Source: a virus
Strand: one strand, 5' to 3'
IMG/VR virus record: IMGVR_UViG_3300043219_000150
Coordinates: 1-35,912 of that record
DNA length: 35,912 nucleotides
Shown here: positions 1 to 35,912 of the stretch, in pieces
Layout: each line of letters starts with the position of its first letter
How positions within the stretch are numbered: position 1 is the first letter of the stretch
Translations under genes and position numbers: made by a program
The notes under the pieces: model-generated
The model's database searches: none
What the model was told of the DNA's origin: nothing
The model's input: the letters and a program-made list of their open reading frames with translations, nothing else

Positions 1-119
1 TGGCTAACAACTTTTTCATTTATTGGACTAATCACAGATTCAAGGAACTTACGTTGATTATCGAACCCTTCATTCATAATCTCTCTCATTTCTTTTCGCT
101 CTTCAATTGTCATGCTCAT
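1..119 (-). CDS. Partial second copy of coiled-coil lysis protein gene (cut by window edge)
   Basis: This is the first part of the gene annotated in full at 35564-35830, seen here because of the terminal repeat. The start ATG (117-119) lies 4 bases after the purine run GGAGAGGGG. The frame runs off the left edge of the window, so the C-terminal membrane anchor is not present in this copy. It is not an extra gene if the molecule is circular. Confidence 0.85.
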   Translation of the reverse strand, partial: MSMTIEERKEMREIMNEGFDNQRKFLESVISPINEKVVS

Positions 120-129
120 AAAACCCCTC

Positions 130-155
130 TCCATATATCAATTATATTATATGGA
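130..155 (-). promoter_or_regulatory. Hairpin abutting the ribosome site of the coiled-coil lysis gene
   Basis: TCCATATA (130-137) and TATATGGA (148-155) form an 8-bp inverted repeat with a 10-base loop, between the endolysin stop and the next lysis gene. On the minus-strand transcript the 3' arm ends in GGA, the first bases of the Shine-Dalgarno run. Folding could therefore lower translation of the following gene. The role is inferred. The second copy lies at 35841-35866. Confidence 0.4.
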
Positions 156-180
156 TATTCTAATATTTTCAATAATTATT

Positions 181-765
181 CTATTTCTTAGACACTAAGT
201 GCGCCCATTTGTAAGTTTCTCCACCCTTAAAAATAGTCATAAACTCATCATTGGTAATAAATATGTCATTCCCATGGTGATCTTTATAATCAGTCCTAAA
301 GTCTCCATATGGATCATCTATTAAAAACCCATCATCTCCATACCCGGCTAAAGATATTATATGGTTTAAAGTTTCACCATTAGATAAATGGAATTTCCCT
401 GATAAAACAACACCACCTCCTGCAGTTAGATGGTTTTTTATTCTCAATACAGAAACATTTGTATTAAAAACATCCACACTTTTCCCAACAAGATCATTAG
501 TTGCTGCACACAAACAGGAGTGTATTTCATTTGGTCTATATCCCTGGTTCCGGAATTTAGAATTTTCTCTATCCATCATACTCCAGTACTTTTGTGTTAA
601 TAATAGAGTGGTTAATATATCCTCAGGTTGTCCCTCTCCAAAATTACAATCATGGCCGGCCTGTTTAAGGGCCATAACTATAGATGTTGTATTACATGCT
701 GCATAAGGGATTACCATATTATTACGCTGAGAATGGTATGGTATATCTTTTGAATAGTTTATCAT
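181..765 (-). CDS. Endolysin candidate, C39-like cysteine peptidase fold
   Basis: A 194-aa protein with no signal peptide. The N-terminus reads like the Peptidase_C39_2 family: YHSQRNN at 10-16, then the nucleophile motif AACNTTS with Cys24, and near residue 135 a LNHIISLAGYG segment followed by DDPYGD, which supply the catalytic His and an acidic residue. Its place directly after a holin (4-base ATGA overlap, 762-765) and before a coiled-coil membrane protein makes a cell-wall-degrading role likely, cleaving peptide bonds in peptidoglycan. A GGAGAG ribosome site precedes the ATG by nine A/T-rich bases. No separate wall-binding domain is visible. It could instead be a processing protease, but the lysis context argues against that. 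Confidence 0.72.
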   Translation of the reverse strand: MINYSKDIPYHSQRNNMVIPYAACNTTSIVMALKQAGHDCNFGEGQPEDILTTLLLTQKYWSMMDRENSKFRNQGYRPNEIHSCLCAATNDLVGKSVDVFNTNVSVLRIKNHLTAGGGVVLSGKFHLSNGETLNHIISLAGYGDDGFLIDDPYGDFRTDYKDHHGNDIFITNDEFMTIFKGGETYKWAHLVSKK

Positions 766-1247
766 TTTTTTTTACTCTCCATGGAAGATTTAAAAGAGTC
801 AGCTATCTTTGCGCCCTGATCATCTCCACCCTTAGAAGCTCCAAAGTAATAAGCTAGGATCATCCCTACAAAAGTATTAAAGGACCCAAATATAGAAGAT
901 ATAAAGGCAACTGTGAAATTATCCATTATCTTCTCTTCTTTTATCATTCCTTTCATCATTAAAAACATAAAGATAGTTACACCAAAATACCCCAGAACAA
1001 AGAGTATAGTTAATATTCTAGGGGTCCAGGGATCGACCTTACCTAGTTGTCGGGCTGAATCTCTATCTTTCATATAAGCCTGTTCAGCTTCAAAGTTTTG
1101 TTTTTTTGCTATCATTTCAGCATCTAAAAACATTTTTTGTGCTTCAAGCTTCTGTTCTGGATTAGTTACAAACTGGCTTATTATTTTACTACCAGCACCT
1201 AAAAGGCCCTCTATACCACCGGCCATTAAATCACTAATTACACTCAT
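762..1247 (-). CDS. Holin, two-transmembrane '3TM holin'-type
   Basis: A 161-aa protein. Residues 1-70 are soluble and helical, starting with a Gly-rich segment and followed by a charged stretch rich in Glu, Gln and Lys. Two hydrophobic helices follow, at about 76-100 and 112-137, and then a short Lys- and Ser-rich tail. This architecture matches the phage family called holin of 3TMs (PF11351). It would form membrane lesions that release or activate the endolysin encoded immediately downstream with an ATGA overlap. The start has a strong AAGGAG five bases upstream. A terminator-like hairpin lies between this gene and the tailspike, so lysis genes may depend on read-through or antitermination. 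Confidence 0.7.
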   Translation of the reverse strand: MSVISDLMAGGIEGLLGAGSKIISQFVTNPEQKLEAQKMFLDAEMIAKKQNFEAEQAYMKDRDSARQLGKVDPWTPRILTILFVLGYFGVTIFMFLMMKGMIKEEKIMDNFTVAFISSIFGSFNTFVGMILAYYFGASKGGDDQGAKIADSFKSSMESKKK

Positions 1248-1282
1248 GTTTACTCCTTATATTTTATAAGTAATGTATTAAT

Positions 1283-1305
1283 AAAAAAGAAGCCGTTAAG
1301 CCTCT
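1283..1305 (-). terminator. Intrinsic terminator-like hairpin before lysis cassette
   Basis: On the minus strand AGAGGC, loop TTAACG, GCTTCT forms a 6-bp stem with one G-U pair, followed by a run of six T residues. It sits between the tailspike stop and the holin start. The loop TTAACG is the same as in the hairpin at 12872-12895. Confidence 0.6.
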
Positions 1306-1351
1306 CTCTTATTAAATCTTTAAATACATTTTTTTAACTCAACAATATTTA

Positions 1352-3430
1352 TCATGTTGGTGTCCACGTTCCAACTATATCCGTAATATGTGCACTATTT
1401 GAAAAATATTTCCTTAATGTTATAGAACTACCAAACCCTGAAGCAAATCCAACACCACTATTTAACCCGTAAGGTGTAGCTGGTTGGATATTATCAGATA
1501 AATCCTCTAACGCTACCGAACATTTACCACTGTTTACTATACTAACTCTATGTGCAACACCATACGAAAAATTAGGTATTACATATTGTTGCAATGCAGA
1601 TGTTAGAAAAACATGCCATGGTACTGGGGTAAGATCCCCAAATGAAGGGGGAATGTCTGCAAAATTGACAGGTGTCATTGATTCCATAAACACAAAATCG
1701 GCAGACCCTCTTAAATACGGCGGAACTAATATTATACCAAATGACACTCTAACATCATCCTGGGAAGCTGCATTCCCTCCTGTATTCTCATTAGAAACAG
1801 AGCAAGGTGGTGTTAGCATTGTATTAGAATCAATAATACTAGGGACATTTAAATTCTCAATAGAAATGTTTCTTATTCCGACCGCGCCCCCTCCTTGTCC
1901 GGAAGTTCTAATATTTACGGCTGCCCCACTATCTGGATGTGTTCCATTTTCTGTATTATTGTTGTTTATTATAATGTTTGTAATTGTTAGCATAGGTGAA
2001 TTTTCATTCCAGTTTGTTACTCTGATTCCATTAAACATAGTGTCATGGGTATAAACATCATTAATAATAATTGATCCCTCATTTTTATTTGCACCCCCTA
2101 CAGCGTGGAAGATATCGCAAGCATTCCATGATAAAGAAGTATTCAAACCATTAACGGTAATATCTACAGGATCAGATAAACCGGCAGTATAATTCTGTAA
2201 ATATATTGAGAGGTCATATTTATTGTTCCCACCCTTTAAATTATTTATAACTATTTTTTTTAGTGGTTGTCTATAATCGTTAGGCTCTATATCTAAGCCG
2301 TTCCACTGGGTCAGTACATGGGATGGGGAATTTTGTGTATCAGTAGCTGTAAACGTATCAACTAAAATATCATCAACACAAACAATTGCCATACCTTGTC
2401 TCATGTTTTTGTCACCCCAACCATTCCGGACAACAATTCTTTCAGAAGGGATTAATATATCATCCTTGCTATGTCCTACATAATAACCATCTCCAATACA
2501 GTACGATGCTTTTGTATCGTTTAGAATAACATCAGTACAAGCACCAAAATGGAAGCCGTGACCATGTTCTCCAGCACTTCCAGAAAAGTCATGAGTATCT
2601 GCATCACCTCTTACTTTAAGATTGTTTATTATTATATTGCTACCTGACATATGAATAAGACTATATTCGCCTGATGCAAATGTTGGCATTTGAAAAGTTG
2701 AGTTATTTCCTTCTATTTTAATTGCTGAAGTTAAAGAAATACATGTTGGATATTGCTCTGTTAATGTTGCATCTATCAAATATGTTTTTTCACTGTCTAA
2801 TATTAAAGTCCTTCCCTCTGCTAGTGCATAAGTAAAAGCCTCTAATATCTGTGTTGTTTCATTTCCTATTCCAAACACACCAAAGTTATAAATATAGAAC
2901 TCTGTTACATCTCCCCATTCCCAACGACCTATAGAAACACCATCAACTGCAATTATACTACCACCATTGTCCGCTACAGTACTTGATTCGTTCCATTGGT
3001 AATAAGGCATGTTTGGAACATCCCCGACAGTTATATAACCTCGAACCAGCACAGAATAATCTTTTACATTGGGATTAAGATTTCTTAAATCTGCTATTGT
3101 ATCAACTTGTTGTAACACCTTCCCTGCAGGTGCATTAAAATAGTCAACGGAATCTAAGAGACTATAAACTTGTTTCCCTTTTTTATCTTGAACTAATATT
3201 GAGTAATTACCAGGTGTGTACAACCTTCCAGGTGATCCGTTGCTTGATGGATAACCACCTTTAGTCCGGATATTTGATGCTGGAATACTTAAACCACTAT
3301 CCCAGAATGCTTGAATTGGATTTGACAAAGGATTTAACCCTGCCTCTCCTATTTTAATATAACCATTCTCTAGAGGGTCCCCATCTACGTCTGTAAAAAT
3401 CTTGTATCCATTTTCTACTAATGCTGGCAT
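1352..3430 (-). CDS. Tailspike with P22-type head-binding domain
   Basis: A 692-aa protein at the P22 gene 9 position, last of the structural genes. Residues 1 to about 100 resemble the P22 tailspike head-binding domain: 'GYIKIG' followed by an N-P-x-N type turn, 'PIQAFWD', a GY/GG turn and 'YSILVQDKKGKQVYS'. A neck follows at about 100-165 (DTIADLRNLNP), leading into a long right-handed beta-helix region with many short Ile-, Asn- and Val-rich rungs (NNLKV, VILNDT, IVINNL, IIINDV). The C-terminal ~120 residues form a trimerisation-like beta domain. The spike would bind and probably cleave a host surface polysaccharide. The receptor and the active-site residues cannot be read from the sequence. 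The stop is 22 bases upstream of an A/T-rich gap. Confidence 0.85.
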   Translation of the reverse strand: MPALVENGYKIFTDVDGDPLENGYIKIGEAGLNPLSNPIQAFWDSGLSIPASNIRTKGGYPSSNGSPGRLYTPGNYSILVQDKKGKQVYSLLDSVDYFNAPAGKVLQQVDTIADLRNLNPNVKDYSVLVRGYITVGDVPNMPYYQWNESSTVADNGGSIIAVDGVSIGRWEWGDVTEFYIYNFGVFGIGNETTQILEAFTYALAEGRTLILDSEKTYLIDATLTEQYPTCISLTSAIKIEGNNSTFQMPTFASGEYSLIHMSGSNIIINNLKVRGDADTHDFSGSAGEHGHGFHFGACTDVILNDTKASYCIGDGYYVGHSKDDILIPSERIVVRNGWGDKNMRQGMAIVCVDDILVDTFTATDTQNSPSHVLTQWNGLDIEPNDYRQPLKKIVINNLKGGNNKYDLSIYLQNYTAGLSDPVDITVNGLNTSLSWNACDIFHAVGGANKNEGSIIINDVYTHDTMFNGIRVTNWNENSPMLTITNIIINNNNTENGTHPDSGAAVNIRTSGQGGGAVGIRNISIENLNVPSIIDSNTMLTPPCSVSNENTGGNAASQDDVRVSFGIILVPPYLRGSADFVFMESMTPVNFADIPPSFGDLTPVPWHVFLTSALQQYVIPNFSYGVAHRVSIVNSGKCSVALEDLSDNIQPATPYGLNSGVGFASGFGSSITLRKYFSNSAHITDIVGTWTPT

Positions 3431-3431
3431 G

Positions 3432-5663
3432 TTATTTCTCCTTTTTGTTCTGCATTGCTCTTGCAGTTTCTGCTAATCTCTTAAATATCTCTTCTTCTTG
3501 TACTGAGTTTTTAGCTACAGTAGGAAGTTTTACCAATAAATCCCTTACAGCTTTAGATTCATAGAAGTTTGCTATAGTCCCGGCTGTTGTTGCACCTGCT
3601 AATAATTTAACAAACCCTTCTACACCTCCACCCACAAAGGAAGATATTGCAGCAATTGACGTTGGTACAGCTGCCTGGACACCTGTATTAGTAAGAACAC
3701 CGGCTTGACTGGCTCTTTTAGTTGCATTTAAAACTCTTACAAGTCCTTTTATTTGCTCAGTATCTTGTCGGTCAAAAAATACCCCTGTTTGCATTCCTAA
3801 TTTTCTAACATTGTTTGCAAACTTATCCGGGGAAATAATCTCACTCTCTGGGAATTTAGAAGATTCTGCAACCTTAGAGAGTATTGCAGTTCTTGCTGAA
3901 GCTTTACCCTTAGGAGCTAACCCTTTATAAAGTGCAGTAACCTCTGATTTTTTCTTACTAAATAATAAGTTTTTAACAAGTTCCGGAGTCGCTTCACCTT
4001 TGTTTAGAGTATTTTTAACAGATGTAACTTTCAAATCATCCATCATAGAGGACAATCGTTTATTAGATATCATCCATTTATTAAAATCTGCTTTAGTACC
4101 TTTAGAAGAGATATAATCCCCCATATCATCCCTTATTGCACCATAGATACTTGTCAAAGACTTTTCACCAGTAGATCGAACACCGGCAAGCTCGGGAGCC
4201 TTAAAACTCTCTCCTAATTGTTTTCTGAGCAATTCAATGTTTTGTAAGTCCTGGTCCTGTATAGAGGCTTTCCAGTCATTTAATTTATTAATTACTGGTT
4301 GAACCTCTTTAGTATTTAAACTTTCAAGCTTTTTAATCTCTTTATTTATTGCATTAATAGTTTTTGTTACTGGAACATTATCAACATTTTTAGATTTTAA
4401 CCCTTGTAAGTTTTTAACCTGGGTTTCCATATCTGCAATCTGTTTTAATTCAGTACCTACTTTTATCTTTTTAGATTTTAATTTACCTATATCAGTATTA
4501 AGTGTATTTATCTTCTCATCTAAATTTGCAATAGTTTTCTTGGCTGCTGCTGGAGTTTCTGACAGTTTTTCTATTACTTCTTTTTTTGCAGTAGTATACA
4601 AAGTAAGTTTATCAGATCTCTTATTAAGCAAATCTTTCATAATATCATCAGAAATATCATCCCCACCGGCTCCAAACTGCTCCATAAGGTCTTTAACTGC
4701 TGCAATACGTTGTTTCTGCTGACCTTTACGGGTTATACCAGTTCCAAATACCGGAATCTTTTCAGCTGCAGACTGTACGCTTCTCCCTATAAATGTTCTA
4801 GGAGGCTTTACGTCAGAGGTTAAAACTTTTACACCTGTTTTTTTTGCTTCAGTTAATAATTGACTTTTTGCAGGGGTTGTTTTTAGTCCTGTTAAACCTG
4901 ATCCCAATATTCCCCCACTTATTCCTGCAACTGTTTGAACTACAGGCCCGGCCCCAGCTTGTTCTGCTATCTCGGTTCCGGTTGCTGCACCTATTGTGCC
5001 GGCTATTTGCTCTACAGGTTTAGAGGCTAAAACTTTTCCAACACCTTTTTTAATTGTAGGAGCTAAACTTTTCCCGGTCTGTAAAACCTTACCTAATCCA
5101 ATAGTACCTGCAGTTTCACTTACTGCACCAGCAGTGGCCTGTATAAATTTTTCTACTTCACTTTTAGGTTCTGCAACTCCTAAAGATGTGAATAGTTGTT
5201 CTAATGCCTGGGAAGGTTCTACAAACTCAGTACCAAATATTCGATTAACTAATCCGGTTATAGGATCACCGGCAACTTTTGCCAATGTTACAGCAGCACC
5301 ACCAGCAGGACCACCAATAGCTGTACCTGCAACAACAGGGGCTAACTCTCTAACTAATCCACCGGCTATACCTTCAGCAGTTGTTTTAACTCCTGATTCT
5401 TCTGGTAACTGTTGAAAAGAGGGGAACTTGTCTGTTGCTGTAGGGGTAAAACCTTGTTGTGGTTCTTCCTGGGGAGGTTGATTAAACCCAGAATCACCTC
5501 TTTGAGTTTCCCGTATGGATTTAATACTAAAATCAGATCTCCCAGAACCCTGTGTGTTTCTAAGGTTTACAACATAATCCCTCATAGCTTCGCCTTTTGT
5601 ATCAATATTATCGGGAATATTCATAATTTCTATTCCGTCTTTAGTTTTTATATTTTTAGGCAT
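3432..5663 (-). CDS. DNA ejection/internal virion protein, P22 gp16-like by position
   Basis: A 743-aa protein. After a polar, Pro/Gln-rich N-terminus (about 1-95) comes a small-residue, Gly/Ala/Val-rich region (about 100-275) with amphipathic membrane-active character, then a long Lys/Glu-rich coiled coil (about 340-480), and a second Gly/Ala-rich hydrophobic patch near 660-700. P22 gp16 (609 aa) is likewise the large ejection protein that enters the host envelope and helps DNA reach the cytoplasm. Gene order (gp7-, gp20- and gp16-like, then tailspike) is the main evidence; sequence identity to gp16 is not evident by eye. The start overlaps the stop of the preceding gene as TAATG. Confidence 0.62.
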   Translation of the reverse strand: MPKNIKTKDGIEIMNIPDNIDTKGEAMRDYVVNLRNTQGSGRSDFSIKSIRETQRGDSGFNQPPQEEPQQGFTPTATDKFPSFQQLPEESGVKTTAEGIAGGLVRELAPVVAGTAIGGPAGGAAVTLAKVAGDPITGLVNRIFGTEFVEPSQALEQLFTSLGVAEPKSEVEKFIQATAGAVSETAGTIGLGKVLQTGKSLAPTIKKGVGKVLASKPVEQIAGTIGAATGTEIAEQAGAGPVVQTVAGISGGILGSGLTGLKTTPAKSQLLTEAKKTGVKVLTSDVKPPRTFIGRSVQSAAEKIPVFGTGITRKGQQKQRIAAVKDLMEQFGAGGDDISDDIMKDLLNKRSDKLTLYTTAKKEVIEKLSETPAAAKKTIANLDEKINTLNTDIGKLKSKKIKVGTELKQIADMETQVKNLQGLKSKNVDNVPVTKTINAINKEIKKLESLNTKEVQPVINKLNDWKASIQDQDLQNIELLRKQLGESFKAPELAGVRSTGEKSLTSIYGAIRDDMGDYISSKGTKADFNKWMISNKRLSSMMDDLKVTSVKNTLNKGEATPELVKNLLFSKKKSEVTALYKGLAPKGKASARTAILSKVAESSKFPESEIISPDKFANNVRKLGMQTGVFFDRQDTEQIKGLVRVLNATKRASQAGVLTNTGVQAAVPTSIAAISSFVGGGVEGFVKLLAGATTAGTIANFYESKAVRDLLVKLPTVAKNSVQEEEIFKRLAETARAMQNKKEK

Positions 5664-7012
5664 TAGAAGTCACTCCCTTCAAATTCAGTATCAACAGTCC
5701 CACCTGTATCAACTATATTTGTTTGATAATAATCATATCCTCCTGGATAAGATGCTTTTATTTCTTCATCTGTTAAACCCTTAATAGTATTAGGATCTGC
5801 ATTAGGGTTCCATTGTATTATCTGGTCTTGTAATGCAGAAAGTTCCGGAGTTGCAGTTGTTACCTCTTCACCTTCAATTACCCCAAATATATTCTCAGGG
5901 TTAAGACCATAATTTTTAATTGCAGGAGAAATTCTATCTCTATGTTTTTTCTCTATCTTTCTTGCTGAATTCATTAAACTTGTTGTAGCTGCCACTAAAT
6001 CTTTTCTTAATTGTGGAGCTAATTTTTCACCAGTAACAAGTTTGCTTATTGCTGCCTGGAATCTTTGGGCTGCACCAGTAGAAGACATTGTGGCATAAGC
6101 TTCTGACTCTCTAACAACAGAACCAGGATCAAGCATTTTATTGAATAAAACAATTAATGCTTGGTCTCCTGCACCTGTCTTTAATCCAGAAATATCTGAT
6201 ACAGCATTAAAAGATGCTTCAATATCATTAAAATCTTTAATCCCCTTCTGATAATCGTCACTTAGATCTCGTTCAAATTTAAATGTAACTTCCGGTGTTA
6301 AGTCTCCCCCTGCTTCAGTTCCTGCATATTGCAAGATCAATTGGGCTGTTTCCTGGTTAAACTCTTTAGCTGTATTCATTGCATTAGCTTTTTGTTTTCC
6401 AGTTAAATTTAATTCACCGGCCATTTTCAATAATGTACCTTGGTGTACCTGTCTATCTCTGGTTTCTTGTCCTAATTCAATTGCAGAGGTAATAATTTTA
6501 TCACCACCTGCTATCTGAGACATTGAAGTACCAAAGAATGTTTCTACTGTTTTTGCTCCATCGGGACCCGACAATGTGAGATCACTCAATGTTTTAAATA
6601 AATCAGCATCTTTCTCATTACCTGAGTTTCTAAAAGCTGTAGACATTTGAGACATTAAATTACTCGCTAAATCTGGACTCCCTGATCTTAATGCAGAAAA
6701 TATTTGACCTTGATCTTTTAGGAGGTTTTGTTGTTGAGCTTCGTTTAACAATGCATAACTCTCTCTTATCGGTTTAGATTGCGCCTCAGGCATTAGTGAG
6801 GCCAAATTTGCATAGTCTTGTGCTGAAGCATTCCCAGTTTGAAGTTTTGCATACATCTCATTAATAGTTTTATCCTTTTCTGCTTGCACCCCTTCCTGTT
6901 CTCTTTGTTTTTGTAATGCAAAGACATTTTGTAATACTTGTCCTGGTTGAGTTGCCGACTGTGTTAAACCTTGATTGTTAGGGTTTAAAAGATAATTAAA
7001 TGGTTGTGGCAT
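5663..7012 (-). CDS. DNA ejection/internal virion protein, P22 gp20-like by position
   Basis: A 449-aa, Ala/Gln/Asn-rich, mostly helical protein. The first 20 residues contain the NYLLNPNNQGL segment, followed by a charged coiled-coil stretch (about 30-60) and many repeated short helices. P22 gp20 is 471 aa and is ejected into the host with gp7 and gp16. The assignment rests on length, composition and order. A strong AAGGAGG lies five bases before the ATG. The low-complexity make-up is typical of ejection proteins and limits family recognition. Confidence 0.6.
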   Translation of the reverse strand: MPQPFNYLLNPNNQGLTQSATQPGQVLQNVFALQKQREQEGVQAEKDKTINEMYAKLQTGNASAQDYANLASLMPEAQSKPIRESYALLNEAQQQNLLKDQGQIFSALRSGSPDLASNLMSQMSTAFRNSGNEKDADLFKTLSDLTLSGPDGAKTVETFFGTSMSQIAGGDKIITSAIELGQETRDRQVHQGTLLKMAGELNLTGKQKANAMNTAKEFNQETAQLILQYAGTEAGGDLTPEVTFKFERDLSDDYQKGIKDFNDIEASFNAVSDISGLKTGAGDQALIVLFNKMLDPGSVVRESEAYATMSSTGAAQRFQAAISKLVTGEKLAPQLRKDLVAATTSLMNSARKIEKKHRDRISPAIKNYGLNPENIFGVIEGEEVTTATPELSALQDQIIQWNPNADPNTIKGLTDEEIKASYPGGYDYYQTNIVDTGGTVDTEFEGSDF

Positions 7013-7022
7013 AAATTCCTCC

Positions 7023-7658
7023 TTAAATTATATAAGGCAAAGCACTTATTAATGCTTCTTGCCCTGAGTTTGCAAAACCAACACCGGCATTAACAACACC
7101 TTGTTGTGCTTGTCCTTGCGCTAGAGCATTACCAGCTAAAGCTTGCCCTTGGATTCCAAATTGTTGCGCTATATTTTGTCCTGTATTTATACCAGCAGCA
7201 CCAACACCTGCAGCACTTGCCTGGCCTTGTGCAGATAATCCACCCAATTGGCCGAACCTTTGATTTATTAAACCACTTAATACCTGGGGTCTAAACTGTG
7301 CTAATGCTCCCTGAGTGTTACCACCTCTTAAACCACCGGTAGCAGCTGCACTCTGTAATATAGCATTCTCCCCTTGTTGAGTAATTGCTGCAAACTCTGG
7401 ACTTGATTGTATCCCAGCAATAGCTTCTTGTTGTGCTTCAGGACCCAATAACCCAGTTAAGGCCTGTTGTTGATTAAGTGCACCGGTTCCTGCCTCTACA
7501 TAAGGGTTTAATAAACTTTGCATAGCATCAAACTGTCTACGCTGTTCTTCAATTGCTGCATCAGACATTCCTACCTGTGCAGCAGTTGCTTTGTCTGCTG
7601 ACTTTGATTGTATAAAACTATTAGCCAATCCACCTAAAAATCCGAATAACCCACCCAT
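7023..7658 (-). CDS. DNA ejection protein, P22 gp7-like
   Basis: A 211-aa protein beginning with a Gly-rich hydrophobic segment (MGGLFGFLGGLANSF), then an EEQRRQFDAMQ helix with the NPYVEAGTGAL motif found in many podovirus 'DNA transfer' proteins. The C-terminal half is extremely rich in Gln, Ala and Gly. P22 gp7 is 229 aa and occupies the same place upstream of gp20. It would be packed inside the head and ejected first. The family resemblance to internal virion proteins is good, though the precise counterpart is inferred from order. Confidence 0.68.
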   Translation of the reverse strand: MGGLFGFLGGLANSFIQSKSADKATAAQVGMSDAAIEEQRRQFDAMQSLLNPYVEAGTGALNQQQALTGLLGPEAQQEAIAGIQSSPEFAAITQQGENAILQSAAATGGLRGGNTQGALAQFRPQVLSGLINQRFGQLGGLSAQGQASAAGVGAAGINTGQNIAQQFGIQGQALAGNALAQGQAQQGVVNAGVGFANSGQEALISALPYII

Positions 7659-7690
7659 AATGTGACTCCTTAATTTATTTAATTATATCA

Positions 7691-8029
7691 TTAATTTATT
7701 TCTCTTCCACTTGCTGTAATTGTTAATGAGTTTGCAACACTTGCAATTGTAGATATATAACCCTTAGAAGTTATAACTTGACCTATTAACTCAGGGAAGG
7801 TATATGTCTCTTTAGGAGCAATACTTCGACTATATGTTATTGCATTAGAGTTGGAAGCTGTTTCATTAAAAGGTATTAAGTTTATACTAATAATTGCATT
7901 GTTATTGCTGGTATTAGTTGCCGTAAACTTATCTATTACTACTTTAGATAAATCTGGTACTACATATTGTGTTTTTTGTGTAGCCTCTGCCTGTTTTGGT
8001 GGTATTAATAATCTCACTATTGTTGACAT
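7691..8029 (-). CDS. Hypothetical virion-associated protein (112 aa)
   Basis: The beta-rich protein begins with MSTIVRLLIPPKQAE and contains Asn-rich turns and an Ile/Ser/Thr-rich C-terminal half, with no cysteine and no membrane segment. Its start ATG overlaps the stop of the large fibre gene upstream (TAATG), so the two are probably made together. Small beta proteins here in podoviruses are often fibre-tip, joint or tail-tube accessory parts, but no family was recognised. Confidence 0.55.
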   Translation of the reverse strand: MSTIVRLLIPPKQAEATQKTQYVVPDLSKVVIDKFTATNTSNNNAIISINLIPFNETASNSNAITYSRSIAPKETYTFPELIGQVITSKGYISTIASVANSLTITASGREIN

Positions 8030-10302
8030 TAAATATGTCCTCCTTCACTCCATTTTGTATAAGTGGCCTGAGAGCTTGTTATCGCAAACGTTCCGGATAA
8101 TGTCGAAGGTTGCAAAGAGATCCATAATTCATCCCCATAAGCGTTTTCTCTTCTACTTATTATCTCTTCTAGATTTAAGTGTACATTAAACATTGACACC
8201 TCTCCGGCTATTATATCCTGTGTAACTGTTTCAACTATTCTTCCAGGAAGCAAAGCAGGTTCTGATGTGTAATATTCATCTATTCCGTTATCAGTTACCC
8301 AGGCTGCTCTAATAGTCCAAACTATTGTTTGTGTTTGGGTAGGTCTACCGGACCACTCCATTATTATAGGACTTGAAGAATCAAAATCAAAAGGAAGAAA
8401 ACCAGAAACTCCTGATTTATCCCCGGTTGCTGTAAACTTATTTTGAGTATAACCAACACCAACATCCTCATTAATATATAATTCTTGACTCTGCATGTTC
8501 CCCTCAAACGGTCTAGCAGCTGAAAAGTTTAATGCTAACTGGCCTATAGGTCGAGCTTTTCCAAAATATTCATTCCAACCATCTGCATTTATTTCTGTTC
8601 TATTAGTATGTAGTTTGAATTGTTCAAATATAGGGGCTGTAGTAATGTCTGTAACTATTCTAAATCTAATCCAGTAATAATCTGTACCTAATAACATAGG
8701 ATCGTTCTTTGTCCAGCTATCAATTGCAAGTTGTGAATTATATCTAATATGATGGCTTCCAATATCCTGAAAGTAATTGTTTGCATGTGGCCAATAATTA
8801 CCTAAAGAATCCACTTCCATTCCAGAAACTGCAACCCATGCAACACCATTCCAATATTCTATTATAATGTTTCCTGTACCTTGTACTGCTGCAGTTAATA
8901 CTTTCGTTTTAATTCCAAAATGTTCAAGTACATCTAATTCCCCGACTAAAGAACTGGATATATATATAGAATTATCTGCAATTATACCTGGGAAGGTGAA
9001 AGTAGAGGCACTTGCACTCCTTGCATCAATACTAACATCTACAAAAACACCTAATTCTGTTTTTGTATAAACAAACATCCCTCTAGTATAACTATCACCA
9101 CCTCCTATTGCTGACTCTACAGGCCTTTCTGGTAGTCCAACATGGAATTCTCCTATTACGTTAAACCCTGCATCATCTTCTTTAGTATCAAGTAAATAAG
9201 CATACATTTTAGATCCGGGAATAATAAATGAATTGTCTATTTCAGTAAACCCATTTCCTATTGTTGTTGAGTTCGGATTAAGTATATTAAAGTTAAACCC
9301 TAAACAAGCGCTTATTGTGGTGGAAAATAATGCAAGAATTATTCCAGTACCTACATTATTTATTCTAAAACCATCATTTTTTAAGTTAAATATCTGGTTT
9401 CCATCTATTCTAACCTGAGTATTATTACCCTGGACAACAATACCATCTACCATATTAACAAATCTTAAAACATGACCTGAAATACGACACCCATCATTAG
9501 CAAATAAACCGGTTGTTACATTAGGGCTTAAAGATTGAACCTCAGAAATACTACAAAGACTATTAACCCCTGTAATGTGCATTATTGTTTCAATAGTTGC
9601 AGAAATCCTAATTTTTAGATTATCTATAGATAAAACACCTGCAGTTACTGTAATAAGTTTGTCTGTGTTGGTTGTAGGAGTATTTGCAGCACAATTATAT
9701 AATTCAAGACCTGCAGATATATGATTCAAAAGAACCCCATTACTACAGTTTCTAAATACACAATCCTCTACAAGTAATTCACCCGGGGAGCTATGATTTA
9801 CAGCATAATTATTAGAACCTGTAACATTATCAAAGACAATACCTACAATATGTGCAAATCTAGCACCTATAAATAAATCGGTGGAAGTATTCAAAGGCTG
9901 TACAACTATAGAGTGTATTCCTATTGCTTCTATATTCACAAATTCCTTACACTGAATGGGATTATCTTCTATATAAACACCTGGAGCAATATCTATTGTA
10001 TATCTATTATTCGTACTATTATCCGTGATAAAGTTAATTGCTTCTTTGATAGTTAGAAAATCACCGCCTATCTTTGCAACAGTTATAACATTCCCATATT
10101 GTTTTTTAAGTTCGTGGATTTCACTAACTAGATAATTAGTCTTGGTTTCTATTGCACCAACTGCTACACCTATGTCTGTTTCACCAGCAGGTACTAAAGT
10201 ATTCATATATGTAATCAATCTTTCAAACTGTTTTAAGGTGTCATGATCCTTGAATACTTTAGCTAGTTGATCCCTGGTAACTTTTAATTTAATATCTGCC
10301 AT
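8029..10302 (-). CDS. Beta-helix tail fibre or needle-like protein
   Basis: A 757-aa protein at the place of the P22 tail needle gene 26 but three times longer. Residues 1-80 are charged and helical (MADIKLKVTRDQLAK... EIHELKKQYGN), a likely attachment coiled coil. About 85-360 is a pectate-lyase-type beta-helix with a DFLTIKEAINFI entry and rungs such as VEDCVFRNCSNGV. About 400-600 looks like a jelly-roll or carbohydrate-binding region (IEYWNGVAWVAVSG, YYWIRFRI), and the end is a further beta domain. Together with the tailspike at 1352-3430 it gives the virion two different beta-helix adhesins. A central fibre or needle role is inferred from order. Confidence 0.6.
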   Translation of the reverse strand: MADIKLKVTRDQLAKVFKDHDTLKQFERLITYMNTLVPAGETDIGVAVGAIETKTNYLVSEIHELKKQYGNVITVAKIGGDFLTIKEAINFITDNSTNNRYTIDIAPGVYIEDNPIQCKEFVNIEAIGIHSIVVQPLNTSTDLFIGARFAHIVGIVFDNVTGSNNYAVNHSSPGELLVEDCVFRNCSNGVLLNHISAGLELYNCAANTPTTNTDKLITVTAGVLSIDNLKIRISATIETIMHITGVNSLCSISEVQSLSPNVTTGLFANDGCRISGHVLRFVNMVDGIVVQGNNTQVRIDGNQIFNLKNDGFRINNVGTGIILALFSTTISACLGFNFNILNPNSTTIGNGFTEIDNSFIIPGSKMYAYLLDTKEDDAGFNVIGEFHVGLPERPVESAIGGGDSYTRGMFVYTKTELGVFVDVSIDARSASASTFTFPGIIADNSIYISSSLVGELDVLEHFGIKTKVLTAAVQGTGNIIIEYWNGVAWVAVSGMEVDSLGNYWPHANNYFQDIGSHHIRYNSQLAIDSWTKNDPMLLGTDYYWIRFRIVTDITTAPIFEQFKLHTNRTEINADGWNEYFGKARPIGQLALNFSAARPFEGNMQSQELYINEDVGVGYTQNKFTATGDKSGVSGFLPFDFDSSSPIIMEWSGRPTQTQTIVWTIRAAWVTDNGIDEYYTSEPALLPGRIVETVTQDIIAGEVSMFNVHLNLEEIISRRENAYGDELWISLQPSTLSGTFAITSSQATYTKWSEGGHI

Positions 10303-11706
10303 TTACACCGCCAATGGTTCAAGGTCTGCTTCTAGCCTGTGAATTGCTAAATATGCATTGCTATCCCCGGTAAATCTTTGGATTCTTGTATTTTTAAAAT
10401 AACCTTGTCTTCTCCATACAAGCCTTTTAAGACGTTCCCCTGCTTTACCTATAGATATTGTCCGGTCTTGGCTCCACGTCCTCCCATCAATAGAATAAGA
10501 TGTACTAATCACAGGATCTTCGAACCCTTGAACCCTTCCAGTTAAGGAAACAAGCTCTAAAGACTTAAAAAGAGCACCACGGCTTTCATTGTAAATTATC
10601 TTTGTACCAAACTCCCAGTAGACAACATCCCCGTAATGGCTGGATATATTATTATCAAGGACACCTATATTAGGACCCTCAGTATCTCCAATCTGCCAGT
10701 TATCATAACACCATATAACATCCCTAGCCCTGTATTGTTTAAACCCGGAAACAGAACTAGACATTTGATACCATACAGCCTGATTTAATTGTCTTGATGC
10801 TGACAAGTCATATACTAGAGTTCTGTCTGGTAATCTCACCCATAAAAAAGCGTGGCCTTTATCATTAAGCGATTCTAAAACAGATAATGACAGTTGTTCC
10901 TCTGTAAAAGTGTTTAAAATCTCGTCAATTTCTCTGGTACTTATTTTAATAGTATTTGAGTTAGCACCTAAATATATACCCGGGGCCTCATTTCTTCCGC
11001 TACCTAAAAATGCTATAGCTTCCTCATATACAACACTGCAGAATGTTCCTATAGATCCTCTTTGCAATTGAGCACCATTTATACGCTGGAAAGGGAAGTT
11101 CTCACCTCCCACATTATCAAATACCTCTATAGTGTACCTATTTACAGCGTAAATCTCGTTTCTATGCTTTAACAGTCCGTTAATTGGGTCTGGATCTATT
11201 TCAGAAGATCCGTACTTTAAAGGGTTAACAGCAAAGGGGTCATTTAATTCAGTTACTACTAAACTAATACCGTCTGTAGTCATAAAATAACCATCTATCC
11301 AGACAACATCCAAAACAGCACCTAAGTCCTCATCAGTGACCTCTGCTAATGTGGTACCCGTTAAATAATATAACTTTTCATTTGATGCAATAGCCAACCT
11401 GTCAAATGAATAATCCATAACAACTTTTAAACCATTGTTACCAACATCACCTATAATTGAAACATTCCCCTGATCATCTATTAAACAGAGGTTACTACCC
11501 ATAACTCTATAATGTTTACCATTCCAATTTATTGCCCCTCTGGATATACCTGGCCCCTCTCCGGTTTTAACAATCCCTTCAACAGGTCTAAGATATCCAG
11601 CACTAACACCAGTTTCTTGAACCACTGGCATCATATTGACAGGATAAGAGGTTTTATAGTCTGCATTCTCTCCGGTATAAACACCGTTTAATATTGGAAT
11701 TTTCAT
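10303..11706 (-). CDS. Tail protein, P22 gp10-like (packaged DNA stabilisation)
   Basis: A 467-aa protein closely matching the pattern of P22 gp10 (472 aa): an N-terminal 'PILNGVYTGENADY...YPVNMMP' segment, a 'GYLRPVEGIVKTG' motif, a repeated beta-propeller-like body with GINWNGKHYRV-type blades, and a C-terminal 'RLKRLVWRRQGYFKNTRIQRF' block. In P22 it forms the hexameric ring under the gp4 adaptor and holds the needle, sealing the packaged DNA. The gene directly follows the gp4-like and 160-aa genes. The ATG overlaps or abuts neighbouring genes, as is typical for this operon. Confidence 0.85.
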   Translation of the reverse strand: MKIPILNGVYTGENADYKTSYPVNMMPVVQETGVSAGYLRPVEGIVKTGEGPGISRGAINWNGKHYRVMGSNLCLIDDQGNVSIIGDVGNNGLKVVMDYSFDRLAIASNEKLYYLTGTTLAEVTDEDLGAVLDVVWIDGYFMTTDGISLVVTELNDPFAVNPLKYGSSEIDPDPINGLLKHRNEIYAVNRYTIEVFDNVGGENFPFQRINGAQLQRGSIGTFCSVVYEEAIAFLGSGRNEAPGIYLGANSNTIKISTREIDEILNTFTEEQLSLSVLESLNDKGHAFLWVRLPDRTLVYDLSASRQLNQAVWYQMSSSVSGFKQYRARDVIWCYDNWQIGDTEGPNIGVLDNNISSHYGDVVYWEFGTKIIYNESRGALFKSLELVSLTGRVQGFEDPVISTSYSIDGRTWSQDRTISIGKAGERLKRLVWRRQGYFKNTRIQRFTGDSNAYLAIHRLEADLEPLAV

Positions 11707-12188
11707 TATCCTATCCTATACCAGGTATTAACTGTAAGATCGTATTTAATAGTAAAATAATCATCTGCACCCATTGAAGTAGGAGCACCATGAACACCAT
11801 CAGAACCATTCAAGTTAATAGAAAAGTTTGTAATTTGTTGAGTAGTATTCATTATTACAATTTGTTTATCTCGTAACCCTGTATTTATGGGTAATGTAAT
11901 TGCACCATCTACAAAAGATGTGGAAGGTGTTAATATTAAATGTACATCTTCATTGTCAGCTAAAGGATCAAGTGCTATTTGAATATCAAAGTCATTTACA
12001 GAAGGTGCAGAGTATTGGGTGTTAGGTTCTGGTCTACCTGCTGCAGGGAAAACTAAGTTAGCTTGATACAATGCCAACATATTGGAGAATGAAGTCACAG
12101 CCCATTGACTGCCCTCTGAATCCCAAAAGAAATTTAAATCTGATGGCTTTGGGTCTGTTTTTCTTGGATATTTTCCGCAATTACTCAT
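11706..12188 (-). CDS. Hypothetical tail-region protein (160 aa)
   Basis: Begins MSNCGKYPRKTDPKPSDLNFFWD. The start at 12188 is preferred because GGGAG lies eight bases upstream; longer versions start with non-ATG codons inside the previous gene. The body is beta-rich with Asp- and Asn-rich turns (NTTQQITNFSINLNGSDG) and ends WYRIG. It lies between the gp4-like and gp10-like genes, overlaps the former by 8 bases, and its stop TAA shares one base with the next ATG. A small structural or adhesin-joint protein is likely, but no family was recognised. Confidence 0.6.
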   Translation of the reverse strand: MSNCGKYPRKTDPKPSDLNFFWDSEGSQWAVTSFSNMLALYQANLVFPAAGRPEPNTQYSAPSVNDFDIQIALDPLADNEDVHLILTPSTSFVDGAITLPINTGLRDKQIVIMNTTQQITNFSINLNGSDGVHGAPTSMGADDYFTIKYDLTVNTWYRIG

Positions 12189-12672
12189 CTGTCGGACTCC
12201 CTGAAAGATCAATACTTTCGTTTATTGGTGTTACTACTTTATCTACTGGCCCAGCTGAAAAAGCGTAATTATCTACTGATTTGTACCCGGCACCTTTTGG
12301 CATTGATGGTAATTGGTACGGGTGAGGCATTGCAGCACATGCAAACAGACTATTTAATGCAGCCTTTGCTGTTGATTTTGTATCCGGAGAAAGTAACTTC
12401 CCAAATGTCGGTCCTATTTTAATTGCAAGGTTTGTAACTACAGCCTCTACTGCTGATGCTGGGATATTTGAATCTTGGCTTAACTCCGATCCATTAGCCA
12501 TGGAAGATGATGGATAACCTAACATTATGCCTTTTAAAGTCCATCCTGCTATCATAGAATCCAATTTTCGCATTACACTCTCTGTTTCTGACGGGGTAAC
12601 ATCAAATGTATAATCAGCAATCCCAATCTCTTCTAATGCCTGGTTAACAAGTTCACGTTTTGTATAGCTCAT
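12181..12672 (-). CDS. Tail accessory factor, P22 gp4-like
   Basis: A 163-aa protein with the gp4 signature: 'TKRELVNQALEEIGI', 'SVMRKLDSMIAGWTLKGIMLGY' and 'SAVEAVVTNLAIKIGPTFG', the same spacing as the P22 gp4 helices (166 aa) and a similar Pro-rich 'PHPYQLPSMPKG' C-terminal part. P22 gp4 assembles as twelve copies below the portal, closes the channel and builds the base for gp10; the P22 protein also has reported muramidase activity. I see no clear catalytic signature here. The start ATG shares bases with the preceding stop. Confidence 0.85.
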   Translation of the reverse strand: MSYTKRELVNQALEEIGIADYTFDVTPSETESVMRKLDSMIAGWTLKGIMLGYPSSSMANGSELSQDSNIPASAVEAVVTNLAIKIGPTFGKLLSPDTKSTAKAALNSLFACAAMPHPYQLPSMPKGAGYKSVDNYAFSAGPVDKVVTPINESIDLSGSPTDE

Positions 12673-12860
12673 TAATACCCCCTTAATTGCATTACTTGTT
12701 GAGCATTTGCAAATCTTACTTTATCTTTTTTAATTGCTTTGTATTTAATTAAAATATCTGCATCCTCATCTGCCATTGTATTAGAAGAGGGAAAACCAGA
12801 GCTTACATAAAAAGTCTTTTTTTTATTCAATAATTTATTTGGTACAATCTTTAATCCCAT
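12672..12860 (-). CDS. Hypothetical small head-tail region protein (62 aa)
   Basis: A short basic protein, rich in Lys in its first third (NKLLNKKKTFYVSSGFPSSN), with a charged central segment (ADEDADILIKYKAIKK) and a QQVMQLRGY end. It follows the hairpin at 12872-12895 and precedes the gp4-like gene with a one-base TAATG overlap. There is no recognisable domain. Its position suggests a connector or head-completion role. Confidence 0.5.
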   Translation of the reverse strand: MGLKIVPNKLLNKKKTFYVSSGFPSSNTMADEDADILIKYKAIKKDKVRFANAQQVMQLRGY

Positions 12861-12871
12861 ATAAAACCTCT

Positions 12872-12895
12872 AAAGGGAGCCGTTAAGCTCCCTTT
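12872..12895 (-). terminator. Strong hairpin between 12904-13260 gene and 12672-12860 gene
   Basis: AAAGGGAGC, loop CGTTAA, GCTCCCTTT is a perfect 9-bp stem. On the minus strand it ends CCCTTTAGAGG, so the U-run is short: a weak terminator or an mRNA-stabilising or attenuating hairpin. The hexamer loop is shared with the hairpin at 1283-1305. Confidence 0.55.
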
Positions 12896-12903
12896 CATCT
12901 AAT

Positions 12904-13260
12904 TTACTGTTGTTTATCAAGTGCCTCTAACTTATCTATCAGAGATAAGAGATAGGTAACAAGAACCTCTTTTTTATCTCTAGGGTCATAATCTACACCA
13001 TCAAGACGACCGCCTGCTTTAATTTTATCCAACTCCGCCATTACCTGGTCTTTGGTTGGTTCCTTAGGTTTGGTTGGTTCCTTAGGTTTGGTTGGGAATA
13101 ATGCCTCTTGCATTGAATCAATGTAACCGGCCTCTATTGCAGTCTTATACTCTGCTTCATCTTTTACAAGTTTTGCCCCGTAAGTTTTATCCTTACCCCA
13201 TTTAATTGAACCCTCACCGGTATATAATGTTCTCGGGAAATAATTCTTCTTAAATTCCAT
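12904..13260 (-). CDS. Hypothetical small head-region protein with Pro-Lys repeats (118 aa)
   Basis: The N-terminal half (MEFKKNYFPRTLYTGEGSIKWG) resembles short phage head-completion or coat-accessory proteins. Residues ~56-68 carry two and a bit copies of the hexapeptide PTKPKE, encoded by the 18-bp tandem repeat at 13051-13096. The C-terminus is a charged helix ending KLEALDKQQ. The C-terminal half, 'MAELDKIKAGGRLDGVDYDPRDKKEVLV', looks like the small fold often seen in phage head-tail adaptor region genes. It is flanked on both sides by terminator-like hairpins. No catalytic residues. Confidence 0.5.
   Translation of the reverse strand: MEFKKNYFPRTLYTGEGSIKWGKDKTYGAKLVKDEAEYKTAIEAGYIDSMQEALFPTKPKEPTKPKEPTKDQVMAELDKIKAGGRLDGVDYDPRDKKEVLVTYLLSLIDKLEALDKQQ
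13051..13096. repeat. 18-bp tandem repeat (2.5 copies) in coding sequence
   Basis: The unit TTTGGTTGGTTCCTTAGG is present at 13051-13068 and 13069-13086, identical, followed by the partial copy at 13087-13096. On the coding strand it encodes the repeated hexapeptide PTKPKE. Exact identity suggests recent slippage; the copy number may vary between relatives. Confidence 0.9.
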
Positions 13261-13286
13261 AATAATTCCTTTTATTTATAAATAGT

Positions 13287-13307
13287 AAAAGAGGACTAAC
13301 AGTCCTC
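13287..13307 (-). terminator. Intrinsic terminator-like hairpin after the 199-aa head gene
   Basis: On the minus strand GAGGACT, loop GTT, AGTCCTC is a 7-bp stem, followed by TTTTAC. It lies between the stop of the 199-aa gene and the start of the 118-aa gene. The flank AGTAAAAGAGG is also present at the terminator at 13931-13957, so the two hairpins are probably related copies. Confidence 0.6.
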
Positions 13308-13317
13308 CTATAAAAAA

Positions 13318-13917
13318 TTACCCTACTCTATAAGTGATATAGGTTGCTGCTGCTGTTTTCTGAGTCCTAAAAACTCCAGTTGTTACAGTGGAAACAACTG
13401 CCACACCGACTAAAGTATGACCACTTGCAGCTGCTGTAACAGTAAAGTCATTAGCACCAAGTTTAATTAGTGACCAATCAAATGATTCACCTATTTCCAT
13501 CTCAATAGCTGCATCTAATACTGCACCAGTGGGAATTGTACCGGCAACAGTTGCTGCAGCAGATGTAACAATCCCGGCTAACATCATTGCAGCTGTTAAA
13601 GCTCCAGTTGTATCAAGAGCACCAGGAGCACCCTGACCTCTTAATCCTCTTCTTTCTATAATCACAGGGCCGGTACCAGTTTGATACAATGCTTCCTGTG
13701 TTCCTGACTCAATTCTAACAGTTGTCTCTGCTGCAAAAACAGATGAAACATACTCAGTCTCTGCTGCAATATCTACCAGTAATACAAATGAATCGGGTTG
13801 GTGTGTAAAGGTTTTAAGTTGATAGACCTTTACTTTCTCTTTTGAAAAGACCGCTAACTTATCAGCTGCATTTATTACTATGGTTACAGTTCCATTTTTA
13901 TGTAATTTAATTGACAT
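13318..13917 (-). CDS. Putative head decoration or minor head protein (199 aa)
   Basis: A strong GGAGG five bases upstream fixes the start at 13917 (MSIKLHKNGTVTIV). Residues 1-75 form a small beta-rich domain; about 85-125 are Ala/Gly-rich (GLRGQGAPGALDTTGAL); the end is a regular beta pattern with 'ASGHTLVGVAVVSTVTTG' and 'FRTQKTAAATYITYR', as often seen in phage proteins that decorate or form the capsid surface. It follows the coat gene directly but is set apart by terminator-like hairpins on both sides. Decoration is inferred from position and composition only. Confidence 0.55.
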   Translation of the reverse strand: MSIKLHKNGTVTIVINAADKLAVFSKEKVKVYQLKTFTHQPDSFVLLVDIAAETEYVSSVFAAETTVRIESGTQEALYQTGTGPVIIERRGLRGQGAPGALDTTGALTAAMMLAGIVTSAAATVAGTIPTGAVLDAAIEMEIGESFDWSLIKLGANDFTVTAAASGHTLVGVAVVSTVTTGVFRTQKTAAATYITYRVG

Positions 13918-13930
13918 AATTCCTCCATCA

Positions 13931-13957
13931 AAAGTAAAAGAGGGCAATAGCCCCCTT
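13931..13957 (-). terminator. Intrinsic terminator-like hairpin after the coat gene
   Basis: On the minus strand GGGGGC, loop TATT, GCCCTC (one G-U pair) is followed by TTTTACTTTT. It sits eight bases after the coat-protein stop. Partial termination here would keep coat mRNA more abundant than that of the downstream small head and tail genes. Confidence 0.65.
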
Positions 13958-13964
13958 AGTTAAA

Positions 13965-15242
13965 TTACGGTTGGTTAAAAATTATTATTCCTGATTGTTC
14001 AGGAGCTTTATTAACAACTCCAAACAGAACATCAACTCTAAATAAGGTCTCCATAGACTTAATGTCATACCATTTCTGGAATACAACTTCTAAACCATTC
14101 TCAAGTGTTGCTCTCATTACTGCTGCACCAGCATCTGCAGGTACTGCATAAGAACCAGGTAAGATCTCAATGGCATCATAAGACCAGAAAGGATTCATTC
14201 TAGTTGCATTTACATTTAACCAGGTAAAAGCTGCTGTAGCTGACTGAGTAGTATTAACACAGTTTTTGTATTGTTTCTCAGATTCTGCAGGAGAGGCAAT
14301 TTGTGCTGTAATCATAGGAGGAGTAATTGTTAATGTAACTCCACCACCCGGCACATCAATAACTCTAAAGGTTTTAAGCTCTCCAGTACTTTCCTTAGTA
14401 ATCTGGTGTACAGCTTCAATTCCTGCAACTGTAAAAGCATCACCAGCAACAATACCGGCAGAGTTATCTACAGTAATAACCTGGAATCTATTATCAACGT
14501 TTGATTTTTCACCAGTTACTGCAGTACTTTTTGCAGTAGGAACATAATATTGTGTAGCTGCATCCTGAGTATCCATAGTAGTTACACCACCACCTGCAGC
14601 ACCTAAAGCTCTAGTATAATCAAGCTTATATGTTTCAAAAGAAGCTATTTGACCAACATAAGACTTTTCATAAGCTTTTAATGCTTTACCATTTAAAGTC
14701 TCTCTAGCTGCAAGATTTCCAGCCATTCCGTTGTAATCTTTAGTTGATAATGCTAAGTATCTATCATCATAATAAATACCTTGAGAGTTCATCACCTCTT
14801 CAATTTTTGCAACATCATCATAACCAGTTGCTGCACCTGTGATAGGGACAACAAGAGAACCATGATATGATGCAATATTTAAAAGAGCAATATTAACATC
14901 TGAAGCAAGTTTTTTATAAGCTGCTCTACCAAGCCTTCCTTCCTGTTGAGCATCTCTAAGCTCTTTTGCATCCATTGTCCAGGATGAGTTCTTTTCAAAT
15001 GAAATGGTTGCAGGTACTGCTAACTGTGTTTTGTTTTTAAACCCAGTTGTTGACTGATCCATACCATCCTCAGAAGTCATAATATATTCTACAGGTCTCC
15101 ATATAACATCCCCTGTTCTAGCCATAGTAGTATCATCAGTACGATACTTAGTTACATTTCTTGACATTACAAGTTGATCTTCGAAACCCATTAATATTTG
15201 TTCCCAGGCAACTACTTCCTCTTCACTAAAATCGTTTGGCAT
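13965..15242 (-). CDS. Major coat protein, P22 gp5-like
   Basis: A 425-aa protein (P22 coat is 430). The match to the P22 coat family (PF11651) is visible throughout: 'TMARTGDVIWRPVEY', the later 'KELRDAQQEGRLGRAAYKKLASDVNIALLNIASYHGSLVV', and the inserted I-domain region with 'NVDNRFQVITVDNSAGIVAGDAFTVAGI' and 'FRVIDVPGGGVTLTITPP', then 'NATRMNPFWSYDAIEILPGS'. It adopts the HK97 fold with the extra telokin-like domain and builds the procapsid on the scaffold encoded just upstream. Codon use is Gly/Ala-rich compared with the early genes, as expected for the most abundant virion protein. Confidence 0.92.
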   Translation of the reverse strand: MPNDFSEEEVVAWEQILMGFEDQLVMSRNVTKYRTDDTTMARTGDVIWRPVEYIMTSEDGMDQSTTGFKNKTQLAVPATISFEKNSSWTMDAKELRDAQQEGRLGRAAYKKLASDVNIALLNIASYHGSLVVPITGAATGYDDVAKIEEVMNSQGIYYDDRYLALSTKDYNGMAGNLAARETLNGKALKAYEKSYVGQIASFETYKLDYTRALGAAGGGVTTMDTQDAATQYYVPTAKSTAVTGEKSNVDNRFQVITVDNSAGIVAGDAFTVAGIEAVHQITKESTGELKTFRVIDVPGGGVTLTITPPMITAQIASPAESEKQYKNCVNTTQSATAAFTWLNVNATRMNPFWSYDAIEILPGSYAVPADAGAAVMRATLENGLEVVFQKWYDIKSMETLFRVDVLFGVVNKAPEQSGIIIFNQP

Positions 15243-15254
15243 AATTATATCCTT

Positions 15255-16112
15255 TTATTTTTTATTTTGTTGTGATTTATTGTATGCATGTACTTTTGAG
15301 AAATTACCCGTTTTTATAGCTTCTTTCACTAAACGGGCTTTGACGTTATCAACTGCACCAGCAGTCCCACCACTTCCCTTAGTCCTCGGCTCTGGACCTG
15401 TTTTAGGTTTTCTTGTTGACACTTTTAAACTAGCCTCCATTTTTGCCACTGCAAAGATAAACTCTACATCATCTTTAATTGCTTTTAGTTCAGCAAGTTT
15501 CTTTGGATTTTTACCAAGAGCATAAACTAATTTAGCGGAATTTTTAGAACCTTGTAAAATTAAACCTTGCTTTGCTGTGCTAAGTGAATCCTTAACAACA
15601 TCTTCAACATCTTCGAAATCCTTAACTTTTAATTCAGTTTGGAATTGTGCATAGCTTGAAAGTTTCTCTTGCCATGCTTTGGTTTGAGTCTCTTGGGTTG
15701 ATGTTCTCTCAGCTTCTAGCCGGCCAACCTCTTGTTTCTTCTCAAACCATTTATCAGTCTCACTAGAAAGTTTATCCTCATCCCAACCACAATTTTCAAT
15801 AGTAGGCCTTTCACCTAATTCCACCGGCTTTTTCTCAGTGGCTTGTTTGTGCTCGAATTCTTTAATCTTTTTAGCTTGATCTCTATTTGCTTTTCTAAGT
15901 CCCTGGATAACAGAGGAATCTTGCACTGGTTCCTCTTCGTCCGGTTTCTCATCACCAAAGGTAATAACTATCTCTTCATCTTCCTCTTCAGATCCCTCTG
16001 AACCCTCATCTAAATTGTCGGATATTTCCTCAACAATCTCTTTTGGGTCCGTTGTTACTCCACCTGATTCCACATCATCGATAATTAAATCATCTTTGTT
16101 TTCTACAATCAT
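15255..16112 (-). CDS. Scaffolding protein
   Basis: A 285-aa protein at the P22 gene 8 position (P22 scaffold 303 aa). The start at 16112 is used because AAAGGAAG precedes it and upstream alternatives are non-ATG. The N-terminal 85 residues are strongly acidic (long runs of Asp and Glu), the middle is a long Lys/Glu helix, and the C-terminal ~70 residues are basic and Gly/Ser-rich, ending KVHAYNKSQQNKK, in keeping with the basic coat-binding helix-turn-helix of P22-type scaffolds. It would direct coat assembly and then exit. Acidic N-terminal half plus basic tail fits the family; sequence identity is low. Confidence 0.8.
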   Translation of the reverse strand: MIVENKDDLIIDDVESGGVTTDPKEIVEEISDNLDEGSEGSEEEDEEIVITFGDEKPDEEEPVQDSSVIQGLRKANRDQAKKIKEFEHKQATEKKPVELGERPTIENCGWDEDKLSSETDKWFEKKQEVGRLEAERTSTQETQTKAWQEKLSSYAQFQTELKVKDFEDVEDVVKDSLSTAKQGLILQGSKNSAKLVYALGKNPKKLAELKAIKDDVEFIFAVAKMEASLKVSTRKPKTGPEPRTKGSGGTAGAVDNVKARLVKEAIKTGNFSKVHAYNKSQQNKK

Positions 16113-16162
16113 TATATATCTTCCTTTCTCATGCGTCAAATTACACTACTGCATGGTAGTAG

Positions 16163-18181
16163 TTATTGATTTAAAAGTTTTAAATTGTCATTAAATATTT
16201 GGCTTTCAATGTCTGCCATTACCTGCTCAGTTTTGGCTTTATCAAGACCAGCATTTGCTAAAGTTTCCACTATAGAGGCTCTTGCTTTTGCTGCATTTGC
16301 ATCTGATTCATTTGCCATTGCTTCCAGGGCTTTATCTTGTGCAGTAGGTTCCTGTGGTCCAGACATTGCAGCCTCTTCCTCTTCTGTTGGCTTTAATACT
16401 CCCATTCCTACAAGTTTCTTCCTGGACCACTCTTTTGCATCAGAAAGACCTTCCCCTTCCATATTCATTAATATCATGCTTTGCAGAACTTGTGAAGTTT
16501 CAGGGTCTGTTGTCATTTGTAATACATTAGTTAATGACTTTACAAGAGCATCACGTTTGCTGGTGGAAGATGGACCAACATCAACAGCAACATCAAACGA
16601 AGCTTTGGTTAAATCATTCTTAAAAGACTTTGCACCATTATCATCGATTATAGGCTGCATAATATCAACAGAGGCTATATTGTCAGATTTACCAATAGTT
16701 TTCATTGTTCTATTTTCTTCAACATAAATATCTTTAGCCATAGACAACCAGACCTCACCAACTCTATGTATACACTTAGCAAAGTTAGTCATATAGATAA
16801 ATGCATTACCATCTATTCTACTACCAACAAGCTCTACAGCTTTACCGGAAACACCAGATACAATCTTATTTGCTTCATCATAGTTCCCTAATAATTCTTT
16901 AATATCGGTATCAGTTATTTGTAATAGTGCAGCATTAGCCTGGGGAATCTCTGGGGCCTTAGTATATCCAAGAGCTCCAGCTGGTTGGGGATTACCCTCT
17001 TTGTCTGTTATTGAATCTACTAATAAGTAAGGGTAGTTTTCAATATTGTCTTTAGACCACATTTCCTTTATTCCAGGAGTTGCCATTTGTTCAGGGCTAA
17101 ATATAGGTTTTGATATAGGAGAGACTGCAGCTATTTCTGCAAGCTTAGATATTTGCATGTTTTTTAGTCTCTGCATATCTTTAGCCGGCCTTACATGGCC
17201 TTGAATCCTTTCTATATTATCAATAAACACCCGTTTACCATATGAGGGAACAATAGGGAGTTTATTCCCTGCAATAAATCCATTATCCTCCAAGACTTCA
17301 TTACCTGATAATATATATTTATGAACTCTTTTTACTGTTATTGTTTTATTGCTAATCTCTCTTGACCCCATAGATTCAAGTTGGTCTTCTAAGTCTGGAT
17401 CTTCTTTAAGTTCATCATGGGTGAATCGTTCACGGCTTCCATCAATATTTTTAAATATTTTTACTTTCACTTTAGTTTCTTCAATAATATAATATTCTGC
17501 TACAAATACTACGTCCGGTTGAAACCAGTCAAACTCTACATCCGATATCTGCTTATTAACAGAGGTGGGAGATTTATCCCATAATTTAGTGTACTTTTCA
17601 GGAGACATTGAGATAATTACATAACAATACATTGCATCTGCTTTATCTTGTCTCTTTGAATCCAGGTCAAACCATACAGATGTATCTGCATCGTTAATAG
17701 GTTCAATCCTTATTCTCTGTCTGTCGTTCTCATCATCCTCTTCATCTTCATATGCAGTTGTTAACCTAAGAGCACCAAACCCTCCAGTCATACCTTCCTC
17801 AAAACAATTGTCATATGCTTCCGTAGCTGTTGAGTCCTGTTCATCTGCCCTGAATAGACCATCAAGTACATCGGCAAACTTATCGTTTTCACTACCATCT
17901 TTTGAAACAAAGTCTACAGAAATTCTATTGTTACGGTATTCATTATTGATTCTTGTTACTGCAAGCTGTATTTTGTTTACTTCGAATTTAGGCTTTTTCT
18001 TGAATTGTTTCTCTAAAGATCCCTCATACATTGCACCAGCAATATTTAAAAATCTCCTATCTTCTAAACATTGTTTACGCTCATCTCTTAGAGCAATCTG
18101 GATTTTATTAAAGTTGAGCATTGCATTATTCCACACCCCCCTTAATGTATCCTCTTTCATATATTTGGTTTTCTTTGGCAT
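16163..18181 (-). CDS. Portal protein, P22 gp1-like
   Basis: A 672-aa protein (P22 portal 725 aa). The N-terminus is 'RDERKQCLEDRRFLNIAGAMYEGSL', followed by 'FEVNKIQLAVTRINNEYRNNRISVDF', a phrase typical of P22_portal (PF16510). Acidic blocks (EDEEDDENDR; ESMGSREIS) and a long helical C-terminal part (about 560-672, ending in a barrel-type helix) follow. Twelve copies would form the DNA entry ring at one vertex, contacting the terminase and the gp4-like ring. GGGAG lies seven bases before the start. Confidence 0.9.
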   Translation of the reverse strand: MPKKTKYMKEDTLRGVWNNAMLNFNKIQIALRDERKQCLEDRRFLNIAGAMYEGSLEKQFKKKPKFEVNKIQLAVTRINNEYRNNRISVDFVSKDGSENDKFADVLDGLFRADEQDSTATEAYDNCFEEGMTGGFGALRLTTAYEDEEDDENDRQRIRIEPINDADTSVWFDLDSKRQDKADAMYCYVIISMSPEKYTKLWDKSPTSVNKQISDVEFDWFQPDVVFVAEYYIIEETKVKVKIFKNIDGSRERFTHDELKEDPDLEDQLESMGSREISNKTITVKRVHKYILSGNEVLEDNGFIAGNKLPIVPSYGKRVFIDNIERIQGHVRPAKDMQRLKNMQISKLAEIAAVSPISKPIFSPEQMATPGIKEMWSKDNIENYPYLLVDSITDKEGNPQPAGALGYTKAPEIPQANAALLQITDTDIKELLGNYDEANKIVSGVSGKAVELVGSRIDGNAFIYMTNFAKCIHRVGEVWLSMAKDIYVEENRTMKTIGKSDNIASVDIMQPIIDDNGAKSFKNDLTKASFDVAVDVGPSSTSKRDALVKSLTNVLQMTTDPETSQVLQSMILMNMEGEGLSDAKEWSRKKLVGMGVLKPTEEEEAAMSGPQEPTAQDKALEAMANESDANAAKARASIVETLANAGLDKAKTEQVMADIESQIFNDNLKLLNQ

Positions 18182-18204
18182 TGTATATCTCCCTCTTTAG
18201 TATA

Positions 18205-19497
18205 TCACCAGTGACTTACAGTTGGAATAACTGTTACATTCTTAGGCTTTTTCTTTTTATTAAGTCTCTCTTGTAGTATAGCATAAATACAAGCGTACCT
18301 AACTGCATCGATACTATGGTTATCTTTATCCGGAAACTGACTTATTACTTCACCTGATTTTGTTACATTAAGAGAATAGTTAACAAACTCCTTTGCAGAC
18401 AATGGCGATCTTAAAGGATCTATAATTATTTCTTCTAGGTCTTGCAACCATTTAGTTCCAAAGTCCACACTTCCTGGAGGTTTATCTGCTCCTATAATCT
18501 TAAATCCAAAATCATCCCGTAACTGGTCTATATCTCTAGGGGAGGCTTTATCTGCCATGGTTAGAGTATCTTTACAATCCTGGTCTAGATCTTCAGATAA
18601 TGTTTTGTATTTAATTCTTACACCGGAATAATCAAAGAATATAAAGAGTCTTTTTCTTAAAGTATCATAGGAAACTCTAACAAAACTCAACGGGTCCGTA
18701 GTATAACCGAAGTCTATACCCTGATTAATATTATTAAAGTATGCAATCTCATCATCTGTAATCTTCCTGATTGTTACATTATCAAATATTTCAAGACCAG
18801 TTCCAACTTCTAACCCTAGATATTCATGGTCATAAGCGTTTTTATTAGTTAATCTAAGATGTTCAGCTGCTGCTAGGAAGTATTCTCCTAGCCATTCTTT
18901 AGGAATATCTCTATAATCAGAGAAATGTACAAACCTTCCAGCCTTTTCTATCTTAGTTTCGGAGTTTGTCCAGGACCTTGCGGACTTAGGTGGATTATAA
19001 CTAAAAAATGCAATCTGCTTCTTTTCTGTACCACGAAACAATGACTGCAATATACTTCTAATCTCATTCATCCCTCCAAATTGGTCAATTTCTTCAAACC
19101 AAACAAATTTTAAATAACCTTTTTTAAATTTAGTAGATTTGATTTTCCCAGGTTTGTCTGCTCCCTTCATTCGGATAGTTTGACCAGTAGGAAGATATAC
19201 AGCTTTCAAAGGGGATGTATAAAATCTCCAGAGGTGATTAACACCAAGTTGATATGTAGCCCATTCTAGTTGTTCATGAACTGATTCTTGTACCTCAACA
19301 TTATATCTTCTAAAACATACAGCATGAGCATCTGGGTCCTGCATCATACCTTTAATAATTTCTATAGAAATAAAACTAGATTTAGTTGAACCCCTTCCAC
19401 CTCTGCACCATATTTCATTATAGAGTTCGCCTTTTATATCTTTATGGAGTTGGTGGAAGTTGGGAGCAATACAATCACTTAACCTAACTGATATCAT
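18205..19497 (-). CDS. Large terminase subunit (Terminase_3-type)
   Basis: A 430-aa protein. Start at 19497 (ATG; GGAG seven bases upstream), overlapping the small terminase by 14 bases. The ATPase Walker A is RGGRGSTKSS near residues 32-41 (a Thr replaces the common Gly before Lys), Walker B is KFVWFEEID, and a coupling motif FFSYNPPKS follows. The nuclease half contains GIDFGYTTDPLSF and later DNHSIDAVRYA, matching the RNaseH-type acidic residues of headful nucleases. It is closer to the Terminase_3 (PBSX/SPP1-like) group than to P22 gp2, although the neighbouring head genes are P22-like. It cuts concatemers and pumps DNA into the procapsid. Confidence 0.9.
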   Translation of the reverse strand: MISVRLSDCIAPNFHQLHKDIKGELYNEIWCRGGRGSTKSSFISIEIIKGMMQDPDAHAVCFRRYNVEVQESVHEQLEWATYQLGVNHLWRFYTSPLKAVYLPTGQTIRMKGADKPGKIKSTKFKKGYLKFVWFEEIDQFGGMNEIRSILQSLFRGTEKKQIAFFSYNPPKSARSWTNSETKIEKAGRFVHFSDYRDIPKEWLGEYFLAAAEHLRLTNKNAYDHEYLGLEVGTGLEIFDNVTIRKITDDEIAYFNNINQGIDFGYTTDPLSFVRVSYDTLRKRLFIFFDYSGVRIKYKTLSEDLDQDCKDTLTMADKASPRDIDQLRDDFGFKIIGADKPPGSVDFGTKWLQDLEEIIIDPLRSPLSAKEFVNYSLNVTKSGEVISQFPDKDNHSIDAVRYACIYAILQERLNKKKKPKNVTVIPTVSHW

Positions 19498-19840
19498 CAA
19501 TTATCTCCACTGCAATATGTCCAGAGTGTTCTACTTTGTCAGTAAACATAGATCTATAACGGCCTAATAATTCAGAAGCTTTTAGTCTTGCACCTGCAGC
19601 TGCTTCTTTATCATCTCTAATACTCATCCAAAAAGTAACGTTTTCTATAATATCTTTCTCAACATCCCCTAGAATCTCTTTTTTAAGTTTTTCAAGTGCT
19701 TCCTTGATTTCAGGTTTTTTCAGGTTCTCTTCACCAATAGAATACGCGGTCCTCTTACTGTATCCTGCATTTATAGCTGCTTCTGTTGCATTCCAGGTCT
19801 TAAGGTACTCTCTAATAAATAGATCCTGTTTAATGGTCAT
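19484..19840 (-). CDS. Small terminase subunit (Terminase_2-type)
   Basis: A 118-aa protein. Residues 1-35 form the DNA-binding HTH (KQDLFIREYLKTWNATEAAINAGYSKRTAY), the Terminase_2 signature; then a coiled-coil oligomerisation segment (KEALEKLKKEILGDVEKDIIENV) and a typical C-terminal part ending VEIIDDIS. It recognises the packaging site and presents it to the large subunit. The start at 19840 follows GAGG by six bases. A 15-codon upstream reading frame overlaps this start (see 19830-19877). Confidence 0.87.
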   Translation of the reverse strand: MTIKQDLFIREYLKTWNATEAAINAGYSKRTAYSIGEENLKKPEIKEALEKLKKEILGDVEKDIIENVTFWMSIRDDKEAAAGARLKASELLGRYRSMFTDKVEHSGHIAVEIIDDIS

Positions 19841-19877
19841 TATCGACCTCACTTATTTTGATTGCCGGCTTATTCAT
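19830..19877 (-). CDS. 15-aa upstream reading frame overlapping terS start
   Basis: ATG at 19877 lies eight bases after AAGGAG, a stronger ribosome site than that of terS. It encodes MNKPAIKISEVDNDH, then TAA, overlapping the first ten bases of the small terminase gene. Translational coupling between this leader and terS is likely if it is translated. It is too short for homology evidence. Confidence 0.4.
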   Translation of the reverse strand: MNKPAIKISEVDNDH

Positions 19878-19918
19878 TCTCAGCACTCCTTTAAGTTTTA
19901 TTTAATTGTTATCTCTTA

Positions 19919-19927
19919 ATATTAGCA
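19919..19927 (-). promoter_or_regulatory. Possible late promoter (extended -10) upstream of terS
   Basis: The minus strand carries TGCTAATAT, an extended -10 hexamer, 42 bases before the leader frame and downstream of the terminator at 19942-19970. No convincing -35 is seen, so a phage activator or antitermination from upstream promoters may instead drive the late genes. Confidence 0.3.
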
Positions 19928-19941
19928 CATGTTTTATAAAT

Positions 19942-19970
19942 AGAAAAAGCACCCGGTTAAGAGTGCTTTA
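19942..19970 (-). terminator. Intrinsic terminator ending the early/middle leftward operon
   Basis: On the minus strand AAAGCAC, 10-base loop, GTGCTTT forms a 7-bp stem followed by TTC. It lies 19 bases downstream of the Tad2-like gene and before the terminase genes, and so divides the accessory genes from the late operon. Confidence 0.72.
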
Positions 19971-19987
19971 ATAATAGTTAATAATTT

Positions 19988-20269
19988 TTATTCTACAATA
20001 GACCAGTCACAGGCCAATACATCGTTAATAGAAGGTACCCACATGGAGTGCGAACCATCAGCACACTTTAATTGCAAATAGGGATTACAAACAAATAAAT
20101 CACCCTCTTTTAAGTTCCAGGCTTCAGCTGTTTGTTTATTACATGGGATTCCATCCGGATAGCCTTTTTGATAAACAACAAACATTCCTTTACCATTCCA
20201 CCCGGATCTTTCAACTTTAAAACCACCTTTTAAAGCTTCTAGAGCAATACCAAAGGAAATTGTTTTAAT
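19988..20269 (-). CDS. Tad2-like (DUF2829) anti-Thoeris protein, frame opens with ATT
   Basis: A 93-codon frame directly after the TAA of the gene upstream. Residues 1-28 read IKTISFGIALEALKGG then FKVERSGWNGKG, and residues 29-93 end 'YLQLKCADGSHSMWVPSINDV...DWSIVE'. This is the whole DUF2829 pattern: FGEALEALK, R/K-x-GWNGKGM, a GYPDGI segment, a MKTADG-like strand and the DW-x-IV end. Proteins of this family (Tad2) bind and sequester the gcADPR signal made by Thoeris defence. No ATG, GTG or TTG precedes the conserved N-terminus in frame. ATT at 20267-20269, in TAAATT, is the only candidate before the upstream stop. Met29 is preceded by AAAGGA without proper spacing and would delete the conserved first helix. 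Translation could begin at ATT by reinitiation, or the gene may be damaged. Confidence 0.75.
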   Translation of the reverse strand: MKTISFGIALEALKGGFKVERSGWNGKGMFVVYQKGYPDGIPCNKQTAEAWNLKEGDLFVCNPYLQLKCADGSHSMWVPSINDVLACDWSIVE

Positions 20270-20521
20270 TTATGTACCTGGATTAACATCAAAAGTTTTT
20301 AACCTGTCAAACAAAGATTTTAACTTTTCTCTTACATCTTTAACAAATACTTCATTGTTATGATCCGGTAACATAGTCAAAAGACAATCATAAATATCCT
20401 CTGCATCATTTGCCATTATCCATGCAGTTAAAAATGATTCAGTACTCATACCCTGCAAATAAGGAGAATTATTAATCTCTACAAACAGTTTTTGGGATGC
20501 TTCCATACAACTTTTAGTCAA
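20270..20521 (-). CDS. Hypothetical protein (83 aa)
   Basis: Starts with TTG at 20521, after GAGGGG with good spacing; the first ATG, six codons later, has no ribosome site. The protein is helical and acidic-to-neutral (MEASQKLFVEINNS, AEDIYDCLLTMLPDHNN) and ends in a Lys-rich helix and DVNPGT. Its TAA stop is followed with no gap and in frame by the Tad2-like reading frame. No family was recognised. Confidence 0.55.
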   Translation of the reverse strand: MTKSCMEASQKLFVEINNSPYLQGMSTESFLTAWIMANDAEDIYDCLLTMLPDHNNEVFVKDVREKLKSLFDRLKTFDVNPGT

Positions 20522-20945
20522 TTTTAAACCCCTCTATCCTTTCACCTAAAATAACAGCATACCCAATCATGTAATTTAACTGTTTAGAGAGTAGATCATC
20601 ACTACTCTTTTCTAAATATGCTTCCAGTTTTTTGATATTACCATGTAATGCATCATATTCATCACAAACCCTTTCTTGATATCCTTCTGATACCACATGC
20701 ATACTTAGACCAGAATCATAACTAGTAGTCTTAGTATAAGCACCATGAAAAACATCTTCAGGACTCCAAGACACATAACCCTCATACTCTTTAGTATTAG
20801 GCTTTCCACCTTCTACATATTCAACCAGAAAACCTTTATCATCCCCGTTTTCATCTGCAGGAAGATCCCAACCTCTAAACTCATTGTAAGCCAATCTTGT
20901 CATAGGTTTTGCATTGATCAACTTTACACCTATAAATCTTTTCAT
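20514..20945 (-). CDS. Phage protein of unknown function often found beside DUF2829 genes
   Basis: A 143-aa protein. The first 70 residues have the conserved pattern 'MKRFIGVKLINAKPMTRLAYNEFRGWDLPADENGDD', then 'GFLVEYVEGGKPNTKEYEGYVSWSPEDVF', which I recognise from many tailed-phage genomes as an uncharacterised domain, sometimes fused to a DUF2829 domain. The C-terminal half is a coiled coil (DALHGNIKKLEAYLEKSSDDLLSKQ). The ribosome site GGAGGG is strong. In P22-like and other phages this protein lies in accessory regions; its activity is not known to me. Confidence 0.6.
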   Translation of the reverse strand: MKRFIGVKLINAKPMTRLAYNEFRGWDLPADENGDDKGFLVEYVEGGKPNTKEYEGYVSWSPEDVFHGAYTKTTSYDSGLSMHVVSEGYQERVCDEYDALHGNIKKLEAYLEKSSDDLLSKQLNYMIGYAVILGERIEGFKID

Positions 20946-20954
20946 ATATCCCTC

Positions 20955-21098
20955 CTAGGATTTATTATTTTTATTTTTAATCTCGTAATGATCCCCGGTA
21001 AAAGTCTTGTCTGCTATATCTGAATTCTTACAGGTTAGTATATAAGGACAACCCTTACCATTTTTAAAGTTTTTGTTACAAATATTACACTTTTGCAC
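20955..21098 (-). CDS. Zinc-ribbon-like small protein (47 aa, GTG start)
   Basis: Reads V/M-QKCNICNKNFKNGKGCPYIL, then TCKNSDIADKTF, ending in a Lys/Asn-rich tail. Four cysteines (C4, C7, C16, C23) are arranged as a zinc knuckle. AAGGA lies eight bases before the GTG, inside the end of the preceding gene, and its own stop overlaps the ribosome site of the next gene. Too short for family assignment, but the Cys pattern and overlap signals support a real gene. Confidence 0.55.
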   Translation of the reverse strand: MQKCNICNKNFKNGKGCPYILTCKNSDIADKTFTGDHYEIKNKNNKS

Positions 21099-21101
21099 AC
21101 A

Positions 21102-21440
21102 TTATTCCTTAGCAAATTTATTAAACTTATTACAGATAATACTAAAAACATAATCCATATAATAAGCCCGAATCTCTTTACTTGTTATTTCCATATCCTC
21201 ACTAAAAAAGTCTATAGCGTGGGTTAATTCATGAACCAATAATGGAAGATTCCATATTGAAAGATAGACAACATAAGTCATCCTCCCTTTTCGATTTGTA
21301 TTTTTAAAGAAACATCCATACGTATCCATTGTAAAATCTGCTTTCTGGAACTCTTCTTTTACATTATCAGGAGTACCAAGATAAACCCATAAACTTTCAT
21401 CTGTTGGGTGCAATTTTATTTTAAGTGGTTTATGAACCAT
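21102..21440 (-). CDS. HExxH putative zinc metallopeptidase (112 aa)
   Basis: The start at 21440 (MVHKPLKIKL) is chosen because the stop of the previous gene lies just before and GGGAG is available ten bases upstream. Residues 70-74 are HELTH in the context LPLLVHELTHAIDFFSED, the zincin signature, and a later Tyr/Asp-rich helix (IRAYYMDYVFSII) is common in small phage zincins. The rest is a compact alpha/beta domain. Substrate unknown. The neighbourhood (nucleic-acid repair phosphatase, Tad2) suggests a counter-defence or host-modulation role, which is inference. Confidence 0.55.
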   Translation of the reverse strand: MVHKPLKIKLHPTDESLWVYLGTPDNVKEEFQKADFTMDTYGCFFKNTNRKGRMTYVVYLSIWNLPLLVHELTHAIDFFSEDMEITSKEIRAYYMDYVFSIICNKFNKFAKE

Positions 21441-21442
21441 AT

Positions 21443-21895
21443 TTAAAAATCTCCCTCTGCAACCTGGAGACATTTAACTCCCAACTCTCTCCATTTTTCA
21501 ACCATTGAATTTCTATCTTCTAAAACAAACTTAATATCTTTGAAATCCACCCTCTGCCTTAATTGATCAATTTTACATAAAGTATCATCCCTAATGTCAT
21601 TGTTAGGTCTCATAATTAACCCTTTGTATTTAAAGGTTTTATAGAAATGTTTTGCAATCCACAACTCTGTAGCAGGTCTACAAGACTCTCTTCTCCCAGT
21701 ACAAAACACAATAATATGTTTTGGGTCACATTCTAAACATTCCACCAGGTCGATAATTTCATTAATTGGTTCATCATCAAAACAAGAATCATAAAATGCA
21801 TCCCAATCTTTGGGAGACTCTTTTAAATACTTAAGCCTATCTCCAACCTTTGAAATAGTTCCATCAATATCAACTATGATATATTTCTTCACCAT
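21443..21895 (-). CDS. HAD polynucleotide 3'-phosphatase-like protein
   Basis: A 150-aa HAD-fold protein. Motif I is IIVDIDGTIS (D9, D11), motif II lies in IIVFCTGRRESCRPATELWI, and motif III is near KFVLEDRNSMVEKWRE. The CTGR...R and WL/I helix pattern is that of the 3'-phosphatase domain of T4 polynucleotide kinase (Pnkp/PseT). Only the phosphatase is present; no kinase domain. It could clean 3'-phosphate or 2',3'-cyclic ends left by host nucleases or RNase toxins. The start shares one base with the stop of the 42-aa membrane gene (TAATG). Confidence 0.72.
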   Translation of the reverse strand: MVKKYIIVDIDGTISKVGDRLKYLKESPKDWDAFYDSCFDDEPINEIIDLVECLECDPKHIIVFCTGRRESCRPATELWIAKHFYKTFKYKGLIMRPNNDIRDDTLCKIDQLRQRVDFKDIKFVLEDRNSMVEKWRELGVKCLQVAEGDF

Positions 21896-22023
21896 TATTC
21901 CCCTCCAAACATATCATCGTAATCTTTACGACAGAAGATAGAAGCTATTAACAATAAAAAGAATAATACTATTGTTAAACCAGCAATTTCTAAAAACTCT
22001 TTTATTCTCTTTAATATTTTCAT
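21895..22023 (-). CDS. 42-aa single-pass membrane protein
   Basis: A short basic N-terminus (MKILKRIKEF) followed by a hydrophobic helix (IAGLTIVLFFLLLIASIF) and an acidic end. The start overlaps the stop of the 61-aa membrane gene (ATGA); the stop overlaps the next start. Ribosome site GGAG is too close (one base), so translation is probably coupled. Function unknown. Confidence 0.55.
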   Translation of the reverse strand: MKILKRIKEFLEIAGLTIVLFFLLLIASIFCRKDYDDMFGGE

Positions 22024-22205
22024 CTCCAGTCACCAAATAACATACTAGGCCAATAAATAACCCATAAAGCAGAGATTATTATGACCATAACATAATCAAT
22101 CTTTATGTTTTTAAGTTTGCTATTCTCAATCTCTTTTAATACTGCATTAAATGTTATAATAGGCATTACTGCAAATATAACCACTAAAATTATTATTAAT
22201 ATCAT
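22020..22205 (-). CDS. 61-aa two-helix membrane protein
   Basis: Two hydrophobic helices (about 2-22 and 39-57) flank a short charged link with KEIENSKLKNIKID. It belongs to a chain of three tiny membrane genes with ATGA overlaps (22324, 22205, 22023 starts). Such clusters can act in membrane exclusion of other phages or host takeover. No specific family was recognised. Confidence 0.5.
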   Translation of the reverse strand: MILIIILVVIFAVMPIITFNAVLKEIENSKLKNIKIDYVMVIIISALWVIYWPSMLFGDWR

Positions 22206-22324
22206 CCCTCACCCTCCAGAGTAACAGTTGTTTTATAATGCTTATCTACATAGTTATCAAATGCAGCATTAAGCCCAATAAATATTACTATAATTAAAAT
22301 AACAATCAGAGTTTTCTTTTTCAT
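22202..22324 (-). CDS. 40-aa single-pass membrane protein
   Basis: MKKKTLIVILIIVIFIGLNA forms a positively charged start and one transmembrane helix, then a short polar tail ending TLEGEG. Its ATG overlaps the preceding stop (ATGA), and its stop overlaps the next ATG. Start choice is supported by the overlaps, not by a ribosome site. Confidence 0.5.
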   Translation of the reverse strand: MKKKTLIVILIIVIFIGLNAAFDNYVDKHYKTTVTLEGEG

Positions 22325-22794
22325 TTAGAATTCCAATTACTAAACTCAATACAGTTATGACAGGTATCTTCCCCATTCTCATCTGGGTCCAGTTCATACT
22401 TACAGTTACCGCAATCATTAGGACATAAATGTACAGGGATAACAGTACAACCAAAATCTTTCATTTCCCAGTTAACCATATGAGATCCAAGTTTGAATAT
22501 TTTCCCGGTAGTAGCTTCTTGTACTACAGTTCCTACACATTCCTCAGAGAAGAGAACAACCATTCCATTATCTGTTTTTCTTATTGTTGGATATTTTAAC
22601 CCCTTATTGTCTGTAAAGTTTTTACAGGACCTAACACCAGGCTTCCAGTTATCTGGAGTACATCTATCTGTACAATCTTTCTTGTTACAGTTAATACATA
22701 TGTTTTCTTTTGGAGTTAACACCAAAACACTTAAACAATCATTACAGAGCATATTACCATCTATAATTATTTTCTCACCACATAAACAATTCAT
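22321..22794 (-). CDS. Cys-rich protein with two zinc-ribbon-like parts (157 aa)
   Basis: Start at 22794 (MNCLCGEK), which has AAGGGA five bases upstream. The N-terminal part carries CLCGEK...CNDC and CINCNKKDCTDRC; the C-terminal part repeats the arrangement CPNDCGNC...CHNCIEFSNW. The CGNC-x-C-x2-C-F-W pattern is seen again in the gene at 34794-35120. It probably binds zinc. The gene is the first after promoter 22829-22857. Confidence 0.6.
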   Translation of the reverse strand: MNCLCGEKIIIDGNMLCNDCLSVLVLTPKENICINCNKKDCTDRCTPDNWKPGVRSCKNFTDNKGLKYPTIRKTDNGMVVLFSEECVGTVVQEATTGKIFKLGSHMVNWEMKDFGCTVIPVHLCPNDCGNCKYELDPDENGEDTCHNCIEFSNWNSK

Positions 22795-22828
22795 ATTATC
22801 CCTTCCCTTTGGTATATTGATAAGTAGA

Positions 22829-22857
22829 ATATTAAACCCAATGTGTTTAAAGGTCAA
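22829..22857 (-). promoter_or_regulatory. Leftward promoter with shared operator element
   Basis: On the minus strand TTGACC (22857-22852), 17-bp spacer, TAATAT (22834-22829). The spacer and -10 hold the palindrome-like element TTAAACCCAATGTGTTTAA (plus strand, 22832-22850). The same element lies inside three other leftward promoters. It would drive the Cys-rich gene at 22321-22794 and those after it. Confidence 0.8.
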
Positions 22858-22869
22858 GAGTTAACGGGT

Positions 22870-24036
22870 TTATTTTAGTCCTTGTAATATATGTACAATA
22901 ACTTGTATTGTCCATCCATTACCAAATTGTTTATATAATTGTGATTCTGATACTCCTGAAGATAACATTCTGTCAATAATATCTTCCGGAACAGTTTACA
23001 ATCGTCCACATTCTCGAGGTGTTAATCTTCTTACTTTAAAAGATGATGTTTCAAGTATTACGGTATCTTTTTGAACAGTTGTTAAACAATTACTAATGTC
23101 CGGATCTTTATTGACTTCGAGCATTTGAACAGTTGGCAATCCTGATTCTCTTGATTTTGGGTTATCCGGATTACGACCAGTTATTCTACAGGCTTCAGCT
23201 ACATCTACTTTTATTAAACACTCTTTACCATCATTCCCATATCTTTTAAGAATTGTTTTTGAAATACTATTTCCATCCTCTAAATTATAACCAAAGCCGT
23301 GGCCTCTTTTTTTAGAGTCTAATTGTCTTCTATCTAACCCCTGAATAGCCTTATTAGATAAATAATATTTTTCGTTTACCTGGTCCTCTAGTATATCTCT
23401 CAACCTCAACCCTTTGTTTTTAGGCTGTGAAATACAATTACCAAACAATGTTAATTCAGATCCTTCAATATTAGTCCAATACAATCTTTTCCTTGATTGA
23501 GCCGAAACCAAAGAGCTATTTATTAATACAGCCTCGACACCTAAAGCATCATTTATTACTATATTCCAACCCTTATTCATTTTTACATTTTCTAATAAAA
23601 ATAATACATCCGGGTTATCCACTTTTATTTCTTCTAGGATTCGCATATACTCCCAAAATAAATATGAATACCCTTCAAATTGAAAGTTTTCAGATTTTAA
23701 TATTAAATATTGTTCCAGGGTAATTATTTCTATATTTTCAATAGTGGTCATACCATTACTCTTCCCAGCAAATGAAAAAGATTGGCATGGAGATCCTCCA
23801 ATAAAAAACCCCACTTTACCAATATCAAAAACACCGTTATCAGTAACCAAAACACCATTACTATAATATATATTCCTAACATCCCCCATTTGTATATTCT
23901 GTGGGTATAAATGTTTTTCTATTTTTAACGCATATTTATCAACTTCACTTGAAAAATAGTTTTTATATTTTATACCAGCTGCATCAAGTGAAATATTCCC
24001 TCCCGAATGACCGTTAAATAAACTTACTACATTCAC
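22870..24036 (-). pseudogene. C5 cytosine DNA methyltransferase interrupted by in-frame TAA
   Basis: The reading frame encodes 346 residues up to TAA at 22996-22998, then continues in the same frame for 41 codons to a second TAA at 22870. Motif I is VVSLFNGHSGGNISL, motif IV is GGSPCQSFS (Pro83, Cys84, Gln85), motif VI is LLENV, motif VIII is QSRKR. The part after the stop, TVPEDIIDRML then YKQFGNGWTIQVIVHIL, is the conserved C-terminal motif X region. In relatives the codon after 'ECxRL' is Gln, so CAA to TAA is the simple explanation. Without motif X the enzyme should be inactive, unless the stop is read through or suppressed. Its probable role is to protect phage DNA against restriction; the target sequence is unknown. 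The next start overlaps the preceding gene (ATGA). Confidence 0.82.
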
Positions 24037-24341
24037 TTTATTGGACCCCTTAAATATGATTCTGTTTTTCTATATGTAAAATTCTTCCTACAATCTGGGA
24101 GATTATTTGCATCTCTAAATTTAGCACAGTTTCTTTTTTCTTTACGTGCCATATCATGAACATAACATTCAATACATCCACAATCTTTTACAGATGTAAA
24201 CTTACTATTCCCGTTCCCTAATATTTCATAAAAATCATTACATACTTCATTTTGTTTTGCTTCATCTCTTAGCTGCACACAAAAACTAGAAGCATAACAA
24301 CCGTTAAAAATATGACATTCACCACATATTCTAATACTCAT
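24033..24341 (-). CDS. Cys-rich small protein (102 aa)
   Basis: Start at ATG 24341 (MSIRICGECHIFNGCY), overlapping the preceding stop by four bases. About ten cysteines include CGEC, CGCIEC and NCAKF. The wide spacing of CxxC pairs suggests two zinc sites. Companion of the Cys-rich genes on both sides. No known function. Confidence 0.55.
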   Translation of the reverse strand: MSIRICGECHIFNGCYASSFCVQLRDEAKQNEVCNDFYEILGNGNSKFTSVKDCGCIECYVHDMARKEKRNCAKFRDANNLPDCRKNFTYRKTESYLRGPIK

Positions 24342-24625
24342 ATAACACCACACCTTTTCATGTAATAATCCCTATCTAGATGTTTAGGGAGAATTTTACA
24401 TTTATATTTTACTTCTTGTTTTAGATACTTAGTTAATTCTGGTTCCTGCATAAACCATAAGTTTGGATCCAATATTCCATCAGCTTCGCAAAATGTTCTA
24501 TCTGGTAATACCTGGTATTTAAGTCTGGTACAATAACCATAATTGCTATTAGTCCTAGACCTAAAGGACACACAGGTACTACATTCAAAGATTTTCATTG
24601 TACGAAGATTGAATTTTGTTTTCAT
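24338..24625 (-). CDS. Cys-rich small protein (95 aa)
   Basis: CSTC...YCTRLKY...FCEADG gives a CxxC plus later cysteines, resembling the small zinc-ribbon-like proteins in nearby genes. The rest is Lys/Tyr-rich with a YMKRCGVI end. Start at 24625 overlaps the previous stop (ATGA); an internal start at 24598 is possible but has no ribosome site. Confidence 0.5.
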   Translation of the reverse strand: MKTKFNLRTMKIFECSTCVSFRSRTNSNYGYCTRLKYQVLPDRTFCEADGILDPNLWFMQEPELTKYLKQEVKYKCKILPKHLDRDYYMKRCGVI

Positions 24626-24810
24626 AACTCAGATTTAGCTTTTTCCATAAAAGAGTTAACAATATTTTCAATATCATTTTTATTAGGTTCTTCAGGTTCA
24701 CAATTAGAATGGTATTGATAGTTAGAAATACATTTAGCCATAAGATGTATACACTTATCCATTGCTAAAACTTCCTTTGCATGTTCTACACCTATTTTAT
24801 TTTTTATCAT
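24622..24810 (-). CDS. Small hypothetical protein (62 aa)
   Basis: Start at ATG 24810 (MIKNKIGVEHAKEVL), five bases after GGGGG; upstream starts would be TTG. The body is helical, with MDKCIHLMAKC and a C-terminal EPNKNDIENIVNSFME helix. No domain is recognised. Confidence 0.5.
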   Translation of the reverse strand: MIKNKIGVEHAKEVLAMDKCIHLMAKCISNYQYHSNCEPEEPNKNDIENIVNSFMEKAKSEL

Positions 24811-24973
24811 ACATTCCCCCAATCCCAAGCTCTATATCTTTTATTATAATATGTATTTGAAGAGGCATTCTTTTATCAAATGACACTTTAAATAACAGAT
24901 CTAGCTGCTTATCATACAAAACTCTAACTCTTGCATAGAGTTTATTAATTCTCGTTGTATTATCAACTGGCAC
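24797..24973 (-). CDS. Small hypothetical protein (58 aa, GTG start)
   Basis: GTG at 24973 lies five bases after GGGGG; its frame (PVDNTTRINKLYARV... QIHIIIKDIELGIGG) runs to TAA at 24797 and overlaps the next gene by 14 bases. It contains a helical Arg/Lys-rich first half and a hydrophobic strand QIHIIIKDIEL. It fills a gap that would otherwise be empty. No family. Confidence 0.5.
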   Translation of the reverse strand: MPVDNTTRINKLYARVRVLYDKQLDLLFKVSFDKRMPLQIHIIIKDIELGIGGMYDKK

Positions 24974-24975
24974 AC

Positions 24976-25296
24976 TTACCCCCTATTAGAATAACTTAAT
25001 AATTCTTCAAGGCTGCATACTACATACACCTTGAACCCATCTGCTCTTAACTCTTTATGTATTCGCTTTTGATCGCCTGTAGGTTCTTCACCGGGCTTTT
25101 TAACTTCAATCCAAATAGATATTCCCCTACGCATTGCCAATAAATCAGGGGTCCCTGTTGGATGAAGCCTAACCCCTCCAACTCTTCCAGAGTTCATCCT
25201 GTAAACTCTAAACCCATTTTTTTCTAAATATTTAGTTATTTCCGATTGAATTTCCGTTTCAGTTTTTGGAACTTCTAAACTAATGACTTTCTTCAT
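24976..25296 (-). CDS. VRR-NUC nuclease (Holliday-junction-resolvase-like)
   Basis: A 106-aa protein; start at 25296 (MKKVISLEV) with AAGGA five bases upstream. It has the VRR-NUC form of the PD-(D/E)XK nuclease: 'TETEIQSEITKYLEKNGFRVYRMNSG', then GTPDLLAM (D51) and SIWIEVKKPG (E64, K66). The family includes phage and eukaryotic (FAN1) structure-specific nucleases. Here it would resolve recombination intermediates or trim DNA for packaging, alongside the RuvA-like and Sak4-like proteins. Start and end both abut small genes, so the set is probably one transcript. Confidence 0.82.
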   Translation of the reverse strand: MKKVISLEVPKTETEIQSEITKYLEKNGFRVYRMNSGRVGGVRLHPTGTPDLLAMRRGISIWIEVKKPGEEPTGDQKRIHKELRADGFKVYVVCSLEELLSYSNRG

Positions 25297-25314
25297 ACAC
25301 ATCCTTAAATAAAG

Positions 25315-25342
25315 ATGGCCTCCAATACCAACCAGAGGCCAT
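25315..25342 (-). terminator. Terminator-like hairpin in the leader of the VRR-NUC gene
   Basis: ATGGCCTC (25315-25322) and GAGGCCAT (25335-25342) form an 8-bp stem with a 12-base loop; on the minus strand CTTTATTT follows. It would end transcripts from 25493-25951 or attenuate the nuclease operon. Confidence 0.55.
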
Positions 25343-25454
25343 AACAAATGTCAAAACATGATAAGTTAACTACTCCTATCACATATAAATAATTAAAGAA
25401 CTCAGTGATTAACCAAGTTACTAAAAAAATCTATTCACCATATACATGGCTAAA

Positions 25455-25483
25455 CAGTGTAGGAGAATCGAACTCCTACACTG
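25455..25483 (-). other. Perfect 11-bp hairpin with a tRNA T-loop (minihelix-like)
   Basis: CAGTGTAGGAG (25455-25465) and CTCCTACACTG (25473-25483) enclose a 7-base loop. On the minus strand the loop and its flank read GAGTTCGATTCTC, which fits the T-arm consensus (GTTCGATTC). A stem of 11 bp and a 7-base T-loop equals the acceptor plus T-arm stack of a tRNA. The rest of a tRNA is absent. It starts 10 bases after the stop of the acidic protein gene. It could be a processing or stability element, a packaged tRNA mimic, or a remnant of an att core from a tRNA gene; none is proven. Confidence 0.6.
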
Positions 25484-25492
25484 AATTACTAA

Positions 25493-25951
25493 TTATCCTT
25501 CCTCTGGGAAATCTGTAATATTATCAACCTTAACATCTTCATCGTCAGAATCCTCTTTAATGGTTTCCTCTTCAAGGTTATCATCATCAAAGACCTCATC
25601 TATTGAGGGGTTATCATCCTCAACATCGTTCTGTAAAGGGAGATGAGCGTTTATAACCTCACCTGTAAACTCATCAAGGTATCGATAGTTTACATCAGGA
25701 TCTAATTTACCCTTAATAAGAATAGCCTGGGGATCTCTGTCGAAATCTAATTCATTTTGACCATTAGCACGCTCAATAGAATCATTGTCAAATTTAATCA
25801 TAACTACACAATCCTTATTCTGTGCAGCAGATAACAAACAGTTATCATCAGTTAATGGCATTTCTAGGGTTAATATTATTGATCCACCCTTAGATGCTTG
25901 AGTAGCAAACTTCTTAACACTTGCTACAAATTCAAAACTTTGTTTATTCAT
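25493..25951 (-). CDS. Acidic-tailed protein, SSB-like candidate
   Basis: A 152-aa protein; ATG at 25951 is preferred because AGGAG lies six bases upstream. Residues 1-100 are a compact beta-rich domain (SFEFVASVKKFATQASKGGSI; DCVVMIKF; AILIKGKL); the last 45 are nearly all Asp, Glu, Asn or Ser, ending ITDFPEEG. An acidic tail is a hallmark of phage and bacterial SSB proteins, which interact with recombination partners. Sak4-type systems often contain an SSB. No OB-fold signature is clear by eye, so this is a suggestion from architecture and context. First gene of promoter 25987-26015. Confidence 0.5.
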   Translation of the reverse strand: MNKQSFEFVASVKKFATQASKGGSIILTLEMPLTDDNCLLSAAQNKDCVVMIKFDNDSIERANGQNELDFDRDPQAILIKGKLDPDVNYRYLDEFTGEVINAHLPLQNDVEDDNPSIDEVFDDDNLEEETIKEDSDDEDVKVDNITDFPEEG

Positions 25952-25986
25952 AAACATCTCCTATATAAATTATGTTATTTCTTTAA

Positions 25987-26015
25987 ATATTAAATACATT
26001 GGGTTTAATTGTCAA
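25987..26015 (-). promoter_or_regulatory. Leftward promoter with shared operator element
   Basis: On the minus strand TTGACA (26015-26010), 17-bp spacer, TAATAT (25992-25987). The plus-strand element TTAAATACATTGGGTTTAA (25990-26008) is the counterpart of that at 22832-22850, read in the opposite orientation. Confidence 0.85.
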
Positions 26016-26034
26016 TGTTTTTTATACCTAATTG

Positions 26035-26964
26035 TTAAGTTCTATTGTTTTTGTTTATTCTTCTTGTTTTCCGGTAATCATCTCCGCCGATAAATGTTAC
26101 AAAATCCATCTTGTCATATATTCGGGACATAATAGCCTCACCATGTATTCCAAAATATTCTTGCATTGAGGTTAGAGTTTTAAGGTTAGTTGTAAGAATT
26201 AAAGTTTTATTTGAACGGAACATCTCATCAAAGAGACTAAAAACCCTTTCCTGCACCCACTGAGAAGCCATAGAGAGTTTATCTATATCATCACAGAACA
26301 ATACATCAAACTTTTTTATGCCGCTTACATAGGACCCATCCTTACCGGAATTGATAATATTATCTGTAAAATCTGCCATTGCAATATATTTACACTTCTT
26401 AGTTGTGTTTTCTATGATGGATTTTAATAGACAAATACCGCTTAACGTTTTACCTCTTCCAACATCTCCCATTAATATCAACCCGTTTGATATGAGTTTA
26501 CTCAACCCGGTACCATAAGACATTGATTTTACTCTAAAGAAAGAATTGGTTAATGTTTGATTAACAGAGGAATCCCAGTCAATCCAGTTTGCAGCCTTGT
26601 ATGATTCTGGAATATCAGCAGCACGAAACCTTAAAACAACATTTTCTCTATTTTTGATCTTGTTGTTAAATTCCATCTCACAGCTGCAGGTCAAAATATA
26701 ATATTTCTGGGTGCCTAATATAAAACCACCAAAAACTACATCTTTATTAAACTCTTCCGGGGAACTCTTACATACGGGGCAACTGTTACCATATGCCTCA
26801 CTATCAAAGAATCCTAAATGTTCAGGCTGTTTTCTTCCATTATCAACTGCATGTTCCAAAGGTTCACGCATAGATTTTAAATTCTCTTCATTCCAGTTAT
26901 CTGGTAATTTTTCCCCTTTGTCTGCAAGTTCTTTCATTTTAGAAAACATTTTAAACCCTGACAT
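26035..26964 (-). CDS. DnaC-like replicative helicase loader
   Basis: A 309-aa AAA+ protein. The N-terminal part has a Cys pair CPVC (62-65) and a later CSC (93-95), a possible zinc site; Walker A is GDVGRGKT (166-173), Walker B is VLFCDDID (221-228), a sensor I-like TLILTTNLK and a C-terminal RIYDK...R finger follow. This is the DnaC/IstB-type loader that delivers the host DnaB-like helicase to the phage origin, working with the initiator encoded just upstream. The start follows GGGGG by four bases. Length and order (initiator, loader) match many lambdoid and P22-like replication modules. Confidence 0.85.
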   Translation of the reverse strand: MSGFKMFSKMKELADKGEKLPDNWNEENLKSMREPLEHAVDNGRKQPEHLGFFDSEAYGNSCPVCKSSPEEFNKDVVFGGFILGTQKYYILTCSCEMEFNNKIKNRENVVLRFRAADIPESYKAANWIDWDSSVNQTLTNSFFRVKSMSYGTGLSKLISNGLILMGDVGRGKTLSGICLLKSIIENTTKKCKYIAMADFTDNIINSGKDGSYVSGIKKFDVLFCDDIDKLSMASQWVQERVFSLFDEMFRSNKTLILTTNLKTLTSMQEYFGIHGEAIMSRIYDKMDFVTFIGGDDYRKTRRINKNNRT

Positions 26965-27453
26965 TTATCCCCCTATTAACTGATTCTGTAATTTTGTATC
27001 AATACTAGATCTAACCGGCTTTTTATAATGTTCAGATTCTGCAAGGTATTCCGGGAACTTTTTGGCACTAAAAAGAGTTGAGGGCCTTAAGTATTGTTCC
27101 ATATCAGTTCCTTTCCATCTAAACAATTTGTAATCAACAACCATTTTTAAGTCATCTATACTAAAATCTTCTTTAAGCCTGGCAACAATTATCTTTTCAA
27201 CACTTGTTGTAAACTTAACCCCTCTTGTATTTTTGTAAGAAGGAATCTTTTTTTTCTCAGAATTAAAGTAGTCCAGGACCAGGCTTGCAGACTCTTTATA
27301 TTTACCATCAGCTTTTTTAATTAAATCTTCAGAAGAAACAAAGCCCTCTTTAAAATATCCAAAGGCTGTTTCTTTCTGAAACTCTGAATCAAACTTAAAG
27401 TTTTTGTAAATAGAATCAAACTTTTTTTGTATTTTTTCTATTTGAGACATCAT
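26965..27453 (-). CDS. Replication initiator with Phg_2220_C/DnaD-like C-terminus
   Basis: A 162-aa protein; start at 27453 (MMSQIEK) is a best guess as the ribosome site is weak and the frame overlaps the upstream gene by 38 bases. The N-terminal ~65 residues are charged and helical; the C-terminal ~95 have the conserved pattern 'LDYFNSEKKKIPSYKNTRGVK', 'VEKIIVARLKEDFSIDDLKMVVDYKLFRWKGTDMEQYLRPSTLF' (Phg_2220_C, PF09524). Such proteins bind the origin and the DnaC-like loader. No separate N-terminal HTH is obvious; the gene before it may supply it. Confidence 0.7.
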   Translation of the reverse strand: MMSQIEKIQKKFDSIYKNFKFDSEFQKETAFGYFKEGFVSSEDLIKKADGKYKESASLVLDYFNSEKKKIPSYKNTRGVKFTTSVEKIIVARLKEDFSIDDLKMVVDYKLFRWKGTDMEQYLRPSTLFSAKKFPEYLAESEHYKKPVRSSIDTKLQNQLIGG

Positions 27454-27778
27454 TATCTTTACCCACCAATTTACCCGCATTAGATTTAAGAGTACTAAGA
27501 GCTGCTTTCTGATATGATTCATAAGCCTCAATCATTTTTTTAGATCCATGCTGCAGAACAATGTCTTTAAGGATCATCAAATTTACTCTTTCAGCTATAA
27601 GGTTTCCTAATGTTCTAGAAACAATGACTTTCATTTCATCCTCTGTAACTCCCATTGTTTGACGTTTAGCCCACCAATTAGAATGTTGTAAAAAATCAAC
27701 TGTTTCACTGGTGCTCATTGCAATCTCTACAACTCTAGGACCACAATTAACAATTTCAATCTTTTTTAAACATTTCAT
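27416..27778 (-). CDS. Hypothetical replication-associated protein (120 aa)
   Basis: Start at 27778 (MKCLKKIEI) follows GGGG by nine bases; it overlaps the preceding gene by 23 bases and the next by 38. It has a helical arrangement: HSNWWAKRQTMGVTEDEMKVIVSRTLGNLIAERVN (about 33-70) and a C-terminal basic tail (SNRKNTKKV). The central repeat of helices could be a DNA-binding or oligomerisation domain. No family recognised. Confidence 0.5.
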   Translation of the reverse strand: MKCLKKIEIVNCGPRVVEIAMSTSETVDFLQHSNWWAKRQTMGVTEDEMKVIVSRTLGNLIAERVNLMILKDIVLQHGSKKMIEAYESYQKAALSTLKSNAGKLVGKDNDVSNRKNTKKV

Positions 27779-28109
27779 CAAATTCATCCCCTTTGAATGC
27801 CTTAATAAATATACCCTTGTTGGTATAGAACATCTTAAAATGGGTTAACCCTTCCATGTAATACTTAACCCAGGCCTGTACCAATTGAAATTGTGGGTGC
27901 CTTCCACTTCGGAATACTTGACCCTTTTTTATAAAAGCCCATCCCGGGAAAACTTCTAGTTTTGTGAATAACAAAATACCCTCTTTTTGGAAGACATTTA
28001 ATTTATCCCCAATTTCAAACCCTAAATTTTTACCTGCTACTTTAATCCCCACGTTTGTTTTGTATGTAACTGGGTTTCCTGCAGCTAACATCCTTTGAAT
28101 CACTAACAC
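27756..28109 (-). CDS. Hypothetical protein (117 aa, GTG start)
   Basis: Starts with GTG at 28109 after AGGAG with six bases spacing. It contains an N-terminal beta segment (PVTYKTNVGIKVAGKNLGFEIGDKLNVF) and aromatic/basic patches (WAFIKKGQVFRSGRHPQ; YYMEGLTHFKMFYTNKG). The profile is consistent with a small nucleic-acid-binding domain, but no motif is decisive. It is part of the replication cluster. Confidence 0.5.
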   Translation of the reverse strand: MLVIQRMLAAGNPVTYKTNVGIKVAGKNLGFEIGDKLNVFQKEGILLFTKLEVFPGWAFIKKGQVFRSGRHPQFQLVQAWVKYYMEGLTHFKMFYTNKGIFIKAFKGDEFDEMFKKD

Positions 28110-28128
28110 TATATTCTCCTTTTAATCT

Positions 28129-28419
28129 CTAATGATTATACTTTTCTGGATAAACTTCCTCTTTTGATATCGTATGTTTAATTTTTGCCTTATCAAGCAA
28201 TGATTCTAAATACAAAATCCTTTCTTTTAACTGGTCTTTTTCTACTTCATAATTTCTTAAGTTTTCTAGAACAGTTGCAGATATTCTCTCTGTTACATAA
28301 TCCTTCATGCTCTTTTCTAACTTACTGCTTAAACCTATATACAGTTGGTTTCTCTCTTTAAGAGGAACTAATTGCTTTAAATCGCTGAATGCTTTCATAA
28401 ATGCTTTCATCTTATCCAT
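28129..28419 (-). CDS. Coiled-coil hypothetical protein (96 aa)
   Basis: The first gene after promoter 28456-28483, with GGGGA seven bases before the ATG. Residues ~45-75 form a leucine-rich coiled coil (VLENLRNYEVEKDQLKERILYLESLLDKAK), the N-terminal part is Phe/Lys-rich. Could be a small partner or scaffold for the recombination module. No family recognised. Confidence 0.55.
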   Translation of the reverse strand: MDKMKAFMKAFSDLKQLVPLKERNQLYIGLSSKLEKSMKDYVTERISATVLENLRNYEVEKDQLKERILYLESLLDKAKIKHTISKEEVYPEKYNH

Positions 28420-28455
28420 AATTTAATCCCCATGATAAACCTTTTAATATGTTTA

Positions 28456-28483
28456 ATTATATACAATGGACTTAAACTGTCAA
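28456..28483 (-). promoter_or_regulatory. Leftward promoter with diverged operator element
   Basis: On the minus strand TTGACA (28483-28478), 16-bp spacer, TATAAT (28461-28456), the closest match to consensus in the window. The plus-strand element TTATATACAATGGACTTAA (28457-28475) matches 15 of 19 positions of the copy at 25990-26008. Confidence 0.8.
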
Positions 28484-28501
28484 GCTTAATAAGCTTTATA
28501 T

Positions 28502-29362
28502 TTAAACCCCTTTACTGTGTTTTATTAGAGCCATTTCATATTTAGCCCTTAAATGTGGATATCTTTTTAAGAATATTTCCCACCCGTTTTGATGTTGTAA
28601 CCCAATATGATCTTTATGACATAAGTGAAAATAGTTCCAGGTCTCTTTACTTTCACCACTGTTACCTTTAGAAACTATATGTGCCATTTGACCATTGTAG
28701 TGGAAAGTCCCTGGTCTTAAATACTTTCTGCAAGCTTCACAATAATTAACTCTCTGGCGGTAATCCTTGACGGACTCTCCCTCTCTATAACCATGATCAA
28801 CACCACCAGAAAACCTTATTTTGTTATAGTTGTTCCAGTATTTAACTATGTCCGTAGGATCTGTCATTGTTATGCCCTGCTGGTTAATTTCGTAAAATAC
28901 ACCCTCTATTACTTTGGTACATTCGTAGGTATCCATATCACTAGATCTCTTTGCTATCTTATGATGATGTAATTTCGATTCAATCTTAGGAGCGTATATT
29001 TCTAAAATTTCCTCATAAATTACTTTTTCCCATCCACACTCTTGGTAAGTTTCCAGAGCTAGAACCTCTATTAAGGTCCACAGCAAATTATTTTGACCTA
29101 AACTCCTTTTTTTTGTTTTGGTTCTAATGTCTAGTTCTAACTCAATAGGATCTGAATTATGAATATCATTAAAGTTCTTAGACCAGGCTTCAAACATAGC
29201 TTTATCCTCTGGGGATATCTTTAAAATTAAAAGATTTTTATGAAGTAACATATTCATAGGATTATCTACGGTTGCGGTCCTAAGAGAATCTTTAACTACA
29301 GCAGAGACAGATACCGCTGGAACTAACCTCACAAGACCTTTAAATGTTTTTTGCTTCCCCAT
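28502..29362 (-). CDS. NinB-like N-terminus fused to HNH/zinc-type C-terminal domain
   Basis: A 286-aa protein. About 75-180 resembles the lambda NinB/Orf recombination mediator (KKRSLGQNNLLWTLIEVLALE, followed by helices ending DPTDIVKYWNNYNKIR). About 200-286 is an HNH-like zinc domain: CEACRKY, then 'GQMAHIVSKGNSG', then 'FHLCHKDHIGLQHQNGWEIFL', similar to DUF968-type phage nucleases. The fusion would couple ssDNA binding at forks to a strand-cutting activity. In lambda and P22, NinB-type genes lie in the same middle region. The N-terminal 70 residues have no recognised domain. Start supported by GAGGG. Confidence 0.6.
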   Translation of the reverse strand: MGKQKTFKGLVRLVPAVSVSAVVKDSLRTATVDNPMNMLLHKNLLILKISPEDKAMFEAWSKNFNDIHNSDPIELELDIRTKTKKRSLGQNNLLWTLIEVLALETYQECGWEKVIYEEILEIYAPKIESKLHHHKIAKRSSDMDTYECTKVIEGVFYEINQQGITMTDPTDIVKYWNNYNKIRFSGGVDHGYREGESVKDYRQRVNYCEACRKYLRPGTFHYNGQMAHIVSKGNSGESKETWNYFHLCHKDHIGLQHQNGWEIFLKRYPHLRAKYEMALIKHSKGV

Positions 29363-29373
29363 ATAAACCCTCT

Positions 29374-30213
29374 CTATACTTCTATATCTTTCTTATTCAT
29401 AGCTTCATCCAATTTCTTTTCAGACTTATCTAGTTCAGCAATTGCTGCAGCTTCTTCCTCTGTCATAGTCGAATTGGTATAATCTTTGGATTCATTTTCT
29501 TCATTAAACCCTTTAGGTCTAAGAGCTTTTTTAAAATCTTCCCAACCATGCATTTCTGATATTTCAATAGTCTCCGGAACTCTACCGGTCCTATCTCCTG
29601 AAACATAATTTTCTCCTGCAGCTGGAGTGTGCAAAATTCTCTTTGTTTCTCCATCCTTTGTAACTACTGAAAGATAAGAAATTATCTCAACCATTCCAGG
29701 GATAATAGTTTTAAGTTTGGTTGCAATCATAAGAGAGTAATAGTGTTGATTTTCAAAGGTCTCTACTTCAGCATGAAATACTAAAAGAATATCTTTACCT
29801 GTTGATTTAAGAAATTGAATAAACTTACCCATTTTTGTTTTAACTTCCATCCATCCTGATGTTGTTAAAGTTCCATCATTTTGCCGGTATTTTTCCCCCT
29901 TGATAGAATCACCATTAATAATAAAATCCATTGCCTGGCCTACAGGATCTACAACAATGGTTTGATAATCTTTAACGAATGCAGACATTCCCTTGGATTC
30001 ATTTTTAGAGAACCATTCTTTCATGACAACAACATCACAGTTGATTCCTCTCTCTCCTAGGTACTTAGTACCCTTTTCAAAGTCCATAATTAAAGTATTA
30101 CCAACTTTACTTGTGGAAGCTGCAAAGCTTGTTTTCCCCACCTTAGGCAATCCGTATATTGCCATTACTATTCCATCTTCAGATACAATGTTTTTTGTTT
30201 TTTGTACTTTCAT
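29374..30213 (-). CDS. Sak4-like RecA-fold ATPase (single-strand annealing helper)
   Basis: A 279-aa protein. Walker A GLPKVGKTS (21-29), then LIMDFEKGTKYL, Walker B-type YQTIVVDPV, and later a LLVFHAEVE strand, the layout of AAA_24/Sak4 phage ATPases. The C-terminus is acidic and Glu/Ala-rich. Sak4 proteins work with a phage SSB to stimulate annealing and recombination. The context (NinB-like, candidate SSB, VRR-NUC, RuvA-like) fits a recombination module. Start overlaps the previous stop (TAATG) and follows GGGG. Confidence 0.78.
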   Translation of the reverse strand: MKVQKTKNIVSEDGIVMAIYGLPKVGKTSFAASTSKVGNTLIMDFEKGTKYLGERGINCDVVVMKEWFSKNESKGMSAFVKDYQTIVVDPVGQAMDFIINGDSIKGEKYRQNDGTLTTSGWMEVKTKMGKFIQFLKSTGKDILLVFHAEVETFENQHYYSLMIATKLKTIIPGMVEIISYLSVVTKDGETKRILHTPAAGENYVSGDRTGRVPETIEISEMHGWEDFKKALRPKGFNEENESKDYTNSTMTEEEAAAIAELDKSEKKLDEAMNKKDIEV

Positions 30214-30602
30214 TATTCCCCTGTCTCCATTTGATATATAAATTTTAATGCTAATAATTTTACAGTTGTTATCTCTTTATGGGATGAAGTTACAGCCACT
30301 TGTTTTCCATTAAGAGAGACTAAACAGTCCCATACTTTAGTTTTATGAGAGTAATTCAAGTCAATTTTATATCTTTTAAACTCAAGTAATTCATTAGAGA
30401 AAGTTTGTTCCTGGATATATTTAATTGCATGTTGCATTAAACAATCGAAGGTAAACTCTTTATCTTGTATTCCATCGAGTAAAACTATATTACCATCAGA
30501 AAACCTTACAGCCTCCAATACTCCATACTCGTCATTGTCTTCAGGTTTAATTAACCTACATCCACTATTAAACGCTATCCATCTTACTAAGTCATTTATC
30601 AT
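30213..30602 (-). CDS. Hypothetical first leftward gene (129 aa)
   Basis: Start at 30602 (MINDLVRWIAF) after AAGGGG with six bases spacing. The protein has a basic beginning and a beta-rich middle (DDEYGVLEAVRFSDGNIVLLDG), then HKTKVWDCLVSLNGKQVAVTSSHKEITTVK. No family recognised. As the first gene of the leftward operon, it is expected to be made very early. Confidence 0.55.
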   Translation of the reverse strand: MINDLVRWIAFNSGCRLIKPEDNDEYGVLEAVRFSDGNIVLLDGIQDKEFTFDCLMQHAIKYIQEQTFSNELLEFKRYKIDLNYSHKTKVWDCLVSLNGKQVAVTSSHKEITTVKLLALKFIYQMETGE

Positions 30603-30624
30603 ATATAACCCCTTATTACTTATC

Positions 30625-30653
30625 ATCTTAACCCATTGTGTTTAAGTTTGCAA
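30625..30653 (-). promoter_or_regulatory. Main leftward early promoter with operator element
   Basis: On the minus strand TTGCAA (30653-30648), 17-bp spacer, TAAGAT (30630-30625). The plus-strand element CTTAACCCATTGTGTTTAAG (30627-30646) matches the copies at 22832, 25990 and 28457. A further half-match, ATTGGGTTTATTTAA, at 30681-30695 could be an auxiliary operator. Confidence 0.72.
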
Positions 30654-30716
30654 CATCTTTATATTAGGTACCGCAATCTTATTGGGTTTATTTAACTAAT
30701 TTAAATATTTTATATG

Positions 30717-30746
30717 TTGACAAATAAAGAGTATATAAATTATTAT
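30717..30746 (+). promoter_or_regulatory. Rightward early promoter
   Basis: TTGACA (30717-30722), 18-bp spacer, TATTAT (30741-30746), with a transcript start expected near 30753. It lacks the operator element of the leftward promoters, though an imperfect palindrome TTAAAC...GTTAA (30761-30780) covers the first transcribed bases. It would drive the leader and all genes from 31180 to 35120. Confidence 0.78.
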
Positions 30747-30752
30747 TACGGT

Positions 30753-31179
30753 GTTAGGAATTAAACTACCCTGATGTTAACGACCAGATTGTAATAATAC
30801 AAATATAAGACTTTTGTATGCTTTTATTTAGATTCCTGGTCGTATCTAATAGCCTTGGTAGTTCGAGGGAAAGCATAGAAAGGTCTTTTTTTATTAATTG
30901 ACCTTTCTATTACTCCCTTCTTAATTCCTAATCTCTTTATATCTTGTGGGTGAATACTGTAACAGCAGGGGATATATATACAGAGGTTACTGTGGGACTG
31001 GTTTTAAGCAAGGGTTAAAGTTGATTATTCCCTACCAGAAAATAAGATCAATCGTTCTATTGGCTCCATAGAGTAATGAATGTTTTTTCTCTTGGAGAGA
31101 TTACGTTCATTTTTCACCAAGAGATTTTTATAATTTATAAAAGAAAAAAGATAAAAAGAAAACCTGGGAGGGTAAATGT
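30753..31179 (+). ncRNA. Long structured 5' leader of the rightward operon
   Basis: About 427 bases with no convincing gene. Helices visible by eye: ACGACCAG/CTGGTCGT (30780-30787, 30836-30843) enclosing ATACAAA/TTTGTAT (30797-30803, 30813-30819); ATAGAAAGGTC/GACCTTTCTAT (30875-30885, 30900-30910), 11 bp; CTGGT/ACCAG (30998-31002, 31034-31038) with AGGG/CCCT inside; and the attenuator-like structure at 31075-31130. The first gene has a good GGGAGG ribosome site, so the leader is not needed for simple translation. A role in sensing, antitermination or phage RNA function is inferred. Confidence 0.5.
31075..31130 (+). promoter_or_regulatory. Attenuator-like pair of mutually exclusive hairpins
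   Basis: Form 1: AATGAATGT (31075-31083) pairs with ACGTTCATT (31103-31111), and TCTCT/AGAGA (31088-31092, 31096-31100) closes a 3-base loop inside. Form 2: TCTCTTGG (31088-31095) pairs with CCAAGAGA (31117-31124), followed by TTTTTATAATTT, like a terminator. Both use the same bases, so only one can form. The layout is that of an antiterminator/terminator switch upstream of the first rightward gene. The loop of form 2 is long (21 bases), so its strength is uncertain. Confidence 0.55.
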
Positions 31180-31803
31180 ATGAAAGATTTATTAGGTGAG
31201 GATTTAATGACAGTGAAAGAACTTGCTGAAATATTAAATGTATCCACAGATTTAATTAAAAAACGAATAAGGGAATTATTTAAAAATAAAATGAAACCAG
31301 GTCAAACAACTTATCTTAACGAAGGTGAAGTTACTGCACTGAAATTGAGAATACAAGAAAACAGTCATATAATTACAACTGGTGATGATCGTCACCAGTT
31401 ACCTACAACTAACCTTGAAAAGAAACTTATAATACAACAGGCAATGAATTTCTTAACTGAAGAGGTTGAATCCTTAAAAGCTATAAACCAACAACAAGGG
31501 GAACAATTAACAATACAGGCCCCTCTTGTAGCTCTTGCAGAGGATTGTATAAGAGATACAACAGAACATTACTCTATAACTAATGCCGGTAAACTCTTAG
31601 GGTTATCAAGATCAAAGATATTTTCTTTATTATCAGAAAAAAGATTGCTTACATCTGGTAAAATTCCAACTCAATCAGCTATAGATAGAAAGATAATATC
31701 TATTAGAAATAATGTTGTAGGTGAAAAGAACTATCCCCAGGCCGTAATGACTATGGAGAATATATATAATTTTAAAAGAGTTTATGAGAAGGATTTTAAA
31801 TAG
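31180..31803 (+). CDS. HTH plus KilAC-type regulator (antirepressor-like)
   Basis: A 207-aa protein. Residues ~10-35 form a MerR/excisionase-like HTH (TVKELAEILNVSTDLIKKRIRELF), the middle holds a Gln/Glu-rich helical link (EEVESLKAINQQQGEQLTIQ), and about 113-200 shows the KilAC/ANT pattern (APLVALAEDCIRDTTEHYSITNAGKLLGLSRSKIFSLLSEKRLL...PTQSAID). KilAC proteins (PF03374) occur in phage antirepressors. As the only clear regulator in the window, it is the prime candidate to bind the shared operators or counter a host or phage repressor. A GGGAGG ribosome site lies eight bases upstream. Confidence 0.72.
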   Translation: MKDLLGEDLMTVKELAEILNVSTDLIKKRIRELFKNKMKPGQTTYLNEGEVTALKLRIQENSHIITTGDDRHQLPTTNLEKKLIIQQAMNFLTEEVESLKAINQQQGEQLTIQAPLVALAEDCIRDTTEHYSITNAGKLLGLSRSKIFSLLSEKRLLTSGKIPTQSAIDRKIISIRNNVVGEKNYPQAVMTMENIYNFKRVYEKDFK

Positions 31804-31813
31804 GAGGATGATT

Positions 31814-32044
31814 ATGAACAATAATGATGTGATATTGGTATTTACCGTAACTGATATGTTAACAATGAAAAGTGTTGAAATAAAATTACAGACAAACAAA
31901 TATAACGTAACAATAAGAAAAACCCCTTACTTATTAACAGGAAGAGTTTTGTCTGAATATACAAAAAAAACAGGGATAAGCACGAATAACGGTAGACCTT
32001 CTGTTAATTTTGAAGGTGAGATAATAAAATTATCAAAGGAATAA
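31814..32044 (+). CDS. Hypothetical small protein (76 aa)
   Basis: ATG at 31814 is preferred because GGAGG lies six bases upstream; longer forms overlap the regulator gene. The body is a beta-rich basic protein (VFTVTDMLTMKSVEIKLQTNKYNVTI; RPSVNFEGEIIKLSKE). No family. It is translated right after the regulator. Confidence 0.5.
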   Translation: MNNNDVILVFTVTDMLTMKSVEIKLQTNKYNVTIRKTPYLLTGRVLSEYTKKTGISTNNGRPSVNFEGEIIKLSKE

Positions 32045-32045
32045 C

Positions 32046-32216
32046 ATGAAATACAAAATAACAATGCAATCAGGTAAAGAATATATATCATGGCTACAAA
32101 TAGATAGAGCTTCTTTTAATATGTATATGGGTGAAAATAAGATTATCAATTTACCTGATGGAGATATAACTATAAATCTGAAGTATGTAGAATCAATTGA
32201 AGAGGTTAAATTATGA
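32046..32216 (+). CDS. Small hypothetical protein (56 aa)
   Basis: ATG at 32046, stop overlapping the next ATG (ATGA at 32213-32216). It encodes MKYKITMQSGKEYISW and a charged middle and ends LKYVESIEEVKL, with no cysteine. It fits exactly between its neighbours, with coupled starts. Ribosome site AAAGGA lies eight bases upstream. Confidence 0.55.
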   Translation: MKYKITMQSGKEYISWLQIDRASFNMYMGENKIINLPDGDITINLKYVESIEEVKL

Positions 32217-32521
32217 CTAAAAATACACATAGAGGGCATAATATGATATTTGTAAATGATATATGGATTTATGAAGATACTAAGGCCCCAGTATCAGAGG
32301 ACAAAGATAGGCCTTGTGGCAATTGCTGTAGACCCAACTTACAAACCGGACACGATGCATGTTTAGGTACTTTACCTGGTTTAATGAATGCTTGTTGTGG
32401 TCATGGGGATATTAAAAAAACATTTATACAGTTTTTAGATGGGGTTATTGTCAGAGGTAGTTATGCTAAAATTATTATTGGTATTTTAAAAGTTACAAAC
32501 CAAGGGAGTGAATCTATATGA
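32213..32521 (+). CDS. Cys-rich phage protein of unknown function (102 aa)
   Basis: Contains CGNCCRP and 'GHDACLGTLPGLMNACCGHG', a conserved phrase in many phage proteins of unknown role. The Cys/His set (C-x2-C-C; C; C-C-x-H) suggests metal binding. The C-terminal half is hydrophobic beta (KTFIQFLDGVIVRGSYAKIIIGIL). GAGG precedes the start. Confidence 0.6.
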   Translation: MTKNTHRGHNMIFVNDIWIYEDTKAPVSEDKDRPCGNCCRPNLQTGHDACLGTLPGLMNACCGHGDIKKTFIQFLDGVIVRGSYAKIIIGILKVTNQGSESI

Positions 32522-33084
32522 TGACAGATATAACAGGTAAAAGATTAAAGGATTGTGACATTATTGATATCCACCAAACTGTTAATGGTGTGAATACATT
32601 TTTAATATGTGTTAGAAATGACAAAGTTGTAAACATTAAATACTGGATTGATAATAGTATCTGGAGAGATTACGAATACAACCAGGATGAACTATTAGAG
32701 CCTGGGAGATATTCTGGAGTCTCTGAGTTTACAATTATTGATAATGCTAAAAATCATCCAGTTAAATTTTATGAACATCCTTTAGAGTCTAAAAAAGAAA
32801 CAAAAGACGATTATCAAGCTTTCAAAGAGGTAATGGAGAGTAATCATATAGAACAAATGAAAAATATAAACCCTCCACATAAATCAACTCCTATAACAGA
32901 TAAAGAGATTGAAGAAACCAAAGAGATATTAAGACGTATAGCTGTAAGGCAATTTACATCTCCTAATATTGTTAAATGGATCAATAAAGGGTTAGAGATT
33001 ATTGTAATGCTGCAGGTAGAAAACGGTTTACTTAATAAACAGGTTAAATTCTATAAAGATAAGGAGAGTAATAAAAATGTATGA
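32518..33084 (+). CDS. Hypothetical protein (188 aa)
   Basis: An N-terminal ~70-residue beta domain (CDIIDIHQTVNGVNTFLICVRNDKVVNIKYW) is followed by a charged helical C-terminal half (EIEETKEILRRIAVRQF, KGLEIIVMLQVENGLLNKQV). The start overlaps the previous stop (ATGA). No known family. Its last codons overlap the ribosome site and start of the RuvA-like gene. Confidence 0.55.
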   Translation: MMTDITGKRLKDCDIIDIHQTVNGVNTFLICVRNDKVVNIKYWIDNSIWRDYEYNQDELLEPGRYSGVSEFTIIDNAKNHPVKFYEHPLESKKETKDDYQAFKEVMESNHIEQMKNINPPHKSTPITDKEIEETKEILRRIAVRQFTSPNIVKWINKGLEIIVMLQVENGLLNKQVKFYKDKESNKNV

Positions 33085-33469
33085 TTCTATAACAGGTATA
33101 GCTACATATAAAAGAAAAGATCATGTAGTTATTGAGAATGCAGGTATTGGATATAAAATATTTTGTTCACTACAAACCAGAAATGAGGTTAAAAAGGTTA
33201 ATCAGCATACAAAACTATATATTTCTGTTGAACATAATGAAAAAGAGATAAGTCTATATGGCTTCTATACGACCGCTGAGAGAGATATGTTTGTATCATT
33301 GATAAATGTACCAGGGTTAGGTAACAAAATAGCTATGTTGGTGCTTAGTTACTTCACAGTGGACTTTTTAAAGTCTGTTATAGAGGGTAGAAAGACATAT
33401 GAACTTATGAAGGTTAAGGGCATTGGTGAAAAGTTTGCCGTTAAGATAATTGCAAAGATTAAATATTAA
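33077..33469 (+). CDS. RuvA-like Holliday junction-binding protein lacking domain III
   Basis: A 130-aa protein aligned with residues 1 to about 133 of bacterial RuvA (about 200 aa). Domain I (OB fold, about 1-62) has 'GYKIFCSLQTRNEV' and 'LYISVEHNEKEISLYGF', the latter carrying an acidic stretch at the pin. Domain II (about 63-130) has both helix-hairpin-helix motifs: 'LINVPGLGNKIAMLVLSYF' and 'KVKGIGEKFAVKIIAKI'. The normal domain III, which binds RuvB, is absent. It could bind or protect junctions without calling the host RuvB motor. Start ATG follows AAGGAGAG. No RuvB or RuvC gene is present in the window. Confidence 0.87.
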   Translation: MYDSITGIATYKRKDHVVIENAGIGYKIFCSLQTRNEVKKVNQHTKLYISVEHNEKEISLYGFYTTAERDMFVSLINVPGLGNKIAMLVLSYFTVDFLKSVIEGRKTYELMKVKGIGEKFAVKIIAKIKY

Positions 33470-33478
33470 GGGGATATT

Positions 33479-33796
33479 ATGAAAAATTTATTTAAACAGT
33501 TTAAAATGGATGTTTTGGTTTTATTAGGGAAATGTCGATGTTCTGGATGGAAAGTTTATCCTACTGGGGAAAAATGTATTGGTTGTGGAGATTGCAAGTC
33601 TAAGCATATGAAGAAAAGAGTCCTCTTCTATTGGGAAGAAGCTATTGGTAATTCCGGTGCATGGACTCCAGTATGTAATTTATCTCTTAAGGATCTTGTA
33701 GATTTTGACGGTCTTGATGATGAAGAGGAACGTGAAGTTCAATTTAAAATGTTTTTCATGACTGATGAAGAGTTGAATTCTCTTCCTGTGGAGTAG
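33479..33796 (+). CDS. Cys-rich hypothetical protein (105 aa)
   Basis: Contains 'CRCSGWK', 'CIGCGDCKSKH' and later a His/Asp/Glu-rich acidic region (FDGLDDEEEREVQF). The Cys pairs are suited to one zinc ribbon. The gene is separated by nine bases from the RuvA-like gene, with GGGG before its ATG. No recognised family. Confidence 0.52.
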   Translation: MKNLFKQFKMDVLVLLGKCRCSGWKVYPTGEKCIGCGDCKSKHMKKRVLFYWEEAIGNSGAWTPVCNLSLKDLVDFDGLDDEEEREVQFKMFFMTDEELNSLPVE

Positions 33797-33800
33797 ATAT

Positions 33801-34040
33801 ATGAAGAAAATAATAATAGTTTTATTGGTTTTAATAACAATGGGATGTTCTAAAATTACGGTTTTGGAAGTCGCGATAAGGGAAGGTGTCAAACAAAACA
33901 CTTACCAAGTTATGTATAAGGTTGAGAGACCTTTAGAAGCCGACTATGTAGGGAGTAGAAGCTTTTATACTACTCTGGGTGTGCATAACTTCTTAACCCA
34001 GGTTGCAGATGTAGACTTATCTGGTTGGGAGCCCCAATGA
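33801..34040 (+). CDS. Predicted lipoprotein (79 aa)
   Basis: The N-terminus MKKIIIVLLVLITMGC is a lipoprotein signal with lipobox LITMGC and Cys16. The mature part has about 63 residues, mixed charge, with 'YQVMYKVERPLEADYVGSRSFY'. Early-expressed phage lipoproteins of this size can block superinfection or alter receptors (for example Cor-type or Llp of T5), which is a plausible but unproven role. GGAG precedes the ATG. Confidence 0.65.
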   Translation: MKKIIIVLLVLITMGCSKITVLEVAIREGVKQNTYQVMYKVERPLEADYVGSRSFYTTLGVHNFLTQVADVDLSGWEPQ

Positions 34041-34321
34041 TTAAGAGATATTTAATAGATCAAAGTTTAAGTGAGGATGAAATTGAAACAACAGATCCTC
34101 TTCATGATGATGCTGCAATGTGTAATTATTCTGATGTTAAACCCCTAATAGACAAAATAGAGGAATTAACTGCAGCACTAATCAAAACTAATCCAAAGTT
34201 TTGTCCAGAGGCTGCAGGATATGAAACAGACTATAAATATAAAAAAGAACATTGTATTGGTGTAGATGTTAAATGTAATGTGTGTTGGAGAATTGCAATT
34301 ACTAAGGGAGTGAAAATATGA
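34037..34321 (+). CDS. Hypothetical protein with C-terminal Cys motif (94 aa)
   Basis: ATG at 34037 is favoured: it overlaps the previous stop (ATGA), and GGGAG lies five bases upstream; the alternative TTG is four codons earlier. The first half is acidic (DQSLSEDEIETTDPLHDDA), the second has FCPEAAG...HCIGVDVKCNVCWR, a CxxC pair. No family recognised. Confidence 0.5.
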   Translation: MIKRYLIDQSLSEDEIETTDPLHDDAAMCNYSDVKPLIDKIEELTAALIKTNPKFCPEAAGYETDYKYKKEHCIGVDVKCNVCWRIAITKGVKI

Positions 34322-34794
34322 GTGATAAAAAACATTTTGTGATTGATTTAATTGAAGATGGATATTTAGATTTTAATTCTTTAGAAGATTTAAAGGATTA
34401 TGTAAATAATATTGATTGTGCTGATGGGTTTCCTATTTTGACAGATGAATACTTTGAAATATATAAGAGTTGTGGTCGGGTGCAAATAAATGTTACTGAC
34501 ACAAAAGAGGAATGCATTTCTAGAGGTGAAGAGTGGGATCATAATTCAGAATGGGTTTATGTGGGTGAGTTAGAAACTGTTATAGACAAGCCTGTTCAAC
34601 TCTCTATAAATGACTTAAGAGTTCAGTTTGAACAAGATACAGAAATTCCTAAAGAAATTATATGGGATGGTGAGGATTACATGTATTACGATGATGATCT
34701 GGATCTTAAAGCAATGCTAGATGAAATTAGAGTTAGGTGGTTTTCGTGGAAACAATGTTGTAGAATATTTAATTTAATCAAGGATGGTAAATAG
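34318..34794 (+). CDS. Acidic hypothetical protein (158 aa)
   Basis: Strongly acidic over much of its length (EDGYLDFNSLEDLKDYVNN; EDYMYYDDDLDLKAMLDE), with a basic aromatic end (VRWFSWKQCCRIFNLIKDGK). Such low-pI early proteins can mimic DNA or bind host factors. Start overlaps the previous stop (ATGA). Function unknown. Confidence 0.52.
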   Translation: MSDKKHFVIDLIEDGYLDFNSLEDLKDYVNNIDCADGFPILTDEYFEIYKSCGRVQINVTDTKEECISRGEEWDHNSEWVYVGELETVIDKPVQLSINDLRVQFEQDTEIPKEIIWDGEDYMYYDDDLDLKAMLDEIRVRWFSWKQCCRIFNLIKDGK

Positions 34795-35120
34795 TGGACC
34801 CAAGTGAAGCAATAAAGTTTTTTAATAATTACAGAGACTGGGTTAAAGATGGATCTAAAGTAACTATCCATTATGATCAAGTTAAGACTCTAGTAGAAGC
34901 TTATGAAGTGTTAGAAAAGGTTATAGCAAAACATAAACACAATGAGCAGCTAACTGTGGATATTATTGTTAAACAAAAAGAAGAAATAGAAGGTTTAAAA
35001 TGTTGTGGTAATTGTGATAACTCTTTTGATAATGAGGATGGATGCATGAAAGATTTTAACTGCAAAAGGTTTATAGGTTTTGATAATATAAAAATAGATA
35101 ATTGGATCATTATTAAATAG
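34794..35120 (+). CDS. Coiled-coil plus Cys-motif protein (108 aa, GTG start)
   Basis: Starts with GTG at 34794, sharing one base with the previous TAG; AAGGA lies upstream. Residues ~25-65 are a coiled coil (EAYEVLEKVIAKHKHNEQLT... QKEEIEGL); the end is a Cys motif CCGNCDNSFDNEDGCMK then NCKRF...W, matching the C-terminal part of the gene at 22321-22794. It ends just before the terminator. Confidence 0.55.
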   Translation: MDPSEAIKFFNNYRDWVKDGSKVTIHYDQVKTLVEAYEVLEKVIAKHKHNEQLTVDIIVKQKEEIEGLKCCGNCDNSFDNEDGCMKDFNCKRFIGFDNIKIDNWIIIK

Positions 35121-35126
35121 TTATAA

Positions 35127-35160
35127 ATAAAAAACCCACTCTCATAAAGTGGGTTTTTCT
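35127..35160. terminator. Bidirectional intrinsic terminator
   Basis: AAAAACCCACT (35130-35140), loop CTCATAA, AGTGGGTTTTT (35148-35158). A perfect 11-bp stem with T-runs on both sides lies between the rightward operon and the convergent moron gene, ending both. Confidence 0.93.
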
Positions 35161-35162
35161 TA

Positions 35163-35471
35163 TTAAGCTGCAATAGGTATATGGCCACCAACAGTTATTA
35201 CATCTCTTATTCTGTTAGCTAAACCGTTCTTTAAAATCGTATCATACCTAATTTTTTTAGATCCGTAATAAACAGTTAGAAATATAAAACCGTTTATAGT
35301 CGCTATTGCATCTTCTATTGTGGTAACTTGCATTACCTCCGGTATCGTGACCAGACCAACATTAAATACAAAATTCATTACCTGTTTTTCTTCCACTGGT
35401 ACCGTGGAGGCTTGCACCACTAAGGCACTGAAGAAGAAAAAGACCATCAACATAAGTAATAATTTTTTCAT
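35163..35471 (-). CDS. Secreted small protein, moron-like (102 aa)
   Basis: The N-terminus MKKLLLMLMVFFFFSALVVQA is a signal peptide, likely cleaved after QA. The mature part has a weakly hydrophobic stretch (IATINGFIFLTVYYG) and a basic Arg/Asn segment. It has its own promoter (35478-35506) and lies between two terminators, the hallmark of a moron. The -10 hexamer ends seven bases before the ATG and no ribosome site is present, so its mRNA should be leaderless. Function unknown; superinfection exclusion or host fitness are possible. Confidence 0.6.
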   Translation of the reverse strand: MKKLLLMLMVFFFFSALVVQASTVPVEEKQVMNFVFNVGLVTIPEVMQVTTIEDAIATINGFIFLTVYYGSKKIRYDTILKNGLANRIRDVITVGGHIPIAA

Positions 35472-35477
35472 AAATTA

Positions 35478-35506
35478 AGGATAGGGCTATTTTATAGGGT
35501 TGTCAA
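35478..35506 (-). promoter_or_regulatory. Promoter of the moron gene
   Basis: On the minus strand TTGACA (35506-35501), 17-bp spacer, TATCCT (35483-35478). The predicted start of transcription falls at or within one base of the ATG at 35471. Confidence 0.75.
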
Positions 35507-35530
35507 TATTAAGGAGGGCTGTACACAAAT

Positions 35531-35554
35531 AAAAAAGCCCTCTCCATAGAGGAC
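35531..35554 (-). terminator. Terminator of the late/lysis operon
   Basis: On the minus strand GTCCTCT, loop ATGG, AGAGGGC (one G-U pair), then six T residues. It lies ten bases after the stop of the coiled-coil lysis gene and closes the late transcript before the moron promoter. Confidence 0.85.
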
Positions 35555-35563
35555 CTTTACTTT

Positions 35564-35830
35564 TTACATAAATATTTTATCTATTATATAAACAATAACA
35601 ATTATGTACATCTCTATGTTAAATCTTTTTTTACTTGTTTCTTTTGCATGATCATTTAAGTGATTATCAAGTCTTTGTTCTACTAATGGTACTTTTTGAA
35701 ATATTTCATCATGGCTAACAACTTTTTCATTTATTGGACTAATCACAGATTCAAGGAACTTACGTTGATTATCGAACCCTTCATTCATAATCTCTCTCAT
35801 TTCTTTTCGCTCTTCAATTGTCATGCTCAT
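35564..35830 (-). CDS. Coiled-coil protein with C-terminal membrane anchor (XhlA-like, lysis region)
   Basis: An 88-aa protein; start at 35830 because GGAGG plus a purine run lies just upstream (the frame opens five codons earlier inside that site). Residues 1-65 are a charged coiled coil (TIEERKEMREIMNEGFDNQRK; LVEQRLDNHLNDHAKE); 70-87 is a membrane helix (IEMYIIVIVYIIDKIF). This matches XhlA-type hemolysin/lysis helpers or, less likely, a spanin subunit. It follows the endolysin across the genome junction and ends the late operon. Confidence 0.62.
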   Translation of the reverse strand: MSMTIEERKEMREIMNEGFDNQRKFLESVISPINEKVVSHDEIFQKVPLVEQRLDNHLNDHAKETSKKRFNIEMYIIVIVYIIDKIFM

Positions 35831-35912
35831 AAAACCCCCCTCCATATATCAATTATATTATATGGATATTCTAATATTTTCAATAATTATTCTATTTCTT
35901 AGACACTAAGTG
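35712..35912. repeat. Right copy of 201-bp terminal direct repeat
   Basis: Same sequence as 1-201 apart from C at 35839 where the left copy has T. On the minus strand this turns GGAGAGGGG into GGAGGGGGG in the ribosome site of the coiled-coil lysis gene. Confidence 0.93.

Follow-up and report, generated by a model that had tools for sequence, protein, structure and literature searches.

Background

The Tad2 domain (DUF2829) is found as a free-standing protein in several phages and solved structures, including SPO1 gp34.65, ModTad2 (8v3e/9eib), phage G gp59 and SpaA1 P7. The Tad2 tetramer is interlocked by helix α1 (PMC12043709). The domain is also found in phage proteins of the phrog_872 type, in which an N-terminal module (here the N-module) is followed by a short linker and then by Tad2. 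Roughly one in three of the closer homologs has this architecture, and the N-module of these fusions follows the pattern MKxYIGxK...GYxSWSPKxxFExAYR.

A few bacterial genes, such as infC, pcnB and cvfC1, are initiated at AUU. The efficiency of AUU relative to AUG is put at about 0.3% in E. coli by PMC10666635, which cites Hecht 2017, and at about 10% in S. aureus, where it is seen only behind extended Shine-Dalgarno (SD) sequences (PMC13009471). Very short distances are favourable for termination-reinitiation (PMC10666635), and a spacing of +3 works at galT/galK (PMC12548453).

Here, we describe a Tad2-like frame in the metagenomic virus record IMGVR_UViG_3300043219_000150, the whole of which (35,912 nucleotides) was analysed and is referred to as the window. 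The frame resembles the free-standing Tad2 proteins in domain, fold and length, but they mostly have ATG at residue 4 (MNFG or MTFG), whereas it has ATT at residues 4 and 1. It is 78-81% identical to the Tad2 half of three fusions (designated L001, L003 and L005) and has the linker signature in common with them; these, however, have an ATG about 60 codons upstream and remain fused, while the window copy is separate and has no start. It shares with the AUU-initiated bacterial genes an AUU at the start position, but in the S. aureus case the SD is extended and conserved (PMC13009471), and that in the window is weak.

The Tad2-like frame

The frame is located at 19988-20269 on the minus strand, and consists of 93 sense codons (IKTISFGIALEALKGG...DWSIVE) followed by TAA, with no stop or frameshift within the 93 codons. 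An earlier note on this DNA, made from its letters and open reading frames, had described a DUF2829/Tad2-like protein at 19988-20272. The identification is confirmed by all of the matches given below and the frame is as described, but the length of 285 bases counts the TAA of the upstream gene. The 93-residue frame matches the Pfam family PF11195 (Tad2-like, DUF2829) over residues 5-92, and thus over almost its full length, with E = 2.6e-23 and a score of 82.8 bits against a curated cut-off of 25. It also matches phrog_1048 and phrog_872, and solved Tad2 proteins match it at about 4e-19. Its relatives are up to 81% identical, and the frame can therefore not be due to chance. AlphaFold2, using 48 homologs, predicts a structure with a pLDDT of 95 and a helix at residues 6-14, and a Foldseek search with this model gives significant scores only to structures of the Tad2 family (E about 1e-9), as expected for a Tad2 fold. 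All 11 residues that are invariant in the alignment are kept, the family-invariant set including F6, G16, R21, GWNG, Y64, D83 and DW; residue 87 is C, compared to E87 in close relatives. On these matches and the model, the frame is a genuine Tad2-family domain. If it is made, its function is presumed, by analogy with the known Tad2 proteins, to be the sequestering of gcADPR-type Thoeris signals.

The earlier note had further stated that the 28 N-terminal residues contain no ATG, GTG or TTG, that the frame opens with ATT right behind the TAA of the upstream gene, and that an annotation of residues 29-93 would miss a key helix. All of this holds. The first canonical start in the frame is the ATG of Met29 (20183-20185, minus strand), the upstream TAA is at 20270-20272, and the 65-residue ORF that results from Met29 (19988-20185, minus strand) has lost both the predicted helix 6-14 and the GWNGKG motif. 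The ATT at codon 1 (20267-20269, minus strand) directly follows the TAA. A second in-frame ATT, at codon 4 (20258-20260, minus strand), is located where comparison with relatives shows free-standing Tad2 genes to carry ATG, and has no SD at a usable distance.

The relatives do not share this feature. Among the viral and genome loci examined, every Tad2 copy with a complete upstream frame has an ATG, GTG or TTG at residue 12 or earlier, and 16 further Tad2 loci found by an exact-pattern scan agree in having a canonical start. In most free-standing copies the start is found at residue 4 (MNFG...), and in fused copies it is located upstream by about 60 or more codons. Among roughly 160 relatives examined, none is start-less; nor is AUU found at the start position in any of them. 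In a Tad2 copy on another metagenomic viral contig (L027, near 3001-3276), the GWNGKG motif is interrupted by a stop codon.

Relationship to two-domain phage proteins

A maximum-likelihood tree of 97 Tad2 domains, based on only 90 columns, places the window Tad2 as sister to L001, a 155-residue fusion (support 99/84). The five nearest rows to the window Tad2 in this tree are all N-module fusions, and it is thus nested among them. The linker signature agrees with this: at position 5, which is next to the start of the free-standing proteins, 27 of the 30 fused copies have T or S and 44 of the 49 free copies have N, D or K, and the window has S. We infer that the window Tad2 is a former C-terminal domain of a two-domain phage protein that has lost its N-terminal partner. 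Both the tree and the signature suggest that it lacks a start because it was once internal to this larger protein. A fusion origin as the likely reason for the missing start is new to the present analysis.

There is no single gene in the window carrying both an N-module and Tad2, the N-module being in another gene and Tad2 being preceded by a stop. This other gene (20514-20945, minus strand) is identified by domain and PHROG matches as an N-module joined to a crAss001_48 C-terminal domain. Its N-module is of another subtype, being 61% identical to L054 and 39% identical to L001. Because of this difference in subtype it is not the former partner of Tad2, and the old partner is gone; no remnants of a fusion N-module are found just upstream of the ATT in any frame.

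The occurrence of the N-module on a crAss001_48 domain makes it look like a promiscuous phage N-terminal module. In L001 (2806-3273) and L003 (2809-3276), the fusion genes adjoin apparent portal, minor head or scaffold genes. In phage SpaA1 (L204), the free-standing Tad2 gene is located between genes annotated as minor head and scaffold, where an anti-defence gene would not be expected.

The upstream gene and the translation signals

The gene directly upstream, here called ORF83 (83 codons, 20270-20521, minus strand), is in the same frame as Tad2, and its TAA abuts the ATT, leaving a gap of zero. It has a coding-like codon usage and starts with a TTG behind a good SD (GAGGGG). No relatives of ORF83 were found in the viral contigs, phages or genomes searched, and its structure is modelled with low confidence as a helical protein with four helices. 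An intrinsic terminator (19946-19969, minus strand) follows just after the Tad2 frame, making Tad2 the last cistron before the terminator. No close copies of the window Tad2 locus were found, although near copies may be missing from the collections searched.

Elsewhere in the phage there are two other same-frame junctions at which TAA is directly followed by ATG (10303/10302 and 26965/26964). The junction of TAA and ATT differs from these by a single base, which makes the ATT abutting the TAA of ORF83 the probable start site and the most plausible one in this frame. The signals around it are mixed. A weak SD-like AGGT (20276-20279, minus strand) is located 6 nt before the ATT, with an energy of -3.9 kcal/mol compared to about -6 to -12 kcal/mol for most genes here, and is neither strong nor extended. 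The RNA around the ATT is unstructured (-2.7 kcal/mol). Judged from these signals, low coupled expression from the AUU is possible.

Selection and the integrity of the record

The changes private to the branch of the window Tad2 comprise 9-14 synonymous and 0-5 nonsynonymous changes, and the frame has thus been under purifying selection along its branch. Compared to the sister branch, this branch has somewhat more amino-acid changes (7-11 versus 4-5). Given that the private changes are mostly silent, the frame was functional over most of its history, and the loss of the start would be recent, partial or artefactual.

Base-level changes are found elsewhere in the window. The frame of a cytosine-5 DNA methyltransferase (PF00145; 22870-24036, minus strand) is interrupted by a TAA at 22996-22998, leaving a stopped ORF at 22996-24036. 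A pattern scan of the viral contigs found no relatives of this protein, and the comparison was therefore made with two relatives from phage records, in which the TAA corresponds to the Q of RLQTVP; beyond it, the frame runs on into motif X (QFGNGWT). The window also has direct terminal repeats of 201 bp (1-201 and 35712-35912), by which the contig closes on itself, and these have one mismatch (T at 128, C at 35839). Whether such changes are real variants or errors, in view of them it is quite plausible that a single base could account for the loss of a start or for a stop within a fusion, and the interrupted methyltransferase and the mismatch together raise the chance of damage or base error. 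It may be added that the window encodes a RuvA-like protein (33077-33469, plus strand) with RuvA_N and HHH but without the third domain.

Possible explanations

The explanation that we favour, although we would give it only about an even chance, is that the window Tad2 is the former C-terminal domain of a fusion that has become start-less by recent loss or base error, and makes little or no full-length product. The ancestor would be a two-domain phage protein with Tad2 as the half following the N-module. Recombination would then have taken away the N-terminal partner, leaving Tad2 behind the unrelated ORF83 and just before the terminator. The natural start would be the codon abutting the TAA of ORF83, which is now ATT behind a weak AGGU, and for this reason full-length output is probably little or none, or at most a small amount from ribosomes that have just completed the translation of ORF83. 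As the cause of the missing start, a loss that would have occurred recently in the phage, or an incorrect base in the metagenomic record, is more likely than an evolved device. We count against this explanation that an unstructured site abutting a stop suits reinitiation, that the 93 codons are intact, and that the tree has so few columns.

The main functional rival to start loss or base error is that ribosomes ending at the UAA of ORF83 reinitiate at the adjacent AUU and produce a low, coupled amount of the 93-residue Tad2. The zero gap between stop and start, the AGGU 6 nt upstream, the open RNA structure and the purifying selection on the branch all fit this proposal, as do the known AUU starts and short-distance coupling (PMC13009471, PMC10666635, PMC12548453). 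However, no relative uses AUU, the SD is weak whereas the known S. aureus AUU/AUA starts have extended SDs, and an output of about 0.3-10% seems poor for a stoichiometric sponge. We consider this unlikely, though worth keeping in mind. The earlier note had offered ATT reinitiation, a fusion read through its stop, or damage; this is the right set of options, but from the sequence alone there is no preference for the ATT mechanism.

The other rival is that ORF83 and Tad2 were once one gene, ORF83 being a new N-terminal partner, and that the TAA between them is due to a nonsense mutation or a base error, or is a stop that is read through. The two share one frame and are not separated by a start, the close Tad2 relatives are all fusions, and a TAA at a conserved glutamine is seen in the methyltransferase of the same record. 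Against this, no such fusion and no relative of ORF83 has been found, and the SD-like AGGT and the placement of the TAA resemble ordinary gene junctions. Moreover, most genes here (18 of 26) end in TAA, the 5721 codons counted in 12 genes include no in-frame TAA, and no suppressor tRNA was found in the window. This origin also seems improbable to us, though not negligible.

It is very unlikely that only the 65-residue form is made: Met29 is the only canonical start in the frame, but this form lacks helix 6-14 as well as the invariant F6, G16, R21, G23, W24, N25 and G26, and helix α1 is the element that interlocks the Tad2 tetramer (PMC12043709). Selective read-through of UAA in particular genes by the phage or host, by which ORF83-Tad2 and the methyltransferase would each form one longer, partly translated protein, is unlikely and receives hardly any weight from us. 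Genome-wide reassignment of TAA is ruled out by the absence of in-frame TAA from those 5721 codons, together with its use to end most genes. Frameshifting by -1 out of the short frame that starts at ATG 20287-20289 was also considered, and was rejected as improbable, since the sole candidate site, TTA AAA C, does not conform to the standard slippery heptamers and the SD is a poor one.

Implications

The window locus would illustrate how a Tad2 domain can be separated from a fusion protein and end up start-less. Gene finders would report either a truncated 65-residue protein here or none at all. When metagenomic phages are surveyed for anti-defence genes, it is advisable to look for start-less Tad2 frames and to leave these out of the count of active genes. 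Should the AUU indeed be in use, this would be a rare case of a translationally coupled, weakly expressed anti-defence protein.

Follow-up and report, generated by a model that had tools for sequence, protein, structure and literature searches.

What reads a palindrome that recurs in four leftward promoters of one phage genome, and what would such a reader control? The window considered here, the whole stretch of DNA that was analysed, comprises the 35,912 nucleotides of the IMG/VR virus record IMGVR_UViG_3300043219_000150. It carries a terminal repeat of 201 bp, identical at 200 of 201 positions with a single substitution at position 128, and the record is therefore taken as an essentially complete genome of about 35.7 kb. 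The phage is P22-like. Its genome is AT-rich.

The original prediction had placed a shared, partly palindromic element in the spacer and -10 region of four leftward promoters, in either orientation, and all four promoters lie exactly where it put them. The element is a 19-bp imperfect palindrome, TTAAACmCAwTGkGTTTAA, of odd length, that pairs a TTAAACCCA-like half with a TTAAAyACA-like half. Promoter P1 (22829-22857, minus strand; TTGACC-17-TAATAT) holds the candidate operator TTAAACACATTGGGTTTAA at 22832-22850 and leads the Cys-rich gene 22321-22794. P2 (25987-26015, minus strand; TTGACA-17-TAATAT) leads the gene 25493-25957, and its candidate operator, TTAAACCCAATGTATTTAA at 25990-26008, is oriented opposite to that of P1. 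P3 (28456-28483, minus strand; TTGACA-16-TATAAT), with a weaker site at 28457-28475, TTAAGTCCATTGTATATAA, stands ahead of the replication genes. P4 (30625-30653, minus strand; TTGCAA-17-TAAGAT) carries TTAAACACAATGGGTTAAG at 30627-30645 and leads orf129 and the Sak4-like and NinB/Orf-like genes. From P1 to P4 the palindrome starts 1, 1, 2 and 2 bases past the -35 hexamer and ends within the -10, which by position alone is the placement expected of an operator, as had been proposed.

The recurrence of the element at P1-P4 exceeds chance. Matches to the symmetric consensus amount to 19/19 at P1, 18/19 at P2, 15/19 at P3 and 17/19 at P4, scores that are partly circular since the consensus was derived from these same sites. 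When up to 3 mismatches are allowed, the window contains 4 matches against 0.19 expected, a number reached in none of 100 shuffles; these four exclude P3 and include 29504-29522 (16/19), which lies inside the sak4-like gene and was set aside as chance, as was 21615-21633 (15/19), also within a gene. Leave-one-out palindromic matrices, which rank each site among positions outside the matrix training and are less circular than consensus scores, place P1, P2 and P4 each first among about 35,900 positions, and P3 third. The scores of the first three were reached in 0 of 60 simulated genomes, that of P3 0.35 times per genome. Intergenic DNA makes up 6.3% of the window, and the best four matrix matches are all intergenic. 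Among 359 leftward promoter-like places, only P1-P4 have a match of at least 15 just past the -35. The comparison with shuffled sequence on which the prediction had been made to depend came out in its favor: when 15 upstream regions were searched de novo, the element was recovered, and shuffles equaled its best three sites in 0 of 200 trials and its best four in 1 of 200. In this set the region ahead of the Cys-rich gene was offset by one base, its start codon lying at 22794.

A coincidence of this kind, or the copying of one promoter cassette by recombination, is most improbable. The AT-richness of the genome speaks for it, as does the P3 site, which taken singly is weak and near chance level, whereas the leave-one-out and shuffle tests speak against it. 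The 20-base flanks of the promoters are unlike one another (4 to 11 of 20 matches), and the P1 and P2 sites agree at 18/19 only when one of them is inverted, so that its orientation relative to the promoter is reversed. Promoter duplication as the origin of P1-P4 was ruled out on these grounds, which argue for selection on the site itself.

The genes behind these promoters fit broadly with the recombination, replication and Cys-rich/methyltransferase modules of the original prediction. The predicted P4 transcript (28502-30602, minus strand) comprises orf129 (30213-30602), a Sak4-like AAA protein (29374-30213) and a NinB/Orf-like gene (28502-29362). That of P3 (26035-28419, minus strand) runs through 28129-28419, 27756-28109, 27416-27787, a replication initiator (26965-27531) and a DnaC-like loader (26035-26964). 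An AbrB-like identity for 27756-28109 was considered and dropped, its model being poor (mean pLDDT 47.8) and without a Pfam match. The predicted P2 transcript (22874-25957, minus strand) begins with 25493-25957, encoding a 154-aa protein with an acidic tail, and continues with nuclease, Cys-rich and C5 methyltransferase genes; a terminator-like hairpin at 25342-25315 separates the 154-aa gene from this group. One part of the predicted grouping had to be revised. The methyltransferase lies upstream of P1 and so falls outside the P1 transcript, which leaves P1 with just the Cys-rich gene (22321-22794, minus strand; 157 aa) and whatever follows. For the transcript predicted to be anti-defence, the one result is a PNKP-type phosphatase domain at 21443-21895.

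Judged from the arrangement of these sites, the P1-P4 palindromes probably form a phage-wide operator set through which one dimeric regulator would block the early modules. A single homodimeric DNA-binding protein occupying the palindromes would exclude RNA polymerase from all four promoters simultaneously. Since P1-P4 are expected to start the leftward early modules, namely recombination, replication, the 154-aa/nuclease/methyltransferase group and the Cys-rich gene, its effect may be a shut-off or a switch that delays lysis. The same sites could instead bind a phage activator, of the middle-promoter type or acting by MerR-like untwisting, which would turn on P1-P4 together. This is quite unlikely. 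The constant register at the four promoters, the MerR-like model of the KilAC protein described below and the weak sigma70-like hexamers of P4 (8/12) and P1 (9/12) would suit an activator, whereas P3 is a perfect sigma70-like promoter (12/12) that needs no help, and the site overlaps the -10. Moreover, classical MerR promoters are said to have atypically long spacers (PMC9938897), whereas those of P1-P4 measure 17, 17, 16 and 17 bp; this makes repression likelier than activation by untwisting.

A fifth half-copy had been claimed near 30681, a position that proves to lie upstream of a rightward promoter. The exact 10-mer TAAACCCAAT is indeed present at 30681-30690 on the minus strand, and it occurs three times in the window (P1, P2 and 30681) against 0.15 expected. 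The full palindrome is absent there; the surrounding 30673-30691 scores 13/19, a level reached by chance dozens of times per genome, and was rejected as a full site. The rightward promoter, PR (30717-30746, plus strand; TTGACA-18-TATTAT, 11/12), would transcribe the HTH-KilAC gene. PR is without a full operator, so the autoregulation usual for repressors of this sort is not seen. Under repression of P1-P4, PR would stay open, and a regulator made from it could act on the four leftward promoters.

Neither an integrase nor a CI/Cro gene was recognised by PHROGs or Pfam in the proteins scanned, a scan that covered all but a few small ORFs, which agrees with the lack of an obvious CI/Cro-like gene noted earlier. 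An Arc-like match in 12904-13260 (E 0.019) was discarded, as the sequence looks unlike a ribbon-helix-helix regulator and the gene is located among head genes. These negative results bear on two other explanations. The phage might descend from a temperate one, now lytic, whose repressor is gone while its operators persist, or these might serve only against superinfecting relatives. That no integrase or CI was recognised would accord with such a relic, which is very unlikely all the same, as three of the sites remain 17-19/19 intact, suggesting present selection. Alternatively, a host regulator could read the sites and tie the phage early genes to a host signal. That no CI/Cro-like gene is recognised in an essentially complete genome would fit this unlikely arrangement. 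Against it, the phage has an HTH protein of its own adjoining P4, and the palindrome, to our knowledge, resembles no known host regulator box. A precedent for host control exists in GIL01, where host LexA is described as replacing a dedicated repressor (PMC6182141).

The leading candidate for the reader of the palindrome is the HTH-KilAC protein (31180-31803, plus strand; 207 aa), an assignment that is plausible and still tentative. A predicted winged-helix N-terminus is followed by a long helix and a KilAC C-terminus, the latter matching PF03374 (E 2.6e-7, 31.4 bits against a cut-off of 25.3) and phrog_63 (E 1.5e-11). An HTH_17 match of the protein falls below the Pfam cut-off. In its structural model (mean pLDDT 74.6), the winged helix covers about residues 9-60 and a long helix, a putative coiled coil, residues 78-125. 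The structural matches often include MerR-type regulators, RacA and pSK1 Par. All of these matches are weak: Foldseek gave no E at or under 0.001, every Z is lower than 8, and chains of translation factor IF2 head the second list. The winged helix is weakly MerR-like in the model, and the long helix would suit dimerisation. Binding to palindromes within promoter spacers is known for MerR-type proteins, and Roi of HK022 is a KilAC-type DNA-binding protein. The MerR-like model adds some weight to the candidacy, as does the fact that no other clear HTH regulator was seen. Weight is lost through a relative in another phage (L091), where the KilAC gene lies beside SSB and replication-type genes and apart from a CI-like gene (HTH_3), with an integrase-like ORF also present, and through the label of antirepressor given to KilAC proteins in published work (PMC11172241). 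The L091 KilAC relative is distant, and its phage is temperate. A more far-reaching proposal makes the KilAC protein, in a P22-like phage lacking integrase and CI/Cro, a MerR-like winged-helix regulator of all early modules through odd palindromes in sigma70 spacers, its own transcript gated by a 430-nt leader that would hold both a terminator/antiterminator pair and a large three-way-junction RNA. The leader RNA in question spans 30750-31135, with the putative termination site at 31124-31129. This proposal is conceivable and rather doubtful; if true, KilAC proteins, usually termed antirepressors, would themselves rank as master regulators.

The search for relatives gave little to compare. No close relatives were found among the 80 portal loci kept, many of them short, from at least 561 related stretches among 600 candidates; the best portal identity among them was 60%, and tblastn detected no early genes in common between these loci and the window. 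When IMG/VR was scanned for the pattern TTRAACNCANTGNGTTYAA, 81 stretches were returned, and no stretch held a second exact copy. Compared by tblastn with 28 window proteins, these gave no match except a partial methyltransferase in one of them (L023), and they were taken as chance occurrences rather than relatives. A scan with the exact consensus returned 3 stretches, likewise unrelated. Queries with the Sak4-like, DnaC-like and NinB/Orf-like proteins yielded no relatives in viral contigs, nor did the KilAC alignment and the Sak4-like protein in genome contigs. In the closest KilAC relative (L005/G001, 56%), the divergent gap adjoining the KilAC operon holds the second-best matrix match; its score of 13.97 is close to the best scores from shuffled sequence (mean 12.8) and is surpassed by that of a match elsewhere (14.33). 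Among the papers listed in topic searches of the phage-operator and KilAC literature, none is on the palindrome.

Several known systems resemble this arrangement in part. P22 Arc is a ribbon-helix-helix repressor of one locus, with its operator within the ant promoter spacer. The present sites are similar in lying inside promoter spacers of a P22-type phage, and they differ in that no credible Arc-like gene accompanies them. A parallel for dispersed sites is SPBRE, a short motif repeated at promoters across the Bacillus subtilis prophage SPbeta, which was likewise first noticed in silico and is bound by one phage protein, MrpR (PMC10516654). Here the reader is a candidate only. SPBRE is described as 15 bp long, with a tyrosine-recombinase-like reader and an integrating prophage (PMC10516654), in contrast to a 19-bp palindrome within promoter spacers and no recognised integrase. 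CvkR, a MerR-type repressor of type V-K CRISPR-associated transposons, which are mobile elements, binds a 15-nt odd palindrome with one central base that lies mainly inside a promoter spacer (PMC9938897). As in the present phage, such palindromes occur within or close to the spacers of several transcripts. The CvkR motif, AnnACATnATGTnnT, differs in sequence from the phage palindrome, and the reader proposed here is only weakly MerR-like by model. In cluster A mycobacteriophages, operators and stoperators also provide many copies of one repressor site per genome. As reported in PMC9283540, a monomer reads those sites, which are asymmetric, 13 bp long, aligned with the direction of transcription and found also between genes, whereas the element described here is palindromic, occurs in both orientations and has its best four matches only in P1-P4. 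In the Clostridioides difficile phage phiCDKH01, KilAC/Ant genes similarly adjoin the lysis/lysogeny control region and are targets of an XRE repressor (PMC11172241), whereas no XRE-type gene is recognised in the present genome.

Operator control of this sort appears ordinary for phages, and it is the candidate reader that looks unusual. Phage-wide operators are usually discovered only once the repressor is known. They let one protein choose between lytic expression and silence. Here the sites precede the repressor, in a genome without a recognisable one, and they suggest the KilAC protein as a reader that can be tested. Should it bind, a class of proteins common in phages, mostly antirepressors by name, would gain a defined DNA target and a mode of action.

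Four predicted leftward promoters, P1 (22857-22829, heading a Cys-rich gene), P2 (26015-25987, a 154-aa gene and the nuclease/methyltransferase group), P3 (28483-28456, replication genes) and P4 (30653-30625, recombination genes), all contain the palindromic element TTAAACmCAwTGkGTTTAA, much as the original prediction had described, partly palindromic and in either orientation. Among its 18 non-central positions, 16, 14, 12 and 12 are self-symmetric in P1, P2, P3 and P4, and of all the 19-mers that the window contains, 1.6% reach at least 12. Every site joins one TTAAACCCA-like half to one TTAAAyACA-like half, and these are reversed between promoters, the CCCA half adjoining the -10 in P1 and P4 and the -35 in P2 and P3. 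The palindrome starts 1, 1, 2 and 2 bases from the -35 and reaches into the -10, with spacers of 17, 17, 16 and 17 in P1 to P4. Start codons with plausible ribosome sites lie close downstream, so P1-P4 look like real promoters.

The consensus was derived from the sites themselves, and simple match counts are therefore partly circular: four matches with at most three mismatches were found against 0.19 expected, as many being reached in 0 of 100 shuffles; one of the four is intragenic and P3 is absent from them. A fairer test is given by leave-one-out matrices, ranked over all positions outside the training sites, which placed P1, P2 and P4 first and P3 third. In 60 simulated genomes the scores of P1, P2 and P4 were never reached, and that of P3 turned up at a rate of 0.35 per genome, equivalent to about 0.0008 per 80-bp gap. 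A motif search without prior in 15 upstream regions returned the P1 element as best seed; its best-three sum was reached in 0 and its best-four sum in 1 of 200 shuffles, which bears out the expected excess over shuffled sequence. The motif keeps its register and is confined to P1-P4: the four top matrix matches across the window are P1, P2, P4 and P3, all in the intergenic DNA that makes up 6.3% of it. Simple copying of the sites along with a promoter is very unlikely, because the flanks are dissimilar (4 to 11 of 20 positions identical among P1-P4) and the P1 and P2 sites agree at 18/19 only with one inverted.

A fifth half-copy had been proposed near 30681, upstream of the rightward promoter (30717-30746). 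As a full site it did not hold, 30673-30691 matching the consensus at 13/19, which is chance level. The exact 10-mer TAAACCCAAT, noticed post hoc, is common to it, P1 and P2 and occurs exactly three times in the window against 0.15 expected; the fifth copy is possibly a weak site or a half site.

The direct terminal repeat (1-201 with 35712-35912, 200/201 identical, one substitution) indicates that the window, which is a whole IMG/VR virus record, is an essentially complete ~35.7-kb genome. The portal, coat, scaffold, head-closure, ejection and terminase proteins are either P22-like or of types known from P22-like phages, and the nearest annotated portals (55% and 53% identity) both come from spring-water phage records. 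Early modules occupy the leftward strand from 30.6 to about 20 kb, followed there by the late genes, and 31180-35120 holds a rightward operon. A RuvA-like protein (33077-33469, + strand; RuvA_N E 3.4e-16, plus HHH_5) is, to our knowledge, unusual in a small phage. The C5 methyltransferase frame (22874-24036, - strand) has an in-frame TAA at 22996-22998 and stays open beyond it with an extra C-terminal stretch, which could reflect true truncation, sequencing error or recoding. Whereas repressor, anti-repressor and integrase are all annotated in the P22-like phage APSE-1, neither an integrase nor, as anticipated, a CI/Cro-like gene was recognised among the window proteins scanned with PHROGs and Pfam, a set that covers nearly every ORF, a few tiny ones aside.

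Just one clear HTH regulator was recognised in the window, the 207-aa HTH-KilAC protein (31180-31803), which is the candidate reader of the original prediction. It has a C-terminal KilAC domain (PF03374, E 2.6e-7) and an N-terminal HTH_17 match below threshold, and belongs to the antirepressor Ant family in PHROGs. Its AlphaFold2 model (from 4 sequences, mean pLDDT 74.6) shows N-terminal helices and strands arranged as in a winged helix, followed by a long helix (78-125) and then the KilAC domain. Foldseek gave nothing at E <=0.001 with this model; MerR-type regulators with DNA, RacA and pSK1 Par were frequent in its first rows. In a second structural comparison both the N-terminal and C-terminal domains align to MerR-type winged helices, with Z about 5 to 7 for the MerR-type, RacA and pSK1 Par groups and IF2 chains on top; the tool describes scores of this size as common, so the modelled likeness to MerR is a lead. 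A MerR-like reader would fit the geometry of the sites, since MerR-type proteins bind palindromes as homodimers, classically within long promoter spacers, and the MerR-type transposon repressor CvkR recognises a 15-nt palindrome of odd length, which in one promoter lies for the most part within a 21-nt spacer and in another, with a 17-nt spacer, overlaps both the TSS and a portion of the -10 (PMC9938897).

The target of the HTH-KilAC protein may instead be a regulator and not DNA, as suggested by its relatives and by phiCDKH01, in which KilAC genes are termed antirepressors and are under repression by an XRE protein (PMC11172241). In L005, the record that holds the closest relative (identity 57% in an alignment, 56% by tblastn), the KilAC gene is second in its operon, after a small HTH gene, and the gap facing it contains TTAAATACAGTGAGGTTAA, the second-best matrix match of that record, near shuffled level. 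Two more relatives are each about 30% identical; the one in L091 has SSB and replication-type genes as neighbours, and its phage also carries a separate HTH_3 CI-like gene and a putative integrase (6217-7494), named from its sequence. The operon facing the KilAC operon in L005 begins with a Tad2-like (Thoeris anti-defence 2-like) gene (1650-1880, - strand; 26.5 bits, cut-off 25), and in L090 a KilAC relative (10001-10843, + strand) carries a fused HNH nuclease domain (ANT E 5.3e-16, HNH E 1.2e-10).

From the rightward promoter, a 430-nt non-coding leader (30750-31180, + strand) precedes the KilAC gene. The first 185 nt are predicted to form a three-way junction closed by a perfect 11-bp stem (30754-30764 with 30921-30931), with a folding energy of -60.2 kcal/mol (z -7.0; reverse strand z -6.7). 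Comparison with Rfam gave nothing at gathering score, only two weak sub-threshold matches, and blastn against phages gave no match. Just before the gene, 31075-31129 (+ strand) can form two mutually exclusive hairpins, one (31075-31091/31095-31111) part of a -19.2 kcal/mol fold, the other a stem (31088-31095/31117-31124) that resembles a terminator, with five U after it and a best fold of -16.6; the pair might serve to control the candidate regulator by attenuation.

Probably one dimer binds each site, so that polymerase would be blocked at P1-P4 and the recombination, replication, nuclease/methyltransferase and Cys-rich modules would be silenced together, while the rightward promoter, without a full operator, would stay open and could supply the regulator. 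As no integrase was recognised, early shut-off or an unintegrated state is the favoured role; a lysogeny-like state and superinfection protection are other options. Phage-wide operators are already known as a kind, of which the P1-P4 set appears to be a further member: the SPBRE/MrpR set of SPbeta is one example, its in silico prediction having preceded the discovery of its reader by 24 years (PMC10516654), and mycobacteriophage stoperators are a second form (PMC9283540), from which the P1-P4 set differs in symmetry and orientation. If the KilAC reading is true, the novelty would be the reader.
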